Shown here: positions 1 through 64,000 of the stretch, piece after piece
How positions within the stretch are numbered: the stretch's first letter is position 1
Layout of the letters: every line of letters begins with the position of its first letter
NCBI RefSeq assembly: GCF_007747445.1
Contig: NZ_CP036425.1
Location: 186,001-250,000, forward strand
Source: Poriferisphaera corsica
GTDB taxonomy: Bacteria > Planctomycetota > Phycisphaerae > Phycisphaerales > Phycisphaeraceae
Length of the DNA: 64,000 bases
Direction of reading: 5' to 3'
The notes under the pieces: generated by a model
Told to the model about the DNA's origin: nothing
Database searches by the model: none
The model's input: the letters and a program-made list of their open reading frames with translations, nothing else
Position numbers and translations under genes: made by a program

Positions 1-610
1 TCGCATACTGCTTCGCAGCATTCTTCGGAGCAAGATGCGCCGTCGCGCTCGTGGCCCACGCAGAAACGTGCCCATGATCTGACCCCGCATACTCACCCTC
101 AAACGTCATCATCACAAAATGCACCACCCCAGTTGGCTGCCGCACGTTATCCATCGTGTAATGCCCATCCACACTCCCCATCCCCCAAGGCCCCCACGCC
201 ACCAACTCACTATCTAAAAAGTCATTAATCCCATAACTCGTCATGCGACGCCGATCATTCGATGAACCCGGTATCGGATCGCCCTCTGGATGCGGCCCCC
301 AATGCGGGCTATCATCCACCGGCGACCGCAAGACCACATCCACCCCATAATCTTTTGCCAGCGTTTCTGTCCACGGCTCATGCGAACCGTGCGCCGCACC
401 ACCATGCGCCAAATTCGCCTGAATCAATTCACCATCGTTATCAATCACATACGCATAATGCGCGATCTCCAACTGACGTATTTGGCTCAAGCACTTGATC
501 GTCATCGCAGTCCGCCTAGCGCTTGATAGCGCTGGCAACAAGATACCAATTAGTAATGCGATGATCGATATCACTACAAGCAATTCAATCAATGTAAATC
601 CACGTTTCAT
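1..610 (-). CDS. Prepilin-type N-terminal cleavage/methylation domain protein (partial, 3' end beyond window)
   Basis: The reading frame starts at ATG 608-610, after a GGGAG Shine-Dalgarno about 9 bases upstream, and stays open to base 2. It begins [20 protein letters not shown], the class III (type IV pilin-like) signal: short basic leader, cleavage after Gly4, Phe at the new N-terminus, Glu at +5, then a hydrophobic helix to about residue 27. The rest contains aromatic and glycine-rich stretches (for example DDSPHWGPHPEGDP) typical of the planctomycete pseudopilin-like family that usually ends in an H-X9-DG motif. That motif would lie outside the window. Such proteins are exported and matured by a prepilin peptidase; individual roles are unknown. 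Three other members lie at 19, 20 and 29 kb. Confidence 0.85.
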   Translation of the reverse strand, partial: MKRGFTLIELLVVISIIALLIGILLPALSSARRTAMTIKCLSQIRQLEIAHYAYVIDNDGELIQANLAHGGAAHGSHEPWTETLAKDYGVDVVLRSPVDDSPHWGPHPEGDPIPGSSNDRRRMTSYGINDFLDSELVAWGPWGMGSVDGHYTMDNVRQPTGVVHFVMMTFEGEYAGSDHGHVSAWATSATAHLAPKNAAKQYA

Positions 611-811
611 CAGGAACATCTCCCGGTTATCAAATAACCATTAATCACAAGCGACCCGCGATACGCACGCAGCATATCACCCAGATCATTCACTATTGAT
701 AGATAAGGGAGTCTCAGATAGTCAGGCTACGTACAATTAATCACCGCACCTTATGCGCAATGTTTGCACGATATCTTACGAATCAATCTGAAACACAACT
801 AGATATGTACT
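611..811. other. Intergenic, no gene seen
   Basis: AT-rich spacer between the prepilin-like gene and the small secreted-protein gene. It should carry the prepilin gene's promoter, but I cannot pick a convincing one by eye. Confidence 0.4.
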
Positions 812-1177
812 TCAACCCATCGGTGGCCCGCGCCCACGCAACTCACCATCCACCTCCATCGTCCAATTCTCACCTTCCGCAACCAGTGTCTCCACCAGCC
901 CCAAAACATCATGCACACCCACCGCCGAATCTTCAAACATCTGTTGCCGCAGCAGCGTCAACTGTTCGCACACCCCGCATCGATGCTCAGTATTCTTCTC
1001 CTCAGCCCCCTCAATCCCACATGTCCCCAGCTCCCCTGCCGTCACATGGGTGACGATCGCCTTAACTCCATGCTCATGCCCCATCGTCAAGTGCACGCCA
1101 CGCAATAACCCCGAATACTGCATCAGCAGCATCAACACGCACAACCAGACTGCGGCACGTTTGGCGAACATGCCCAT
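812..1177 (-). CDS. Hypothetical small exported or membrane-anchored protein
   Basis: The 121-residue product opens with a basic N-terminus and a hydrophobic stretch (about residues 8-25, AVWLCVLMLLMQYSGLL), so it is probably exported or anchored by one helix. The rest is soluble, with a His-rich segment (MGHEHG) and Cys residues at GTCG and CGVCEQL that could form a disulphide or bind metal. There is no clear Shine-Dalgarno, and a second ATG at 1169-1171 is an equally good start. I recognise no family. G-rich codon use matches other minus-strand genes here, which supports real coding. Confidence 0.5.
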   Translation of the reverse strand: MGMFAKRAAVWLCVLMLLMQYSGLLRGVHLTMGHEHGVKAIVTHVTAGELGTCGIEGAEEKNTEHRCGVCEQLTLLRQQMFEDSAVGVHDVLGLVETLVAEGENWTMEVDGELRGRGPPMG

Positions 1178-1247
1178 AATGATAATAGATTATTACGAAG
1201 ATGCAATAACCAATTGCAGTTTAATATACTTTTTATTCAAAAACGAC

Positions 1248-1589
1248 TTACCTGCGCGCCCGACGTGTTCCCAGCGTTGGGTTCATCGCCGCGAAATTGA
1301 ACACCACACCCGCTTTCAAGCCCGCCACTTCCAGATATGCCGTCAGCTTATCCGCCAACTCATCTAGATCCGCATTCATATCCGACAGCACCAACAGCGC
1401 AATCTCATCATCCACGTGATAAACCAATTGGCCCTGTACTTCCCCGCCATCCACCAATTCAAATCGCTTCTCAACCATCACACTCCGCACGATCCCCTCA
1501 TAAACCTTCCCCGGCATACCCGGTCCAGTCGAATAATGTATCGTGTGGATCGCGTCCACAATCTGATTTTCTTTCGCTTCTAATGACAT
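1248..1589 (-). CDS. GxxExxY-family protein (divergent)
   Basis: 113 residues. The start (SLEAKENQIVDAIHTIHYSTGPGM) and the core GPGMPGKVYEGIVRSVM match the GxxExxY family, whose members begin with an Ile/Val-rich helix and carry Gly-x-x-Glu-x-x-Tyr. Here the Glu is replaced, leaving G...KVYE. The middle DDEIALLVLSDMNAD and the end GLKAGVVFNFAA correspond to the family's final strands (usually GLLINFG). The family is thought to share a PD-(D/E)XK nuclease-like fold, but its function is unknown. The changed motif makes catalysis doubtful. The start ATG has only a weak GAG upstream. Confidence 0.72.
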   Translation of the reverse strand: MSLEAKENQIVDAIHTIHYSTGPGMPGKVYEGIVRSVMVEKRFELVDGGEVQGQLVYHVDDEIALLVLSDMNADLDELADKLTAYLEVAGLKAGVVFNFAAMNPTLGTRRARR

Positions 1590-1884
1590 CTATATCTGCT
1601 CGCAATCTTTGCGAAGCACTCAGACAGGAAACCATACCTTGCATGAGCCTGCACGCTCACGCAATTCATCAACCATATCGATACCCACCTCACATGCTTT
1701 ACGCGCCTTCTTCCGCTTCCTCTCTAACGGCCCACCCCAAGCGCACAACCCCTCCCATCTTCTTTTCTATGCCTTCCTAATCCTGACTTCTTTTTCTATG
1801 CAATAAAATACGCAGGGAACAAAACCATTATCAACAATCTCTTTGCTTCTGTAAACGTCTTATCACAAGAACACTTAACCCCGC

Positions 1885-2010
1885 TTGAGCAAGTTGCATC
1901 ATGACATGCCACATGTCCTGCGAAACAATCGGAAGCAGGCTCGTATGAGAAGCGTTTTTAACGTAACGACCCACTGGTTAATGAGGCAAGTAATTTTACA
2001 AAACGCTCTA
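1885..2010. repeat. 126-bp element with imperfect terminal inverted repeats, copy A
   Basis: The first 26 bases (TTGAGCAAGTTGCATC...) are an imperfect inverted copy of the last 26 (...CAAAACGCTCTA reversed gives TAGAGCGTTTTG...). The element is the same length and orientation as copy B at 3624-3749. The first 30 and last 56 bases match well between copies, while the middle 40 do not. It ends 133 bases before the murA ATG. No transposase is encoded, so a MITE-like or REP-like element is the best description. Confidence 0.75.
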
Positions 2011-2143
2011 AAATCCCACTTTTTGTGGTTTATTCCTTGATAACTTCTCCCCCGCACCCCACTGTCCACCGCTAACCACCCATTCATCACTCACCCAACC
2101 TTCACTCTTGCAAGCTCTGCAAACTTCTGCGACCATCCTCCCT

Positions 2144-3565
2144 ATGGATGCATTCGTAATTCAAGGCGGAAAACGGCTCACCGGCACAGTCAGAATTCAC
2201 GGCTCTAAAAACGCCGCGCTACCCCTCATGGCTGCTGCCCTTCTTACTGACCAACCTCTCACCCTCAAAGATGTCCCCGATCTCTCCGACATCCGCAACA
2301 TGGTCAAACTCCTCAAATCTCTCGGTTGCACCATCGACTCCACCCCCGACCTCGGCACGACCTCCGATGGCCTCGGCGTCGATATCAAACTCCACGCAAC
2401 CGATCCTTCCAAATCCCTCGCGCATTACGACATTGTCCGCACCATGCGTGCCGGCATCTGTGCCCTCGGCCCACTCCTCGCCAAACGTGGTTACGCCAAA
2501 GTCTCTATGCCCGGCGGATGCGCGATCGGCGACCGACCTGTCGATCTCCACATCCGAGGCCTCCAGCAACTCGGCGCCAAAATCCATCTTGCCGAAGGAT
2601 ACATCATTGCCGAAGGCCCCAACGGCCCCGGCTCAAAACTCCAAGGCGCACACGTCTTCCTCGGCGGGCCCAACGGCTCAACCGTCCTTGGCACAGCAAA
2701 CGTTCTTTCCGCCGCCGCACTCGCCGAAGGCACAACCATTATCGAGTGCGCCGCTTGTGAACCTGAAATCGAAGACCTCGCCAACCTGCTCAACAGCATG
2801 GGCGCCAAGATCACCGGCGCAGGCTCGCCCGTCGTCACCGTCGAAGGCGTCGACGAACTCACCGCCGCAACGCACACCATCATGCCCGACCGCATCGAAG
2901 CCGGCACATACGTCATCGCTTCCGCCATCACCAACGGCGACGTCATCCTCGAAAACTTTCCAACCCGCACACTCACCGCCGCGCTCGACCGTCTCCGCGT
3001 CATCGGCGTCGACGTCACACCCATTCCCCCTCATTCTTCATCAACACAATCACTCGAACCGATTACCACGCCCGATTCCGGCACCCCTATCGCCACATTA
3101 GAACCCAAAACCACAACCCTTCCCGGCCTCCGCGACACCGTTCGCATCGCAACCTCTCGCCGCCTCGAACCCGCCCACGTCGTCACCCAACCCCACCCCG
3201 GCTTCCCCACAGACCTTCAAGCCCAACTCATGGCTCTCCTCACCCTCGCCGACGGCAACTCCGTCATCACCGAAAAAATCTTCCCCGACCGATTCCTCCA
3301 CGTCCCCGAACTCCTCCGCATGGGCGCTTCCCTCACACGCATCGGCCCCTCCGTCATGGTCACCGGCGTCCGCGAACTCATCGGCGCCCCCGTCATGGCC
3401 TCCGATCTACGCGCCTCCGCAGGCCTCGTTCTCGCAGGCCTCGCCGCACGCGGCACCACCACCATCAACCGCGTCTATCACCTCGATAGAGGTTATCAGC
3501 GCATGGAACTCACTCTCCAAAAACTCGGCGCCGACATCCAGCGCGTCAAAGGCGCTTCCGTCTAA
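2144..3565 (+). CDS. murA: UDP-N-acetylglucosamine 1-carboxyvinyltransferase
   Basis: Cytoplasmic enzyme of the first committed peptidoglycan step, transferring enolpyruvate from PEP to UDP-GlcNAc. The N-terminus MDAFVIQGGKRLTGTVRIHG is followed by SKNAALPLMAAALL, which holds the conserved Lys-Asn pair. The active-site loop MPGGCAIGDRPVDLH keeps the catalytic Cys, so fosfomycin sensitivity is expected. TQPHPGFPTDLQAQ and the C-terminal HLDRGYQRM are also family hallmarks. At 473 residues it is about 50 longer than Escherichia coli MurA (419). The excess is mainly a Pro/Ser/Thr-rich insert after IGVDVTPIPPH, before the TQPHPGF motif. ATG 2144 is preferred over the upstream TTG 2108 because the family starts here. 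It is flanked by two copies of a 126-bp repeat. Confidence 0.97.
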   Translation: MDAFVIQGGKRLTGTVRIHGSKNAALPLMAAALLTDQPLTLKDVPDLSDIRNMVKLLKSLGCTIDSTPDLGTTSDGLGVDIKLHATDPSKSLAHYDIVRTMRAGICALGPLLAKRGYAKVSMPGGCAIGDRPVDLHIRGLQQLGAKIHLAEGYIIAEGPNGPGSKLQGAHVFLGGPNGSTVLGTANVLSAAALAEGTTIIECAACEPEIEDLANLLNSMGAKITGAGSPVVTVEGVDELTAATHTIMPDRIEAGTYVIASAITNGDVILENFPTRTLTAALDRLRVIGVDVTPIPPHSSSTQSLEPITTPDSGTPIATLEPKTTTLPGLRDTVRIATSRRLEPAHVVTQPHPGFPTDLQAQLMALLTLADGNSVITEKIFPDRFLHVPELLRMGASLTRIGPSVMVTGVRELIGAPVMASDLRASAGLVLAGLAARGTTTINRVYHLDRGYQRMELTLQKLGADIQRVKGASV

Positions 3566-3596
3566 CAAAAAAGCCTCACTCTTCACGAGCAAGGCT
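3566..3596 (-). terminator. Hairpin with T-run on the minus strand
   Basis: AGCCTcaCTC and GAGcaAGGCT form a stem. Reading on the minus strand it is followed by TTTTTT, so it would end transcription of the minus-strand lipoprotein genes. It may also serve murA from the other side. Confidence 0.6.
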
Positions 3597-3623
3597 CTAA
3601 AACCGTTCATGTTTATTATCGTT

Positions 3624-3749
3624 TAGAGCAGTTTGCATGTTGACTTGCCGTGTGAATCAATGTTGCAATCGACAGTCATTTAATCTGAAAACTGTTTTTA
3701 CGTAACGACCAATTGGTCAACGCGGCAAGTGTTTACGCAAAACGCTCTA
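3624..3749. repeat. 126-bp element with imperfect terminal inverted repeats, copy B
   Basis: Begins TAGAGCAGTTTGCATGTTGA and ends GTTTACGCAAAACGCTCTA, whose reverse complement is TAGAGCGTTTTGCGTAAAC, giving imperfect terminal inverted repeats of about 26 bases. It contains the palindrome GACCAATTGGTC. Direct-orientation partner of copy A. It starts 58 bases after murA, and its last bases supply the TAG stop of the next gene. Confidence 0.75.
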
Positions 3750-4241
3750 ATACACCTCATCAATTTTTCGCCGCTCACGATCTTTTTCTCTCACCTCAAT
3801 ATCAACCCGAAACGATTTACCCAGACGCGTACGTTCCCATGGCCGGCGGTAATCTATAACCAGTCTCACTTCGCCTGACTTCTTTGCCTTAAACCGCCAT
3901 ACACTTTCCCCGCCTGTTCCCACCATCCCTTCTTCTCTTTCATCCTTCTCATACTCACCCAATCCTTCTTGTTCTAGCACACCATCCCCACTCCAGCCAC
4001 GCGGCAACATCCACATATACCCTGTCGTCCGATTACTCTCAAGTTCTACCACAACCTCATCACCTTCCCATACCGTCACCGTTTTTCCATCATCCTTCTC
4101 AGTGATCCGGACAACCGTAAATAGTCGCGGCGCCTCTTCACCATCCACATGATCCTTCCCATCAACCCGCGTATCGCCCGAGCAGGCACCTACCAGCATC
4201 AACAATGTCATCACTAATATTAAAATAACGCCCTTTAGCAT
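3747..4241 (-). CDS. Chagasin-family (I42) protease-inhibitor-like lipoprotein
   Basis: 164 residues. The signal peptide ends in the lipobox LVGAC, so Cys20 should be lipidated and the protein envelope-anchored. The globular part carries the three chagasin loops in order: NRTTGYMW (family NPTTGY), GTGGESVWRFKA (GxGG loop) and YRRPWE (RPW loop). Chagasin-like proteins inhibit papain-type cysteine proteases by inserting these loops in the active site. A paralogue lies immediately upstream (4308-4847), so the two may form an operon. The TAG stop lies inside the terminal inverted repeat of element copy B, suggesting the insertion reset the C-terminus. Confidence 0.85.
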   Translation of the reverse strand: MLKGVILILVMTLLMLVGACSGDTRVDGKDHVDGEEAPRLFTVVRITEKDDGKTVTVWEGDEVVVELESNRTTGYMWMLPRGWSGDGVLEQEGLGEYEKDEREEGMVGTGGESVWRFKAKKSGEVRLVIDYRRPWERTRLGKSFRVDIEVREKDRERRKIDEVY

Positions 4242-4307
4242 TTGTCTATCCTTCGGTTAGTGTCCGAAAACCCATTCCCTTTATCCATGCCTCGATTCTC
4301 TGGGAAT

Positions 4308-4847
4308 TCAATAATACCGCCCTCTGCCATGCTCACTCCCCTCACCGTCCTCCTGTACGACCGGGTAATTCGCCGTCTCGCCTTTCACTACATTCACCGT
4401 TACCCGAAACACCTTCATCGGTTCTTCATCCTTCTCATAAGGCCGGTGATAAATAAACTTCAAATTGACCAGCCCCGTTTTATTTGCCAAAAAGATCCAC
4501 GTCCTGATGCCCCCCGTCCCCACAGCTTTCCCTTCCTCATCCTCGTCAGGCTCAAACAACGGCCTGCCCACCGGTGCCAAAATCTCTCGACGGTCCTGCG
4601 ACAACGTCCACAAAAACCCCGTCGTCGGATCCGCTCTCAGCCGCACATGCAAACTCTCTCCCGTCTTGATATACACCAGCGCCCCATTGTCTTCACCACT
4701 CACAACCTCAACCTTCTTACCACGCCCATCCAGCGTCTTCATCGTCTTCGCCGTTGGATAGTATGGCTCCTGGCAGCCGACCATTGCCGATGCCCACAGT
4801 ACCACACCAATAGCTACCAATATAATCCGCAGATCGCTTATTGCCAT
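4308..4847 (-). CDS. Chagasin-family (I42) protease-inhibitor-like lipoprotein, second copy
   Basis: 179 residues from ATG 4845-4847, chosen because GGGAG lies 8 bases upstream; an in-frame GTG 18 bases earlier is less likely. Signal peptide with lipobox MVGCQ. Inhibitor loops: DPTTGFLW, GTGGIRTWIFLA and YHRPYE, the last a variant of RPW. It is clearly related to the neighbouring 3747-4241 product but diverged, so this is an old tandem duplication. The likely role is protection against or control of cysteine proteases in the envelope, inferred from the family. The gene ends 66 bases before its partner starts. Confidence 0.85.
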   Translation of the reverse strand: MAISDLRIILVAIGVVLWASAMVGCQEPYYPTAKTMKTLDGRGKKVEVVSGEDNGALVYIKTGESLHVRLRADPTTGFLWTLSQDRREILAPVGRPLFEPDEDEEGKAVGTGGIRTWIFLANKTGLVNLKFIYHRPYEKDEEPMKVFRVTVNVVKGETANYPVVQEDGEGSEHGRGRYY

Positions 4848-4983
4848 CCGTTTTTCTCCCGACACGCATTCATTTCCAACCCTCTTTTACCCTCGTATCT
4901 CCGCTATCGTCAACATTCATCCGCCAAATAACCGCCTATCTATGTAATAGGGGATTGACACCATAACTTTGAAAATCAATAAC

Positions 4984-5016
4984 AAAAAAAGACGTACCAG
5001 CCTGCGCCAGCACGTC
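4984..5016 (-). terminator. Rho-independent terminator of der
   Basis: GACGT/ACGTC stem, with a run of seven A on the + strand (T on the minus strand) just after the hairpin in the direction of der transcription. Confidence 0.65.
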
Positions 5017-5050
5017 CATATAATCATCTATTCATCAGTTAATGATTCAG

Positions 5051-6565
5051 CTAATCATCCATCTCGCTGAAATCATCAATAATCACATCAGGATGATCCG
5101 GCGTATCAACCCCTTCAACAAACCGATATCCCCTCGGCAACAACCGCTCCCCTTCCTTCTTTGCACGAATCCGTTCTTCTGCGGTGATCTTCTGCTTCCC
5201 TCGGATCACAAATTTAATCGGCACCTCACTATACGGCACCACATCACGCAACCGATTCATCATGAATCGCTGATAATTATTATCAAACAATTCCGGGTGA
5301 TTTACGTTCAACGCAATCGTCGGCGGATTCACCGAAATCTGCGCCGCATAATAAACCTTCGCACGCTTGCCGCTCTTACCGCCGCTCGGCCCCCTAAGCT
5401 GCATCAACGCCCCAATAAACGTATTCACTTCGCTCGTCGACAAACGCAAACTCGTCTGGTTATACAACGCCATAACAATATCCATTGCCTCATGGATACC
5501 CTTCTTGTCCTTCGCGCTCGTAAACACAATCGGAGCATACGACATCGCGCCCAGCGCCTTGTCCATATACTCAACATACTGTTCTTTCGTGTATGTCTTT
5601 TCAGCCAAGTCCCACTTGTTGATCACAAACACAGTCGCTCGGAAATGCTTCCGGATTTCATTCACCAACTGCTTGTCCACCTGAGACACAGGCACACTCG
5701 CATCAATCAACATCACACAAACATCCGCACGCCTCACAGACCTGAGAGATCTATGATGCGAATAGAACTCAATGTCGTCCGCCAAACTTTTTCGCTTACG
5801 CATCCCCGCCGTGTCAATCGCCGTAAACTTTCGGCCATCCCGCTTAAACGGCACATCCACCGAGTCACGCGTCGTTCCCAATTCGTCCGACACAATCACA
5901 CGATCATCGCCAACCAACGCATTCACAAACGTACTTTTGCCCGCATTACGTTTCCCAACAAACGCAACCTTAATCCCCTCGTCCGGCTTCGTCACCGCAT
6001 CACCCATCGATGCCAAATGATCAAAATCAATTTTCTCTCTAATCGCACGATAGAGTGCGTACTCATTATTCTTGTTCTTTGCGCTCATCATCAGCGGATC
6101 GCCAAACCCCAGCCCCGACGTCTCATATGCGCCCGCTTCATGCGTCGACCCATCAACCTTATTCGCGATCAGCAGCACCGGCGTCTTTAAATCCGATTTC
6201 CTAAGCACACTCGCAACCGTATAGTCCAGCGGCACCAAGCCCTGCTGTGCATCAACCATAAACAGCACAAGATCAGCATCCGCAATCCCAATCTCGATCT
6301 GCCGTTCAACATCAGCCGTTAAATTTTGCGTATCCTCAATCCCATACCCGCCCGTATCCACCAACTCCGCATAATTCGGTTCCAATCCCCGCTCCAAATT
6401 CGGAATCTCCACCGGCGTGCTCACACGGTCACGCGTCACACCCGCTGTCGGATCCACAATACTGATCCGTCTGCCCGCCATCATGTTCATCAGCGAACTC
6501 TTACCAACATTCGGCCGACCCACAATCACAATCTTCGGCAAATAACCGCCGTCGGGTACGCTCAT
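5051..6565 (-). CDS. der: Ribosome biogenesis GTPase Der (EngA)
   Basis: Tandem-GTPase assembly factor for the 50S ribosomal subunit. First G domain: GRPNVGKSS (P-loop), DPTAGVTRD (G2), DTGGYG (G3), NKVD (G4). Second G domain: GKRNAGKST, LGTTRD, DTAGMRKR, NKWD. A C-terminal KH-like domain follows, with VPYSEVPIKFVIRGK. The length (504 residues) is typical or slightly long. ATG 6563-6565 (MSVPDGGYLPKIVIVGRP) was chosen over GTG 6604 because GGCAGG lies about 6 bases upstream and the family begins just before the P-loop. It is followed by its own terminator. Confidence 0.96.
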   Translation of the reverse strand: MSVPDGGYLPKIVIVGRPNVGKSSLMNMMAGRRISIVDPTAGVTRDRVSTPVEIPNLERGLEPNYAELVDTGGYGIEDTQNLTADVERQIEIGIADADLVLFMVDAQQGLVPLDYTVASVLRKSDLKTPVLLIANKVDGSTHEAGAYETSGLGFGDPLMMSAKNKNNEYALYRAIREKIDFDHLASMGDAVTKPDEGIKVAFVGKRNAGKSTFVNALVGDDRVIVSDELGTTRDSVDVPFKRDGRKFTAIDTAGMRKRKSLADDIEFYSHHRSLRSVRRADVCVMLIDASVPVSQVDKQLVNEIRKHFRATVFVINKWDLAEKTYTKEQYVEYMDKALGAMSYAPIVFTSAKDKKGIHEAMDIVMALYNQTSLRLSTSEVNTFIGALMQLRGPSGGKSGKRAKVYYAAQISVNPPTIALNVNHPELFDNNYQRFMMNRLRDVVPYSEVPIKFVIRGKQKITAEERIRAKKEGERLLPRGYRFVEGVDTPDHPDVIIDDFSEMDD

Positions 6566-6796
6566 CGCACACCTGCCTTTCATCTCATTCTTCCGCTCAG
6601 CCACGCTTCACAGCCATCCAAGCGGAATATCCGGATTCTTTACCCTATCCAGTTCGGGCCTCAGCACTCGCCAAGGAGCCACACATTCTAGCCCATCCCC
6701 ACCCCTCATCCAAATCAAACCACCCATTAATCAATCCCAAGCCCCTAACCGCCGGTCAGGGGGTATCGTTCAGCACCAGCATCGTTTACCTGCTAG

Positions 6797-7198
6797 TTAC
6801 TCCTCCTCACCCAATGTATCAAGTGTTTCTGGGAGCCGATACGGATAGAACACTTCCGCCGTCCGATCACGATTCACCTGAATAATCGTGAATCTATCCG
6901 GTGCAGCAGGCAATGGCGTATACGTCACCCACCAATAACCTTCATCCACGATGTAATCCGCTTCAACCGATACACCCAAATAATCATAATCCCAATCATA
7001 TGGCTCAAACCCCATGTCCTCCTGAGGTAAGAACAACATAGGCTGATAAAACGCATTCGCAATCTGCACCGCCTCATACCCACTCATCGATTTAGGCGAC
7101 TGTTTGTCTTCTTCAAAAACAACCTCATTACGCACACACCCCACCATCAACATGCACAAACACATCAATCCTATTATGGACGTTCGTTGCTTTAACAT
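6797..7198 (-). CDS. Hypothetical lipoprotein
   Basis: 133 residues from ATG 7196-7198, preceded by AGGGAAG at about 8 bases; an upstream start at 7243 would put a charged segment before the signal peptide. MLKQRTSIIGLMCLCMLMVGC is a classic lipoprotein signal with lipobox LMVGC. The mature part has many Tyr and Trp residues (DWDYDYLG, YWWVTYTPLP), a strand-rich look and an acidic end (GEEE). I recognise no family. Probably envelope-anchored. Confidence 0.7.
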   Translation of the reverse strand: MLKQRTSIIGLMCLCMLMVGCVRNEVVFEEDKQSPKSMSGYEAVQIANAFYQPMLFLPQEDMGFEPYDWDYDYLGVSVEADYIVDEGYWWVTYTPLPAAPDRFTIIQVNRDRTAEVFYPYRLPETLDTLGEEE

Positions 7199-7342
7199 CA
7201 CATGCTTCCCTAGTAATTCATTAGAATCATCGATCACTATCATTCTAATAGACCCAGCATTAAAATAGCGATTGATTATTCGGTATTATCCTTCTTCCGA
7301 GGCCTTTCATGCCCATCCCCCCCCCCCACACAACCTCCGAGG

Positions 7343-7588
7343 TTAATCTCTCCTCAACTCTTCTTCTGCTTCGCCTGCAGTTACAACCTCCCCCACCATT
7401 GCCCGCCTAATCATCCCATACGTTTCCTCCGGCCGCTCCATCCCTATACCTTCCGAAAAATCTTCTAATTATCTATCCACCGAATAGGCATTAATTTCCC
7501 ACCGCCCAACCTTCTCGTTCGCATACAACTCACGCCAGCCCACAAACCCCAGCCCAAAAGCCAATACCAAAACCGTAAACAATCGCAT
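7343..7588 (-). pseudogene. Small exported-protein gene interrupted by one in-frame TAA
   Basis: From ATG 7586-7588 (GGGG about 7 bases upstream) the frame reads MRLFTVLVLAFGLGFVGW..., a signal-peptide-like start, for 39 codons to a TAA at 7469-7471. The same frame then continues without a stop for 42 more codons (LEDFSEGIGMERPEETYGM...) to TAA 7343-7345. The codon use and acidic composition on both sides look alike. It may be a recently inactivated gene of about 81 residues or just a 39-residue ORF. Confidence 0.4.
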
Positions 7589-7925
7589 CATGATGTGCCC
7601 CATCGGAAATCAAAAATCGGAATCAAAAACAAGGATAGATCTACCTGATAGACGAACCTAAACATGATCTGTTTCAGATTCTCAACCAGCATCAAACACC
7701 AAAACATCGCAGGCAAGCGGGCACGTAAACCCGTACTAGCAAACCATCCCGCTCGCGTTTTCTTACCTATTTCTCAGGTAATTCTTATATTCTTCTAGAA
7801 GTGAATTTTATCGCACATATTTAGGGCTAAATTTTGAAAATACCAATTTGAAAAACCAATTTTTGAGTTAATATTGCTTTCGACTTTCAATTCATAATTC
7901 AACACACGTAACATGGGGAGCAAAC
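7589..7925. other. Intergenic, no gene seen
   Basis: AT-rich spacer upstream of the leucine-rich-repeat gene, probably holding its promoter. No RNA gene or strong hairpin recognised. Confidence 0.4.
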
Positions 7926-9671
7926 ATGTTCACGCGCCACCAATTCGCCCAATCTCTCGCCCTGTCCACAATCGCTGCACTACCCCTCACCTCAACCACC
8001 CACGCCAAAATCCTCACCCCCGACGACCTCGTCGGCAAGACCCACCTCACAGAACTCTCACTCTCCAGCAAAAAAATCACCGACATCTCAGGCAGCCCCT
8101 TCGTCGATATGACCAACCTCGAAGACCTCACCTTCTACTCCAACAAACTCACCACACTCGACGCCGGCGACTTCACCGGACTCATCAACCTCAAAGAACT
8201 CGACTTCACATCAAACACCATCAACACCATAAACGCCAACGCCTTCGCCGGACTGCAAAGCCTTGAAAAACTAGAACTTAATATCAACCAAATCTCCCAA
8301 CTCCAAAACGGCGCCTTCACCGGCCTCACCAGCCTCCAACACCTCAACCTCAGCAGCAATCAACTCACCTCATTCAACGTCGGCCCCGATCACGACCTCA
8401 CCGCACTCAAATCAATCAATCTATTCAGCAACAAAATCACCGACTTCAAAAACATCAACATCATCGGCATGTCCCAACTCGAAGAACTCCGCCTATCCGC
8501 CAACCCCCTTGTCCAACTAAAACAAGACTCTCTCTCCCATCTCAGCCAACTCAAATACCTCAGCTTCGAGCTCACCACCTCTTTCATCAACGCCCATGCC
8601 TTCCTCCCCATGACCAACCTCCAGCATCTCGGCCTCGAAAACCATGCCATCAATGACCTGCGCAACATCTCCTTCCAAGGCCTAAATAACCTCAAAAGCC
8701 TCTACTTCGAATCCAGCACGCTCACCGAACTCTACCAAGAGTCCTTCACCCACCTAAACAGCATCGAAGAACTCCACTTCTACACACCAGAAATAGATAC
8801 CCTTCGCGCCAACACATTCAGCCAACTCACCACCCTCAAGAAACTCATCTTCTCAAACTACAACCCCAGCTCCATTTCCGAAATCGAACTCGGCGCATTC
8901 AACAACCTCTCAAATCTCGAAGAAATTTCAATCAATTACCACAACCTCCAAGCCATACATGATGGTCTGTTCGAAAATCTCTCATCACTCAAAACACTAT
9001 CCCTACGCAACAACAACATCACAGAAATCACCGCTGATACCTTCAAAGGGCTAAGCAACCTCAAAGAACTCGACATCCGAAACAACCCATTCACCTCCAT
9101 CGAACACAAAGCCTTCTCGCATTTCGACAGCCTCGAAACCTTCATCCTCGGCTCCGCCTCCCCAACACTCAAACTCTCCCATGCGAACTTCAAAAACCTC
9201 ATCAAAGCCGACATCAACTATGGTGTCCAACACCTCGACCTCCAATACTCACAACTTTCCCAACTTGCTTTCGACGCCATCCTCCTCAACAACGCCTCCA
9301 ACTTCGCATCAGGCATCATGAACTTCTCAAACATCAGATCAATCAATTTCTCAGGTATCGACTTCATCGACATCACCGACTTCGCCGCCCTCACCGACGA
9401 GAACGGCACCGACAACATCGAATCACTCTCCTTCGCTTACGCACAAAACCTCTCCGATACTTTCATCATGCAACTGCTCGATGAAACCACCTTCAAGAGC
9501 CTCACGCATCTCGACCTCACCGGCGTTTGGGGTTCACTTTCAACCGACACAAAATCCGCGATCAACACTTGGCAGGACAATGCCGCTCATACCGTCGTCA
9601 TTCCCGAGCCTTCAACCGCGCTGCTCTTACTACCTGTCCTCGTCTGTGTACGTCGGCGACATGCCGTTTAG
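7926..9671 (+). CDS. Leucine-rich-repeat protein with PEP-CTERM sorting signal
   Basis: 581 residues. GGGGAG sits 5 bases before ATG 7926. Signal peptide (about residues 1-27, ending STTHA), then roughly 18 or more repeats of about 24 residues with the pattern LxxLxLxxNxIxxIxxxxFxGLxxL, for example LTSLQHLNLSSNQLTSF. This is a bacterial extracellular LRR solenoid of BspA-like type, usually a binding scaffold. The C-terminus VIPEPSTALLLLPVLVCVRR is a PEP-CTERM signal (PEP motif, hydrophobic helix, Arg cluster), so an exosortase should process it. No exosortase is in the window. Codon use is strongly C-rich, matching its neighbourhood. Confidence 0.92.
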   Translation: MFTRHQFAQSLALSTIAALPLTSTTHAKILTPDDLVGKTHLTELSLSSKKITDISGSPFVDMTNLEDLTFYSNKLTTLDAGDFTGLINLKELDFTSNTINTINANAFAGLQSLEKLELNINQISQLQNGAFTGLTSLQHLNLSSNQLTSFNVGPDHDLTALKSINLFSNKITDFKNINIIGMSQLEELRLSANPLVQLKQDSLSHLSQLKYLSFELTTSFINAHAFLPMTNLQHLGLENHAINDLRNISFQGLNNLKSLYFESSTLTELYQESFTHLNSIEELHFYTPEIDTLRANTFSQLTTLKKLIFSNYNPSSISEIELGAFNNLSNLEEISINYHNLQAIHDGLFENLSSLKTLSLRNNNITEITADTFKGLSNLKELDIRNNPFTSIEHKAFSHFDSLETFILGSASPTLKLSHANFKNLIKADINYGVQHLDLQYSQLSQLAFDAILLNNASNFASGIMNFSNIRSINFSGIDFIDITDFAALTDENGTDNIESLSFAYAQNLSDTFIMQLLDETTFKSLTHLDLTGVWGSLSTDTKSAINTWQDNAAHTVVIPEPSTALLLLPVLVCVRRRHAV

Positions 9672-9781
9672 TTTGATACTGAAAAACTAGCCTAAAACGC
9701 AGATTAGCCAGTCGCCCATATGCCTGCGCCTTTTTTGCGCACAATAATTTTCTGAAGCGCGCATCTGTGCGCAAAATCGCT

Positions 9782-9790
9782 TGTGGATAA
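9782..9790 (-). other. DnaA-box consensus match
   Basis: TGTGGATAA on the + strand, i.e. TTATCCACA on the minus strand, a perfect match to the classical DnaA box. A single copy; chance occurrence is possible, but it lies in an unusual block at a base-skew switch. Confidence 0.4.
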
Positions 9791-9929
9791 GCCTCTGTTT
9801 TTAATAATTTCTTTTCAAAACGCACATTTTTTGATTCGTTTTTGGTTAAAACCAGCGATTTTAAACGTTTTTTGACGATTTTTAGTTTTGCTTGCAACTA
9901 TCTATTGATGAGTTAGTTACGTCAACAAT

Positions 9930-9967
9930 AACCTTCCGGGAGCGCTTTTGTGCGCTCCCGGAAGGTT
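9930..9967. other. Perfect 16-bp stem-loop
   Basis: AACCTTCCGGGAGCGC pairs perfectly with GCGCTCCCGGAAGGTT around a 6-base TTTTGT loop. It lies between convergent genes. The tail TTTGTATTT is only weakly T-rich, so it could be a bidirectional terminator or another structured site. Its arm contains CTTCCGGG, the same word repeated at 10181-10264. Confidence 0.7.
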
Positions 9968-10135
9968 TTGTATTTGCGTTCAGGTGCAAGACAAACTGCG
10001 CGCACACGCCCTGCCAACTGTTGAACATTCCACGCGCACAAAAGCATATTTTTCAGCCGCGTCTAATCAACGATTAGTGCTGTGAAATAAGTTGGGTAGA
10101 CAAAGAAGTGAGACGCGAAATCGCATCCGGAGGGA

Positions 10136-10275
10136 AGACAGAAAAGAGGGGAAGGGGTGGCGGGGGAACAAGGGGAACCACTTCCGGGGGCGGCTCGGGG
10201 GTGGCTTCCGGGGGGTAGCTTCCGGGGGTAGGGGGGATTACTTCCGGGTGCGGGAGCTTCCGGGGGCAGGGGGGT
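10136..10275 (+). repeat. G-run tract with repeated CTTCCGGG words (G-quadruplex-prone)
   Basis: At least a dozen runs of 3-6 G on the + strand, spaced a few bases apart. CTTCCGGG recurs at 10181, 10205, 10219, 10241 and 10257. Four or more closely spaced G-runs are the standard signature of a potential G-quadruplex. The tract runs into the last codons of tsaB on the other strand. Confidence 0.7.
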
Positions 10276-11098
10276 GGTTCATGTTCCAGAGGGTGACGGC
10301 TTCCGGCTCACGGATATAAGCAGCCTGTAAATCCTTGGCTTCAATATACTTGCCAGCCTTTGAAAGCGAACGCCCGATCAGCCAGGTATGGGACGCATCC
10401 GCTAAGGCTGCTGGCCCGCTGATGATCTTCACGTTCTGTTTCCGCGTCCAACTGTCTTCGTTCTTCAACGCTTCCGGCAAGACTTCGCCCACAACCACTC
10501 TTAGTTGATCGCCCGCCTCGTCACGTAACTCATCACTGCTACGCAGCTTGGGTTCGCTCACAGCGATCATCTCGCCCTCAGCGTTCTGCTGCCAGATGCC
10601 AGAGTAGACGGTGTCGCGCTTGAGGTTCAGGCAGGCCGCGATGCAGTCACCTTCTGAAAGATCATCGCTAACACCTTGGTTCATAACAACTTGAAGGGTT
10701 GGCACTTCAATAATTTTGCAGCCTAAAACCATGGCGAGCATTTTCGCGGTGGTGATCGCAATGCGGAGGCCCGTGAAACTTCCCGGGCCGGTTGAAATGT
10801 AAACCTCTTTGAGATCAGATTTTGCAATGCCTTGTTCTGTAAAAATCTCGTCCACAGTTTGCATGAGATCAAGGTTATGGCGGCGTGAGGCGGGAAGATC
10901 GCGGACGGCAAGGATCTGATCACCACGGCCAATTGCAATACGCCCGACTCGGCCGGAAGCCTCGATCGCTAAGCTCACGACAGAAGGGGGTGTAGACTCG
11001 CAACCACTTGATTGGCAATTGGTTAAGTTGTGGGATGGGTTCTCACTCATATTGGAAGATATTCTAACACCGAGAAGAGCAGCATCCCAATCCGACAT
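10238..11098 (-). CDS. tsaB: tRNA threonylcarbamoyladenosine biosynthesis protein TsaB
   Basis: Part of the TsaBDE machinery that makes t6A37 on ANN-decoding tRNAs. Family landmarks: SLAIEASG (ASKHA nucleotide-binding strand), HNLDLMQTVDEIF, the signature STGPGSFTGLRIAITTAKM and EVPTLQVV. At 286 residues it exceeds the usual 220-240: the N-terminus has about 40 extra residues and the start may be internal (ATG near 11050). The last residues PPAPGSSRTRK are encoded by the G-rich repeat tract, so the C-terminus appears remodelled by it. No partner gene is adjacent. Confidence 0.92.
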   Translation of the reverse strand: MSDWDAALLGVRISSNMSENPSHNLTNCQSSGCESTPPSVVSLAIEASGRVGRIAIGRGDQILAVRDLPASRRHNLDLMQTVDEIFTEQGIAKSDLKEVYISTGPGSFTGLRIAITTAKMLAMVLGCKIIEVPTLQVVMNQGVSDDLSEGDCIAACLNLKRDTVYSGIWQQNAEGEMIAVSEPKLRSSDELRDEAGDQLRVVVGEVLPEALKNEDSWTRKQNVKIISGPAALADASHTWLIGRSLSKAGKYIEAKDLQAAYIREPEAVTLWNMNHPPAPGSSRTRK

Positions 11099-11390
11099 CT
11101 CGCAATCAATGACTCAGCACAAAAGCATGTACGAAGTTTGAGTATTCACATGCCTGAGTTGTGTGGGTTTTAGGGTATTCAGAAAAGACTGAAAAACATC
11201 AGCTGTTTCTGTTTAATTCTCCACCGCCAATCCACTCTTAATGCCTTTATAGGCTGCGTTTAGAAGGGTTAGGAAATTTCAGGTTAGCCCATTTTGTCTA
11301 AATCTACAGATCGAGCGTTTAACGGGGTAGTTATTCGCTAGTATGGTTCGGCTCGTGTAACATAATCGATCCAGCCTGAGCTTTTAAACC
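11099..11390. other. Intergenic between divergent genes
   Basis: Divergent promoter region for tsaB and the YhaM-like gene. I see no operator, riboswitch or RNA gene. Confidence 0.4.
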
Positions 11391-12434
11391 ATGACTATTT
11401 TAAGGGATAGAACATTGCAGCAGCATCACGTGAGTATCAATGGGCTCTCATCGAATCAATATATTGAGGGGGTTTATGCGGTCCAAAATTGTCAGTTGGG
11501 GATGACGAAGAATGGCAAGCCGTTCTTGAAGTGTTTGATTGCTGACAAGACGGGCCGGACACCGGGTCGGATGTGGAATGCCTCGGAAGAGTTGTACGCA
11601 ACGCTGCCAACGGATGGTTTTGTCTACATACAGGCGCAAACTCAGCCGTATCAGGGTGAGATACAGTTGATCATTCAGAATATTAAGCCGCATGTCCCAA
11701 CGGATACTGAGCTGCGTGAGTTGGTGCCAACCACGAAGTTTAGTATTGACGAGATGTTCAGCGAGGTATTGCGTATGTTGGGTTCGATCGAGAATCCGGT
11801 GATCGCAGCCATTGCGAACGAGTACTTGTCTGACGGTCAGTTGATGGATCGTTTCTGCAATGCACCTGCGGCTCAGGTGTTACATCATGCATACTTGGGT
11901 GGGTTGTTGGAGCACACGTTGTCGGTGATGAAGTTGGCGGAATCGATCTTGCCGCACTATCCGGGCGTGAACCGTGATGTGGTGGTTTTTGGTTTGTTCC
12001 TGCACGACTTGGGCAAGTGTGAGGAACTGTCGTGGGAGGCTGGCTTCTCGTATACGGATGTGGGGCAGCTGATTGGTCATATTGGCCAAGGTGTGCTGAT
12101 GTTGGAGAAGAAGATTGAGGCGGTTGAACGTGAGCCAGAGCATGCAGACGATCCTGCTGCGGTGAAGGTGCCGAAGGCGATTAAGCACATGCTGCATCAC
12201 ATCATTTTGTCGCATCATGGTGAGCCTGAGTTTGGGGCGCTTAAGATACCGGCGTCTGCTGAGGCGATTCTGATTTCGCATATTGATAATTTGGATGCGA
12301 AGATGAATATGGCGATCAGTGAGACGCGTAATGAGGAAAGTAAGCCGGCGCCTGGTGCGGGGAACTTTACGGAAAAGATTTGGGCGCTGAATACGAAGCT
12401 GTATCGTCCTGACCCGACGACAGTTGAAGACTAA
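11391..12434 (+). CDS. YhaM-like 3'-5' exoribonuclease (OB fold plus HD domain)
   Basis: 347 residues. N-terminal OB-fold nucleic-acid-binding domain (about 15-110: VYAVQNCQLGMTKNGKPFLK, then GRMWNASEE), followed by an HD phosphohydrolase domain (about 160-320) with HHAYLGGLLEHT, LFLHDLGK (the HD pair) and HHIILSHHGEPEFG as metal ligands. This architecture and order match YhaM of Bacillus, which degrades RNA and DNA from the 3' end with Mn2+ or Co2+. The C-terminus NFTEKIWALNTKLYRP is also conserved in that family. The start ATG lacks a strong Shine-Dalgarno. Confidence 0.88.
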   Translation: MTILRDRTLQQHHVSINGLSSNQYIEGVYAVQNCQLGMTKNGKPFLKCLIADKTGRTPGRMWNASEELYATLPTDGFVYIQAQTQPYQGEIQLIIQNIKPHVPTDTELRELVPTTKFSIDEMFSEVLRMLGSIENPVIAAIANEYLSDGQLMDRFCNAPAAQVLHHAYLGGLLEHTLSVMKLAESILPHYPGVNRDVVVFGLFLHDLGKCEELSWEAGFSYTDVGQLIGHIGQGVLMLEKKIEAVEREPEHADDPAAVKVPKAIKHMLHHIILSHHGEPEFGALKIPASAEAILISHIDNLDAKMNMAISETRNEESKPAPGAGNFTEKIWALNTKLYRPDPTTVED

Positions 12435-12466
12435 TACTTGATTAGAGTGTTAGGATTGTGAAATCA

Positions 12467-12508
12467 AAAGGCTGCGAGTTTATAAAGCTCGCGGCCTTTA
12501 TCTATTTT
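12467..12508 (+). terminator. Terminator of the YhaM-like gene
   Basis: AAAGGCtGCGAG and CTCGCgGCCTTT form a stem followed by ATCTATTTT. The same tail follows the hairpin after the second NxxGxxxF gene. Confidence 0.65.
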
Positions 12509-12635
12509 AACAGGCGTGCGATTGGTATTAAGAATTTGGGGGAGTGTGTTTAATGTGTGTTGGATTGATGGTATGATTTTGCGTCTAAGATTATTGAATT
12601 ATTGCTTTGGATTAAATCATAAACGGAGAGACGAG

Positions 12636-14324
12636 ATGAAATTCGGGAGCCTAAAGTGTTGTGTGCTGGGTGTATTGATGTGTGGGGGGTTGGGTATGCA
12701 GGTCAGTGGCGCAGAGTTTGAGACGGTTATTTTGAGTGGTGAGGCGGCGGGGGTTGTAGGTAAGACGTTACGGGCGTTTGATCGAGTTGATCTGAACAAT
12801 CATGGGCAGTTGGTGTTTCAGGCGATTGCGGATGATGACGCGGTTGATGAATTGAAGACGTATGCGAATTATTATGTGGATGTGAGTGGTGGGCATCAAC
12901 TGATTGACAGCCAGACGAATGATCATGACTGGTCAATGAAAGGTGGGCAGGGGGTTGCTTTTTCGACGCATGCGTATCCGCTATACCGGACGCAACTGAA
13001 TGATCATGGTGATATCGCATATTTGAAGCTGACGGATGTGTGGAGTGATAATGAACTTCACACTGAAGTCGATGCGCCATTTGAGCTTAGACGAACATCA
13101 ATTAACGGTTCATTAAATGAAGTGTTAGCGAGCAATCAAACGGAGGTTCCAAGTGCAGGTGGTATGCAGTTGGATCATTATTTGGTGAGTGGTAATTTTC
13201 AGCTTCTGAATGATGGCGATGTTACGTTGACGACAAAGGCTGAAGGCTTGAGTGCTGCTGCCTCGGGGCTTGGGATTTATAAAATTGATAGTGAGGGTAT
13301 TGAAAAATTGATTATGACGGGTGATCCGACTGCAACGAACGGGTTGCCGGGGGAGTTTGGCAGTTTTGTGCTTGCACCTTTGTCTCCACGGTTGGTTTCA
13401 CTGAATAGAAATGGTGATGTGCTGGTTGCGCATGATGGTTTGACTAATCCGAATGGTCATTTTGGTTGGAATGCGAATGTGACGAAATATGATGCATCAA
13501 CAGGAGAGTTGGATGCGATTACACGTGTTGGTGATCCTGCGCCGGGGTATGAGGATGGTGCGTATTTATATACAGGTTTTAGAGCGCCGGCGGGGCCTGT
13601 CATCAATGATAATGGGACGATGTTTTTAGAGTTTGTGGTTCGAGATCCATCTAATGCGAGTGTGTTTCAAAAGGCGTTGTATATATATGATGAGGATGGG
13701 ATGACGCGGGTTGCCAATTCGGGTGCATCGGGTGGTGTTGTGGTCGATGATTATGATTTTGAAACATTGACATCCCCTTTTGCGTACAACAATCGTGATC
13801 AGTTTATGTTTATGGCGATGCCGGCGATCACGGACCCGGCACTTAGTTTGTATATGGGGAGTAAGTCTGGTTGGGAAGCCGTTGCTGTGATTGGTGAAGC
13901 GGCGGCGGGATTTGAATCAGAAGGATATGTTTATCGACAGATTCTTGCGGATCGCGCTTGGCGGGATCAGGAATCAGTGCAGTTAAATGACAATGGTGCG
14001 GCGGCGTTTTTGGCTGTGGTTGGCGAGGGGTTTGATAATTTAGAGGTGTTGTATGGCCGGGGAGCTGAGGGTGAGCTTGAAGTGATTGCGTATGAGGGGA
14101 TGGGATTCGAAGTGATGGCAAATGGTGTGTTAGAAATGCGGGTGATTGAGTCGTTTAATGTGGATCTGTTTGATTTGAACAATCAGAACATGCTGGCGTT
14201 TGGGTTGGAGTTTGAGGATGGTAGCTCGGGGATTTTTACGACGATGGTGCCTGAGCCGATGAGTGGGGCGGTGATGGGGATGATGGCATTGGGTGTTTTG
14301 GCTAAGCGGCGCCGTGTGGGCTGA
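12636..14324 (+). CDS. NxxGxxxF tandem-repeat PEP-CTERM protein, paralogue 1
   Basis: 562 residues from ATG 12636, chosen because GGAGAG lies 6 bases upstream and a clean signal peptide (MKFGSLKCCVLGVLMCGGLG...) begins here. The mature protein has recurring units built on NxxGxxxF: DLNNHGQLVFQA, QLNDHGDIAYL, VINDNGTMFLEF, QLNDNGAAAFLAV and DLNNQNMLAFGLEF. This is the choice-of-anchor NxxGxxxF repeat family, expected to form a surface beta-structure; its function is not known. The end MVPEPMSGAVMGMMALG...KRRR is a PEP-CTERM signal. First of three tandem paralogues; its last 104 bases before the sorting helix are almost identical to paralogue 2. Confidence 0.88.
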   Translation: MKFGSLKCCVLGVLMCGGLGMQVSGAEFETVILSGEAAGVVGKTLRAFDRVDLNNHGQLVFQAIADDDAVDELKTYANYYVDVSGGHQLIDSQTNDHDWSMKGGQGVAFSTHAYPLYRTQLNDHGDIAYLKLTDVWSDNELHTEVDAPFELRRTSINGSLNEVLASNQTEVPSAGGMQLDHYLVSGNFQLLNDGDVTLTTKAEGLSAAASGLGIYKIDSEGIEKLIMTGDPTATNGLPGEFGSFVLAPLSPRLVSLNRNGDVLVAHDGLTNPNGHFGWNANVTKYDASTGELDAITRVGDPAPGYEDGAYLYTGFRAPAGPVINDNGTMFLEFVVRDPSNASVFQKALYIYDEDGMTRVANSGASGGVVVDDYDFETLTSPFAYNNRDQFMFMAMPAITDPALSLYMGSKSGWEAVAVIGEAAAGFESEGYVYRQILADRAWRDQESVQLNDNGAAAFLAVVGEGFDNLEVLYGRGAEGELEVIAYEGMGFEVMANGVLEMRVIESFNVDLFDLNNQNMLAFGLEFEDGSSGIFTTMVPEPMSGAVMGMMALGVLAKRRRVG

Positions 14325-14361
14325 TTGGTTGTTAGGTGGGTTGATAAAATAGGAAAGTTAG

Positions 14362-14392
14362 AGCCATGAGTCGATGACTTGTGGCTTTTTTT
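14362..14392 (+). terminator. Terminator after paralogue 1
   Basis: AGCCAtgAGTC and GACTtgTGGCT stem followed by seven T. Confidence 0.75.
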
Positions 14393-14423
14393 GTTAGTAA
14401 ATCGTAAAGCATTCAGTAATGAT

Positions 14424-14452
14424 TTAGATTTGCGGAGACATTGAGTTATAAT
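14424..14452 (+). promoter_or_regulatory. Possible promoter of paralogue 2
   Basis: TATAAT at 14447-14452, with TTAGAT 17 bases upstream as a weak -35, 40 bases before the start codon. Only the -10 is a good match. Confidence 0.35.
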
Positions 14453-14492
14453 TGCATCACGATTTAGCCTAATAATTGACAGGAGAGATGCT

Positions 14493-16166
14493 ATGTCCGG
14501 GAGTAAGTTTGTTGGTGCAGTTGGTGTGTTGGCGTTATTGACAACAGGTATTGCGAGTGGTGGGGTTTTCGAGACCGTTGTTTTATCAGGTGAGCAATCA
14601 ACGATTGGCGAGAAAACGCTTAGATCATTCGATGATGTTGATTTGAATAACAATGGGCAGTTGTTGTTTCAAGCGTTGGTTGATGATGAAGAAGCGGATG
14701 AGTCGTGGGTGCATGCAAATATATATGTTGATGCGATGGGTGGGCGTAAGCTGATTGATTCGGTGGAGCGGGAAGGGGATCTATACATGATGGCTGGTCA
14801 GCACTATACACGTGGCGGTTGGGCGAACGGAGATAAATTTATGGGCGGTTTACATCGCAGTCAGTTGAATGATCGCGGTGATATTGCTTACATCAAGGTT
14901 GATGGTGAATGGGAGCTTAATGGTGGCAGTGCATCGCAGCTATCACATGAGGTTACAGGTAAAGGGATGATGACGCGTGTTGAGGGCGGGCAATCATCGG
15001 TGTTGTTTGGGACGGGGCTTGATATTAATGGGCAGGTGGTCGGTGATAAAGATGCATATCGATATCGTGACTTGCTTGCGCATTCACTTTTTCAGTTGAA
15101 TGAATCAGGGCAGGTGATTACGTTTGCCCGTGAGGAGAATGATCCGGGGTTTAATGGTGAGTACAAGAGCCGCGAATCGGTTTTATCGGGTGGTTTGGAT
15201 GGGACGCAGGTGTTGTTTGACTCTCAATCGGTGGATGAAGCTTGGGAGTTTAACTTTGCTGATTCGTCTTATCGTGAAGCTATATATGCGAATGAACATG
15301 GTGATGTGATTGCATTCAGTGATGGTTTTGGTTTTACTGATCCAATTTTTTATAGCGGCTCTGATCAAAGTATTGTGTCATTTGTTAATCAAGGTGAGGC
15401 CATGCCGGGCTATGGTGAGGGGTCTTATCTACAAGGTCTGATGAAGCCGATGCGGAGTGGCGTGATCAATGATAACGGGACGGTACATTGTGTACTGCGT
15501 GTAAAAGATCCAGATAGTCCAGGCACAGTAAATCTTGGTTTATTTGAGTATAAGAATGATCAGTTACGACTAATTGAAAAATCTGGGAATGGTGGAGAGC
15601 ATCGTTATACATGGAGTATGACGATCATCGATTCCAATAATAATGATACGCTTGTGTATGCGGGGCAAAGTAATTCGATCGTTGGGTATGAGTTTAATAT
15701 GATGCGGGGTGGTGAGGTGAAGAGCATGTACATGACAAATGATCATGCTGCGGGGATGAGTGAGGATTGGAAGTATGGCGTGAATGGCCCTGATTTTTTT
15801 ACTGATGAACAGGATCATTTTCGATTGAATGAGAACGATATTGCTGCGATGGTCATACAGATTCGTGAGAATGAAGATGATCCGATCAATGCGATCTATA
15901 CATACTTTGAAGATGAGATGCAGTTGGTGGTGCATGAGGGGATGGATTTTGAAGTGATGACGGACGAGGGATTGGAAACGCGAGTGATTGAGCGGATTAA
16001 TGCGTCGGTGTTTGATTTGAACAATCAGAATATGCTGGCGTTTGGGTTGGAGTTTGAGGATGGTAGCTCGGGGATTTTTACGACGATGGTGCCTGAGCCG
16101 ATGAGTGGGGCGATTGTGCTGGGGGCTGGGTTAATGGGGTTGGTAAGACGTAAACGTGTTGGGTAA
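14493..16166 (+). CDS. NxxGxxxF tandem-repeat PEP-CTERM protein, paralogue 2
   Basis: 557 residues; AGGAGAG lies 5 bases before ATG 14493. Signal peptide MSGSKFVGAVGVLALLTTGIASG, then the same strand-like repeats: DLNNNGQLLFQAL, QLNDRGDIAYIK, VINDNGTVHCVL, RLNENDIAAMVI and DLNNQNMLAFGLEF. PEP-CTERM end MVPEPMSGAIVLGAGLMG...RRKR. It is as distant from paralogues 1 and 3 over most of its length as they are from each other. However, bases 16009-16112 differ from 14167-14270 at only one position, pointing to gene conversion of the 3' end. It has its own terminator, so the three genes are probably separately transcribed. Confidence 0.88.
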   Translation: MSGSKFVGAVGVLALLTTGIASGGVFETVVLSGEQSTIGEKTLRSFDDVDLNNNGQLLFQALVDDEEADESWVHANIYVDAMGGRKLIDSVEREGDLYMMAGQHYTRGGWANGDKFMGGLHRSQLNDRGDIAYIKVDGEWELNGGSASQLSHEVTGKGMMTRVEGGQSSVLFGTGLDINGQVVGDKDAYRYRDLLAHSLFQLNESGQVITFAREENDPGFNGEYKSRESVLSGGLDGTQVLFDSQSVDEAWEFNFADSSYREAIYANEHGDVIAFSDGFGFTDPIFYSGSDQSIVSFVNQGEAMPGYGEGSYLQGLMKPMRSGVINDNGTVHCVLRVKDPDSPGTVNLGLFEYKNDQLRLIEKSGNGGEHRYTWSMTIIDSNNNDTLVYAGQSNSIVGYEFNMMRGGEVKSMYMTNDHAAGMSEDWKYGVNGPDFFTDEQDHFRLNENDIAAMVIQIRENEDDPINAIYTYFEDEMQLVVHEGMDFEVMTDEGLETRVIERINASVFDLNNQNMLAFGLEFEDGSSGIFTTMVPEPMSGAIVLGAGLMGLVRRKRVG

Positions 16167-16194
16167 TTATTTTAGAAATGTAAGAAATGTTAGG

Positions 16195-16230
16195 GATAAG
16201 GCTGCTCGTAAGGGGCGGCCTTATCTATTT
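16195..16230 (+). terminator. Terminator after paralogue 2
   Basis: GATAAGGC and GCCTTATC stem followed by TATTTT. Tail wording matches the terminator at 12467. Confidence 0.65.
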
Positions 16231-16345
16231 TAACTTTTGAGGTTATGTGTATTTTATGATCGTTTAGGCGAGGCTGATCTCGTAGAATGGTGGCTCATGA
16301 ATCATTGATCAATTTTAAATATAGAGATTCACCGGGAGTGAGCAG

Positions 16346-18022
16346 ATGCTTATTAATATGAGAATGAAGATGGCGGGCTTGGCGATGGTTGCGGGTGTTG
16401 GGATGGTTAGTTTGGCTAATGGGAGCGTGTTTGATACGGTTGTGATGAGTGGTGAGGTTGGTGTTGGTGATAAAACATATGAGAGTTTTAATCGGGTTGA
16501 TATTAATAATCATGGCCAAATCGTGTTTCAAACGGTGATGGACGATGATAATCAATCTGATGATTTGAAGACATATGCCAATTATTATGTGGGTGCGGAT
16601 CGTAATTGTGCTGTGATTGACTCGCTTGTGTCGGGTGATGTGTGGGAGGTGGGTAGTTATAAATATGGATATGCGTTGGCTTCGCCGATGTATCGTACGC
16701 AGATCAATGATCGTGGTGATATTGCGTATGTGAAGATGTTGGAGCCGTGGCCGTCTCATACTATTTATGAAGAAGAACGAGGTGATTTTGAGCTTGTTCG
16801 TGTTGGTGTCGGTGATGTGAACCAAAAGGAGGTGTTGGCGAAGAGTGGTGAGGCGACGGGTGGTGTGATGCCAGACCCATTTAATCAGGGGGCCGCAGCG
16901 GCGCACTATTACAAGTTTTCTGCTGCGGATTATTTTGAATTGAAAGAAAGCGGGTTGATCGGTTTTTCAAGTGGCGTGAGTAAGCAGGGGGAAGGAGATA
17001 CAGAGGATCTGGTTGCGCTGTTTACGATTCAGGGAGGCGGTGTGAATGAAGTGTTTATGGAGGGTAAAGAAGGGATTGGGGGGCCGTTCTGGGCGAATAT
17101 ATATGATCAATATAAGTTTAATGTGAACGGGGCTGGGGATGCGATGTTTGTCCATGATTCAGGGGTGCCAGGAACATACAACGGGTCGTTAGCGTTTTAC
17201 GATTCGGCAACGGGCATGACGACGGAGCTAACAAAGGGTGAAGCGCTTGCGCCTGGGCATGATGATGGGTCGTATTATTCCTCGATCGGTAAGATTGCAA
17301 CGGGGATGTTGATGAATGATAACGGGGTGGGGGTTTTTGAGGCGTATTTGAAGGTTGATGGAAAATCATCTCGTCAAGCGTTGTATCGTTTGGAAGAAGG
17401 CGAAGTGACACTGATTGCAACGTCTGATTTTAATTTTGATGATGAGGGAGAAGAGTTTGGTTTGGTCTATTCGCCGGATGCATTGAACAATCGGAATGAG
17501 TATTTGTTTAGGGCGTGGGAGAGTATGGATAAGCCGTTTCATCAGTTGTATTTTGGGAGTGATGATGGGATCGAGGCGGTTTACAGGTCGGGCGATTTGG
17601 CGGTAGGTTTTGAATCAGAAGATTATCGTTATGTTGGCACAGCATTTGATTTGATATGGCGTGATCAAGAGCAAATACAGTTGAATGAGCAGGGGGTTGC
17701 AACGTTTATTGTTGCATTAGATAAAGAGGGTGTTGGTGGAAAAACTGCGTTGTATTCACGTGGTATAGATGGGGCTCTGGATTTGATTGCCCATACAGGT
17801 GAGGAAATTGAGGTGATGGTGGATGGACAGTTAGTCATGAAAACAATCAAAGCATTTGATCATGATTTATTTGATCTGAATGATGAGAATGTACTGGCAT
17901 TTGGGTTGGAGTTTATGGATGGCAGTTCGGGGCTGTTTACGACGATGGTACCTGAGCCGATGAGCGGTGTGGTGCTGAGTGTGATGGGGATGTGTGGTTT
18001 GATGCGGCGGCGAATTGGATGA
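16346..18022 (+). CDS. NxxGxxxF tandem-repeat PEP-CTERM protein, paralogue 3
   Basis: 558 residues; GGGAG about 10 bases before ATG 16346. Signal peptide MLINMRMKMAGLAMVAGVGM...ANG. Repeats: DINNHGQIVFQTV, QINDRGDIAYVK, LMNDNGVGVFEAY, QLNEQGVATFIVA and DLNDENVLAFGLEF. The C-terminus MVPEPMSGVVLSVMGMCGL...RRR is a PEP-CTERM signal. Likely secreted and exosortase-processed like its neighbours. Unlike paralogues 1 and 2, its 3' end has diverged at the DNA level, so it did not share in the conversion event. Confidence 0.88.
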   Translation: MLINMRMKMAGLAMVAGVGMVSLANGSVFDTVVMSGEVGVGDKTYESFNRVDINNHGQIVFQTVMDDDNQSDDLKTYANYYVGADRNCAVIDSLVSGDVWEVGSYKYGYALASPMYRTQINDRGDIAYVKMLEPWPSHTIYEEERGDFELVRVGVGDVNQKEVLAKSGEATGGVMPDPFNQGAAAAHYYKFSAADYFELKESGLIGFSSGVSKQGEGDTEDLVALFTIQGGGVNEVFMEGKEGIGGPFWANIYDQYKFNVNGAGDAMFVHDSGVPGTYNGSLAFYDSATGMTTELTKGEALAPGHDDGSYYSSIGKIATGMLMNDNGVGVFEAYLKVDGKSSRQALYRLEEGEVTLIATSDFNFDDEGEEFGLVYSPDALNNRNEYLFRAWESMDKPFHQLYFGSDDGIEAVYRSGDLAVGFESEDYRYVGTAFDLIWRDQEQIQLNEQGVATFIVALDKEGVGGKTALYSRGIDGALDLIAHTGEEIEVMVDGQLVMKTIKAFDHDLFDLNDENVLAFGLEFMDGSSGLFTTMVPEPMSGVVLSVMGMCGLMRRRIG

Positions 18023-18055
18023 TGGGTGACGCTGGGTAGATATGATTGATATTGA

Positions 18056-18087
18056 GACTGCAAGCGTTAGGTTTGCAGTCTTTTTTT
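18056..18087 (+). terminator. Terminator after paralogue 3
   Basis: GACTGCAA and TTTGCAGTC stem followed by seven T. Confidence 0.85.
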
Positions 18088-18319
18088 GCGCCTAACATGA
18101 AATGAAACTGATTAGGTGGCAGTTGAGACTATGAGGTTGAGGAGGGGGTCTAAGGAGTGGGTTGTCGGTTGATGCCATTGTGAAGTTGGGACGTGTTATA
18201 CGTATAGGGGGAAAGTGGCTAAAATGTATGGTGATGGTTGGGTGTTTAGCGGGATTGATACAAAAGACATGCTGCGGCAGTAAGAGCTGATTGCAGTGGA
18301 TGAATAGAGGAGTTTTGAT

Positions 18320-18721
18320 ATGCATATGAAGGCGTCGGATCACGATCATGGGCCGAAGACGGTGAAGGTGAAATTTTTGCTTGAAGATCCTGAAGGGTTG
18401 ACAGGAGATGGTGGTAAAGAAGAGGTCGAGTGCAAGGGAGCGATTGGCGAGAATATCTTGGAGATCGCGTTGGAGAACGGCATTAACATTGAACATGCTT
18501 GTGGAGGTGTGTGTGCGTGCTCGACGTGTCACATCTATTTGGAGGAGGGGGAGAACGCATGTAACGAGCCAGAGGATGATGAGCTTGATCGAGTTGAAGA
18601 AGCTCCGGGAATTCAGATGAACTCGCGATTATCGTGTCAGACGGTGATTGAGAGTGAGGAGCCGATTGTTGTGAAGATACCGGCGTGGAATCGTAATGCG
18701 GTGAAGGAAGTGCCGCATTAG
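18320..18721 (+). CDS. 2Fe-2S ferredoxin, adrenodoxin/Isc type
   Basis: 133 residues; GAGGAG 7 bases before ATG 18320. The cluster ligands follow the Cys-x5-Cys-x2-Cys...Cys pattern of adrenodoxin-type ferredoxins: HACGGVCACSTCH and, about 36 residues on, SRLSCQ. An extra Cys lies inside the first loop. The acidic stretch NEPEDDELDRVEE is the usual partner-docking region. It should be a soluble one-electron carrier, as in Fe-S cluster assembly or hydroxylase systems. No isc genes are adjacent, so the partner cannot be named. The His-rich N-terminal extension (MHMKASDHDHG) is unusual. Confidence 0.9.
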   Translation: MHMKASDHDHGPKTVKVKFLLEDPEGLTGDGGKEEVECKGAIGENILEIALENGINIEHACGGVCACSTCHIYLEEGENACNEPEDDELDRVEEAPGIQMNSRLSCQTVIESEEPIVVKIPAWNRNAVKEVPH

Positions 18722-18750
18722 GTTTTATGAATAGAAAATTATGCTGAAAT

Positions 18751-18774
18751 AACCTGCGTAAAGCAGGTTTTTTT
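18751..18774 (+). terminator. Terminator of the ferredoxin gene
   Basis: AACCTGC and GCAGGTT stem around GTAAA, followed by a T-run. Confidence 0.85.
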
Positions 18775-19133
18775 ATTGAAAAGGTGATGAGCATCGAGGC
18801 AAAATTAGACTGATTAAGCTTTCATTTGGTGAAATATAACTAACAATAAAAGCATGTACTTAGCTGAAAAATCGAGGCAATATGACCAGATGCCTAGCGA
18901 TTCGTAAGTACGAAAAATCTATCGAATATGCATTGACTTGATTGTTAGGTGTTTTTAGAATTCATGATTGCAATAGTTGCTCAAAATGTGCCTTATTAAA
19001 AGGCAAAAGTGTATTTAGCAACAAGGCAAATTTAGTGATTAAGAAAACTATATTATTTCTACTTGTCATTTAGATCTAGGGTGCATGTTTCACCTCTTCT
19101 CAATATTCGATTTTGTTCAATAAAGGAATTGTC
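18775..19133. other. Intergenic, no gene seen
   Basis: Strongly AT-rich leader of the prepilin-like gene, with several short TGCC/GGCA inverted words (for example GTGCCTTATTAAAAGGCAAA). No recognised riboswitch or RNA. Confidence 0.4.
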
Positions 19134-19973
19134 ATGTCAAGGGAATCAAGAAATGGTGTCTGGGATGGTTTCACGTTAATTGAATTGCTTGTTGTAATTT
19201 CAATTATAGCATTGCTGATTGGTATACTGCTGCCTGCTTTGGGGGCGGCGAGAAAAACGGCGATGGCGGTAAAATGCAACAGCATGTTACGGCAATTTAA
19301 TACGGGGAATTATATGTATGCGACAGATAGTGATGGATGGAAAGTGCCTACGCATGCGCCATGGGATACATCTAATCAGTTGCGATGGATTATCAACAAA
19401 TCCTTTTCGTCATATGTTGCATCTGCGGCTGATTATAAGTCGACGGGTAGTGAAGGTTGGACTGCAGAGTATTTTTGTCCGGAAGCAACCTCGGCGATTG
19501 AGGGCGATAATTACTGGGATGAGCCATCTATCTATTTTTCATATACGATGAATGCATCAGACTGGCATTGGTATAACGCGTTAGGAAAAATGGATGAATA
19601 TCCGCATTCGAGTGGTAGTTGGAAAGGTGCATTTAGGATGTCAAGTGTGAAAGTGCCGACGGAAGTCATTTTTATGGCAGATGGTTTCTCGGATGCTTTT
19701 GTTTCGCCTGCGGAGGATCGATATGTTAGTGAAACGTATCATAGTTGGTCATCTAGTAAGGGGGCGCAGTTGGCGGATCAGGCTAAGGGTTCAGGAACGA
19801 TTGGGTATCGGCACCCAGGTAACTCGGCTAATCTCGCGTTTTTAGATGGGCATAATGAAAGCATGTCGGTCGAGGTGTTGGCAGAAGATTATAAGAAATA
19901 TTTTTATGATATTGATCAGCGTAAGACAGCCCCGGATTCGATTGGGCGTAATGTTCCACATCCGAGGCCATAG
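19134..19973 (+). CDS. Prepilin-type N-terminal domain protein with H-X9-DG end
   Basis: 279 residues from ATG 19134, chosen over 19113 because AAAGGA lies 6 bases upstream. Leader [21 protein letters not shown]: cleavage after Gly, then Phe, Glu at +5 and a hydrophobic helix. The tail carries YRHPGNSANLAFLDGHNES, the planctomycete H-X9-DG pattern. Domain middle has aromatic motifs (YFSYTMNASDWHWYN). Probably exported and assembled or anchored through the pilin helix; the substrate or role is unknown. It is convergent with a closely related gene (20036-20854), with which it shares layout and the phrases SSDWVLYN/ASDWHWYN and PYAHS/YPHSS. Confidence 0.87.
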   Translation: MSRESRNGVWDGFTLIELLVVISIIALLIGILLPALGAARKTAMAVKCNSMLRQFNTGNYMYATDSDGWKVPTHAPWDTSNQLRWIINKSFSSYVASAADYKSTGSEGWTAEYFCPEATSAIEGDNYWDEPSIYFSYTMNASDWHWYNALGKMDEYPHSSGSWKGAFRMSSVKVPTEVIFMADGFSDAFVSPAEDRYVSETYHSWSSSKGAQLADQAKGSGTIGYRHPGNSANLAFLDGHNESMSVEVLAEDYKKYFYDIDQRKTAPDSIGRNVPHPRP

Positions 19974-19985
19974 CTTATGGTATGG

Positions 19986-20012
19986 AAAAGGCCGAGCTAT
20001 GCTCGGCCTTTT
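19986..20012. terminator. Bidirectional terminator between convergent prepilin-like genes
   Basis: AAAAGGCCGAGC and GCTCGGCCTTTT: a perfect 12-bp stem with A and T flanks, usable from either side. Confidence 0.85.
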
Positions 20013-20035
20013 AAAGCACTTGTTATGTAGATGAT

Positions 20036-20854
20036 TTAATAGTTAAGTGGGTCGGGCAAAATTTTATTGTATTTACCATCGATGTAATATTTTGTCCATT
20101 CATTTTGCTCTCCAGCCGACTCGTAACCGTTCATTTGATCTTGCTTTATTGATTCGGTGTGCCCGTCCATGAAGACTGAGTTTGCGGATTTTGAGGGGTG
20201 ACGAAATGCGATATTACCGTTATAACGCCAACCATTTTCAGGATGTTCGTCGGTGCCTTTGTAATTACGATGAGCGCCAAAATTGTAGTTATCTTGTAAG
20301 CCATCAGCAAAATGTGAAACATCTGTTGGTGTTGTAAGCGAAGATAAGCGATACATCCCGCGAATAAGGTTGCTATGAGCATAAGGTTCTGTTACCCAGC
20401 TTTGATTATATAAAACCCAATCAGACGAGTTTGCAGAATATGATCTGGGCATACCATTGAGATTGCCGCTGGAATTACGTTCAAAAGCAAGTGATGCGTC
20501 GGGGCAAAAGAATTCGGGTGTCCATGCATGCCAACCGTTTACATCCTTAACTTCATTCGCGACATATTGAGCAAAGGGGATGTTGTCCCACCATGGATCG
20601 GTTTCCGCAGCAGATGTAGCCCCAGCGGCCCAAGCTGGAACGACGTAATCATCGAAGTCATTCGCATAAAGGTATACGGCTAAGCCAAATTGTTTGAGCA
20701 TACTGCTGCATTTGATTGATTTGGCTGTTGAGCGAGCGGCGCCTAGAGCTGGGAGTAGGATGCCGATAAGGAGGGCAATAATAGATATGACGACGAGAAG
20801 TTCGATGAGCGTGAAAGCGAAACGATTTCTATAATCAACTGATCTTGGAAACAT
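20036..20854 (-). CDS. Prepilin-type N-terminal domain protein with H-X9-DG end
   Basis: 272 residues; AGGA lies about 9 bases before the ATG. The leader [20 protein letters not shown] departs from the rule: cleavage would follow Ala rather than Gly, a known but less common variant. Pilin helix to about residue 38, then AAGATSAAETDPWWDN, SYSANSSDWVLYN and the closing FRHPSKSANSVFMDGHTES, which fits H-X9-DG. Close paralogue of the convergent gene at 19134-19973, so the pair probably arose by inverted duplication. Role unknown beyond the family's export and pseudopilin-like character. Confidence 0.87.
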   Translation of the reverse strand: MFPRSVDYRNRFAFTLIELLVVISIIALLIGILLPALGAARSTAKSIKCSSMLKQFGLAVYLYANDFDDYVVPAWAAGATSAAETDPWWDNIPFAQYVANEVKDVNGWHAWTPEFFCPDASLAFERNSSGNLNGMPRSYSANSSDWVLYNQSWVTEPYAHSNLIRGMYRLSSLTTPTDVSHFADGLQDNYNFGAHRNYKGTDEHPENGWRYNGNIAFRHPSKSANSVFMDGHTESIKQDQMNGYESAGEQNEWTKYYIDGKYNKILPDPLNY

Positions 20855-21169
20855 TGGAATTTGTCCTCATGAAAGAAGTGATTTTCAATCAAAATCAACT
20901 TTGATAAGACCGGAAGTTTGCTTTGAAGAAGAAAATGCTTTTTTTAATTTGATATCTAAACAGTGAGCAAATGTTGCTCTAGATTATCTTGCCATGTTTC
21001 ACAAGTAGTGTCAATGGGTATTGGTTATGAAAACACATCGTTTTTGGCCGTAAAAGATGCTCTTTTGCCTATTAGGCATCTATAAAATGTTTGTAATGAA
21101 AAGTGTTATATAGTGTGTTGTATTGAATATGCTTAGTTGGAAATTTATGAAGAAATTCTAACAAGACGT
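20855..21169. other. Intergenic, no gene seen
   Basis: AT-rich upstream region of the prepilin-like gene. It contains a small hairpin, GATGC...GCATC, near 21056-21081. Nothing else recognised. Confidence 0.4.
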
Positions 21170-21418
21170 TTATTTTGCGAAACGCGGCTTTTGGATTTGT
21201 AGATCGCTGAGGTAGGTACGGAAATTTACGACATAATCGCCGCGCGTGATGTTGCCAACATATTCGTCGTAGAAAACAGCGTAGAGTGATTCATTGGCGT
21301 GACGATATGCGACAGCAGTGCTGTGCGTTGCGTGATCTGATTCATCCCCTTCAGGTTGAAATTTATCGGTAAAAGTCAAAATAAAGCAATAATTGCACGA
21401 TTGTGCGCCAGAAGGCAT
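21170..21418 (-). pseudogene. Probable C-terminal remnant of a prepilin-like gene
   Basis: The 82-codon frame lacks any pilin leader but contains VAYRHANESLYAVFYDEYVGNI, which aligns with the H-X9-DG end of planctomycete prepilin-like proteins (RH...VFxDGHxxxI), with DG changed to DE. The frame stays open about 17 codons further upstream before a TGA and has no plausible start there. I read it as a decayed 3' fragment, though a short independent gene is possible. Confidence 0.4.
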
Positions 21419-21681
21419 ATATCTAGCGATATTTAAAGAACTTAAAATATATCTTTGTTGGGCGATTGTTCATTTGATGGGGTGTCGCCTGTAATATGCA
21501 CAAGTAGCTGGGCAAAGAGAGGGTTGATGGCCGGAGGTTTCTCGCTCCTCACTCCCCCCTCTCTATGTTTGATTACTTGTATATTGCTGAAGATGTGGGC
21601 GAGACCATGCTTTGATTGTTTACGCTAGAATGAGCGGTTATTGATGTTGAGTTATGAATGAAGAGAAATGGAGCGAAGCAG

Positions 21682-22185
21682 ATGACTGTTGAGTTGCCGT
21701 ATAAAATTGCGACCTTGTGCTATATGTTTGATGCTGAGGGGCGGGTTTTGTTATTGCATCGACGGCGGCCGCCGAATCAGGATTTGTATTCGCCGCCAGG
21801 GGGGAAATTGGAGAAGGCTGTCGGGGAGTCGCCAACGGCTTGTGCGCTACGAGAGATTCGGGAAGAGGTGGGGCTCGTATTAAAAGAGGACGATTTGCAT
21901 CTGACGGGGATTGTTTCGGAAGCGGGTTTTGACGATCGGATGCACTGGTTGATGTTTTTATATGAGGTTAAAGGGGTGGTTGAGGTGGAGAGGACGACCT
22001 TTGATGAGGGAACGTTAGACTGGGTAAAATCTGATGAAATTGAGGGGTTGCCAATACCTTCGACTGATCGTGATGTGATTTGGCCACTTTTTTGGCAACA
22101 TCGAGGTGGGTTTTTTATGGCACATATCAATTGCTATAAAGGTCGTACGGATTGGAGTTTAGAGCAATCAATAGTCGTCGGCTAG
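21682..22185 (+). CDS. NUDIX hydrolase (MutT-like)
   Basis: 167 residues from ATG 21682, with GGAG 8 bases upstream. The Nudix box is present as GGKLEKAVGESPTACALREI then REEVGL: E-x7-RE-x2-EE-x-G-L is intact, but the Gly of the box sits two residues further out than the usual G-x5-E. The family hydrolyses nucleoside diphosphates linked to other groups. RVLLLHRRRPPNQDLYSPPG resembles 8-oxo-dGTP or (d)NTP-type members. The box keeps the acidic metal ligands, so it should be active; the substrate is not determined. Free-standing, in no obvious operon. Confidence 0.88.
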   Translation: MTVELPYKIATLCYMFDAEGRVLLLHRRRPPNQDLYSPPGGKLEKAVGESPTACALREIREEVGLVLKEDDLHLTGIVSEAGFDDRMHWLMFLYEVKGVVEVERTTFDEGTLDWVKSDEIEGLPIPSTDRDVIWPLFWQHRGGFFMAHINCYKGRTDWSLEQSIVVG

Positions 22186-22456
22186 AAAAAAAGACATCTG
22201 GAATGTGGCAAGATTAAGCATTTCTTAATTGCAAAATTGCATAATGAGGTTAACCTGATTTTTTGATCAGCCCGTCCGGGCAATTAGGCAGATCATTTAA
22301 ATAGTTGTGTATCGTCGCTAATAATATTAGTATAAACCCTAATTCCTTGGGGTCATTGCTAGATTATTGTGTTTTTATTGCTGGTCCGGTTTAAGTGATC
22401 TTGCTGGATATGGCGTGTTTTCCCTGATGGGATGGTCATGTAATTGGAGCGTCAAC

Positions 22457-23533
22457 GTGTTTTCAAAGATTGGTGACGTAGCAAACGGGTGGGTTGTACC
22501 CTGGTTGACATCGCCGGTCGATTTTCTCGATCAGGTGAAAGAGCATCTGACTTGGGACTCGGTGGTGTTGGGGATTGTTGATGTCCGGACGGTGAAGCCA
22601 GACGCGATATTAGTTGCGGATGGTGTTTCAGGAGAAGCTTTAGCTAAGTGGAGTGAAGGCGCTCTGGTTGGTGATGAACTTTTCCGTGAAGCGAAGAAGA
22701 AGGGTGATGCGAGTGGAGAGATGGGTGAAGGCGGCGTGTTGCCGGTTGGTATGCACACGACAGTACAGATGTTGCCGGGCTCATTAGATGGGCAGGTGAT
22801 GTGGTACCTAGCTGTTGGCCGCAAGGATCGTGCTTATGACGATGCTGAGGTGCAGGTTGCTGGGTTGTTGTTGCAGTTGATGAAGGTTGAATTTGCTCAT
22901 GTTGCAGAATCAGAGATGGGGCGTCTGGTTTTGGATGGTGATAATCGGTTGTTGTTGGCGGATCCTCGTAGTGAGGTGAAGTTCAGGCAGCGGCCCGAAT
23001 TACTTGAGCAGATTTGTGAGAAGTTGCCAGCGGTGATCAAGCAGCGGTGGGATGTGTTGGATGATGATCTGATGCATGACATTGTGCTTGATATGGAAGG
23101 CGTGGCGACTTGGATGCGTATCCGTAAGGGTGGTGTTGCGGGTAGCGGCCGAGGTCACTTGTATATTGAGACAAGGCCGGTTGGTGAAGGCGATGTGCCG
23201 GCGGTTGGTGTGCTGGAAGATGAGCGAATCGCGCAAGCGGTGGCTTACCTGTCAGACAACTTTGCGAAGAGTCCAAGTTTGAGTGAAGTGGCGGAGAGCG
23301 TTTATACGAGCCCGTTCCATTTTCATCGGTTGTTCTCACGCCAGGTTGGTTTAAGTCCGAAGCATTACTTGCTGCGTATGCAGTTGCAGATTGCGAAGTG
23401 GATGCTTCGTGCGACGCGCGTGCCAGTGGGTGAAGTGGCAACGGCGGCTGGATTTAGCAGTCACGGCCATTTTACAGCGACGTTCCACCGGTTGGTTGGG
23501 GTGAGCCCAACGCATTACCGTAGTGAAGCGTAA
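22457..23533 (+). CDS. AraC-family transcriptional regulator
   Basis: 358 residues from GTG 22457, chosen because GGAG lies 8 bases upstream; the longer frame from 22367 adds an unlikely segment. The last 100 residues hold two helix-turn-helix motifs of the AraC type: SLSEVAESVYTSPFHFHRLF and VPVGEVATAAGFSSHGHFTA, ending in the family signature GVSPTHYR. The first 250 residues form an effector or dimerisation domain that I do not recognise. It includes LDMEGVATWMRIRKGG. Target unknown; a terminator separates it from the convergent membrane-protein gene. Confidence 0.88.
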   Translation: MFSKIGDVANGWVVPWLTSPVDFLDQVKEHLTWDSVVLGIVDVRTVKPDAILVADGVSGEALAKWSEGALVGDELFREAKKKGDASGEMGEGGVLPVGMHTTVQMLPGSLDGQVMWYLAVGRKDRAYDDAEVQVAGLLLQLMKVEFAHVAESEMGRLVLDGDNRLLLADPRSEVKFRQRPELLEQICEKLPAVIKQRWDVLDDDLMHDIVLDMEGVATWMRIRKGGVAGSGRGHLYIETRPVGEGDVPAVGVLEDERIAQAVAYLSDNFAKSPSLSEVAESVYTSPFHFHRLFSRQVGLSPKHYLLRMQLQIAKWMLRATRVPVGEVATAAGFSSHGHFTATFHRLVGVSPTHYRSEA

Positions 23534-23552
23534 AGATTTTAATTAAGCGATA

Positions 23553-23583
23553 AAAAAGCCCGGCCAAATGGTCGGGCTTTTTA
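23553..23583. terminator. Bidirectional terminator after the AraC-type gene
   Basis: AAAAAGCCCGGCC and GGTCGGGCTTTTT stem, with A and T flanks, between convergent genes. Confidence 0.85.
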
Positions 23584-23616
23584 TTTTGCTTATTCGGGTG
23601 CGATTGACTCTTTGTT

Positions 23617-25179
23617 CTACTCTTGCCCGTCGGGTTGATCGTTTTCGTGCTCAGCTTTGAGGTTGTCGAGGTGAGCTTGTGTGGTTTTGAGGAACAGTTG
23701 GAGGAGGATGGGTTGATTTGCATTTGAGTATGAAATGGCGGCGGTGATATCGGTTTGGTTCAGGCCATGTTGTTCGTTGCCTTGCGGGTTGTATGGATTG
23801 CCAAGGTTGTCAGTGTTGTCGGGGCCAGGATGATAGACGAGCAGGCCGTTGCTGGTGGTTCGGAGTTTGTAGTCGTTGGTTATCTGTTCGTCGATTTCGC
23901 CCGCAGCGTTTAATAGGTTGATTGACAAATGATTTGAGGTCAGGTTGGCCAAGTTTTGAGGTGGTTGTCTATTTGAGAGATAGAATCGGTATGAGGCAAT
24001 TGCGAGCTGCGTTGTGGTTAGTTCGTATTCGATTTGATGGAAGGTTTTGATTGTTGCTTTATGAGCGGGGAGTAATGTGTTTGTGGCGATGTAGACGAAG
24101 GGTGCTTGCTGTATCAGTTTGCTGGCGTTGGGCAGGGTGTTTTTAGATGCAATGATGTCCTTCTTGATTGCGTCATAATATTGAATTGCGAAGAGTTTTT
24201 CTTTTTTGTTTAAGCCAAGGTGGTGCATGATCGGGTTGTTGGCATAGAAATTAATGCCCGCAAAGAGTGCTGATCGTTCACCCTGAAGCGTTTTAATCAA
24301 TGTACTGTCGGCATTAATGGGTGTGAGGATCGTTTGTAGTTGTACGAGTTGCTGGTCATTAAAGAGGTGGGCGTTGATCGCACGTTGCGCTTCTTTGTTG
24401 AGCAGGCTGAGCAATGAAGTGCGTACGAGCTGGCCGATGAGGAAGGGCTCGTTTTCAAGTGTGTTTGCGAGTGAACGAATGGTAGTCAGTGTTTGCAGCG
24501 CATCGTTAGGTTGTTTTTCATGAACGGCGAGCCAGTGTGCAAGCTGGAGATGACGGGAAGTGTTTCTGATTTGCTGGAGATGATCTGCGGGCCCTAAGAG
24601 TGGGAATTGGAACTGAGTATCGCGGTAAAAGCAGCCGGTGAAGATGGGCGGGTTTAGTAGCTCGCTGAGATCTTCCTGAATAGAAGCGAGATATGTTTTT
24701 GTGTCATTGAGGACGATGAGAGGCGGGGTGAGGTTGAGGCGTGTGTACTCTGAAGGGGTTTCGGTGAAAAAGGGGATTTGAGGTGTGTCAGCTGAGGGCA
24801 GGCTGGGCATCATCATTTGTGTTGCTGCGGGGTTGAGTGGGCTGGTCGTGTCGAAGATTTCTGAGGCTACGGTGAGGGCGTCGAAGCGGGGTGTGTAGTA
24901 ATCGGCGGCGTTGAGGCCGTTGATGGGCTTGGTGTATTGAGCTTGAATGTCTTGTAAGGTGATGAGCTCGCCATTGGCGCGGAGGCGAACGAATTCGGCA
25001 GTGAGTTTGTTATCGAGATGACGGTGCCAAAGGAAATAAGAGATGGTGAGGGTGATTAGGCTGAGCAGTATGGTGGTGGCGAGTATGACGAGAATGATTT
25101 TGAGGATACTGCGGCGAGGCCTTGGAGTGTTGAAGTGTTTATTAGATGAAGTGTTTTGCGGTATGGTTTGCGATGACAT
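23617..25179 (-). CDS. Single-pass membrane protein of an unnamed family, paralogue A
   Basis: 520 residues from ATG 25177-25179, chosen because GGAG lies 9 bases upstream. A cytoplasmic tail (about 25 residues, basic) precedes one transmembrane helix (about 27-50, LKIILVILATTILLSLITLT), then a large helical domain outside. Landmarks shared with 46197-47846 and 48079-49725: ITLQDIQAQYTKP...AADYY, HWLAVHEKQPNDALQTLTTI, NEPFLIGQLVR, HLFNDQQLVQL, GERSALF, and near the C-terminus VYHPGPDNTDNLGNPYNPQG. The last motif recalls the GxDxxDNxG segment found in some planctomycete surface proteins. No known domain; function unknown. Confidence 0.8.
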   Translation of the reverse strand: MSSQTIPQNTSSNKHFNTPRPRRSILKIILVILATTILLSLITLTISYFLWHRHLDNKLTAEFVRLRANGELITLQDIQAQYTKPINGLNAADYYTPRFDALTVASEIFDTTSPLNPAATQMMMPSLPSADTPQIPFFTETPSEYTRLNLTPPLIVLNDTKTYLASIQEDLSELLNPPIFTGCFYRDTQFQFPLLGPADHLQQIRNTSRHLQLAHWLAVHEKQPNDALQTLTTIRSLANTLENEPFLIGQLVRTSLLSLLNKEAQRAINAHLFNDQQLVQLQTILTPINADSTLIKTLQGERSALFAGINFYANNPIMHHLGLNKKEKLFAIQYYDAIKKDIIASKNTLPNASKLIQQAPFVYIATNTLLPAHKATIKTFHQIEYELTTTQLAIASYRFYLSNRQPPQNLANLTSNHLSINLLNAAGEIDEQITNDYKLRTTSNGLLVYHPGPDNTDNLGNPYNPQGNEQHGLNQTDITAAISYSNANQPILLQLFLKTTQAHLDNLKAEHENDQPDGQE

Positions 25180-25517
25180 GCTCAGACTCCGGAAGGGTAT
25201 GGCTTTAAAGGTATTGATATGATACTGCAGGTAGAAAAGGCTGTCGTGACAATTTAGCACTGGATTTATGCATGTTTGGGGGATGATTGGTGAAAAGTCT
25301 GGTGGAAGTAAGACGATTGGTTGAGGGTGCTGGGGCGCGTTAAGATATGGGTCTGTCCTGCAACGGGGCGGCGTTGCCTGTCTGCTTGTTTGTATTGATA
25401 TGAATGATGAATGTCGCGGCTGATACTTTAAAGATTAAGGTAGAAGGCGGCGATGCTGTTGCATTGGGTTATTGATCCGGTGTGATAGTTCTAATCAGGT
25501 ATTAGTAGGTCGAAAAT
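25180..25517. other. Intergenic between divergent genes
   Basis: Promoter region of the membrane-protein gene and the SulP gene. Nothing else recognised. Confidence 0.4.
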
Positions 25518-27245
25518 ATGCAGCAGTCAATCAAACCGAAGTTGTTTACGGTGATCCGTGAGTACAATCGTGAGCAATTTGCGAAGGATGTTGTGGCGGG
25601 TGTGCTGGTGGGGATCATTGCGATACCACTATCGATTGCGTTGGCGATTGCCTCGGGGGTTGGGCCGGAGATGGGGCTGTATACGGCTGCTGTTGCGGGA
25701 TTTTTGATTTCGTTTTTTGGTGGAAGTCGGGTGCAGATTGGTGGGCCGACAGCGGCGTTTGTGCCGGTGGTTTATGGGGTGGTGCAGCAGTATGGTGTGG
25801 AGGGGTTGGCGGTGGCGGCGATCATGGCGGGAGGTTTATTGATCTTGATGGGGGTGCTGCGGTTAGGGGGGATGATCAAATATATTCCGTATCCTGTGGT
25901 GACCGGGTTTACAGCTGGGATTGCGGTGGCGATTGGTGTGAAGCAATTGAGGGATTTGATGGGGATGGAGATTGATCGATTGCCGGGCGATTTTGTGGGG
26001 ATGTGTGAGGTGTATTGGGCGAATATGGATGGCGTTGATTGGGGGACGATTTTGGTGGGGTTGCTGTCTTTGATCGTGATTGTGTGCTGGGGCAGGTTGC
26101 CTTGGGGGTGGGTGAAGTACTTGCCGGGATCGCTCATTGCGATTGTGATGGCGACGGTTGGGGTAATGTTATTTAAGCTTGAAGGTGTGGCAACGATTGG
26201 GAGCCGGTTTAGCGGATTAGAAGGCGGGTTACCGCGATTGACTGTGCCGAGTGGGGTGGATTGGGTGATGGTGAAAGATCTGATCGGGCCGGCGGTGACG
26301 ATTGCGGTTTTGGCGGGGGTTGAGAGTTTGCTGTCAGCGGTGGTGTCGGATGGGATGATCGGTGGGCATCACCGGTCTAATGCAGAGTTAGTTGGGCAGG
26401 GGTTGGCAAACATTGGCTCTGCGATGTTTGGTGGGATACCGGCTACGGGTGCGATCGCGAGGACGGCAGCGAATGTGCGAAGCGGAGGGCGGACGCCGAT
26501 GGCGGGGTTGGTGCATGCGGGGGTTGTGATGTTGGTTGTGGTGGTGCTGATGCCTTATGCGAAGATGATTCCGCTGACAACGTTGGCGGCGGTGCTTTTG
26601 GTAGTGGCGTACAACATGGGGGATTGGGTTGCGTTCCGTGATTTGGGGAAAGGGCCAAAGAGTGACGGTGTTGTGTTTTTGCTGACGTTTGGCTTGACGG
26701 TCGTATTTGATTTGGTCGTTGCGATTGAAATCGGTCTTATTTTAGCAGTGTTTTTGTTTATGAAACGCATGGCGGATGTATCGGAAGTTAAGATATTAGA
26801 TGAGGGAGCTGGTGTGTGTGATGAATTGGATGATGATGCGGTGCGCGGCGATATGTTGAGTAAGTATCAGGGTGAATTGGTTTTGTATGAAATAAAAGGC
26901 CCGTTCTTTTTTGGGGCAGCAGATAAGTTTGTAGATGTTACGCGAAAGCTGGGCGCGTCGACAAAGGGGATTATTTTGAAGATGGAAAATGTACCTGCTA
27001 TGGATGGGACGGGGCTTCATCATCTTGAAACGTTTGTTGGTGTGTGTGAGCGTTCGGGTATACGCTTGTATCTTGTGGACGTGCAAAAGCAGCCTAAGCG
27101 TGTATTAGATAAACGTGGTTTGATGCAGCGTTATAGTTTTATTGCATTTTGTGCTGATATTAGAGAAGCAGTTGAGCGATATGGACGTGATCGTCAGGGC
27201 ATGGCTGAGGCATTGCCTGATCGTGAAGTGCTGCTTGGAAATTGA
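25518..27245 (+). CDS. SulP-family anion permease with STAS domain
   Basis: 575 residues. AGG lies 8 bases before ATG 25518. Inner-membrane transporter of the SLC26/SulP family with 10-14 membrane segments (about 20-420). Signature region: GVLVGIIAIPLSIALAIASG and SRVQIGGPTAAFVPVVYGVV; later GVESLLSAVVSDG and NIGSAMFGGIPATGAIART. The C-terminal STAS domain (about 455-560) contains GIILKMENVPAMDGTGLHHL, the conserved loop normally built around D-x-SG, here TG. SulP proteins carry sulfate, bicarbonate or other anions; no neighbour such as carbonic anhydrase or a cys gene points to one. Confidence 0.93.
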   Translation: MQQSIKPKLFTVIREYNREQFAKDVVAGVLVGIIAIPLSIALAIASGVGPEMGLYTAAVAGFLISFFGGSRVQIGGPTAAFVPVVYGVVQQYGVEGLAVAAIMAGGLLILMGVLRLGGMIKYIPYPVVTGFTAGIAVAIGVKQLRDLMGMEIDRLPGDFVGMCEVYWANMDGVDWGTILVGLLSLIVIVCWGRLPWGWVKYLPGSLIAIVMATVGVMLFKLEGVATIGSRFSGLEGGLPRLTVPSGVDWVMVKDLIGPAVTIAVLAGVESLLSAVVSDGMIGGHHRSNAELVGQGLANIGSAMFGGIPATGAIARTAANVRSGGRTPMAGLVHAGVVMLVVVVLMPYAKMIPLTTLAAVLLVVAYNMGDWVAFRDLGKGPKSDGVVFLLTFGLTVVFDLVVAIEIGLILAVFLFMKRMADVSEVKILDEGAGVCDELDDDAVRGDMLSKYQGELVLYEIKGPFFFGAADKFVDVTRKLGASTKGIILKMENVPAMDGTGLHHLETFVGVCERSGIRLYLVDVQKQPKRVLDKRGLMQRYSFIAFCADIREAVERYGRDRQGMAEALPDREVLLGN

Positions 27246-27258
27246 TTGTTTGGTAAAT

Positions 27259-27295
27259 AAAAAAAACACCTTACGTTTTTGCGCAAGGTGTTTTT
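27259..27295. terminator. Bidirectional terminator between sulP and dinB-like genes
   Basis: AAAACACCTT and AAGGTGTTTT stem with A-run and T-run flanks. Confidence 0.85.
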
Positions 27296-27327
27296 GGGTT
27301 GTGATGTTTGTGGGTGCGTGGGTGGAT

Positions 27328-27858
27328 TTATTGAGCAGCGTGTTGTTCGGCCCATTCGGGGAGTTGATCGCCTGAGGGGCCGTAGGCTGAGGGGACGGTG
27401 GCGCCGATGAGGCGGAGGAAGACGCCGAGTTGACCGCGGTGGTGATAGAGGTGATTGAAAAGTAGAGAGCGGATTGCTGCGTAACGGGGCAGGGCGAGCA
27501 TGTCTTGATCGTCTGCGGTGACGATGGTCCAGGTTGAACTGAGGTATTCGTCGGAGAGAGTTGCGGCGGCTGCCTTGAAATCGGCCACGCTTTGTTCGAA
27601 GGCATCTTGGATGTGTTGGAGAGATTCGGGGTTTTCGCGGGGGCCTTTATTGAAATCAGGTACCTCGAAGCGGTCTTCGCTGAGCATGTTGAGGATGGCG
27701 GATGGGGCGGAGGCGATGTGGAGGCCTAGTTGGCCGATGGTGAGTGATTTGGGGTGTGGTTGCCAATCGAGCTGATCGGCGGGGATGTTGGCGAGAAATT
27801 GCCTTGTGGCGATGGCTTCTTGTTCTAGTTCAGCGAGAAAATGGTCGTACAGGCTCAT
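27328..27858 (-). CDS. DinB-family protein
   Basis: 176 residues; AAGGAG lies 6 bases before the ATG. Four-helix-bundle metalloprotein: helix 1 begins LYDHFLAELEQEAIATRQFL; LTIGQLGLHIA supplies one His ligand (His47) and LLFNHLYHHRGQLGVFL, the other two, matching the DinB/YfiT metal triad. Members act as thiol-dependent transferases or have unknown roles. The C-terminus PSAYGPSGDQLPEW is common among DinB members with an IGxxVPxxYGPS signature. Divergent from an HxlR regulator, which likely controls it. Confidence 0.88.
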   Translation of the reverse strand: MSLYDHFLAELEQEAIATRQFLANIPADQLDWQPHPKSLTIGQLGLHIASAPSAILNMLSEDRFEVPDFNKGPRENPESLQHIQDAFEQSVADFKAAAATLSDEYLSSTWTIVTADDQDMLALPRYAAIRSLLFNHLYHHRGQLGVFLRLIGATVPSAYGPSGDQLPEWAEQHAAQ

Positions 27859-27886
27859 GATTTGCTCCTTGGTTTAAGGTGTGGTG

Positions 27887-27901
27887 CTTGCAAAATGCAA
27901 G
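27887..27901. promoter_or_regulatory. Palindromic operator 1 in the dinB-hxlR intergenic region
   Basis: CTTGCA-AAA-TGCAAG, a perfect 6+3+6 palindrome followed by TGG. A second, similar site starts 38 bases on. Position between divergent genes suits binding by the HxlR regulator (inference). Confidence 0.65.
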
Positions 27902-27924
27902 TGGTTTGAAGTCTATAGGAATAA

Positions 27925-27939
27925 CTTGCAAAACACAAG
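27925..27939. promoter_or_regulatory. Palindromic operator 2 in the dinB-hxlR intergenic region
   Basis: CTTGCAAAACACAAG, again followed by TGG. Ends CTTG/CAAG pair and the core is shared with operator 1. Confidence 0.6.
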
Positions 27940-27963
27940 TGGATTGAGCTAAAATATGGCATC

Positions 27964-28458
27964 ATGAAAGAAGTTGATTCGCAAAGTACCGAGAATAAGC
28001 AGTTTACATCACGTCAAAAAGACGTGATTGAGGAGGCAGGTGTACGTTCGAAGTGTCCGATCAGCATCGCATTGGATCTTTTAGGCGATAAATGGACGAT
28101 TTTGATTCTGCGTGACATGTTGATTTTCGGGAAGCAGTATTACGGCGATTTTTTGAAATCTGGAGAGCATATCTCGACCAATCTTTTAGCGGATCGCCTC
28201 AAACGCTTGGAGCGATGGAAGATGGTCACACGAGAAGTGGACGCAGAGAATGCTGCCAAGGTTCGATATCAACTGACGGAGAAAGGGAGGCAGTTCGCAC
28301 CGGTTCTGGTGAAGCTGCTGCTTTGGAGTGGTGAGTATCATGAGGCGTGGTTGCCAGAGGGGATGGAGGAGCGATTGGAAAAAGATCCAATGGGATTGGA
28401 GCGTGATTTGCTGCAAATCATGATGGGGCAGGCCGACTCAAGGGATGATGAAGAATAA
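27964..28458 (+). CDS. HxlR-family helix-turn-helix transcriptional regulator
   Basis: 164 residues. CPISIALDLLGDKWTILILR is the HxlR hallmark, with the Cys that often senses electrophiles or disulphide stress. FLKSGEHISTNLLADRLKRL forms the recognition helix of the winged HTH, and RYQLTEKGRQFAPVL the wing and following helix. The first 20 residues and the acidic tail are extensions. No Shine-Dalgarno is visible near ATG 27964, so translation may be leaderless. Divergent from the DinB-family gene with two palindromes between them, which suggests it represses both genes. Confidence 0.9.
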   Translation: MKEVDSQSTENKQFTSRQKDVIEEAGVRSKCPISIALDLLGDKWTILILRDMLIFGKQYYGDFLKSGEHISTNLLADRLKRLERWKMVTREVDAENAAKVRYQLTEKGRQFAPVLVKLLLWSGEYHEAWLPEGMEERLEKDPMGLERDLLQIMMGQADSRDDEE

Positions 28459-28780
28459 ATCCTGTAAGTAATTAAGTAAAAATGAGTTAGAAATGGTATA
28501 TGGTGAGGGGTGTTTGGTGGGGAAATGCGGATAATATTCGTTTTGTTGGGTTGTTACGGTTGAGCAGCAAGTGGTGGGAGCCGATAATTAGAGTGCTGGA
28601 TCGAACAGATTGGCTTGTCTGTCGTATTGATGGTGGATGAGGATCCGGTTAGCTGCTTAAAAAAACTTTGCGCAGTTTGACATCGGGACTGGCTCATAGG
28701 GTGGTTTGAACGTATCTTGTGAGCAGGTCACATGACAGAAGTTTAGGAATCTAAAGGATTTGAATGTGGAGATATCGAGG
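28459..28780. other. Intergenic, no gene seen
   Basis: Spacer between the HxlR regulator and a lipoprotein gene. I see no terminator hairpin or RNA gene. Confidence 0.4.
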
Positions 28781-29308
28781 ATGAAACTGACTTCGTTGCT
28801 GTCACTTTTGATGATGGTCGTTTTCTTTGTGGGCTGTTCGTCGCTTGATCGTCATGTGTATGAAAGTACGCCGACGAGTCTGAAAACGATCACGGTCGTG
28901 AAAAAGCCGAGTGGCGAGCCGATTTGGAGCTATGACGTCCCGTCTGGCTACCGTTTGGTGATGGATTTCAATACCGACGAGCAGGTCAGTAACAAAGCGA
29001 ATTCGCATTCAGTTATTCCAACTCAGATGAGCTGGAAGCTGATCAAGGGTGATGAGGATGACCTCACGGGCTTGTACATGATGACTCACGCTGAGGAAAG
29101 CGATGTCGTCGCCCTGCCGGGCACACCGATACAAATGGTTGTCTCGCTCCGTTCAGCGAGCGGCGAAGAGGAACTCATGCGTAAGTATGAGATTGACTCC
29201 AGCCAGGAAGTCTTGACGGGTAGTGGTGAGATTGAGTCATTGGAGAAGGCAAACGAAGACGTCGAAGGTGAGCATAACGAGTCCAACGATGTGGATTTTG
29301 CAGAATAA
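28781..29308 (+). CDS. Hypothetical lipoprotein
   Basis: 175 residues from ATG 28781 (GGAG 9 bases upstream); a TTG at 28760 is less likely. Lipoprotein signal MKLTSLLSLLMMVVFFVGCSS with lipobox FVGC. The mature part reads like a small beta domain (KTITVVKKPSGEPIWSYDVP, GYRLVMDFN) and ends in an acidic, probably disordered tail (EDVEGEHNESNDVDFAE). I recognise no family. It has its own terminator. Confidence 0.72.
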   Translation: MKLTSLLSLLMMVVFFVGCSSLDRHVYESTPTSLKTITVVKKPSGEPIWSYDVPSGYRLVMDFNTDEQVSNKANSHSVIPTQMSWKLIKGDEDDLTGLYMMTHAEESDVVALPGTPIQMVVSLRSASGEEELMRKYEIDSSQEVLTGSGEIESLEKANEDVEGEHNESNDVDFAE

Positions 29309-29340
29309 TTAACGATCCGATGCAATAATAGATATTAATT

Positions 29341-29371
29341 AAACGTCTGTCTCAATGGCAGACGTTTTTTT
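29341..29371 (+). terminator. Terminator of the lipoprotein gene
   Basis: AAACGTCTG and CAGACGTTT stem followed by a T-run. Confidence 0.85.
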
Positions 29372-29470
29372 ATTGGTCAGATGCCAACACATACGATTGA
29401 TATATTAGAGATGGATTGCTGGATCTGATTGCGTGTGGGAACGACTTGAACAATCAGCTTAGGAATCGAG

Positions 29471-30226
29471 ATGCTTATGGATAGACGTACCCGTCATGCG
29501 TTCACACTTATCGAATTACTGGTCGTGATCAGCATTATTTCAATCTTGATCGGTCTGCTGCTGCCAGCACTCGGGGCTGCCCGAAATGCTGCGCTTGGCT
29601 CTGTCTGTAGCAACAATATTAGACAGATTTTGATCGCCAATACGATCTTTACGAATGACCATAAAGGCCGGGTGCCCGCGAACCGGATTGAACTGAAAAC
29701 CGGTGTCCATGTGACTTGGCGCGCATTCATGGCGAGAAAGGGCTATTTGCCCGAAACTGATGCATGGCTATGCCCCGCCTCACCCTCTGAGGCGCTGACT
29801 GAAGAGGGCAAAACCATCAGCAACTCCAACTGCATCAGTGACCCCAATGCTAACTATGCACTTAATGGTGAGTTGGTCTGGGAGTATAAGAATGAGCGTG
29901 AGCCAATGGGCAAACTGCTCGCTGAAAATGTGAGGCGGAATTCAGAGGTCGTCCTGGTGCTTGAAACACGGTCATATTGGCCTGACTTGCGTTATAACTC
30001 TGTGGATGGTCGCGGTACTTCGCCGAGCGCATCTGATGATGATGGTGGTGGCTATTTTGCATATTGGCACGGCGGCAAAGGCGCTAACTGGGGTATGTTC
30101 GATGGGCATGTTGAATCAATGACATTAAGTGAAATTGCTCAGCCGGATTGCCACTGGCATGATGCAAACGAGCCTGAAGGCTATCACAGCGATTGGAAAG
30201 ATCGCCTTGCCAGCGCATATCAATAA
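29471..30226 (+). CDS. Prepilin-type N-terminal domain protein
   Basis: 251 residues; AGGA about 8 bases before ATG 29471. Leader [20 protein letters not shown], with Ala rather than Gly before the cleavage point, then a pilin helix to about residue 36. The globular part has the [14 protein letters not shown] segment, [15 protein letters not shown] and a closing [18 protein letters not shown] that matches H-X9-DG. Exported pseudopilin-like protein of unknown role. Its base composition is balanced, unlike the G-rich genes to its left. Confidence 0.87.
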
Positions 30227-30250
30227 TTTGCAGCAAAAGAGGTAAAAATG

Positions 30251-30279
30251 AACACACGATGGGTCGTCGTGTGTTTTTT
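30251..30279 (+). terminator. Terminator of the prepilin-like gene
   Basis: AACACACGA and TCGTGTGTT stem followed by a T-run. Confidence 0.8.
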
Positions 30280-30309
30280 ATTGGGGTCGTTGCCGGTAGA
30301 ATGTTCGGC

Positions 30310-31335
30310 ATGAATACCAAGACCGCCCCTGAATTGGATCAATTACCTCGCACTCGATTTGCTGACCTACCCACCGCGATTGAGCGCATGGATAAGCTTG
30401 AAGCGGCGCTCAGTGCTGAGCTTGAAAGGCCTGTCCCCGAATTGTGGGTGAAGCGAGATGATCAGACCGGTCTTGCGTTTGGTGGTAACAAAACGCGGAA
30501 ACTCGAATTCCTCATCGCTGATGCGGTTGCTCAGGGTGCTAGATGTGTGATCACTGCCGGTGCTGCTCAATCGAATCACTGCAGGCAAACAGCTGCAGCA
30601 GCAGTCAAAGTGGGCCTTGATTGTCACCTCGTGCTTGTCGGCCAAAAGCCAGAAAAATCGAACGGTAATCTGCTGTTAGATGAGTTGCTTGGTGCGAAAG
30701 TCCATTGGTGTACCCGTGAGGAGCGACCAGCCCTGATGGAGTCACTCAATAAGCAGCTCGAAGAAGCTGGTGAGAATCCATACCTCATCCCCGTGGGCGG
30801 TAGCAATGAAATCGGTAGCGTTGGCTACGTCGTTGCGATGCAGGAAATGATGGGTAAGCTTGGCGTTTTTGGCGAACGCCCAACACATATTGTCTTTCCT
30901 ACAGGCAGTGGTGGCACGCAAGTTGGTCTGGTTGTTGGCGCAAAACTATGTGGTTATGAAGGCAAGATCATCGGAGTGAATGTTTCGAAAGGTAGCGGTG
31001 AGGGCCCGACCTTCGAAGAGCAGATGGCAGAGATCGCTCTGAAGACTGCGAAGCGTATTGGCTCAGAAGATACATTCACTGCTGACGATTTTATTGTGAA
31101 TCAGAATTATCTCGGCGTTGGTTACGGTGTCGTCACGGATGCTGAACGCGAGGCGATTTCATTATTAGCCAAAACCGAAGGGCTTTTTGTATGTCCTGTT
31201 TACACAGGTCGCGCCATGGCAGGTTTGCTCGACATGGTACGGTCAGGCGAGTTGACCGCAGATGACAAAGTCGTTTTCTGGCATACCGGCGGCGGCCCCG
31301 CGCTCTTCGCTTATCGTGACGAACTGAATGTATAG
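30310..31335 (+). CDS. PLP-dependent D-cysteine desulfhydrase / ACC deaminase family enzyme
   Basis: 341 residues from ATG 30310; ATG 30301 is an alternative, and the frame further upstream overlaps a terminator. Fold-type II PLP enzyme: WVKRDDQTGLAFGGNKTRKL holds the PLP-binding Lys in GGNKTRK, AAQSNHCRQTAAAA is the substrate-site signature, TGSGGTQVGL binds the cofactor phosphate and HTGGGPALF closes the family. In D-cysteine desulfhydrases it degrades D-cysteine to pyruvate, H2S and ammonia; ACC deaminases share the fold, and I cannot separate the two by eye. No operon partner. Confidence 0.88.
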   Translation: MNTKTAPELDQLPRTRFADLPTAIERMDKLEAALSAELERPVPELWVKRDDQTGLAFGGNKTRKLEFLIADAVAQGARCVITAGAAQSNHCRQTAAAAVKVGLDCHLVLVGQKPEKSNGNLLLDELLGAKVHWCTREERPALMESLNKQLEEAGENPYLIPVGGSNEIGSVGYVVAMQEMMGKLGVFGERPTHIVFPTGSGGTQVGLVVGAKLCGYEGKIIGVNVSKGSGEGPTFEEQMAEIALKTAKRIGSEDTFTADDFIVNQNYLGVGYGVVTDAEREAISLLAKTEGLFVCPVYTGRAMAGLLDMVRSGELTADDKVVFWHTGGGPALFAYRDELNV

Positions 31336-31668
31336 AGTGTTATGTATAAATACCTGCCAGGTTGATCGGTAGATCGTTGCGAACAAAACAGTGATAGCAC
31401 GCATCGGCAGCTTAGTGATGTGTTTGTAGGTCCTGCAGATGATCACATAATTGGCTCCGTTCTGCCTATGAAAAAAATCGAATCACACAACGTCGCTTCG
31501 TGCGGCGTTTTTTTATGAACCTGTCGTTTGATTTTCGAAACCGTCTGTTTTCGGTATTTGAGTGTCAATTCCCATTTTTTTTAATGAGAAAGACTTGAAT
31601 TATCGATAATAACAAAGTACTCTGTAATGCAGAGTCAAAATGACCTATTAATTGGGAAAGGCAAATAT
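31336..31668. other. Intergenic with terminator
   Basis: Apart from the hairpin at 31489-31514 nothing is recognised. It leads into the small membrane-protein operon. Confidence 0.4.
31489..31514 (+). terminator. Terminator, probably of the desulfhydrase gene
   Basis: AACGtCGC and GCGgCGTT stem around TTCGT, followed by a T-run. Confidence 0.7.
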
Positions 31669-32268
31669 ATGGATGTTCCAGCTGACGAAGCAAGGCGTGC
31701 TCTTGAGCAAATCAACCGTGTGACTGAGCAGGCCAAAATGCGCATAGGCATGGGGCCAGCCGGTTGGGTTATTATGCTCTGGGGTGTGATCTGGATGGTT
31801 TGTTTTGGCGTCCCATATTGGAACCTCAGTATCAGTGGTTCAATCTGGTTGTATGGAAATGCAATCGGCTTCATCGCTACCGGTCTCATGTTTTGGCGAG
31901 ACTACATCAAACGAGAGGTTGTCAGCCAAGAACTTAATCAACTCGGTAAACGTATTGGTTTGGCTTGGATGACGCTAAGTTTTTTCACCTTCGGCGGTTT
32001 TATGGTGATGAACTCATTCACTGGTGCACAACTTGGCACCATAATCGTTATCTTGATCATGTTTATGTATGTCATCATAGGCTTGTGGTTGAATGCTAAA
32101 TCACTCGTCGTGACTGGCTGGGTTGTTTCTGCTTTTGCGGTCTCCGGTTACCTATTCGCGAAATGGGGTTGGCTTGGAGAGTTTCGGGTCTTGATGTTAT
32201 GGCTATCTGTTTTCTGTGGTGGCCCACTTTTCCTGTGTGGTCTATACATCAAGCTTAGGTGGAAATAA
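31669..32268 (+). CDS. Hypothetical multi-pass membrane protein
   Basis: 199 residues from ATG 31669, with AAAGG 7 bases upstream. A soluble N-terminal helix (DEARRALEQINRVTEQAKMR) is followed by about six membrane helices, including WVIMLWGVIWMVCFGVPYW, IWLYGNAIGFIATGLMFW and TIIVILIMFMYVIIGLWL. No known domain. A winged-helix regulator starts 2 bases after the stop, so the pair is an operon; small membrane protein plus regulator pairs often sense or transport something, but that is inference. Confidence 0.75.
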   Translation: MDVPADEARRALEQINRVTEQAKMRIGMGPAGWVIMLWGVIWMVCFGVPYWNLSISGSIWLYGNAIGFIATGLMFWRDYIKREVVSQELNQLGKRIGLAWMTLSFFTFGGFMVMNSFTGAQLGTIIVILIMFMYVIIGLWLNAKSLVVTGWVVSAFAVSGYLFAKWGWLGEFRVLMLWLSVFCGGPLFLCGLYIKLRWK

Positions 32269-32270
32269 CG

Positions 32271-32558
32271 ATGCCCGATTTAAATAAAATCATTCACCAG
32301 CCCGCTCGCCTGAAGATCATGGCGATGCTCAATGCCATGCCCATTGACGCAGACGTCGATTTTGTTTACCTGCGAGATGAATTGAAGATGACGGATGGTA
32401 ATCTCGGTTCGCATCTTACTAAGCTGGAAGATGCTAACTATCTGAAACAAAAAAAAACTTTCGTCGGTAAAAAACCACGTACTTATATTAGACTCACCAG
32501 CAAAGGCCGCTCGCATTTTGAAACGCATGTCACGCTACTCAAAGAGATTTTGGGCTAG
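32271..32558 (+). CDS. Winged-helix transcriptional regulator (ArsR/MarR-like)
   Basis: 95 residues. AGGTGG lies just upstream of ATG 32271, inside the end of the preceding gene. The protein is a bare winged HTH: IIHQPARLKIMAMLNAM, VYLRDELKMTDGNLGSHLTK (recognition helix) and KTFVGKKPRTYIRLTSKGRS (wing). This matches the small one-domain regulators typified by PF13601. Translational coupling to the membrane protein suggests it controls its own operon or acts with that protein. Confidence 0.87.
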   Translation: MPDLNKIIHQPARLKIMAMLNAMPIDADVDFVYLRDELKMTDGNLGSHLTKLEDANYLKQKKTFVGKKPRTYIRLTSKGRSHFETHVTLLKEILG

Positions 32559-32678
32559 GTGAACATGACAAACGCCCCTTGCGTATCAAGTTCATATGAC
32601 CATTATCATCTTCCAGGCAGTCAATTATCACTGCTTAACCATTCAAAACTGTTTGGCTGGGATCAAATAACCGATAAA

Positions 32679-33482
32679 ATGGGCAACATGAGCATGAAAT
32701 GGGGACAACCAGTTAACGTCAGACACTTCGCGGGCGGCCTTGCATTTTGTTTCACGGCCCTAATCGCCGGGCAACTCCTTCATGGCCAAGCCGCGCTCAA
32801 CGACAATACTGTGGGCAATGACCGCCGCGGCTACGTCCCTGAGAACGTCGTGCAAGGCGGTTGGCGGCCAGTCGATCAAACCGTGAGCGATCTCAGCTCC
32901 AACTCGGCAAGTCAACGCCGACTCAACCACGGCAACGCATTGTTTAACAACAACATCACGATGTACACACGTGACGACAACGGCCAACTCCTCACACGCG
33001 GGCTTCCAACTGTAGATTTCCGCACAAGCCTTCACGTACCGACCGAATATCAGTTTCGCGCACCGGGTGTAACTGCACTCGTTCAGCGGCCCGAATACGT
33101 CTCACTCGTCGGTCCGGATCCTCGTTGGCATACACGTAAAAACAAACAGCCTTTCCGCGATGGTCTCTTTGCCGACATTGGTTCTGCAGGGATGGTCTAT
33201 AACTTGGATGTTAGATTGCTCAACCCGGTTGTAAATGCGGATCGCACTTCACTCGAACCTGCGCGCGTTCATTACAGCAATCCGATTGTTGATCCTGTTA
33301 CCATTCCTCAACCGCTTGTTCGCATTAACGCAGCGATTGTGAATGGTCGTATTGATGGCCGCCTTCAAACACAGCAAGTCTTTGGTAACGCCGAACATGT
33401 CACGCAAAATTATGATCCAACAGTCGATGGCCGCTTCTTTAATCCAGCCGACAAATCACCAAGACAAGCAGATCAGCAATAG
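32679..33482 (+). CDS. Hypothetical exported protein
   Basis: 267 residues from ATG 32679. The frame is open from GTG 32559, but a signal peptide (about MSMKWGQPVNVRHFAGGLAF, ending HGQA) fits a start at 32679, 32688 or 32694; none has a clear Shine-Dalgarno. The mature part is polar, Asn/Arg/Asp/Pro-rich and without obvious repeats: TEYQFRAPGVTALVQRPEY, FADIGSAGMVYNL. I recognise no family. It follows the winged-helix gene directly and may belong to the same transcript. Confidence 0.6.
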   Translation: MGNMSMKWGQPVNVRHFAGGLAFCFTALIAGQLLHGQAALNDNTVGNDRRGYVPENVVQGGWRPVDQTVSDLSSNSASQRRLNHGNALFNNNITMYTRDDNGQLLTRGLPTVDFRTSLHVPTEYQFRAPGVTALVQRPEYVSLVGPDPRWHTRKNKQPFRDGLFADIGSAGMVYNLDVRLLNPVVNADRTSLEPARVHYSNPIVDPVTIPQPLVRINAAIVNGRIDGRLQTQQVFGNAEHVTQNYDPTVDGRFFNPADKSPRQADQQ

Positions 33483-33490
33483 CATTATTA

Positions 33491-35284
33491 TCAATTCTCG
33501 AAACTGCCTGTTCGGTTACGTATCCGAGTCTTGACCCGGTACGTCAAATACAACCGTATCATCCCATTGTGTGGCTGTTTTTCTAGCTTATACTTTCGGT
33601 TATTGTACTTAATCTTATTCGTGTCTATCCGATGTGCTTCTACCAGAACAATCGGCTTTTCTGCGGGTAAAGTTCCCTCAATTTTCAAGCTGCCATCAAA
33701 ACTGAAATCAGAATCCACACGAAGAATTGGTTCTGCGTAATATTTGTGTGCTTCTTTCATCATCTCAAAATCAACTGTCAATCGGCTTCCCGGCAAAAAC
33801 TTCATACCATTGTGTGATCGAACGCCGCCAGACAAGTAGAAATGAACGCCACGAAAAATAAGCTCTTGTAAGCTCTCCAAACTCCTGATCTCACCATCAC
33901 GCATTCGAATCATACCTTGATTTACACCCAATGATTCGCTGGTTACCAGCGTAATTTTATTGCAGTTAAGAATGCCGTCCTGTGTGATTTTTAGATCCGT
34001 CGTATGAAGCGATCCAAGTGTTGCTTCCCCACCAATGATCTCAAGTGGATTTCGATGTTCATACCGTGGAGCAATCAATTTGCCGCCTCGCCCAACAGAA
34101 ATGCGATTGTTGACACGAAACAGCAAATCATCTTCCGCGGTGAATGAGCCATATATTTTCATGGGATCAGTCAGCACCCCATGTGATTTCATCACACGAT
34201 CTTTTGTGATCGTTAACGCGCCGCCCAACTGGTGATTGATCCCAAGGTTATTAAATGATGCAAACTGTCTAGGTTTAAATGCTCTGGAATGGATCACAAT
34301 TGAATTCTTGCCAAGCTTTACCTGAACGCGATGAGCATTCTTAATCTCACCAAGATGCATAAAAAAAGATTCAGATCGCAGGTTAAATCGGCCATTCGAA
34401 AAATCTAAACCATCTTCAGAAACCAGCGTTTTTCTAACATGTAATTCCCCATTTTTAAAACGAAATGTATCACGTGATGTAATAAGTTCATCCACACTAA
34501 ACGTACCATGATCAATTATGATAACTGGGTACTTATCATTGTTTTCAATTGTGGAGAATCGTTTGGTTTGCAGTGTTCCCCCATTAACTATTTTCATCAT
34601 AGGCGGGATGTAGTTACTGTCTGCAGTTTTTTCACCAAGAATGAAATTCCCTGTATTTATCCACTCAGATTGCTTTCCCAGTACAATCGTTGGCTGCTCT
34701 ACCGCATACGCTCTGATCCCACCTGAAAACTGAACATTGTCGGTCATTATCTCAGAATTTTGATCTATGAGTACATTAGAAAAATCGCCGCGCAGCAAAT
34801 CGATGTTAACCTTGCTATCCGATATATCTAGCGTTGGTACCAAAGTACTGCTGAAAGAATCACGTTCTGTTGTTAAATCCAACTGCAATGTATGAAGTTC
34901 TGAATTGTTTGTTAATTGTATTTTCCCACCGCATGATATAAGCGATGCTCGCTTGCTAAGTATCTCCGGCCCATCCTTGCAATCTTCGACTTGAGCAATG
35001 GATTGATTGAGAGATAATACAGACGTGTTATCTAACAACAGTTCATGCGACTCAAACGTTGAGCCGTTGTACAACTTCATCTCACTTTTTAGAAGATGAA
35101 TACACTTGTTGCCCAGCAAGAACGGTTGTTTTTCCTTCTGTATCTTACGACCAATAAACCGCTCAGTTGCGCGCTTTAGGGCTCGCTTTTCTTGCGCCGT
35201 GTTCCCTAAAACTTGTGCATTCAAAAATAGGCTCAACGCAACGGCAGCCATCGCGACGATGCTTTTCAGTATTCTGTATTTCAT
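33491..35284 (-). CDS. Secreted beta-helix-like protein
   Basis: 597 residues. GGGG lies 6 bases before the ATG. Signal peptide MKYRILKSIVAMAAVALSLF, then about 550 residues with alternating short strands and turns rich in Asn, Gly and Asp, such as SGGIRAYAVEQPTIVLG, NGGTLQTKRFSTIENN, GGEATLGSLHTTDLKITQDG and LYLSGG-like segments. This is the texture of parallel beta-helix or autotransporter passenger domains. There is no PEP-CTERM signal: the end is basic (VKTRIRNRTGSFEN). Function unknown; the gene is convergent with its right neighbour's operon side. Confidence 0.7.
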   Translation of the reverse strand: MKYRILKSIVAMAAVALSLFLNAQVLGNTAQEKRALKRATERFIGRKIQKEKQPFLLGNKCIHLLKSEMKLYNGSTFESHELLLDNTSVLSLNQSIAQVEDCKDGPEILSKRASLISCGGKIQLTNNSELHTLQLDLTTERDSFSSTLVPTLDISDSKVNIDLLRGDFSNVLIDQNSEIMTDNVQFSGGIRAYAVEQPTIVLGKQSEWINTGNFILGEKTADSNYIPPMMKIVNGGTLQTKRFSTIENNDKYPVIIIDHGTFSVDELITSRDTFRFKNGELHVRKTLVSEDGLDFSNGRFNLRSESFFMHLGEIKNAHRVQVKLGKNSIVIHSRAFKPRQFASFNNLGINHQLGGALTITKDRVMKSHGVLTDPMKIYGSFTAEDDLLFRVNNRISVGRGGKLIAPRYEHRNPLEIIGGEATLGSLHTTDLKITQDGILNCNKITLVTSESLGVNQGMIRMRDGEIRSLESLQELIFRGVHFYLSGGVRSHNGMKFLPGSRLTVDFEMMKEAHKYYAEPILRVDSDFSFDGSLKIEGTLPAEKPIVLVEAHRIDTNKIKYNNRKYKLEKQPHNGMIRLYLTYRVKTRIRNRTGSFEN

Positions 35285-35408
35285 CCAATACCCCGGTGGT
35301 TAAAGGAAGGATCACCCGCTCATCTTAACACACACCTATCGCGCGAATCAATCAATTTTCATCAACGATGACCGACTTGGCTGTGATTGAATGGGTAGTA
35401 GTTTGTTG

Positions 35409-36269
35409 CTATTGATTAGATCCAAAGATCATATTATCGATTAGCCGTGTTTTGCCCATGTGAGCAGCAATAAGACCGACAACACCGCCGCTGAGTTTAG
35501 GTTCAATACAATCAATCGGTTGCAAAGTACGTGGGTGTCTAATCGTTGCATAGTCAATCGAGTCAAAATGATGCGTAGAAATAATATCATTCATAGCTGA
35601 TTCGACCACCTCAGGATCTGTCTCTCCCCCCACCTCAATCATGTGTTTAGCCTGTTGTAATGCCTTGAAAATCCCAGTCGATTGCCGACGTTCCTTGTCA
35701 TTCAGATAAACATTCCTCGATGACATCGCCAACCCATCATCTTCTCGTTTTGTCGGTGCAGCGATCACGCGCATGGGCATGCACATATCCTCGACCATTG
35801 CCGTGACAATCTGTAACTGCTGATAATCTTTTTGTCCCATCACCGCAAAATGAGGCTGTACGATATTAAACATCTTAGTCAGCACGCGACATACCCCACC
35901 AAAAAAATGCGGCCGAAATTCTCCCTCTAGAATCCCATTTAAATTTGCGACATCAACCTCACACGGTATCCCATCAGCCGGATAAATCTCATCTATGTTT
36001 GGCAAAAAAATATGTTTTACACCAACCTTCTTCAGTTTCGCTAAATCATCATCAATCGATCGAGGATAAGCATCAAAATCTTCATGTGGAGCAAACTGGG
36101 TTGGATTCACGAATATATACACAATCACATGATCCGCATGTTTATACCCCTCTTCCACCAGAGAAAGATGCCCTTCATGCAGCGCGCCCATCGTCGGTAC
36201 AAGCGCAATCTTACCCGGCGTTGAGTAACGCATCTTACGAACTTCTTCGATTGTTTTCGCTATATCCAT
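35409..36269 (-). CDS. panC: Pantothenate synthetase
   Basis: Cytoplasmic enzyme joining pantoate and beta-alanine with ATP to make pantothenate for coenzyme A. 286 residues, a normal length. LVPTMGALHEGHLSL carries the HIGH-like ATP site, FVNPTQFAPHEDFDAYPR the pantoate-binding segment, FGGVCRVLTKMFNIVQPH and MGQKDYQQL the core signature and MSSRNVYL the KMSKS equivalent. The C-terminus ends KTRLIDNMIF as in the family. Neighbour of a glycosyltransferase gene 42 bases away; no panB or panD in the window. Confidence 0.96.
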   Translation of the reverse strand: MDIAKTIEEVRKMRYSTPGKIALVPTMGALHEGHLSLVEEGYKHADHVIVYIFVNPTQFAPHEDFDAYPRSIDDDLAKLKKVGVKHIFLPNIDEIYPADGIPCEVDVANLNGILEGEFRPHFFGGVCRVLTKMFNIVQPHFAVMGQKDYQQLQIVTAMVEDMCMPMRVIAAPTKREDDGLAMSSRNVYLNDKERRQSTGIFKALQQAKHMIEVGGETDPEVVESAMNDIISTHHFDSIDYATIRHPRTLQPIDCIEPKLSGGVVGLIAAHMGKTRLIDNMIFGSNQ

Positions 36270-36311
36270 CGCTCAATTGTAGACAACCCAGCTCACCGAA
36301 ACAAAGCCGCA

Positions 36312-37424
36312 TCACTTCGACGATGGAAAACGAATGTTCTGTGTCTGCGGCGCCAGCATCTTGTATATCGCAGACAGTCTCGTAATCTGCTGTGATGCCA
36401 ATCGATTTGTCGTGACCCAATTTCTTGCAGATTCCCCAAGCTCCAGCGTTGCATCCGGTTGTTCCATGACACGTAACAACAAATTTCGCCATGTTCGCGA
36501 AGAAATCGAATCGCCCGACACCACCCACGCCGTCTTATCCGGCAACAAATAATCCAACCACGCATCCTCATGCGCCAAAATCGGTATCTTCCTCGCCATA
36601 GCCTGCAGTGTGATCGACCTTGCTCTGCCCAAAGGTTGAGGATGAATCAATACATCAGCTCGAAGCAAAATCTCCCGATGCCCAACCTGCCTCGGAATAA
36701 TCGAAATGTTTGGCAACAGATTCAATCGCTCCGCCATTTGCCAAATATTATGTTGGTCTACTCCTTGCCCATCAAAGAAAAATTGAATGTTCGGATGGAT
36801 CTTCACCACCTCACTCATCCCCTGTAATAATGCCTGATAATGACCATCCAATCGCCCATTACCAGAAATGATCGCTGACAATGATGTTCCCACAGCTTCA
36901 TCATGCACATAACGTGATGCCCGGTAAATCCCAGTCGGGACCAACTGTACTGGCACCTTATTATGTACCGCTCGTTCAATCGCCGCCGCCAATGGTTGTG
37001 TCGCCGCCGTAATCACTGTCCGCTCAGAATCCAGTCGTCCCCGTATCGATCGCGCTGTTTCCAAGTCGAAAAATGATGACGCACTCAAAACCACAGGTAA
37101 ATCCAACTTCCGCGCAATATGCACCCCGCCATGCCACATCCGCCCATCTAACGCATGCACTAAATCAAGCCCCAGCGATTTCATCTCCATCGCCTTCAGT
37201 CCTAACCGATGGCGATTCATGTAGCGCGAGATCAATCGCGATTTCATTCGCACTTCTTTCCATCGGACATGATTCACAAACGGTGCAAAGTCCGTTTCCT
37301 GAATCGTCTCTGGCACGACCTGCGTCACGCGCACACGCTCATCAATCAAACCCACGATCAAGTGTTTCAAGATCGCGAGTTCTTCATCAATCCACGCCGT
37401 ATTCGTCAGCAGTGCAACATGCAT
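36312..37424 (-). CDS. Glycosyltransferase family 4-like protein
   Basis: 370 residues. GT-B fold: N-terminal acceptor domain (MHVALLTNTAWIDEELAILK), hinge region, and donor domain with QLVPTGIYRASR, SAIISGNGRLDGHYQALLQG and VLIHPQPLGRARSITLQAMA, which replaces the usual E-x7-E motif at the sugar-nucleotide site. The match is distant, so the sugar is unknown; membrane or envelope glycan work is likely. It starts about 40 bases upstream of panC on the same strand, so the two may be co-transcribed. Confidence 0.78.
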   Translation of the reverse strand: MHVALLTNTAWIDEELAILKHLIVGLIDERVRVTQVVPETIQETDFAPFVNHVRWKEVRMKSRLISRYMNRHRLGLKAMEMKSLGLDLVHALDGRMWHGGVHIARKLDLPVVLSASSFFDLETARSIRGRLDSERTVITAATQPLAAAIERAVHNKVPVQLVPTGIYRASRYVHDEAVGTSLSAIISGNGRLDGHYQALLQGMSEVVKIHPNIQFFFDGQGVDQHNIWQMAERLNLLPNISIIPRQVGHREILLRADVLIHPQPLGRARSITLQAMARKIPILAHEDAWLDYLLPDKTAWVVSGDSISSRTWRNLLLRVMEQPDATLELGESARNWVTTNRLASQQITRLSAIYKMLAPQTQNIRFPSSK

Positions 37425-37463
37425 ATGCTAATGGTAATCCCACCACCCTCTCCGGTCTAGTAT

Positions 37464-38582
37464 TCACTCCCCAGCATCCTTGAGCATTCGCCACGTCTGA
37501 TCAATCACCACCGGCTCCTTGCTCAGTTTGAGCACTCTGCGTTTCAATCCCTCCTTAAAATCCACTTTGCTTAAATCAACCATATACAAGCTAATCGATG
37601 AATAGGTCCTGTAATACAGACGCTTCTCATTTAATGCCTTGATCACAATCCATTGCGTGTAATCAAAATCGTCCTGTCGATCCTCTTTCGCAGGCCGGAC
37701 CATTCCCTTCGCAATGTCCACGGTGTTCAATAGATGCACAGCTAGCCCAACCCCGCTCTCGGTGTTTGCCACATCCACAGCAGCCTCTCTTAACACTAAG
37801 ATGCGGGCAAATCGTGATGGTGGCGAATAATCTCCAGGCAAACCCAGCAGCCCAAATCCCTGCCCCGCGGGTTTTACAACCATATCCCCCATTCGTTCTG
37901 GCTCAGGATTCCAAGCCTTTAACCCCAAGAAATTCTGAAGATTCTCTAATTGCCAATCAAACGGCGGCGAATTCGTCAACACCCCAACACGATTCTCAAA
38001 CACCTGCAACTGCCCGTCTGTATACTCAATCACAATCCCTTTCCCTCGCCGATCATAAACCGAATAATGCAACGGCAGAATAGACCCAACCCAATCCACA
38101 ACCCGTCCATACACCACGACATCTGATATTGCCTCCTTAATCTCGTCGACATCCGAAAAATTTCCCAATAACCAATGCCCTAACAGATCATTAGGGATTG
38201 AGCGTTTCGCATCACCACCACGAGCCTCTTGATACTTCGCATACCCCGGCAAATACAAACAACCCACCGATAGCCCCCGCTCATTCATCCCATCTGCGAC
38301 CACCTCACTCTCCCGCCCATTCAGATACGCATATCCAAACTCATTTTTCCAGCTCATCCCCACTTTCCCCTCAACTCGCGGCATCTCAAACACATCACCC
38401 CGTGATTGAATCACCAACTCACTCTCCAAATCAATCCCAAACTCCATCGACCGCCCCACTACATGCCCCCCATCCACCGAGCTTACTAAAAACTCCGTAC
38501 ACGCATTTGTTGATGTTCCCAGTAAAGCCAGTACGATCAACAACATCACCACGACACCAAACGTAAATACTTCTCGATTCAT
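37464..38582 (-). CDS. Linear amide C-N hydrolase (choloylglycine hydrolase / penicillin V acylase family)
   Basis: 372 residues. A signal-peptide-like start (EVFTFGVVVMLLIVLALLG) ends at STNA, directly before CTEFLV, whose Cys would become the N-terminal nucleophile of an Ntn hydrolase. Other family marks: GRSMEFG, VADGMNERGLSVG, EYTDGQLQVFENRVGVLTNS, PPFDWQLENLQNF and PGDYSPPSRFARI. Such enzymes cleave amide bonds in bile salts, penicillin V or acyl-homoserine lactones. Export and the free-living context suit an acyl-amide or quorum-signal role, but the substrate is not determined. Confidence 0.87.
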   Translation of the reverse strand: MNREVFTFGVVVMLLIVLALLGTSTNACTEFLVSSVDGGHVVGRSMEFGIDLESELVIQSRGDVFEMPRVEGKVGMSWKNEFGYAYLNGRESEVVADGMNERGLSVGCLYLPGYAKYQEARGGDAKRSIPNDLLGHWLLGNFSDVDEIKEAISDVVVYGRVVDWVGSILPLHYSVYDRRGKGIVIEYTDGQLQVFENRVGVLTNSPPFDWQLENLQNFLGLKAWNPEPERMGDMVVKPAGQGFGLLGLPGDYSPPSRFARILVLREAAVDVANTESGVGLAVHLLNTVDIAKGMVRPAKEDRQDDFDYTQWIVIKALNEKRLYYRTYSSISLYMVDLSKVDFKEGLKRRVLKLSKEPVVIDQTWRMLKDAGE

Positions 38583-38816
38583 CTGTCTAAACTCCCGATA
38601 ACCCCCACTCCTAAGCAGCGAAATGAATCAACCCCACACCTCATCGGACGAGGCTCCCATCCCCCTTCTATTTTGCCCCTCACCTGTACGATAACTCACC
38701 ATCTCCCCCCCCCCTTTTTTATAGCGATCCATTTTTCAGCGACTTCTTCCACGAACTCAATAGACTTTTCATACATTGATGAGCGAGCCTCCCTTTGCGG
38801 GTATCATATCCCTCGT
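38583..38816. other. Intergenic between divergent genes
   Basis: Contains a run of ten C then six T near 38707-38723. No other feature seen. Confidence 0.4.
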
Positions 38817-39692
38817 ATGAACACCGTAAGCACATGGACAACCTCAGCCCTGCTTCGCTGGACGACCCAGCACTTCGAGAAGAAAAGCATCGATCATCCT
38901 CGCCTCTCTGCAGAGATGCTCCTCGCCTATGTGATTGGCTGTGAACGCCTCCGTCTCTACATGGATCCTGATCGCCCCGCTTCTGAGCTGGAACGTGCAA
39001 CCTTACGCACGTTGGTCGAGCGCGCTTCAGAGCATGAACCTGTTGACTATCTCGTCGGACATGCCCCTTTCTTCTCCATGATGTTCGATGTGACACGCGA
39101 CACACTCATCCCTCGCCCATCCACCGAAACCCTTGTCGAACACGTCATTCAGCACGCCCGCGTCACTCCCGGCTTCACAACGCCACTTATCGCCGACATC
39201 TGCACCGGTTCCGGCATCATCGCCATCTGTCTCGCTAAACACATCAAGGACGCTCGCGTCATCGCCACTGATATTTCCGCTCCTGCGCTCGAAGTTGCCA
39301 AACGTAATGCTGAAAAACATGATGTCGCAGACCGCATCGATTTTCGCCTTGGCAACCTCCTCGAACCGTTGCAAGGTGAACGCTTCCACTACCTATGCTC
39401 TAACCCACCGTACATCCCAGATAATGAGTGGGATGTTCTCGATCGCAACGTCAAAGAGTACGAACCCGAGATCGCACTGCGAGGTGGCCCAGACGGCCTC
39501 GATTTCCTCACACCCCTCATCACTCAAGGCCGTGATCTCCTCTACACCCCCGGCCAGATCGTCCTTGAAATCGCTGCTGCACACAATCGATCTATTCAAC
39601 AGTTAGCTGATGGCACGAACCGCTATGCGAATACCCGCGTCCTCCCCGATCACGAAGCTCTCCCTCGCATCCTCATCGCCGATACGATCTAA
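38817..39692 (+). CDS. prmC: Peptide chain release factor N5-glutamine methyltransferase
   Basis: Methylates the Gln of the GGQ motif in release factors 1 and 2. 291 residues from ATG 38817; the frame extends 48 codons upstream, but the family starts here. Helical N-terminal domain (TTSALLRWTTQHFEKKSIDH, PRLSAEMLLAYVIGC), then VDYLVGHAPFFSMMFDV with VTRDTLIPRPSTETLVE, the SAM-binding IADICTGSGIIAICLA and the catalytic NPPY (CSNPPYIPDNEW). The final LRGGPDGLDFLTPLI is also conserved. A methyltransferase of another family follows 169 bases on. Confidence 0.95.
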   Translation: MNTVSTWTTSALLRWTTQHFEKKSIDHPRLSAEMLLAYVIGCERLRLYMDPDRPASELERATLRTLVERASEHEPVDYLVGHAPFFSMMFDVTRDTLIPRPSTETLVEHVIQHARVTPGFTTPLIADICTGSGIIAICLAKHIKDARVIATDISAPALEVAKRNAEKHDVADRIDFRLGNLLEPLQGERFHYLCSNPPYIPDNEWDVLDRNVKEYEPEIALRGGPDGLDFLTPLITQGRDLLYTPGQIVLEIAAAHNRSIQQLADGTNRYANTRVLPDHEALPRILIADTI

Positions 39693-39861
39693 GTCGCCCT
39701 TCTTATCATCCCAAAAGTCCTATTTTTCACGTTAAATCGACCTTCGTCCGATACAACCGAGGGATCCTTTATCGCAGGATTTTCTTATACCGCGTCATCA
39801 ACTAACGGGTCAACGTGATCAATGATCCAATCGGCGTATTTATAGTTATCGGCTCAGCACT

Positions 39862-40521
39862 ATGCTTGAGGGACACCACTACATCATCGGCAAGCCCAAC
39901 ATGAACGGCTGCCCCTTCGGCGATAAACTTCAACACCAGTGGATCCGTCGACACCAACTCTTTGAACGTTTCGACCAAGGCATCATCATTGACCGCTCCG
40001 GACTATCTTGCGCTAAGCCCGAAATCGCCGCCCACCGACTCGCCGCGCAGCTCCGTGGCAATCGTATCTTCATCGCCCATCCCAACCTCGGCATCACCGC
40101 CATCGCCTGCGCCATTGCCGGTAAGCAAGTGCTCACCGCCACCACCGATCATCATCACGTCCATATCGCCAAGCACAACGCATCCATCTACAACATTGAT
40201 CATCAAATCACTTTCCTGGAAGCCGATCCTCGTCAAATCATGCGCGATGCCAAGCCTCGCGACTTCGACGCAATCATTCTTGATCCCCCATTCCCTCCCG
40301 CTTCGAAAACCTCCTCCAATCAAGCATTACATCTCCATGATTTCGACCCACCCCTCACCCCGCTCCTTCAGCACGCCGCCTCATGCTCATCCCAAATCGC
40401 ACTCCTCACACCATCCAGTCTGGATCTAAACCCGCTCTCTCAATACGCCAGCAATATCCATATCCACAATTTTGCCATAGACAATAACACCTCTCATCGC
40501 ACCATCCTGCTCTGGAACTGA
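39862..40521 (+). CDS. TGS1-like (RNA cap guanine-N2) methyltransferase family protein
   Basis: 219 residues. WIRRHQLFERFDQGIIIDRS followed by GLSCAKPEIAAHRLAAQL resembles the substrate-side region of trimethylguanosine synthases (RxxLFxRFDxGIxxDxEGW...PE.iA). The Rossmann part fits the family's nucleotide-fold positions (IFIAHPNLGITAIACAIAG) and ILDPPFPP replaces the family's catalytic DPPWGG. The glycine-rich loop is also degraded. It is therefore probably a divergent or inactive relative acting on another RNA or DNA base. Start uncertain (ATG 39862 or 39901). Confidence 0.68.
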   Translation: MLEGHHYIIGKPNMNGCPFGDKLQHQWIRRHQLFERFDQGIIIDRSGLSCAKPEIAAHRLAAQLRGNRIFIAHPNLGITAIACAIAGKQVLTATTDHHHVHIAKHNASIYNIDHQITFLEADPRQIMRDAKPRDFDAIILDPPFPPASKTSSNQALHLHDFDPPLTPLLQHAASCSSQIALLTPSSLDLNPLSQYASNIHIHNFAIDNNTSHRTILLWN

Positions 40522-40698
40522 TCCCCCCTCACTTCCCCCCACCCCACTCCCTTCTTTCTCACGCTCCACTCATCATCTCTATATAATAAATACTCATGGG
40601 TTCGTTACTGCGCACATCACTCAACCTGATGCGCTGTTTACCAAGCATTCCGATACCACGACCCCATGCCACCTCTAAGCCCACCGAGGAGCAAGACG

Positions 40699-41604
40699 AT
40701 GGCCAAAGGAAATCTCGAAATGAAATTGCCCGCCGACCTCACTGTTGACTACAAGTTCACTGAATACCTCGAAAAACGTTGCAGCGAGCTCGACCTACTC
40801 CACTCCTACGATGTTGGCGAAGACGGCACAGAAGAAATCTCACTCGCCGTCATTAACCTTAACCCATCACCCACCGCCAGTACGCCCACTTTTGCAGGCG
40901 TGAACGCTGACAACTTTATCTACCCCTGCAGCATCTACAAAATGTACGTCGCAGGTGCGCTCCTCTCTCTCATCGATCAAGGCAAATATGATCTCTATCA
41001 ACAAGTAACCGTTGAGTCTCCCAATGACGTTGATCGCTCGAAAGAAATCCCAACAGATCCTCGCCCGCTTCTCGCCGCCGGTGATCTTGTCACAATCAAT
41101 TACCTTCTGGATCTCATGATCACGCGATCCGACAATACCGCCGCTAATTGTTGCATCGACCTCGCAACACGGCCTGCGATCAACAAGATCCTCGCCAAAT
41201 ACAACTACGCAGGCTCCGAAGTGACACGTAAATACCTTTCGCGCTCAAAAGAAGACGAAGGCTATGCCGATGTCCCCTCGACCATGACCTGTGCCCTCCA
41301 TACCTCAGACTTCCTTTACCGCGTTGCCACCAATCAATTCGAATCGCCCTGGGTTTCAAAGCAGCTCATGACCCTTCTCGGCCGCCAACTCGATAAATCC
41401 AAACTCGCCCTCGGCCTCCCCGCCTCTGCCATGACCTATCACAAGACCGGCTGGTTCTCCTATTGGTCCGGCGATTGCATGATTGTCTCCGACAACACCG
41501 CCAACTACGTCATCTCGCTCATTCTTCCTATCCCTGACGAAGACGCCAAACCCATCTACAAGCAGCTCGCCGCCGACATCCACGACTACATCATCAATCT
41601 CTAA
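40699..41604 (+). CDS. Class A beta-lactamase-like serine hydrolase
   Basis: 301 residues from ATG 40699, with GAGGAG 7 bases upstream. The three penicillin-binding motifs are present: PCSIYKMYV (Ser-x-x-Lys), RSDNTAANC (SDN) and HKTGWF (KTG). The segment that should hold Glu166 reads GSEVTRKYLSRSKEDEGYAD and lacks the usual E-x-x-L-N, so deacylation would be impaired and resistance is not expected. No signal peptide, unlike secreted beta-lactamases. It likely is a peptidase or esterase of the same fold, substrate unknown. Confidence 0.85.
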   Translation: MAKGNLEMKLPADLTVDYKFTEYLEKRCSELDLLHSYDVGEDGTEEISLAVINLNPSPTASTPTFAGVNADNFIYPCSIYKMYVAGALLSLIDQGKYDLYQQVTVESPNDVDRSKEIPTDPRPLLAAGDLVTINYLLDLMITRSDNTAANCCIDLATRPAINKILAKYNYAGSEVTRKYLSRSKEDEGYADVPSTMTCALHTSDFLYRVATNQFESPWVSKQLMTLLGRQLDKSKLALGLPASAMTYHKTGWFSYWSGDCMIVSDNTANYVISLILPIPDEDAKPIYKQLAADIHDYIINL

Positions 41605-41645
41605 TCATCGATTAGTATATTGCTTTCAATCACCCCACGTTCAAG

Positions 41646-41666
41646 CCTGCCACCGCCGGTGGCAGG
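41646..41666. repeat. REP-like palindrome, copy 1
   Basis: CCTGCCACCG-C-CGGTGGCAGG, a perfect 10-bp inverted repeat. The surrounding TCAAG...GTGTTTCG matches copies at 47942 and (reversed) 58247. Confidence 0.75.
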
Positions 41667-41724
41667 GTGTTTCGCAACCAACCTCAATCGCCTGCAACCA
41701 ACGACACTAACCAACCCAACCAAC

Positions 41725-41755
41725 AAAAAACGCTGCCTTTTAGAGCAGCGTTTTT
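41725..41755. terminator. Bidirectional terminator between convergent genes
   Basis: AACGCTGC and GCAGCGTT stem with A-run and T-run flanks. Confidence 0.8.
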
Positions 41756-41777
41756 CAATTTCATTTTATAGTAATGC

Positions 41778-42407
41778 TTATCGCATAACTTCCGCATCAG
41801 CCTGCAGAACCACAGGTTGATTCTTGATATTCCCAACCAGATTGCCCGGTGTCGAGAACGTCAACATCTTCACACGGCGAAGTAAGACTCTTTCCTTCGT
41901 CAATGCATTCTCAGCATAGGCCGATTCGCCCGACAAGCCCGCCACAAAGACACGCATCTCATCAACATCGTGATCAAACGCAGGCCAGATCGCCACGGTT
42001 TCCTTCGAGTAGTCAGAACCAACAAGCAGTTCATCCACGACCAGCAACGGATCAATCAAATATGGATTGCCTTCCGCCGCCTGCACAGCATTGAACACAT
42101 TAGAAGGTACATTCCGGCCTGCCGTAATGATCTTCCCGCTGTCAGTCGCAACCGTCACCTCTGGTGACAAAAATCGCTTCTTCGCGCTGTTGTTCTCAAC
42201 TGAGTACAGCATGTACCAGTACCACTTAACATTGCCAAACGCATCCTCAACCGCAATCGGCTTCGGTGTCTGGAAATCAAAATCAAGCTGCCATGACCGG
42301 CTTACAATCTGTGGCTGCGGATATGCCTGGACGCTGCCCACAAAGTCGCTAGATAGCAAACAAAGTGTCGCGGCCAGCACCGTTACGAGTCCAAAAGTTC
42401 TCTTCAT
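41778..42407 (-). CDS. Hypothetical exported protein
   Basis: 209 residues from ATG 42405-42407, chosen because GAGG lies 5 bases upstream; ATGs at 42410 and 42458 are alternatives. Signal peptide MKRTFGLVTVLAATLCLLSS, ending VQAYP. The mature domain has SRSWQLDFDFQTPKPIAVED, KWYWYMLYSVENNS (a strand pair), RNVPSNVFNAVQAAEGNP and AIWPAFDHDVDEMRVFVAGL. This reads like a beta-sandwich domain of a planctomycete exported family, but I cannot name it. Confidence 0.65.
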   Translation of the reverse strand: MKRTFGLVTVLAATLCLLSSDFVGSVQAYPQPQIVSRSWQLDFDFQTPKPIAVEDAFGNVKWYWYMLYSVENNSAKKRFLSPEVTVATDSGKIITAGRNVPSNVFNAVQAAEGNPYLIDPLLVVDELLVGSDYSKETVAIWPAFDHDVDEMRVFVAGLSGESAYAENALTKERVLLRRVKMLTFSTPGNLVGNIKNQPVVLQADAEVMR

Positions 42408-42848
42408 CATTACCTCGAACTTATGATGCTGAAGCTTCGGTACGTATACCAAGGCCAAATTCTTTACCTAGTCACATTGACCCAAACACAGCCTCTCCGC
42501 TGCGACTACGCACAACGACAGCACTTCCTCGTTCGGATCAATATGTCCCCATTGTACGACCACCATCCCTACGGTCAATCGTTTAATCCCAACTTCACCC
42601 ACCCATTTTCCATCACCCAACTTATCCCCCCTTTTTCCCCCTCCTCTTTCAGCATCATCTTACCATATAACAACTTAAATCCCATCCAAATCCCTCCCCC
42701 CATACCCCCTCTCATCCCCTCACAACACCCTTCCTGGGCAAAAAGCACTCGCAAATCATCAGAATCACATTTAAGATGGTTTTACCTCAAGGTTTCAGCA
42801 AAATCCGACCAATCCTTCCATCACCCCATATCCGCGATTCCAACCCAA

Positions 42849-43817
42849 ATGACCTCCGTAAATTCAACTAAATCAACAACTAACGACCAGCCCTCATTCT
42901 CATGCGCCCGCGCACAGTCGCATGAGTCGCGTGCCGCCATCGCTACCCTTATCCTTGGCGAGCCGCTCCCCGAAGATCCCCGCGTCGATCAGATGATCGC
43001 CTACGCAACTGCCGCCAACTACTCGCTAAAAAATCTCTGGATCGCCAAAGACCCGCAAAATGCCATCCTCTCCGCATTGCTCATGATCCCCACCCCCGGC
43101 GGCGCTGGCATGATCTTCCTCTCCCCCACCGCTTCCGCTGACCAAACCCCCATCCTCCAGGCTCTCACACAAGCCATGCTCGCCGCTCAGCCTCGCGCCT
43201 CCGCTAACACCCTCTACCAGTCGCTCATTGAACTCAATCAAACTCATCAGCAAACCGCGCTTCTCGCCGCAGGCTTCTCCCACCTCGCCCTACTCAACTA
43301 CATGCAAATACGTCTCGGCTACGCATCGCCCCCATCCACCTCCCAGTTCACCCAGCAAAACATTCAGACCCACACCTATTCCGACCAGTCCCACCCCCTC
43401 TTTGAACGCGCCATTCAAGACTCTTACATCGACACCCTCGACTGTCCCGGCCTCCTCGGCAAACGTTCGATACAAAACGTTATCGCCGGCCATAAAGCCA
43501 CCGGAGACTTCGACCCCAACCTCTGGCACGTCTTCACCCAAGACCAATCCCCCATCGCCGTGATGCTCATCTCCAAACTCGGTAAGAACCAGACCGCCGA
43601 ACTTGTCTACCTCGGCATCGCCCCATCGCATCGCAATAAAGGCTTAGCGAAACAATTCCTGTCCTTTGGCATGCAGCTCGCCTCTTACGAAGCGCAACGT
43701 AAACTCATTACCGCAGTCGACAACAACAACGTCCCAGCGGTCAAACTATATAAGTCATTAGGATTTATTCAGACTGGCGCGAAGAATGCGCTGATTTATA
43801 CTGAAAAAACAGATTAA
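42849..43817 (+). CDS. GNAT-family N-acetyltransferase (tandem, mycothiol-synthase-like)
   Basis: 322 residues from ATG 42849; the frame extends 140 codons upstream with non-coding-looking composition. A degenerate first GNAT-like half (about 20-140) is followed by the active half (about 160-320), in which LVYLGIAPSHRNKGLAKQFL is the acetyl-CoA-binding V-x-P-x-x-R-x-x-G-x-A motif and NNVPAVKLYKSLGF is motif B. The double layout recalls mycothiol synthase and related tandem GNATs. The acceptor is unknown. It lies directly upstream of the DnaA-box cluster, 559 bases from dnaA. Confidence 0.78.
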   Translation: MTSVNSTKSTTNDQPSFSCARAQSHESRAAIATLILGEPLPEDPRVDQMIAYATAANYSLKNLWIAKDPQNAILSALLMIPTPGGAGMIFLSPTASADQTPILQALTQAMLAAQPRASANTLYQSLIELNQTHQQTALLAAGFSHLALLNYMQIRLGYASPPSTSQFTQQNIQTHTYSDQSHPLFERAIQDSYIDTLDCPGLLGKRSIQNVIAGHKATGDFDPNLWHVFTQDQSPIAVMLISKLGKNQTAELVYLGIAPSHRNKGLAKQFLSFGMQLASYEAQRKLITAVDNNNVPAVKLYKSLGFIQTGAKNALIYTEKTD

Positions 43818-43838
43818 AAATGAAAGTTGTTCACTTTT

Positions 43839-43847
43839 TTATCCCCA
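43839..43847 (+). other. DnaA-box-like site 1
   Basis: TTATCCCCA, one mismatch to TTATCCACA. Confidence 0.5.
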
Positions 43848-43866
43848 TTTCCACACGCGACTTTCT

Positions 43867-43875
43867 TGTGCATAA
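43867..43875 (-). other. DnaA-box-like site 2
   Basis: TGTGCATAA, i.e. TTATGCACA on the minus strand, fitting TTATNCACA. Confidence 0.5.
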
Positions 43876-43878
43876 CAC

Positions 43879-43887
43879 CGTGGATAA
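43879..43887 (-). other. DnaA-box-like site 3
   Basis: CGTGGATAA, i.e. TTATCCACG on the minus strand, one mismatch to the consensus; four bases from site 2. Confidence 0.5.
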
Positions 43888-44319
43888 AAAAACTTTTTTC
43901 TTCTAAACCCCTATCAAACACTGTGATGAAAAAATCAAGACCAAACTAAAGTTCTCTTTCGGTTGATGTGAGACTAGCGCCCACGTAAATTCTTCTTCGG
44001 TAGTCAGGACGACTACTCCGCTGCAGAGCGACTTGCTTCCCGTTCTGCTTCGCGTTGGAAATCCGTCGGTGAGTTAAGTAACCATCCTTTCTTTTGGTTC
44101 CTCCACCCATCGACTTCCTCTGCTTAGCATAACGCCGCAACACGCTCTCGTGCCTTCCAGTTTGGTGATGCACGCCCTTCTCGGCGTAACGGTCCAAACA
44201 CGCGACCTCTCTTTACAAGTCGCATCACCTTAGGCACTCTCGATCAGGCGGTCGTTGGATGGAGCCACACCTAATAACTTGATTTCATTGACAGCCGCGC
44301 TTCCGTGTCTGTTCACCTT

Positions 44320-44355
44320 GTAACATACGGTCACCTCATGCCTGTGACCCGTTAC
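44320..44355 (+). promoter_or_regulatory. Stem-loop in the dnaA leader
   Basis: GTAACataCGGTCAC and GTGACCCGTTAC pair with one bulge, 20 bases before the dnaA GTG and just upstream of its AAAGGG Shine-Dalgarno. It could affect translation or bind a protein (inference). Confidence 0.5.
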
Positions 44356-44375
44356 CTAGCTGCAAAGGGTGATCG

Positions 44376-45935
44376 GTGCCTTCCACCATCTCCACATCCT
44401 ACGCGATCACTACGCGCATCGCCGAACGCCTCGCCGAATCACTCGGCCAGCGCAAGTTCGCCATGTGGTTCGATCACTCCGCTCGTTTCAACTACGAGCC
44501 CGCTGACCGCCGTCTTACCGTCAACGTACCCAATCGCTTCGTCGCCGATTGGATCGGCCGCAACTTCGAACAAGACCTTCACCAAGCCGCCTCCTCAGAA
44601 ATCGGCTCCGACGTCGAACTCAACGTCTGCGTCGACCCCGAATGCTTCAACCAACCCGCATCAAATCAACAACAAGACGCTCAGCAAACTCAAAACCCAG
44701 ATTTCAACGCTCCCGCAACACCACCATCACCACAATTCCAAACCCCAACCACACACACTGCACATCCCACAAACGCCGCAGGCCCCGCCACGCTCGCTCC
44801 CAACACCGTCGTCATGCCTCGCCCCACCTCCTCAGCCCCTGCTTACTCACGCAAGCTCCGCCACGCTCTCGACACCTTTGTCGTCGGCCCAGCCAACGAA
44901 CTCGCATACTCCGCCGCCACACGCGTTGCCGAAGACGATGCCACCATCGCCGGAACGCCTCTCTTCATCCACGGCGGATGTGGCCTCGGCAAAACACACC
45001 TCCTCCAAGGCATATGCAATCGTTATCGCACACGCAACCCACAAGCCAGAGTCCACTACTGCACCGGCGAGCAATTCACCAACGAATACATCACCGCTGT
45101 TCGCACCAACAAACTCGACCAGTTCCGTCGCCGCATGCGTCAGATGGATCTTCTCGCCGTTGACGACATCCACTTCATCGCCAACAAATCCTCTACTCAA
45201 CAAGAATTCCTCCACTGCTTCGACCACATCGAGCTTTCCGGCTCAAACGTCGTGCTCGCCTCCGACTCACACCCCAAACTCATTAAGCAATTCACCGAAG
45301 CGCTCGTCTCCCGTTGTGTTCGCGGCATGGTCGTTCAGATCCACGAACCTGACGAAGAAACACGCATCCGCATCGTCCGCGCTCTCGCCGATCGTCGGCA
45401 AATGATCCTTCAACCCTCCGCTGCTCGCGAGCTCGCACTTCGTGCCGATGGCTCTGTCCGCGAGATCGAAGGACTCCTCACCAAGCTCCACGCCTTCGCC
45501 TCACTCGGCGGCTCCCGCTCAGGCGGCCTCCTCGAGCCCGTCGGCCACACCCTCATCAATCGCCTCTTCGAAGCCGAAGAAAAGACCGGCCGTCGCGCAA
45601 AGCCCGTCCGCTTCAACGACATCGTCGACACCGTCTCCTCCGAACTCCAAATCGAGCAAGCCAAGATCCTCGGCACATCACGCAACAAACACATCGTCCT
45701 CGCACGATCCATCGCCATCTACCTCACCCGCAACATGACCTCTATGTCATACCCCGAGATCGCCACCGCCATGGGACGCAAAACCCATTCAACCGTCATC
45801 ACCGCCGCCCAGCGTATGCAGCGCCAAATCGACGAAAACGCCCCCATCCTCCTCCCCTCCGAAGCCTCATCCACCACCCCCAAAGAACTCGTCGATCGCA
45901 TCAAACGCACCATCAAACGCGCCCCCATCTCATAA
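44376..45935 (+). CDS. dnaA: Chromosomal replication initiator protein DnaA
   Basis: 519 residues from GTG 44376 with AAAGGG 6 bases upstream. Domain I at the start (RIAERLAESLGQRKFAMWFD, a KH-like interaction domain), domain II a long Gln/Asn/Pro-rich linker (about 88-165), domain III the AAA+ ATPase with HGGCGLGKTHLLQ (Walker A) and DLLAVDDIHFIANK (Walker B plus sensor I), domain IV the DNA-binding HTH with signature GRKTHSTVITAAQRMQRQI, in place of GGRDHSTVLHA. ATP-bound DnaA opens the origin; its likely sites lie just upstream. The linker is longer than in Escherichia coli. Confidence 0.97.
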   Translation: MPSTISTSYAITTRIAERLAESLGQRKFAMWFDHSARFNYEPADRRLTVNVPNRFVADWIGRNFEQDLHQAASSEIGSDVELNVCVDPECFNQPASNQQQDAQQTQNPDFNAPATPPSPQFQTPTTHTAHPTNAAGPATLAPNTVVMPRPTSSAPAYSRKLRHALDTFVVGPANELAYSAATRVAEDDATIAGTPLFIHGGCGLGKTHLLQGICNRYRTRNPQARVHYCTGEQFTNEYITAVRTNKLDQFRRRMRQMDLLAVDDIHFIANKSSTQQEFLHCFDHIELSGSNVVLASDSHPKLIKQFTEALVSRCVRGMVVQIHEPDEETRIRIVRALADRRQMILQPSAARELALRADGSVREIEGLLTKLHAFASLGGSRSGGLLEPVGHTLINRLFEAEEKTGRRAKPVRFNDIVDTVSSELQIEQAKILGTSRNKHIVLARSIAIYLTRNMTSMSYPEIATAMGRKTHSTVITAAQRMQRQIDENAPILLPSEASSTTPKELVDRIKRTIKRAPIS

Positions 45936-46196
45936 TCCCCCCCTGTTCGTAAAGTCAAACTTCCAATCTCGCCCCGACATGCAGCGTAATCACCTGCAAC
46001 TCAACGAGTCACAGATTCTTCCCCCCCCCATCAAAGCCAATCCCTCTCAACATCCAAACCGCGCTCTCACGCACTTCCGATCCCAAGCGTTTCTAGCACT
46101 CGCACTAGCCACTAGCACATCTTCCCCGCCCCATCTTGCAACATCTCGCATTTGGTCACGTCTGTATTACAGACACCCAATTTCCGGAGATCTGCT
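45936..46196. other. Intergenic, no gene seen
   Basis: C-rich spacer, including an eight-C run near 46021, leading to GGAG 46184-46187 before the next gene. Confidence 0.4.
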
Positions 46197-47846
46197 ATGT
46201 CAACCAACCAATCTGATGCAACGTCGCAATATTGCCCATTTAAACTCCGCCGCTTCTGCCTAAAAGCCTTCTTCCTCTACCTCCCCTTCCTCATCATTTT
46301 CATCCTCTTCCCCATCTACCTCCTCTGGCACGCCTACCTCGACTACCGCATCGACTCCGAAATCCAAGCCGTCCGCGATCGGCAAGGCCACAACCTCATC
46401 ACCGCCCAAGACCTCACCGAAAAATATGAAGTCATCGACGAACCCAACCTCGCCGACTATCTCAACTTCCATATCAGCGTCTTAGCCAAGTCCGACGACA
46501 AATACACAGCCGACAACAACCCCAAAGACCCCGAAACCGCAACCCCCGCCCAGCTCGCCGCCACCCTTTTTCCCGGCATGACCCCATACGAACTCGATGA
46601 ATGGACTTCAATCAACCAAACCCCACCAGACATCCTCATTAGCGCAACCGAAAACTACCTCAAAGCCCAGCAACCCGTCCTCGACCCACTCCTCAACCTC
46701 CCCCCATACCAGACCGCCGTCTGGACGAAAAACTACAACGATGGCATCGCCGTCCTCCTTCCCCATCTCGGCAATCTTCGCCGCGCAGCCCGCACACTCA
46801 AAATCTACAATTGGCTCGCCGTTCACCAGAACCGCTCCCAAGATTCACTTCGCGCCCTCACTTCCCTCAAACACTTCGCCGATTCGCTCAACAACGAACC
46901 TATCCTCATTACCTACCTCGTCAACATCTCCATCCGTTCACTCCTCTACGAACAGATCGAGCTCGGCCTAAACCATCACATCTACAACGACTCACAACTC
47001 CAGCAACTCGCCGCCCTCGCCGAACCCATCAACGTCAAAGACTCATTCCTCCATTCAATGCTCGGCGAACGTGCCGCACTCCTGCACTACCTCGATAACA
47101 TCTACAAAAACCCCAAATTTACCATGGATTTTGCCGGCGACCCCATCCCATACCCCGTCGTTTTTCTTCAACATCATCTCGGCCTCCTCAAAACCGATAC
47201 CCTCGCCGCCATCAAACTGCACAACAAAGTCTACGACGAATTCCAAAAACCAATCCCCGATATATCCAGCCTTGATGATCAGATCGTTGATCTCAACCGT
47301 CTCACCACCATGCACACCCGTTACATCTTCCCCGCCCTCGGTGCAGCCGACCAATCTTTCGAAAAAGTACACCACAAAGCAGTCACCCTCCAGATCGCTC
47401 TCGCCATCGAACGTTTCTATCTTGCTAATAGAGACGAAGTTTCCTCACTTCACGAAGCCCTCCCTAACGATCTTCATGAACTCGTCCCCGACTATCTTGC
47501 CGCTGTACCCGTCGACATGACTCTCGGCAAATCAGGCCGCGGTAAAATCGCCGCCCCCGAATACCAATACATTCACGACGACCACGGCTACATCATCTAC
47601 ACACTCGGCCGTGACAAAACCGACAACCTCGGCTGCCCCTTCAATTCAAACGGCAATATCACCAACGGCAACCCCAACGATCCCTCCGACATCACCACTG
47701 CCGTCACCTTCCCGGGCTCCCAACAAAACATCCTCCAATCCCAGTACCCCCAGGCATACCAAAAATTCGCAGACAACATCACCACCGCCCACGAAGAATA
47801 TTTCAGCTTTATCAATACCAAAGACCCCGACGACCAATCCAACTAA
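46197..47846 (+). CDS. Single-pass membrane protein of an unnamed family, paralogue B
   Basis: 549 residues from ATG 46197; CGGAG lies 7 bases upstream. Short polar N-terminus, one membrane helix (about 24-45, FFLYLPFLIIFILFPIYLLW) and a large outside domain. Shared landmarks with paralogues A and C: TAQDLTEKYEV...LADYL, NWLAVHQNRSQDSLRALTSL, NEPILITYLVN, HIYNDSQLQQL, GERAALLHYLDN, FYLANR and IYTLGRDKTDNLGCPFNSNG. The motif order and length are the same in all three. No domain recognised. It sits just downstream of dnaA and upstream of paralogue C. Confidence 0.8.
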   Translation: MSTNQSDATSQYCPFKLRRFCLKAFFLYLPFLIIFILFPIYLLWHAYLDYRIDSEIQAVRDRQGHNLITAQDLTEKYEVIDEPNLADYLNFHISVLAKSDDKYTADNNPKDPETATPAQLAATLFPGMTPYELDEWTSINQTPPDILISATENYLKAQQPVLDPLLNLPPYQTAVWTKNYNDGIAVLLPHLGNLRRAARTLKIYNWLAVHQNRSQDSLRALTSLKHFADSLNNEPILITYLVNISIRSLLYEQIELGLNHHIYNDSQLQQLAALAEPINVKDSFLHSMLGERAALLHYLDNIYKNPKFTMDFAGDPIPYPVVFLQHHLGLLKTDTLAAIKLHNKVYDEFQKPIPDISSLDDQIVDLNRLTTMHTRYIFPALGAADQSFEKVHHKAVTLQIALAIERFYLANRDEVSSLHEALPNDLHELVPDYLAAVPVDMTLGKSGRGKIAAPEYQYIHDDHGYIIYTLGRDKTDNLGCPFNSNGNITNGNPNDPSDITTAVTFPGSQQNILQSQYPQAYQKFADNITTAHEEYFSFINTKDPDDQSN

Positions 47847-47883
47847 TCCCCCTCTCCTCAAAAAAACTGACCTCAATACCCCA

Positions 47884-47913
47884 AACTGCGAGCAAGCCGC
47901 TCGTAGTTTTTTT
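47884..47913 (+). terminator. Terminator of paralogue B
   Basis: AACTgCGAGC and GCTCGtAGTT stem followed by a T-run. Confidence 0.75.
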
Positions 47914-47941
47914 ATACAACCCCATCATTTTCTCGATCAAG

Positions 47942-47962
47942 CCCGCCACCGCCGGTGGCGGG
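47942..47962. repeat. REP-like palindrome, copy 2
   Basis: CCCGCCACCG-C-CGGTGGCGGG. Relative to copy 1 both arms changed together (T to C and A to G), preserving pairing. Confidence 0.75.
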
Positions 47963-48078
47963 GTGTCTTACAACCCATCACCATTTGCCTACAACCATCC
48001 CCATCTCCAATGCCGCACAATTCTTTGCTATCATGGCCGTGATAAATAATATTTAGATTTCATTCTGCGGAGAAACCT

Positions 48079-49725
48079 GTGGCAACAACAAAAAAACCTT
48101 CAAAGATCAAAAAGGTCTTCCGTGTCATCGCTTATCTCGTACTCAGCCTCATCCTCTTAGCCACCGCATCTCTCATCACCATCTACACCGCCTGGCATTA
48201 CTATCTCAACACGCAGGTCGAACAAGCATTCGCCCCAATCAAAAATCAAGATCGGCCGCTCACCCTCACAGAAATCCAAACCGCATACACCACCGACAAC
48301 AACACCGCCGCCGCCGACTACTACCTCCCCATCATGCAGTCATACGTTGAATCCTTCGAACGATACAACACCGCTTACGACGAAGCTCCAGAAGATCAGT
48401 GCGCACTTCTTGAAATCCCTTTCATTCTCGATGCTCCCGACACATGGCATCACTCCAAACAATCTCCCCCAGAGCAGCTTCTGACCGCAACGCGTAAATA
48501 CCTCGCACAAAACGACGCAACCATTCAGGAGCTCATCAACGCGCCCACATTTAGTAATGCCCACTTCCCCCCAGATTACACCAAAGGCTTCGAGACCGAC
48601 ATGCCTCACCTCGGTCAATTCAGACAATCCGCCCGCCTGCTCCGCCTCTATCATTGGCTAGCAATCTATGAAAACCGTCCCAAAGATGCCCTCAAAGCAA
48701 TCACCGCCATCAAAAAACTTTCTGATATCTTACACACGGAACCCACACTCATCGGCAGCCTCGTCCGACTCTCTATCCACCGCTTAGTTGCGGACGAATC
48801 AGTCCGCGTTCTCAACCTTCATCTCTACAACGATCAACAACTGCAAGCCCTCTATCATCTCAATCAACCACTCAACTCAAAAGACATTGTCCTCAAGGCT
48901 CTCGAATACGAACGCGTGATGGCGATGGACGGTATCGACCGTATGGAAAATCAAGATACCACCGCCATCACCTCGAAAAACGTCCCATACGTCAGTTTCC
49001 TCTACAGCCATCTTGGTCTCGGCGACCTCGATCGCGTCAAAATCACCGAACTGCACCAACAAATGAGAGATCGTCTCAACCAAGATGATTGGTATCTTTA
49101 TGATATCGAAGATCAAATCGATGACCTACCGCTCATTTACGCCATGACCAAAGTGTTCATGCCCGCACTCTCAGCCGCTACCAACACCTTCGCTCAGGCT
49201 CACGAAGAAGCCGTCGCTATCCAACTCGCTATCGCCACGCAACGCTATTATCTCGCAAACAAGCAATTGCCCAAAACATTCGATGCACTCGTACCAACCT
49301 ATATCACCAAAGTCCCTGTCGACGAAATTTACTACAACCAGCCTTATCAACTCATCACCCATACCGCCGGCTACATCGTCTATACACCCGGCTATGATGA
49401 AGTCGACAACAAAGGCCAACGCACCAGCGAAGGCGAAGTCGGCCGAGGTGACGATGAATTTACGGACATCTCAATCGCCGTCTCATTCAAAGGTCAAGAT
49501 ATCCTTCTCGAACTGTTCCCCGAAGAAGAACAACTCATCATCGACGAACTCGAATTTGATATCACGAACTACTTCCATCGACTCAACGGTGAACCGGAAG
49601 AATATCCAACCATGAATTTCGACAACATGCTCCCGTTCCTTGGCGGCATGATGATCGATGAGTTTGACCCCGAACTCGAAGAAGAACACGATTTTGACGA
49701 AACACTATTTGAAGAAGTCGAGTAA
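48079..49725 (+). CDS. Single-pass membrane protein of an unnamed family, paralogue C
   Basis: 548 residues from GTG 48079 with GGAGA 5 bases upstream. Basic start, membrane helix about 12-35 (VIAYLVLSLILLATASLITI), then the outside domain. Matches to A and B: TLTEIQTAYTTDNN...AADYY, HWLAIYENRPKDALKAITAI, TEPTLIGSLVR, LHLYNDQQLQAL, YERVMAMDGID, RYYLANKQLPKTFDALVP and VYTPGYDEVDNKGQRT. The C-terminus is strongly acidic (DEFDPELEEEHDFDETLFEE), unlike A and B. Convergent with pdhB across a GCGC/AAAA-rich block. Confidence 0.8.
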   Translation: MATTKKPSKIKKVFRVIAYLVLSLILLATASLITIYTAWHYYLNTQVEQAFAPIKNQDRPLTLTEIQTAYTTDNNTAAADYYLPIMQSYVESFERYNTAYDEAPEDQCALLEIPFILDAPDTWHHSKQSPPEQLLTATRKYLAQNDATIQELINAPTFSNAHFPPDYTKGFETDMPHLGQFRQSARLLRLYHWLAIYENRPKDALKAITAIKKLSDILHTEPTLIGSLVRLSIHRLVADESVRVLNLHLYNDQQLQALYHLNQPLNSKDIVLKALEYERVMAMDGIDRMENQDTTAITSKNVPYVSFLYSHLGLGDLDRVKITELHQQMRDRLNQDDWYLYDIEDQIDDLPLIYAMTKVFMPALSAATNTFAQAHEEAVAIQLAIATQRYYLANKQLPKTFDALVPTYITKVPVDEIYYNQPYQLITHTAGYIVYTPGYDEVDNKGQRTSEGEVGRGDDEFTDISIAVSFKGQDILLELFPEEEQLIIDELEFDITNYFHRLNGEPEEYPTMNFDNMLPFLGGMMIDEFDPELEEEHDFDETLFEEVE

Positions 49726-50024
49726 CGCGCGCACAAAATGAATCGCGATCAGTTTTGTGTGCAAAATTGTTTGGCCAAAACCATTTGTTTATCGCGCTAA
49801 ACTTGATCGTTTTGAACCAAAACGCGCCAAAACCACATCAAAACAGCCAATTTTCGCATTTTTCTGAAATACGCTGTGCGCATATTTGGCGCACTTCTTA
49901 TCTCATGCTTTGAAACTTAACCGTCCTTCTAATCGTGAGTTAGGATGGCCTGTGCGCACACGTGGCTTGTGGGTGCGACAAAACGCGCGCATAAACACGT
50001 TTTCAGATGCCCCTGAAACCCATG
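49726..50024. other. GCGC/AAAA-rich convergent intergenic block 2
   Basis: Same vocabulary as block 1 at 9672-10080: GCGCGCACAAAA, TTTTGTGTGCAAAA, TGTGCGCA, GGCGCAC, GCGCGCATAAA. It carries the shared signature TTTTTCTGAA (49859-49868) then CTGTGCGCA (49874-49882) in the same orientation. The + strand shifts from C-rich to G-rich within the following 0.6 kb. No gene seen. Confidence 0.55.
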
Positions 50025-50048
50025 AAAAAAGGCTCCATTTGGAGCCTC
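50025..50048 (-). terminator. Terminator of pdhB
   Basis: GGCTCC and GGAGCC stem, with a T-run on the minus strand. Confidence 0.8.
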
Positions 50049-50075
50049 ATTAAACGTTTAACTTGCAACCGATTC

Positions 50076-51125
50076 TCAAGAATTGTACGTCACGCTGCGC
50101 ACTGCTTCAGCGATCTTGCGAGCGTTTGGCAGCATCTCTTGTTCCATCGTACGGTTGTACGGAGCCGGCACATCATCGTTGTTCACGCGGATGATCGAGT
50201 TGTCTAGATCATCAAAGCAGCGCTCGTAAACCTGTGACGCAATCTCTGATGCGACACTCGCGAACGGCCACGACTGATCAACCACAACACAGTAATTCGT
50301 CTTACGCACTGAGTTTACAATCGTCTCGATATCCAGCGGACGGTAAGTACGCACATCAATCACTTCAACGTCAATGCCTTCTTTTTCCAGCTCTTCCGCC
50401 GCATCAAGCGCGAAGTGAACCGGACGGCCAGCCGTGACGATCGTGCAATCCGCACCCGGCTTCTTGATGTCTGCTTTGCCAAACTCGATGACAAAGTTGT
50501 CATCTTCCTCATAACTCGGCGGCGCCCATTTCCCATTCGCCAAATAACGTGAGAAGTCTTTGTCACCACGAGCACCCAAGCCGAGCATGCGTTCTGACTC
50601 AAGATAGAAGACTGGGTCTTCATCTCTAATTGCTGCTTTGAGCATACCTTTAGCGTCGCGTGGTGTTGAGGGAACAGCGAGCTTGAGGCCGGGGACGGAG
50701 GAGAACATGGATTCGACACACCATGAATGGGTTGAGCCGAGCTGTCCGCCTGCGCCGTTGTTACCGCGGAAAACTGCGGGGCAGCCGAATTGTCCGCCGG
50801 ACATGTAGAGCATTTTGGGCGCGTTGTTGATGATCTGGTCGGCTGCGACGAGGCAGAATGACCAAGACATAAACTCGATGATGGGGCGGAGGCCGTACAT
50901 GGCGGCGCCGACGCCGAGGCCGGCGAAGCCGGTTTCGGAGATGGGCGAGTCGACGATGCGGCGAGCGCCGAACTCTTCGACCATGCCTTGTGAGACTTTA
51001 TAGGCGCCGTTGTATTCGGCGACTTCTTCACCCATGAGGAAGATGCGATCATCTGTGCGCATTTCTTCCTGCATTGCTTCGCGTAAAGCTTCTCTGTATT
51101 GAATGTTTCGCATGATTGCGTCCAT
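50076..51125 (-). CDS. pdhB: Pyruvate dehydrogenase E1 component, beta subunit
   Basis: 349 residues. Pairs with the alpha subunit upstream to decarboxylate pyruvate with thiamine diphosphate. Landmarks: [20 protein letters not shown] (its Glu activates the cofactor), [49 protein letters not shown], the central [20 protein letters not shown] and C-terminal [17 protein letters not shown]. It lies 223 bases downstream of pdhA on the same strand and ends in its own terminator. The oligomer would need E2 and E3, which are not in the window. Base composition shifts along the gene near the skew switch. Confidence 0.96.
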
Positions 51126-51348
51126 TATTGGTTGCGATGCTGATTGTCACATTAGTGACGAGGTCGCAATTTGTTTTGTTGTTCAGTGGGGTGGTATTTA
51201 GTAGGGTTGTGATCAATCTTGTGGATGCGTGGGCGTGTGTGTTAGTGACCGTGTGGTAGGGTGTGAGGTTTTGAGGTATGAGCTAGCGGTTAGGTTTGTG
51301 CCGCGGCTGTGTGGTGGGGTTGTTGATCGTTGGCCCTTGACGCTGAAA

Positions 51349-52521
51349 CTACTCGAGGTCTTTGCCTTGGAGCATTTGAGGGAGGCCGCCTTTTTTGTAG
51401 GGGCCGTAGGGGTTGACGTAGATGTCGGTGAAGAGTTCCTCGATCGGCATTTCAGGAGATTCGTTGGCGAATTTGACGGCGGCCTGGGCTTCAGCTTTGG
51501 CGGCTTTGTCGAATTCGTCGATCTGATCCTGAGTGGCGATGTTATTGTCGATGAGGTGATTGACGAGGCGGTTGATAGGGTCTAACTCCTGCTTAGCCTC
51601 GACTTCTTCTTTGGCGCGATACTTTTGGGGGTCACTCATGGAGTGGCCTTTGTATCGGTAGGTTTTGACGTTCATGAAGCATGGGCCGACGGGAGCGCCT
51701 TCGCGTTTGTAGTCGGGGATGATGCCACGTTCCCATTGCGGGTTGGCTGCGTTGCGTGTTCTGTCGATTTCGCGTTTGAAGGTTGTGTAGACGTCGAGTA
51801 CGTCGAGTCCGTCACATTCGGCGTAGCGCATGCCGTAGGCTTCGGCTTTGGCACGGAGGTCGTTTGCCATGGCGGTGCCGCGGTTGATGTGGGTGCCCAT
51901 GGAGTATGAGTTGTTTTCGAGTACGAAGATGACGGGGAGGTTCCAGATGGAAGCGAGGTTGAACGCTTCATGGAAGGCACCCTGATTGACGGCACCGTCG
52001 CCGAAGTAGCAGAGTACGACGTTGTCTTTCTTTTCGTACTGGATGGCGAAGGCTAGGCCTGCGCCGAGAGGGCATTGCCCGCCGACGATGGCGTGTCCGC
52101 CGTACATGTGGTGTTCTTTGTCGAAGAAGTGCATGGATCCGCCTTTGCCTTTGGCGCATCCGGTGATTTTGCCGAACATTTCGGCCATGGCGTATTTGGG
52201 ATCCATGCCGCGAGCGAGGGCGAGGCCGTGGTCGCGGTAGGCACCGACGATGGGATCGTCTGGCTTGGTGGCTCCGATGGAGCCGACGGCGACGGCTTCC
52301 TGTCCGATGTAGATATGGCAGAAGCCACCGATTTTTTGCTGCATGTACGATTGCATGGTCCGCTCTTCGAAGCGGCGGATTTGCATCATCGATTTGAGCA
52401 TTTCGATCAGCTTATCGTTGGAGAGCTGAGAAGATGTTGTATCCACTTCTGCTTTATCCTGTGCTGCTGAACCCATAAACGTGGTCTCACTATTAGTTTC
52501 GACGAGATTCGTTTCGGTCAT
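51349..52521 (-). CDS. pdhA: Pyruvate dehydrogenase E1 component, alpha subunit
   Basis: 390 residues. Landmarks: MMQIRRFEERTMQSYMQQKI, GGFCHIYIGQEAVAVGS, SMHFFDKEHHMYGGHAIVGG, the thiamine-diphosphate motif FGDGAVNQGAFHEAFNLA followed by VIFVLENNSYSMG, and the phosphorylation-loop-like YRYKGHSMSDP. About 30 residues precede the conserved start. It is the heterotetrameric (alpha2beta2) type rather than the single-chain AceE type. pdhB follows on the same strand; the 223-base gap allows either a shared or separate promoter. Confidence 0.96.
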   Translation of the reverse strand: MTETNLVETNSETTFMGSAAQDKAEVDTTSSQLSNDKLIEMLKSMMQIRRFEERTMQSYMQQKIGGFCHIYIGQEAVAVGSIGATKPDDPIVGAYRDHGLALARGMDPKYAMAEMFGKITGCAKGKGGSMHFFDKEHHMYGGHAIVGGQCPLGAGLAFAIQYEKKDNVVLCYFGDGAVNQGAFHEAFNLASIWNLPVIFVLENNSYSMGTHINRGTAMANDLRAKAEAYGMRYAECDGLDVLDVYTTFKREIDRTRNAANPQWERGIIPDYKREGAPVGPCFMNVKTYRYKGHSMSDPQKYRAKEEVEAKQELDPINRLVNHLIDNNIATQDQIDEFDKAAKAEAQAAVKFANESPEMPIEELFTDIYVNPYGPYKKGGLPQMLQGKDLE

Positions 52522-53028
52522 TCCAAAACATCCATTTTTGTAACACAGGCATGTTGGCGGGGCGTTAACGGGCGAAGGTTGTAACGGCCACGCGTCATAA
52601 AGTCTTTATCGGGCATGTCAGGGGCGGTTGTGCGTTTTTGAGGTCGACGAAGCACGAACCATGGGGAGGCCTGCGTGGAAATCAGGTTGGTCGACTGCCT
52701 TAAGTTTAGGGAGTGGGGGAAATCCCAGCAAGCGAGTGTTTTTGCTGTAAGGAGTTGTAAAATAAGCAATTCCGTTGAGTGGGATGATGATTTCAATGAC
52801 TGGGAGAAGAGTTTTTGGTGTTTTTAGTGTGCTTGAATGCTGCAAATCAGTTGTGGTTCATTGGTTATAGTTGATGGAGTTTGTTTTTAGGAAACGATTA
52901 TCGTTTTGTAAAAGGGCTGATTAAAAAGTGAGTGTTCTGAGGATCGGATTGTGTGAGATTGCCTATCTTGAAGTGAATGAGGCATTGGGGTGAGTCGAGG
53001 GGATGATGGGGGCGAAGCGGGAGGGATG
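52522..53028. other. Intergenic, no gene seen
   Basis: AT-rich upstream region of pdhA; it must hold the pdhA promoter on the minus strand. No RNA gene or repeat recognised. Confidence 0.4.
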
Positions 53029-53059
53029 AAAAAAAGCCCCTGAGTATGACAGGGGCTTT
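53029..53059 (-). terminator. Terminator of the PEP-CTERM gene at 53.1 kb
   Basis: AAAGCCCCTG and CAGGGGCTTT stem, with a T-run on the minus strand. Confidence 0.85.
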
Positions 53060-53087
53060 GGGGGTCATTGGTTTGAGTGGATGTGTT

Positions 53088-53681
53088 TTACGCTTTACGT
53101 CGGATGATCAGGGGGAGTGCGGTGAGTGAGAGGAGGGCGAGAGAGGCAGGCTCGGGGACGGGAGTGAAGATCGTCCAGACATATGGGGTTAGGATGCCTT
53201 GGCCTACGACGGAAGTTTTGAGTAACCCGGGGGCGGCGGAGGAAAAGTCGCTTGCAGGGCTGTGGCTACCATCGATGCGAGCGAAGAACGTACTTGTGTC
53301 TGGGCCGACACTTGCCATGAAATAACTGTCGCTGTAGTAATTTGGATTGACAATATAGGTGTCGCCGAGCGCGGTTCGGAGTTGGCTACTGGCGGAGAAG
53401 GCGGCTGCGAAATCATCCCAGAAGGCTGGGGCTGCGCCAGTGGTTGAGTCGGAGAAATCGTTGTCTTGGTTGGGGTCGTAGAGATCGTAGAAGCTGTGGG
53501 GTGTGGTGATGAATGAGACGTTATAGGTGATGCTATTGACGACGATGCCTTCAACGGCGATGGCGAGGTTGGGGTTGTTGACGGTGTCGGGGTCTAATAT
53601 GACGATAGGGGCGGCTTGAGAAGCGGCGGTGAGGGTGAGTGCGGTGAGGGCGGTGGTGAAGATTGTTTTGATGTTGTACAT
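53088..53681 (-). CDS. PEP-CTERM surface protein
   Basis: 197 residues. Signal peptide MYNIKTIFTTALTALTLTAA, then APIVILDPDTVNNPNLAIAVEG, strand-like repeats and DLYDPNQDNDFSDSTTG. The end VPEPASLALLSLTALPLIIR is a PEP-CTERM signal with Arg-Arg-Lys. It is an exported, exosortase-processed protein. Related to the next gene upstream (53796-54398): both share PxVILxPDxxxxPNxAxAxxGI, VxxITYxxxF, DPNxDxDxSDxxTGxAPxF and an identical sorting end. Function unknown. Confidence 0.87.
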   Translation of the reverse strand: MYNIKTIFTTALTALTLTAASQAAPIVILDPDTVNNPNLAIAVEGIVVNSITYNVSFITTPHSFYDLYDPNQDNDFSDSTTGAAPAFWDDFAAAFSASSQLRTALGDTYIVNPNYYSDSYFMASVGPDTSTFFARIDGSHSPASDFSSAAPGLLKTSVVGQGILTPYVWTIFTPVPEPASLALLSLTALPLIIRRKA

Positions 53682-53795
53682 GTTGAGGCATCTTTCTCTT
53701 GTTGTGTAGGAGCAAGTTGTGAATCGGTATGAGTTAATGTGAAAGAAGAAGGCTGCTTGGATTTAATCAAGCATTATTTTGTCTGTTATTTTGTT

Positions 53796-54398
53796 TTATG
53801 CGTTGCGTTTACGGCGGGTGATGAGGGGTAGGGCAGTGAGGGAGAGGAGGGCGAAGGAAGTGGGTTCTGGGACTGGGGTGAAGGTAACCCAGACGTGTTG
53901 GGTGTCGAGGCTTCCGGTTTTGCCGAGGTTGAATAGCTGGACGTCGTCAGTGATGAGGTTGTCTGGGTCTGTATCGAATAGGACTCGAACGTGTGCGTCA
54001 CTCGTGCGGTGAGCGAAGGGGATGATGAAGCTATCGGTGACGATTTCGTCGTGTGTCATGAGGAAGTTGCTGAGGGCTGTTTCGATTTGATCTGCAGCGG
54101 TGTATGCGCCTTGTTCGTTGTCGAAGAAGACGGGGGCGAGTCCGGTGATGCCGTCGGAGTAGTCGGTGTCGCCGTTGGGGTCCCAGATGTTGTTGAATTT
54201 GTTGACGAATGAGCTGGAGCGGGGGTTGAAGTTTGCGGTGTATGTGATGCCATCAACTTCGATGCCTTGGATTGCGACAGCGACATTTGGATGTTGGGCT
54301 GCATCTGGGTGGAGGATGACGAGTGGTGCGGCGTGGGAAGTTGCGGTGAGGGCGAGCGCGGTGATGGCGCAGGGCAAGATTGTCTTGATCAATTTCAT
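53796..54398 (-). CDS. PEP-CTERM surface protein, paralogue of 53088-53681
   Basis: 200 residues from ATG 54396-54398; the frame reaches 54560, but the signal peptide MKLIKTILPCAITALALTAT starts here, with a purine-rich GAGAGAAAGAGACC upstream. Then APLVILHPDAAQHPNVAVAI, GIEVDGITYTANFN, DPNGDTDYSDGITGLAPVFF and the end VPEPTSFALLSLTALPLITR. It is the tandem partner of the downstream gene and ends 114 bases before it starts. Exported and exosortase-processed; role unknown. Confidence 0.87.
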   Translation of the reverse strand: MKLIKTILPCAITALALTATSHAAPLVILHPDAAQHPNVAVAIQGIEVDGITYTANFNPRSSSFVNKFNNIWDPNGDTDYSDGITGLAPVFFDNEQGAYTAADQIETALSNFLMTHDEIVTDSFIIPFAHRTSDAHVRVLFDTDPDNLITDDVQLFNLGKTGSLDTQHVWVTFTPVPEPTSFALLSLTALPLITRRKRNA

Positions 54399-54871
54399 GG
54401 TCTCTTTCTCTCTCTCTAAAATTGAGAATGCTTGTGAATGTAGACGTGCAGGGTGATGTACCAAAAAGACATGACAGCACAGGCACGGCTGTAGGATGCT
54501 GGTAGGGAGCATCGGGCCGTGACAGTGTAAGGCTAAAAAGAAGGTTTCAAATAGGGGCAAGCCCTTGTCGTTGTGGTGTATGGCGTATTTGGTGCGGAGA
54601 GCTAAATGGGATTTTGTTTTAACTGCATATTTAATTGATGGTTATGGATGAAAAGACGAGAGGTTAGGTATTTGTCAATAAATAATCACGAGTCAGTATA
54701 TTGTGGTAATGGGGTTTGAGTCTTGCGGATGTGGGGTGTTGGGAGGTCTGAGGGGATTAGGGAAACAAATTCTGAAATCCGTGAAGCTGGTCATACGCAA
54801 ACGGGGCCGATTTCAGGTAAACTGCGTTGATCGTGGGAGGGGTGTGCGCGGTTATTGGGAGTGTGTGGTCC
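54399..54871. other. Intergenic between divergent genes
   Basis: AT- and G-rich spacer before bamA. The frame upstream of the chosen bamA start lies here. No RNA gene or hairpin recognised. Confidence 0.4.
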
Positions 54872-57313
54872 ATGAGTGGATTCCGTGAGCAGGACGCGAC
54901 GGAGTTTGCGATTAGCTTGTATTGCGCGGAGAACAAAAGTTTGAAGGCATCCCGTCTCTTTGTATTGGTTGTTGTTTTATTGTTAGCTCCGCTTGCGGTG
55001 TTGGTGATCGGTGGTGGTGTGCTGCATGCTCAGGGCATTGAGATGGAGCATCGGCCGATTGCAGAGATTGATGTAAATGGTTTGCGGCTGGTACCGAAGC
55101 AGTTGATATTGAATTCGATTCGTAGTGCGCCGGGCGAGCCGTATTCGGGTGAGCTGGTGGATGAGGATATCAAGCGGATTGTTCACTTGGGTCGGTTTTC
55201 AAATGTTGTGGCAGAGGTGTCGTTGACGGATCGTGGTGCGGTGCGTTTGGTGTTTAATGTGGTGGAGGAGCCGCTGCTTGCGGATGTGCAGGTGGTGGGG
55301 AATAAGGCGATTGGTGATGCGGAGTTGTTGATGTTGGTGGGATTGATGCCGGGTGATCCTGCGGATCAGTTTTTGATTGACCGTGGTCAGCAGCAGATTA
55401 TGAAGGCGTATGAGGACAAGGGATTTTTTGTTGCTCATGTTGAGGTGGATGATGAACAGTTGGAAGATTCGGGGATATTGATTTTCAAGGTGAGGGAGGG
55501 GCCACACGTTCGGATTCGCGGGTTTAAGTTTGAGGGGAATACGGTTTATCCGGATAGGTTGGTGAGTACGAAGATTAAGTCGAAGGCATACTTCCCGATT
55601 TTCAGGAAGGGTGAATTGAATCGTTCGCAGTTGGAGATTGACGCGAAAGAGATTCAGCAGTTTTATAAGAATGGTGGATATTTGGATGCTGAGGTTGGCA
55701 GGCGGATTGACTTGTCGCCGAACGAACAGGACGCGGTAGTTGTGTTTGTGATTAAGGAGGGGCGTCAGTATCTGGTGAAGAATATTGAGGTGCAGGGTGT
55801 GACGTTGTTTGTGAAGCGTCAGGTGATGAGTTCGATCGATTTAGTTTCGGGTGAGGTTTATACGGAACGTCGTCGTGAAAACTCGCAGAAGTGGTTGGAA
55901 GAGTTGTTTGGTAAGTTGGGATATTTGAATACGCGTGTTGATGTTGAGGCTTTATTTAACGATGACACGCCGGATGTTGATGTGTTGGTGAATGTGTATG
56001 AAGGGAAGCCAACGAAGGTGGGTAAGGTGATTGTGACGGGGAATGATACGACGCAGAGTCGTGTGATTTTGCGGCAATTGCGTGGGATGGATCCGGGCAA
56101 GCCGTTTGATCGTGGTGGTGTTGAATTGACACAGAAGCGATTGGAGGGGTCGCCGCTGTTTAGTGAAGGCGTGGTTTCGATTCTGGGTGATGTTGATGAT
56201 GAGTATCGTGATGTGTTGGTTGAAGTGAAAGAAGGGGAGACGGGGTCGTTTGGATTTGGTGCGGGTATTTCGTCGAACAACGGTGTGTTGGGTCAGGTGA
56301 ATCTGACGCAGCGTAATTTTGATATTACGGATATACCGGACTCGATGGGTGAGTTTTTGTCGGGGCGTGCATTCCGCGGTGCGGGTCAGTATTTTTCGCT
56401 GAACTTGCAGCCGGGTAATGAGACGAGTGAATATTCGGTTGACTTTAGAGAGCCGTATTTCTTTGAGACGGATTACTTTTTCAATATCAATGGCCGGTTC
56501 TTTACACGTGAGCGTGAGGATTGGAACGAGCAACGCTTGGGTGGAACGATTGGGATTGGTCAGCGGTTTGGTGATGTGTGGTCAGGTCAGGTGACAGCAA
56601 GAGCAGAGCAGGTACAGATCACGGATATTTCAGCGGGATCGCCTGTGGATGTGTTTGATGTTGAGGGAGAGAACTTTATCGATACGTTGGGCTTCACATT
56701 GAGTCGGAGCACGACGGATTCATATATTTTCCCATCGAGGGGCTCGAGCTTTAATTTGACGTTTGATCAGTTTGGTACGTTTGGTGGTGATTTCAACTTT
56801 ACACGTGTTAGAGCTAGGTTCTCGACGTACTTCACATTGGATGAGGACTTCTTGGGAAGGAAGTCGGTGTTGAGCTTCCGTACGGATATTGGCAACATTT
56901 TTGGTGGCGAAGATATCGCGCCGACGTTTGAACGGTTTTATGCGGGTGGGTTTAGAAGCTTTAGAGGGTTTAGATTCCGTGGTGTTGGGCCGCGTGGTCG
57001 AAGACGAGCTGTTGATGGTGGTGGTATGACGAATGACCCGGTGGGCGGGAACTTTATCTGGTTGGTGAGTGCTCAGTACCAGGTGCCGGTTTGGGACAAG
57101 TTCTTGTCGGCTGTTGTGTTTACTGACCAGGGAACTGTGCAGCAGACAGCGGGGATCGATCAGTGGCGAGCATCGGTGGGTGCGGGGATTCGGTTTAGTG
57201 TGCCGTTCCTGTCACAAGCGCCATTTGCGGTGGATTTTGGGATACCGTTGCTGAAACAGGATGGGGATGAGACGCAATTGGTGGCGTTTGATATCGCGAT
57301 CCCATTGCAATGA
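54872..57313 (+). CDS. bamA: Outer membrane protein assembly factor BamA
   Basis: 813 residues from ATG 54872 (GGGAG 10 bases upstream); an upstream start at 54827 is less likely. Signal-anchor or signal peptide (about 20-55, LFVLVVVLLLAPLAVLVIGG). Five POTRA-like repeats follow, with RPIAEIDVNGLRLVPKQLIL, FEGNTVYPDRLV, IEVQGVTLFVKRQVM and VTGNDTTQSRVILRQLRGMD. A C-terminal beta-barrel (about 480-813) contains the ISSNNGVLGQVNLTQRNF start and FRGFRFRGVGPRG, the VRGF/Y-like loop motif. It inserts outer-membrane proteins. Heads the envelope cluster; ompH follows 203 bases on. Confidence 0.95.
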   Translation: MSGFREQDATEFAISLYCAENKSLKASRLFVLVVVLLLAPLAVLVIGGGVLHAQGIEMEHRPIAEIDVNGLRLVPKQLILNSIRSAPGEPYSGELVDEDIKRIVHLGRFSNVVAEVSLTDRGAVRLVFNVVEEPLLADVQVVGNKAIGDAELLMLVGLMPGDPADQFLIDRGQQQIMKAYEDKGFFVAHVEVDDEQLEDSGILIFKVREGPHVRIRGFKFEGNTVYPDRLVSTKIKSKAYFPIFRKGELNRSQLEIDAKEIQQFYKNGGYLDAEVGRRIDLSPNEQDAVVVFVIKEGRQYLVKNIEVQGVTLFVKRQVMSSIDLVSGEVYTERRRENSQKWLEELFGKLGYLNTRVDVEALFNDDTPDVDVLVNVYEGKPTKVGKVIVTGNDTTQSRVILRQLRGMDPGKPFDRGGVELTQKRLEGSPLFSEGVVSILGDVDDEYRDVLVEVKEGETGSFGFGAGISSNNGVLGQVNLTQRNFDITDIPDSMGEFLSGRAFRGAGQYFSLNLQPGNETSEYSVDFREPYFFETDYFFNINGRFFTREREDWNEQRLGGTIGIGQRFGDVWSGQVTARAEQVQITDISAGSPVDVFDVEGENFIDTLGFTLSRSTTDSYIFPSRGSSFNLTFDQFGTFGGDFNFTRVRARFSTYFTLDEDFLGRKSVLSFRTDIGNIFGGEDIAPTFERFYAGGFRSFRGFRFRGVGPRGRRRAVDGGGMTNDPVGGNFIWLVSAQYQVPVWDKFLSAVVFTDQGTVQQTAGIDQWRASVGAGIRFSVPFLSQAPFAVDFGIPLLKQDGDETQLVAFDIAIPLQ

Positions 57314-57516
57314 TTCTGTTAGTGAGAACAGGGTGGGGAGATTGATCGTATATTGTGGGAAGGGTGTGTGTTGATGGTTTTTTTAGGGGGTGAGTGGAGG
57401 GGATGGCCGATAAGGCGAAGACGGGAGTTGGGGTCGTCGGGAAGGGGGTCCGGAGGGCAGAGTCGCTTTTTGGACTAGACATATAGAACGGTTTGAAAGA
57501 AATCGGAGAATACAAC

Positions 57517-58119
57517 ATGACCAAACGTAAGCTGATTGTATTGAGTGCTGCTTTTACCCTGTTGTTTGTGGCGTTTGCTGGCGCGGGTGCTGCGAGCAAG
57601 ATGCTGGCGCAGCCAACGGCTGTGGCAGTCGTGGACATTTCGAAGGTGATGCAGGGGCTGAAAGCACGCTTGCAGCTTGAAGCGGACATGAAGAAGGCTC
57701 AAGAAGACTTCATGAAGGAAATGGAAGGCATGAAGCAAGAGTTGATCGAGCTTCGTGATGAGCTTGAGCTGCTTGAAGGAACGCAGGGGTATGATGCGAA
57801 GCGTGCATCGGCTGAAGAAAAGGCTTTTAATATGCAGGCGAAGGATCAGTTCAAGCGTCAGATGCTTGAGCGTGAAGCGATTGTGAGCATGGAAATGCTG
57901 TATCGCAAGGTTGTGACAGCGGTTGACCGCGTTGCGACAGCGAACGGTTATGAGATTGTGGTTGCGAGAGAATCAATGGATACGATGGGTACGCCGAAGA
58001 ATCTGCAGGAGCTTCAGGGCCAGATGATGACCCGTAAAGTGCTTTATGCTGCGGATACGGTTGACCTGACGACGTCGGTGATTCAGACGATGAACAACGA
58101 CTTTGACGTGGCCCGCTAA
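57517..58119 (+). CDS. OmpH/Skp-family periplasmic chaperone
   Basis: 200 residues from ATG 57517, with GGAG 8 bases upstream. Signal peptide MTKRKLIVLSAAFTLLFVAF, then VAVVDISKVMQGLKARLQLE, the Skp core beginning with the conserved VDxxKV. A long coiled coil (about 65-145) includes EELIELRDELELLEG-like acidic heptads, and the body closes with RVATANGYEIVVARESM. Skp binds unfolded outer-membrane proteins in the periplasm. The gene lies between bamA and lpxD as in many Gram-negative bacteria. Normal length, with a slightly long tail. Confidence 0.9.
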   Translation: MTKRKLIVLSAAFTLLFVAFAGAGAASKMLAQPTAVAVVDISKVMQGLKARLQLEADMKKAQEDFMKEMEGMKQELIELRDELELLEGTQGYDAKRASAEEKAFNMQAKDQFKRQMLEREAIVSMEMLYRKVVTAVDRVATANGYEIVVARESMDTMGTPKNLQELQGQMMTRKVLYAADTVDLTTSVIQTMNNDFDVAR

Positions 58120-58172
58120 ACGTTGAATCTGGGGTCATTGTTGTCTAAGGACACAAACTGTATTAATCTCTT

Positions 58173-58203
58173 AGCCCGCGAATGTGATTCGCGGGTTTTT
58201 TTT
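58173..58203 (+). terminator. Terminator after the ompH/skp gene
   Basis: AGCCCGCGAAT and ATTCGCGGGT stem followed by a T-run. Confidence 0.85.
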
Positions 58204-58246
58204 ATGGACCCGGCGTGTTGATTCTGCGGATTTCTGTTCCAAACAC

Positions 58247-58267
58247 CCTGCCACTGGCGGTGGCAGG
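58247..58267. repeat. REP-like palindrome, copy 3
   Basis: CCTGCCACTG-G-CGGTGGCAGG, in reverse orientation to copies 1 and 2; one pair is a T-G wobble. Confidence 0.7.
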
Positions 58268-58415
58268 CTTGAGGGAATGTGACGGACTGAAACATGAATC
58301 GATAAATTGCGTGATTTGCGGATTTTTATGGACGATATGCGTCGTGGCTACTTAGGATAGCGGCGTGCGGCGAGGTCGCTGAATCCGAGATTTCATATAG
58401 ATAAGGAAGTAAGCT

Positions 58416-59438
58416 TTGACACTGACGGTAAACGAGATAGCGACGATGGTGGGCGGGGAACTTGTGGGTGATGGTGAGATTGTGGTTGAGTCGCTGGAAG
58501 AGTTGGAGATTGCGGGAGCGGGGCAGATGACGTTTATCGGTAGCGATGAGTATGCGAAGAAATGGGCCAGCTCGGGTGCGAGTGCGGCGCTTGTGAATGA
58601 GAGTTTAGAGGTTGAGGTCGGCGAAGGTCGGGCGCTGGTGTTTGTAGAGAATGCGGACTTGGCGATGGGTCAGGTGCTGGGGGAGTATGCACCGAAGCCG
58701 GTGGTTGTGAAGCGGGGTGTACATGCGACGGCGGTGGTGGATGAGACTGCAAAAATAGGTCAAAACGTGGCCATTGGTGCGCAATGTTATGTTGGGCCGA
58801 ATGTTGTTGTTGGTGATAATACGATGCTGCACCCAAGGGTTACGGTGTTGGATGATGTGGTGGTGGGACAGGATTGTGAGCTGTGGAGCGGCGCGGTTAT
58901 TCGCGAACGCTGCACGGTTGGTGATCGATGCATCATTCATCCCAATGCGGTGATCGGTGGTGATGGGTTTGGTTACCGAGTAGGGCAAGGCGAGCGCGGG
59001 CCTGAATTGGTGAAGATCCCGCAGATTGGGATCGTTGAGATTCAGGATGACTGTGAGATTGGTTGTAACGCGACGATCGACCGAGCGAAGTTCAGCAAGA
59101 CCGTGGTCGGTGCTGGGACGAAGATTGATAACCAGGTGCAGATCGGTCACAACGTGCGGATTGGTCAGATGTGTGCGATTTCAGGGGCGACGGGGATTGC
59201 AGGGTCGGTGGATATCGGCAATGGCGTGACGATGGGCGGGATGTGTGCGATTAAGGATCACATCAGCATTGGGGATGGGGTGACGCTGGGGGGCGGTTCG
59301 CAGGTGATTGGGAACGTGCCGACGGGGGCAACATGGGTGGGAGCGCCGGCTCGAGATTACAGGGATGCGGTGAAGGAATACACGATGATTCGCAAGATGC
59401 CGGACCTGTATAAGCAGTTCCGTAAGTTGCTGAAGTAG
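58416..59438 (+). CDS. lpxD: UDP-3-O-(acyl)glucosamine N-acyltransferase LpxD
   Basis: 340 residues from TTG 58416 with AAGGAAG 6 bases upstream. Lipid A pathway step three: N-acylates UDP-3-O-acyl-glucosamine using acyl-ACP. N-terminal uridine-binding domain (TVNEIATMVGGELVGDGEIV, MTFIGSDEYAKKW) followed by a left-handed beta-helix of hexapeptide repeats (from about 100: ATAVVDETAKIGQNVAIGAQ, VVGAGTKIDNQVQIGHNVRI). The catalytic His lies in QIGHNVRIG. A terminator separates it from ompH, so it likely has its own promoter. lpxC-fabZ follows 430 bases on. Confidence 0.95.
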   Translation: MTLTVNEIATMVGGELVGDGEIVVESLEELEIAGAGQMTFIGSDEYAKKWASSGASAALVNESLEVEVGEGRALVFVENADLAMGQVLGEYAPKPVVVKRGVHATAVVDETAKIGQNVAIGAQCYVGPNVVVGDNTMLHPRVTVLDDVVVGQDCELWSGAVIRERCTVGDRCIIHPNAVIGGDGFGYRVGQGERGPELVKIPQIGIVEIQDDCEIGCNATIDRAKFSKTVVGAGTKIDNQVQIGHNVRIGQMCAISGATGIAGSVDIGNGVTMGGMCAIKDHISIGDGVTLGGGSQVIGNVPTGATWVGAPARDYRDAVKEYTMIRKMPDLYKQFRKLLK

Positions 59439-59868
59439 TCCCGAGTTGATGTGATTGGAAGGGTGTTAAAAGCTGTGGGTGGTTGTTTGGGGGTGATTGG
59501 GAAAAACGGCTGTGCGGGATATAATCATGTAAATCGCTAAATGCGAGAGAGTTATGATTATTTAGATCTTCCACAACGGGTTCACAAGTATGAATAAGGT
59601 GTGAAGAAGTGGTCGGCAGACGCTAAAATCAGCTTCGAAGCCGAGTTGTGTCGATTGAAGGCATGTGGCTTTGGGTTGTTGATTGGTTGGATTGGTGTAT
59701 TGTGGGGGGGGAGATAAGGGAGTACGGGGGGTGTTTTTGTAGAGGTGTGGAGGATGGCAGCAGGTGATGATGTGAAAGCGGGGGAGTTGCGAATTTACCC
59801 GCGGTGAAATCCAGAAAACAGACGAGCGGCTGAAAAGTTGCTCTGAGCTACGGCGAGAACGAGGCCAC
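59439..59868. other. Intergenic with a candidate promoter
   Basis: No gene seen. Contains TTGGGA, 17 bases and TATAAT at 59497-59525, annotated separately. Confidence 0.4.
59497..59525 (+). promoter_or_regulatory. Possible sigma-70-type promoter of lpxC-fabZ
   Basis: TTGGGA (-35, two mismatches), 17 bases, TATAAT (-10, perfect), about 340 bases before the start codon. Confidence 0.4.
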
Positions 59869-61179
59869 GTGAAAGCCCAACAGACGATCGCAAAAGAAAT
59901 CACGCTTGACGGTAATGGACTCTTTGGGGGCCAACCGGTGAGTATGACGATGAAGCCTGCCCCAGCGAATCACGGGGTAGTTTTTGTACGTACGGATTTG
60001 GGGGGTGCGGAGATTGCGGCATTGGTGAGCAATGTCGTGAAGCGTCCGCGTCGTACGGCGCTGAGGAGTGGTGAGGCGTCGGTTGAGGTGACGGAGCATT
60101 GCTTGAGTGCGGTTGCTGCGGCGGGGGTTGATAACTTACGGATAGAGATCGATGCGATTGAGTTGCCTGCGATGGACGGGAGTTCACTTCCGTTTTATGA
60201 GGCGATCATGGAAGCGGGGGTTGTGGGGCAGGATGTTGGGCGGCGGATGTTGAAGGTGTATGAGCCGATTGTGGTGAGACAGGGTGAGGCGACGATCGCG
60301 GCGTTGCCGGCGGATGAGGGTGAATCGCATCTGACATATCAGTTGGATTACGCAAACGTGCCGATTATTGGGGCGCAGGTATCGACGTTTGAGATGCATG
60401 GTGAAAATTATGGCGAGTTGATTGCACCGGCGAGGACGTTTGTGCTGGAGCATGAGGCGCAGTTGATGCGGTCGCAGGGGATTGGATCACACTTGTCTGA
60501 GGATGAGGTGTTGGTGATTGGGAATGAGGGGCCGTTGGGGACGAACGAATTTCGATTTACTGATGAGCCGGTGCGTCACAAGATGCTGGATCTGATAGGT
60601 GACCTGTTTTTGACGGGTGCTCAGATTGAGGGTCGGATTGTTGCGCATAAGTCGGGTCATGCATTGAATCAGCTCATGGCTAAGCGCCTATTAGAGCAGT
60701 ATCGTGCGAATGAGCACAGGCAGATTGCGTTGAAGAATACGGCGATGGATATTCGCCAGATAAACCGTATGTTGCCGCATCGTTATCCGATGCTGATGGT
60801 TGATCGGATATTGGAGATGGATTCGGATCGTCGTGTTGTTGGTGTGAAGAATGTGACGATTAATGAGCCGTTTTTCCAGGGTCATTTTCCTGGGACGCCG
60901 ATGATGCCGGGTGTGTTGATCGTGGAAGCGTTGGCGCAGCTGTCGGGTGTGTTGGTTGGCCAATCGCTTGAACATGCAGGTAAGTTGGCGGTTTTGCTGT
61001 CGTTGGATCGCGTGAAGATCAGGCGGCCGGTCACGCCAGGTGATCAGTTGATATTGGAAGCTGAAGCTGTGAAGATCCGAGCACGGGTTGCGCATATGCG
61101 TTGTCGCGCGTATGTGAGTGAGGATTTGGCTGCTGAGGCTGAATTGAAATTCATGTTGGTCGATGATGACCAGGATTAA
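59869..61179 (+). CDS. Bifunctional LpxC-FabZ: UDP-3-O-acyl-GlcNAc deacetylase / 3-hydroxyacyl-ACP dehydratase
   Basis: 436 residues from GTG 59869. Residues 1 to about 285 are LpxC, the committed lipid A step: SVEVTEHCLSAVAA (catalytic Glu, zinc His), PAMDGSSLPFYEAI, IAPARTFVLEHEAQLMRSQG, VRHKMLDLIGDLFLTG (zinc His and Asp) and IVAHKSGHALNQLMAK. From about 295 it is FabZ, fatty-acid elongation: INRMLPHRYPMLMVDRILEM, FFQGHFPGTPMMPGVL (active His) and IVEALAQLSGVLVG (active Glu). Fusion couples the two uses of 3-hydroxyacyl-ACP. Both active sites look complete. LpxC-FabZ fusions are known in Bacteroidetes and others. Confidence 0.96.
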   Translation: MKAQQTIAKEITLDGNGLFGGQPVSMTMKPAPANHGVVFVRTDLGGAEIAALVSNVVKRPRRTALRSGEASVEVTEHCLSAVAAAGVDNLRIEIDAIELPAMDGSSLPFYEAIMEAGVVGQDVGRRMLKVYEPIVVRQGEATIAALPADEGESHLTYQLDYANVPIIGAQVSTFEMHGENYGELIAPARTFVLEHEAQLMRSQGIGSHLSEDEVLVIGNEGPLGTNEFRFTDEPVRHKMLDLIGDLFLTGAQIEGRIVAHKSGHALNQLMAKRLLEQYRANEHRQIALKNTAMDIRQINRMLPHRYPMLMVDRILEMDSDRRVVGVKNVTINEPFFQGHFPGTPMMPGVLIVEALAQLSGVLVGQSLEHAGKLAVLLSLDRVKIRRPVTPGDQLILEAEAVKIRARVAHMRCRAYVSEDLAAEAELKFMLVDDDQD

Positions 61180-61245
61180 ATAGGGAAATGGGCCTTTGTT
61201 GAGCGAGGAGAAGGGGCGGCTTGTGAAAAGGCTTTTTTAATCATT

Positions 61246-62091
61246 ATGTCAAAGATTCATCCTACAAGTATTGTTGAGAGGGGAGCGGAGCTAGCGGACG
61301 ACGTTGAAGTTGGTCCGTTTTGTCATGTGGGCAGTAAGGTGGTGATTGGATCGGGGACGAAGTTGTTGAGCCATGTGAGTGTGCAGAATTGCACATCGAT
61401 TGGTGAAGGGAATCTGATTTTTCCAAACGCGGTATTGGGCGGGATTCCACAGGATTTGAAGTACAAGGGTGAGGATGCGGAGTTGGTGATCGGTGATAAC
61501 AATCAGATTCGTGAGCACGTGACGATGCATATCGGTACGGCGAACGATCGAGGATTGACGCGGGTTGGCGATCACAATTTGATCATGGTGGGTACGCATG
61601 TGGGGCATGATTGCATGATTGGTGATCATGTTGTGATTGCGAATGCGGTGCAGATGGCGGGTCATGTTCGGGTGGAGGATAATGCGGCGATTGGTGGTGC
61701 GGCTGCGATTCATCACTTTGTGAACATTGGCAAGTATGCGTATGTGGGTGGGATGAGTCGGATTGTTGCGGATGTGCCTCCGTTTATGTTGATTGAGGGG
61801 AATCCGGCGCGTGTGCGAAAAGTGAATTCGATTTTGCTGAAGCGTCATGGGTTGGAGGACACGGATATTGAGCCGCTGAAGATCGCGTGCCGCATGTTGT
61901 TCTTGAGGAATGACGAGAACGGTGGGGTGGGTCGCACGCAAGAGCATGTGAAGGTGTTGGAAGAGCGGTATGCAGGGCATCAATGGATAGAGGCATTGTT
62001 GACTGCGGTGCGTGCTTCGATGAATGGCATTCATGGGCGGGCGCGTGAGGCGCAGCGTCGTGATAATCCGTTTAAGAATCCAGTGAAGTAA
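61246..62091 (+). CDS. lpxA: Acyl-ACP--UDP-N-acetylglucosamine O-acyltransferase LpxA
   Basis: 281 residues. First lipid A enzyme: 3-O-acylates UDP-GlcNAc. A left-handed beta-helix of hexapeptide repeats (HPTSIVERGAELADDVEVGP, VIGSGTKLLSHVSVQNCTSI, IGDNNQIREHVTMHIGT) contains the catalytic His in MVGTHVGHDCMIG. The C-terminal helical part (GNPARVRKVNSILLKRHGLE, REAQRRDN) is slightly long at the end. The start ATG 61246 lacks a strong Shine-Dalgarno; it follows lpxC-fabZ by 66 bases, so likely one transcript. Confidence 0.95.
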   Translation: MSKIHPTSIVERGAELADDVEVGPFCHVGSKVVIGSGTKLLSHVSVQNCTSIGEGNLIFPNAVLGGIPQDLKYKGEDAELVIGDNNQIREHVTMHIGTANDRGLTRVGDHNLIMVGTHVGHDCMIGDHVVIANAVQMAGHVRVEDNAAIGGAAAIHHFVNIGKYAYVGGMSRIVADVPPFMLIEGNPARVRKVNSILLKRHGLEDTDIEPLKIACRMLFLRNDENGGVGRTQEHVKVLEERYAGHQWIEALLTAVRASMNGIHGRAREAQRRDNPFKNPVK

Positions 62092-62138
62092 AACAAGGTT
62101 GTGAGTGGATTGATCACGAATCAGAGTGAGGTGAGCGT

Positions 62139-63098
62139 ATGTCCTCGACGTTTATTGTGACGGGTGTAGCGGGATTGGTTGGTTCTCATGTTGCTGAGCA
62201 ATTGCTGCGTGAAGGACATACTGTGGTGGGGATCGACAATATAAATGATTATTACAGTGTTCCGCAGAAGTTGCAGAATCTGGAAGCTGTGAAGCAGCAT
62301 GTCAATTTCACGTTTTATGATGACGACATCCGTGAGGGGGAAAAGATGTTGTCTATTTTTGAGAAACATCAGCCGGATGGGGTCGCGCATCTGGCGGCGA
62401 TGGCGAATGTGCGGTATTCGATTGGTCGATCGCAGTTGTATTCGGATGTGAACATCATGGGGTCGGTGAATTTACTTGAAGCAGCGCGTGTGACGCATAC
62501 AAATACGTTTGTGTTTGCATCAACGAGTTCAGTGTATGGTCACACGAAGCAGTTGCCGTTTGTTGAGACGGATACGTGTAATGAGCCGTTGTCGGCGTAC
62601 CCTGCGTCGAAGAAGGCGATTGAGTTGATGGGGTATACGTATCATAATTTGCATGAGATGAATTTTACGGCTTTGCGATTTTTCTCGGTTTATGGGAAGC
62701 GGGCGAGGCCTGACATGATGCCGTTTATGGTGACGGACAAGCTGGTGAGAGGGGAGACAATTACGCTGTTCAATGCTGGACAGATGAAACGCGACTGGAC
62801 GTATGTGGGTGATATCGCGGCGGGTGTTGTTGCGGCATTAAAAAAACCGTTGGGTTATGAGGTGATCAATATTGGTCGGGGTGAACCGGTGTTGATGGCT
62901 GATTTTGTGGGGATGTTGGAAGAATTGACTGGGAAGAAAGCGAAATTGGAGACGCCGCCAGCTCCGGCGTCCGAGCCAGCGATTACGTTTGCTAATATCG
63001 GCAAGGCGCGTGAGCTACTGGGATACGATCCGACGACACCTGTTGAGATTGGATTGAAACATATGTGGGAATGGTACCGAGATATGTATATTGACTAA
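62139..63098 (+). CDS. NAD-dependent sugar-nucleotide epimerase/dehydratase (UDP-glucuronate 4-epimerase-like)
   Basis: 319 residues; GAGGTGAG upstream of ATG 62139. Extended short-chain dehydrogenase: VTGVAGLVGSHVAEQLL (GxxGxxG), VVGIDNINDYYSVPQKLQNL (the DNxNDYY signature of UDP-glucuronate 4-epimerases), HLAAMANVRYSI, FASTSSVYG (catalytic Ser), AYPASKKAIELMGYTY (Tyr-x3-Lys) and LRFFSVYGKRARPDM. WTYVGDIAAGV is also conserved. It lies 47 bases after lpxA and so may supply a modified sugar for lipid A or surface glycan. The exact substrate is inferred from the signature only. Confidence 0.9.
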   Translation: MSSTFIVTGVAGLVGSHVAEQLLREGHTVVGIDNINDYYSVPQKLQNLEAVKQHVNFTFYDDDIREGEKMLSIFEKHQPDGVAHLAAMANVRYSIGRSQLYSDVNIMGSVNLLEAARVTHTNTFVFASTSSVYGHTKQLPFVETDTCNEPLSAYPASKKAIELMGYTYHNLHEMNFTALRFFSVYGKRARPDMMPFMVTDKLVRGETITLFNAGQMKRDWTYVGDIAAGVVAALKKPLGYEVINIGRGEPVLMADFVGMLEELTGKKAKLETPPAPASEPAITFANIGKARELLGYDPTTPVEIGLKHMWEWYRDMYID

Positions 63099-63124
63099 CA
63101 GTCAGTTAGATAAATGAATGAGAT

Positions 63125-63156
63125 ACAGGTCAAGTGAATGCTTGGCCTGTTTTTTA
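63125..63156 (+). terminator. Terminator of the epimerase gene
   Basis: ACAGG and CCTGT arms around CAAG/CTTG, followed by six T. Confidence 0.75.
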
Positions 63157-63257
63157 TGGATTGAGTGGTGTATGGCTTGGTGTTTACAGGGTGTTATCTG
63201 GTCTTGATGGTGTGGGCTGAATTGTCGATAACATAAGCAATTGAAGGGGTAATGATT

Positions 63258-63665
63258 ATGTGGGAAGCATTAAAAACAGATGTGCATGCGGTGTGGCTGT
63301 TTTTAAGCAACTTGTACATGGTTTTCTCGCACCTGTATTGGCTGTTGATCTTGTTTATGCTGTGCATATTGATGTGCGGGGTGTTATTGTCAATCTTTGA
63401 TCAGAAATCTTTGGGGAAATCAATTTACCTGGCGTTTATAACTGCGTTAACAATAGGTTATGGTGACGTGACGCCACATACGCATCGCGCAAAGGTTGTT
63501 TCGATTGCTGTTGGATTGATTGGATTGGTTGTAACGGGAGTCGTGGTGGCGGCAGCAATCAAGGCAGCAGAGTCTACGATTGAAGAGATAGAGATGCGTC
63601 CGTTACTTGAAGATATGGAACAAGAGTCAGAGGGTTATATTACAGAACGCAGTTCCGAAAGATGA
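63258..63665 (+). CDS. Two-TM potassium channel family protein
   Basis: 135 residues from ATG 63258, chosen because GGGG lies 8 bases upstream; ATG 63252 is too close to it. First membrane helix about 24-49 (LYWLLILFMLCILMCGVLL), a re-entrant pore loop with the selectivity filter TIGYGDVTP, and a second helix about 82-103 (VVSIAVGLIGLVVTGVVVAA). A short, acidic cytoplasmic tail follows. It has the minimal KcsA-like layout without a RCK or ligand-binding domain. Ion selectivity for K+ is expected from TIGYGD; regulation is unknown. Confidence 0.9.
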   Translation: MWEALKTDVHAVWLFLSNLYMVFSHLYWLLILFMLCILMCGVLLSIFDQKSLGKSIYLAFITALTIGYGDVTPHTHRAKVVSIAVGLIGLVVTGVVVAAAIKAAESTIEEIEMRPLLEDMEQESEGYITERSSER

Positions 63666-63972
63666 GGATGATGGCGAGAGGTCTTTGTTGTGAGATTGGA
63701 GAGGTAAGCCCATCATTCGTGCGTCTTCATCATGACTCACGCGCTGGCCAGTGGGTCGATATCGTACAATCGAGATGTCTTCGTGAATGGGCCGTTCAAT
63801 TTTTACAAGTCCTGTGAATCATTACGCAACTCACTCTAGTCGTGAATGAGATACGTTAACGTATAGGGATACGCTATAAACCTTAGTAAACCTAATGGTA
63901 TTCTCTAATTACAACTCCTAGGTACTTTCGTTATTTTGTACGAACTAAGCATCATTAGTGAAAGGTTTGTCG
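63666..63972. other. Intergenic, no gene seen
   Basis: Spacer between the channel gene and a possible gene entering the right edge. No hairpin or RNA recognised. Confidence 0.4.
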
Positions 63973-64000
63973 ATGCGTCTGTTAGGTCATGTCCTTCTTT
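63973..64000 (+). CDS. Possible start of a gene running off the right edge
   Basis: AAAGG lies 7 bases before ATG 63973, and the frame reads MRLLGHVLL to the edge. The nine codons look like the beginning of a signal peptide, but too little is visible to be sure. Confidence 0.3.

Follow-up and report, generated by a model that had tools for sequence, protein, structure and literature searches.

Recent local gene conversion as the likely source of a near-identical 3' tract in tandem PEP-CTERM-like genes of Poriferisphaera corsica

The locus and its genes

The window analysed here is a 64,000-nucleotide stretch of the Poriferisphaera corsica genome. As originally predicted, it contains three tandem genes for related surface proteins, all on the forward strand (Table 1). 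The flanking genes are syntenic in the sister species ZRK32; the left one is presumably an OB-fold/HD-type protein and the right one we take to be 2Fe-2S ferredoxin-like. A consensus scan of the region finds four terminator-like hairpins, against 3.5 expected in shuffles.

Table 1. Features of the locus, with positions counted from the first nucleotide of the window
Feature	Position	Strand	Remarks
Left syntenic neighbour	11391..12434	+	291/347 aa identical in ZRK32
Terminator-like hairpin, gap between left neighbour and gene 1	12467..12499	+	consensus scan only
Gene 1, DUF7453 surface protein	12636..14324	+	562 aa; PEP-CTERM-like tail; probable donor
Tract in gene 1	14167..14270	+	residues 511-545: surface-domain end, VPEP, MSGA
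Rest of gene 1 tail	14271..14321	+	membrane helix, Arg cluster; outside tract
Terminator-like hairpin 3' of gene 1	14360..14388	+	consensus scan only
Gene 2, DUF7453 surface protein	14493..16166	+	557 aa; long branch; probable recipient
Tract in gene 2	16009..16112	+	103/104 same as gene 1
Rest of gene 2 tail	16113..16163	+	membrane helix, basic cluster; diverged from gene 1
Terminator-like hairpin 3' of gene 2	16194..16226	+	consensus scan only
Gene 3, DUF7453 surface protein	16346..18022	+	558 aa
Gene 3 stretch homologous to tract	17868..17971	+	unconverted in this event
Terminator-like hairpin 3' of gene 3	18054..18082	+	consensus scan only
Right syntenic neighbour	18320..18721	+	114/133 aa identical in ZRK32

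All three proteins score above the 26.2-bit cut-off of DUF7453 (PF24251), with 107.8, 60.0 and 105.6 bits for genes 1, 2 and 3. For the NxxGxxAF repeat family TIGR05002 (cut-off 50 bits), gene 1 scores 53.3, and genes 2 and 3 fall below at 37.2 and 40.6. A PEP motif, a hydrophobic helix and a C-terminal basic cluster can be seen by eye in each protein, and the P. corsica genome has three exosortase matches above cut-off. The scores for the PEP-CTERM family TIGR02595 are below its cut-off of 16 bits (gene 1, 15.1; gene 2, 13.7; gene 3, no match at E 1), and so we call the genes PEP-CTERM-like. AlphaFold2 modelling with three sequences gives pLDDT 70.4 and pTM 0.76. Among the 50 PDB matches listed for the model, no TM-score exceeds 0.37 by query length or 0.46 by target length, which is too weak to name a fold; many of these matches are, judging by name, presumably propeller-type proteins, and others are large complexes.

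A near-identical tract in diverged surroundings

Genes 1 and 2 are diverged over most of their length, with 34% protein identity between the bodies and about 52% identity at the DNA level. Within the tract, however, 103 of 104 positions match, just as the original prediction of one differing base had it. Of these, 81 nt form one unbroken exact run, and the sole difference (C at 14189 in gene 1, T at 16031 in gene 2) is synonymous. In register, the flanks match at 68/101 positions upstream and 23/51 downstream. The tract was predicted to encode the end of the surface domain together with the PEP motif; the last surface-domain strands, VPEP and MSGA do lie inside it, but most of the transmembrane helix and the Arg cluster are outside.

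Synonymous divergence between the two genes is far from uniform: there is 1.0 difference per 20.3 sites in the tract, compared with 10.75 per 20.3 across the adjoining 33 upstream codons and 10.2 per 13.7 across the 17 downstream ones. Likewise, identical residues with degenerate codons use the same codon at 30/31 positions in the tract versus 89/164 outside it (Fisher 1e-6). The best 34-codon window contains 33 identical codons, where the maximum in 20000 shuffles of codon columns is 22. In a GENECONV-like run test, the observed run is reached in 0/20000 shuffles when one mismatch is allowed and in 1/20000 when none is. Chance is excluded as the source of the identity, because shuffles almost never match the observed codon window or exact run.

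Gene 3 matches gene 1 at 85/104 positions across the tract, with a longest exact run of 15 nt in this region. The earlier description of it as having drifted there is only loosely right: the copy is diverged, but this is ordinary divergence, and gene 3 is simply unconverted in the event considered below.

Comparison with the sister species

ZRK32 was used in place of strains, which makes this a comparison of two genomes in the genus. Its syntenic locus holds two genes and no third. The body of gene 1 pairs with ZRK32 L031:8463-10322(-) and that of gene 3 with L031:6610-8280(-). In a 17-row tree of the bodies, gene 1 groups with its ZRK32 orthologue at 87/93 (not starred) and gene 3 with its own at 98/98 (starred), while gene 2 forms a long, unresolved third branch outside both pairs. 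In a tree of seven rows, gene 2 joins the gene 3 group (84/84) and neither orthologue pair is resolved. Given its long branch, the placement of gene 2 in the body trees is thus unsure.

The tract gives a different history. Here gene 1 is 99% identical to gene 2 (103/104) but only 73% identical (76/104) to its ZRK32 orthologue. Gene 3 also has 76/104 matches to its own orthologue when an extra codon ahead of the PEP motif in L031:6610-8280 is gapped; in a comparison of 14 gene tails this codon was left ungapped, which affects gene 3 among the 14. Even with the codon gapped, gene 3 is closer to gene 1 (85/104) than to its orthologue. Between the two ZRK32 genes 78/104 positions match, and comparing them with the three window genes gives 71 to 77 matches out of 104. 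The near-identity, which would have counted against a recent event had it been an ancestral state, is therefore not shared with the sister species. The tract history, in which gene 1 is nearest to gene 2, conflicts with the body history, in which gene 1 belongs with its orthologue; gene 2, again, is a long branch. A contig search with gene 1 found no relative, and one with an alignment as query found a single locus, that of ZRK32, which leaves ZRK32 as the one species against which the event is dated.

Origin of the tract

We consider the best explanation to be a recent interlocus gene conversion, in which gene 2 received about 104 bp from gene 1 after the split from the ZRK32 lineage (probability roughly 0.9). 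The identity at synonymous sites is localised, the edges are sharp, and body and tract are in conflict. The recent gene conversion originally proposed is thereby supported; neither uniform synonymous divergence nor a shared ancestral identity was found. Genes 1 and 2 would have been old tandem paralogues before the event, and the segment of gene 1 would have been copied onto the matching part of gene 2 without reciprocal exchange, later than the separation of the two lineages.

The direction was probably from gene 1 to gene 2, since NNQ in the tract and the E before DGSSG are common to gene 1 and its ZRK32 orthologue and absent from gene 3 and its orthologue. At 10 tract sites, genes 1 and 2 have the base of the gene 1 orthologue and gene 3 has another; on the other side are seven sites where they likewise share the base of the gene 3 orthologue and six where gene 3, but not gene 1, matches the gene 1 orthologue. 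The characters that suggest this direction are thus few.

As for mechanism, RecA-type or template-switch repair may have been seeded in this block, whose protein-level conservation would keep the paralogues alike in DNA, and copying would stop where homology drops on either side. Gene 2 would keep its own body and membrane helix and gain the last domain strands and PEP site of gene 1, so that one sorting machinery would still accept both proteins as substrates; for the protein itself the effect was probably small. Some observations count against conversion. RecA-type pairing would have had little identity to work with, since the starting copies probably resembled each other only as much as genes 1 and 3 do today, at about 80%. 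Also, genes 1 and 2 have bodies that are not fully randomised, as they share the codon at more than half of their degenerate identical residues.

Purifying selection alone, acting on the protein segment or on a DNA or RNA element that it contains, might have kept the two copies identical, and at the protein level few parts of the family are as conserved as this segment. However, most of its residues are also present in gene 3 and in the ZRK32 copies, where they are encoded by other codons. Where residues are identical and degenerate, the codon of gene 1 recurs at 17/26 positions in gene 3, 13/26 in the gene 1 orthologue and 12/22 in the gene 3 orthologue, against the 30/31 of gene 2. These codons largely refute selection as the sole cause, and we give it very little probability. 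Just as improbable is that gene 2 began as a complete, recent duplicate of gene 1 and later had its body and membrane helix exchanged for foreign or diverged sequence, with the tract left over. This would formally yield the same mosaic and would suit the long branch of gene 2, but sequence on either side of the tract would have to have been replaced. Moreover, the composition of gene 2 (G+C 0.457, third-position G+C 0.445, GC skew 0.42) is like that of genes 1 and 3, and no direct repeats of at least 30 nt were found in the intergenic spaces.

Tandem paralogues on the same strand are the usual setting for unequal crossing-over, and an exchange between tails in the array is conceivable on that ground. 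A duplicating crossover would, however, leave near-identical bodies or common downstream sequence, neither of which is seen, and the tract is flanked by diverged sequence on both sides; we rate it as lower still. The common stretch is about 100 nt long and lies at the 3' end of the genes, as might be written by a diversity-generating retroelement or other mobile cassette. With the tract as query at E 0.001, the whole P. corsica genome gives the places in genes 1, 2 and 3 and none elsewhere, and a longer query at E 0.1 adds matches of only 21 to 32 bases. Since neither a template copy elsewhere nor a reverse transcriptase (PF00078) match occurs at E 0.001 in the genome, a diversity-generating retroelement is rejected as far as one assembly allows; the sole difference, a synonymous C/T, also speaks against such writing, and this source has the slightest chance of all.

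Relation to known systems

Gene conversion between paralogues is an already known process. The tuf copies of Salmonella lie far apart on the chromosome, and the diversification of Borrelia VlsE draws on silent cassettes. A literature search, partly at the level of titles and abstract openings, found no report of gene conversion or concerted evolution at PEP-CTERM sorting tails.

One close parallel is the gene conversion between the duplicated, almost identical tuf genes (PMC5485169), which is likewise non-reciprocal, between paralogues on the same chromosome and in continuous tracts. Unlike those copies, the genes here are adjacent and only about half identical in DNA, with the tract inside one conserved block. 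In VlsE (PMC9159922), segments of surface-protein genes are also copied between related sequences; there the exposed protein is diversified, whereas here full genes come to share a sorting end and their exposed bodies differ. The pair of genes 1 and 2 would be a clean case of conversion after a lineage split, limited to a short protein-conserved block in otherwise half-identical genes.

Tail sharing among other PEP-CTERM-like genes

PEP-CTERM tails form species-specific clades, which Haft et al. 2006 (PMC1569441) explain by paralogous expansion. Our observations agree with that account in that likeness is greater within than between species and the tail is treated as a separate module; they differ in pointing to local conversion, which has good support at genes 1 and 2 and is indicated at a few other neighbour pairs. 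Tentatively, and with rather less than even confidence, we suggest that the 3' ends encoding exosortase sorting tails may be where local gene conversion preferentially occurs in PEP-CTERM-rich planctomycetes. Neighbours, some with unrelated bodies, would keep rewriting their tails as the exposed bodies diverge, and such concerted evolution, not only duplication, would cluster tails by species. If true, this pattern would provide a mechanism for the within-species likeness noted in 2006, and a caution against using tails for family trees or for pairing exosortases with tails by descent.

A wider survey covers 111 PEP-CTERM-like genes of P. corsica and ZRK32. Genes were taken from among the matches listed (142 and 150 at E 10, with 150 candidates scored per genome), in 12 distinct clusters of P. 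corsica besides L033, L034 and the window, and 15 of ZRK32 besides L031 and L032; L085 was left out, being inside L082. Because only stretches around clusters were sampled, PEP-CTERM genes that stand alone are under-represented. Exact tail runs of at least 25 bases are shared by 6/93 same-strand neighbour pairs, compared with 3/2934 distant pairs, 4/3078 between-genome pairs and 0/93 for the bodies of neighbours; one between-genome pair, which is reciprocal-best, has 35 nt in common. Codon z-scores exceed 3 in 12/92 neighbour, 77/2906 distant and 73/3027 between-genome pairs.

In the 47 neighbour pairs with related bodies, codons agree at 354/690 identical residues in tails (0.51) and 2079/4439 in bodies (0.47), a modest mean excess that is carried by a few pairs. 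The corresponding counts for tails and bodies are 411/903 and 3578/7487 for related bodies between genomes, 178/382 and 1876/3868 for 25 reciprocal-best pairs, and 43/118 and 310/741 for nine distant related pairs; tails of the 44 neighbour pairs with unrelated bodies agree at 242/566. One-sided p is <0.04 (uncorrected) in 4 of the 47 pairs and 0.048 in a fifth. Genes 1 and 2 are not significant in the PEP-to-stop window used (9/11 versus 83/153, p 0.068) because their tract sits further upstream.

A test in other genera used 64 genes from 15 clusters of one genome (G009) and nine of another (G004), again from among the matches listed. At least 25 nt in the last 210 bases are common to 6/46 neighbour, 21/1067 distant and 2/903 between-genome pairs, and at least 25 nt in the bodies to 4/46 neighbour pairs. 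Among the 64 genes, one probably represents a false reading frame. The best 14 sharing pairs are all from G009, where regions other than tails and genes that are not neighbours also share sequence.

The three-gene locus

Genes 1 to 3, tandem genes for surface proteins (see the table), lie on the same strand between two genes that we take to be OB-fold/HD-type (left) and ferredoxin-like (right). All three proteins exceed the DUF7453 cut-off in a profile search, and each ends in VPEP followed by a hydrophobic helix and a basic cluster. With TIGR02595 (cut-off 16) gene 1 scores 15.1 and gene 2 13.7, while gene 3 is not among the listed matches; we therefore call these tails, the 3' ends encoding the sorting signal, PEP-CTERM-like. 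The P. corsica genome, a single contig of 4,291,168 bases, gives three exosortase matches and, at a loose E of 10, 142 PEP-CTERM matches (150 candidates scored). A scan finds one terminator-like hairpin after each of the three genes and one ahead of gene 1; the count is near chance (4 vs 3.5 in shuffles), yet all four are intergenic.

Two genomes in the genus are compared, the other being that of the sister species P. heterotrophicis ZRK32 (contig CP066225.1; 5,234,020 bases, eLife 2024, PMC10945688). The syntenic ZRK32 locus has two genes inside the same flanking neighbours.

A near-identical tract in diverged genes

The original prediction was that genes 1 and 2 are diverged over most of their length and carry a near-identical tract left by gene conversion. 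The tract is borne out: 103 of 104 bases are identical, with an exact run of 81 bases and a sole, synonymous difference, vs 34% protein identity in the bodies (161/474) and 0.517 for the whole genes in DNA. A genome search with the tract at E 0.001 returns no further match beyond gene 3 (84% over 98 bases). Synonymous divergence along the pair is not uniform: the tract has 1.0 differences at 20.3 sites, the 33 codons upstream of it have 10.75 at 20.3 sites, and the 17 codons downstream have 10.2 at 13.7 sites. Identical degenerate residues use the same codon in 30/31 cases within the tract and 89/164 outside (Fisher 1e-6). Neither of the other two pairs reaches significance in this test (genes 1 and 3, p 0.3; genes 2 and 3, p 0.094). 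The observed codon window is attained by none of 20000 shuffles, and the observed run by 1/20000 with no mismatch and 0/20000 with one.

A 17-row tree of the bodies joins gene 1 to one ZRK32 gene (87/93, not starred) and gene 3 to the other (98/98, starred), with gene 2 a third branch of unresolved placement; a 7-row tree puts gene 2, flagged as a long branch, within the gene 3 group (84/84) and resolves neither orthologue pair. The body of gene 1 is closest to that of its orthologue (40.3% identity), ahead of gene 3 (38.4%) and gene 2 (34.0%). Given these trees and identities, a recent origin of gene 2 by copying of gene 1 seems unlikely. Gene 2 sits on a long branch, and the ZRK32 locus lacks a third gene; gene 2 is either an old copy lost in ZRK32 or a younger one that changed fast.

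The tract shows the opposite order of relationships: of 104 positions, gene 1 matches gene 2 at 103, gene 3 at 85 and its orthologue at 76, while gene 3 matches its orthologue at 76 and the two ZRK32 genes match each other at 78. With this reversal and the localised synonymous identity, gene conversion is very probably the right explanation. The species split is old and the conversion much younger, since synonymous differences between the species amount to 0.71 to 0.74 of sites in three flanking orthologues. There is also a hint of earlier rounds in both species, because paralogues are closer than orthologues in the tract (85 and 78 vs 76 and 76, the second margin being slight), whereas orthologues are closer in the bodies (40.3 and 41.2% vs 38.4 and 34.6%).

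Direction and mechanism

Within the tract, NNQ and the E before DGSSG are common to the ZRK32 orthologue of gene 1 and absent from gene 3 and its orthologue; at sites separating genes 1 and 2 from gene 3, 10 agree with the gene 1 orthologue and 7 with that of gene 3. Few as these characters are, they point to gene 1 as the donor.

The tract corresponds to a protein block conserved across all five copies (gene 1 residues 511-545). An AlphaFold2 model has a mean pLDDT of 70.4, with block means of 84 to 89 across residues 511-540 and below 40 after them. It predicts that the conserved block holds the end of one strand, the domain's last two strands and the PEP site; a helix starts at 544. The simplest mechanism would be homology-limited conversion, with pairing confined to the conserved block, where the DNA of old paralogues remains sufficiently alike. 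For the Salmonella tuf genes, mismatch repair is reported to cut conversion 200 to 1000 fold and to shorten tracts (PMC5485169); by analogy, we infer that the short tract here would be in keeping with such shortening.

Tails of neighbouring genes

Haft et al. 2006 (PMC1569441) describe PEP-CTERM tails as grouping by species and attribute this to paralogous expansion. Our literature search, largely outside subscription journals, did not find PEP-CTERM paired with gene conversion or concerted evolution. The process seen here is of an already known kind and the case is clean; its recurrence at sorting-tail ends is the aspect deserving further pursuit.

From clusters of P. corsica and ZRK32 we take 111 PEP-CTERM-like genes (57 and 54). 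An exact match of at least 25 bases in the last 210 is shared by 6/93 same-strand neighbour pairs (5/92 with the gene 1/gene 2 pair removed), 3/2934 distant same-genome pairs and 4/3078 pairs between genomes; in the bodies of those 93 pairs the longest exact match is never above 19. Shuffling gene positions within genomes gives a maximum of 3 sharing pairs in 10000 shuffles, and the observed 6 is not attained. For neighbour, distant and between-genome pairs respectively, sharing is 5/46, 3/743 and 3/838 among tails with at least 14/22 identical residues, 5/18, 3/148 and 0/141 with at least 18/22, and 4/9, 2/52 and 0/23 with at least 20/22. Codon agreement at identical tail residues is 0.480 in neighbours vs 0.302 predicted from their own body codon usage, 0.327 in distant pairs (predicted 0.278) and 0.321 between genomes (predicted 0.276); 0/5000 position shuffles attain the neighbour mean z. 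One ZRK32 pair (677320 and 679108) has 35 exact tail bases in common and unrelated bodies (body E 1.3).

The body is closer to the orthologue in 42 of 44 genes having both an orthologue and a neighbour. In 14 of those 42 the tail is closer to a neighbour, by more than 10 points in 5; random non-neighbours give a mean of 3.7 and at most 7 (300 draws), or 1.0 and at most 3 beyond 10 points. One of the 14 is gene 3, compared with its orthologue's extra codon ungapped; with the gap it is still nearer gene 1 (85 vs 76).

Tail conversion as a wider habit is nevertheless likely only in part, because the mean tail excess over body in related neighbour pairs is small (354/690 vs 2079/4439), only a few pairs are individually prominent, sharing in two genomes of other genera is restricted neither to tails nor to neighbours, and neighbour pairs are mutually non-independent, some being of recent common ancestry, which the body comparison addresses only partly.

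In G009, a genome of another genus, PEP-CTERM-like genes, distant ones included, have exact runs of 29 to 62 bases in common within their last 210 bases, and some sharing lies in bodies; this looks like wider module sharing. Separately, P. corsica and ZRK32 have a second cluster of related genes in synteny, whose tails seem species-specific although one pair of its bodies is orthologous across species: two P. corsica genes agree in tail codons at 15/20 vs 69/135 in the body, and two of three ZRK32 genes have 34 exact tail bases in common. The top tail-over-body codon excess of 47 related neighbour pairs (15/17 vs 83/224) belongs to the adjacent large genes of L081.

Coordinates and other features

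Coordinates of the genes, the tract and other features (L numbers denote stretches taken from genomes)
Feature	Position	Strand	Description
Gene 1	12636-14324	+	562 residues
Gene 2	14493-16166	+	557 residues
Gene 3	16346-18022	+	558 residues
Tract, gene 1	14167-14270	+	
Tract, gene 2	16009-16112	+	
Gene 1 orthologue, ZRK32	L031:8463-10322	-	
Gene 3 orthologue, ZRK32	L031:6610-8280	-	
Adjacent small genes	3747-4241, 4308-4865	-	lipoprotein-like; motifs TTGYMW / TTGFLW
Convergent pair	19113-19973, 20036-20854	+, -	adjoins the gene cluster
Proteins of ~550 aa	23617-25260, 46152-47846, 48079-49725	-, +, +	N-terminal hydrophobic stretch
Adjacent small PEP-CTERM genes	53088-53681, 53796-54560	-	
Second cluster, P. 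corsica	L034:5029-8450		
Second cluster, ZRK32	L032:4100-9297		
Adjacent large PEP-CTERM genes (L081)	G000:C1:3387660-3393967		1298 and 685 aa
Sharing in another genus (L106, L111, L118)	G009:C1:1770001-1783000, 1877001-1893000, 1962001-1968000		exact runs 29 to 62 bases

The motifs of the lipoprotein-like pair are, we presume, reminiscent of chagasin-type inhibitors. The convergent pair, which we take to be pseudopilin-like, has two similar-looking ZRK32 genes inside the same neighbours. On visual inspection, the three proteins of ~550 aa seem related, with two encoded in tandem, and the two small PEP-CTERM genes look alike in both bodies and tails.
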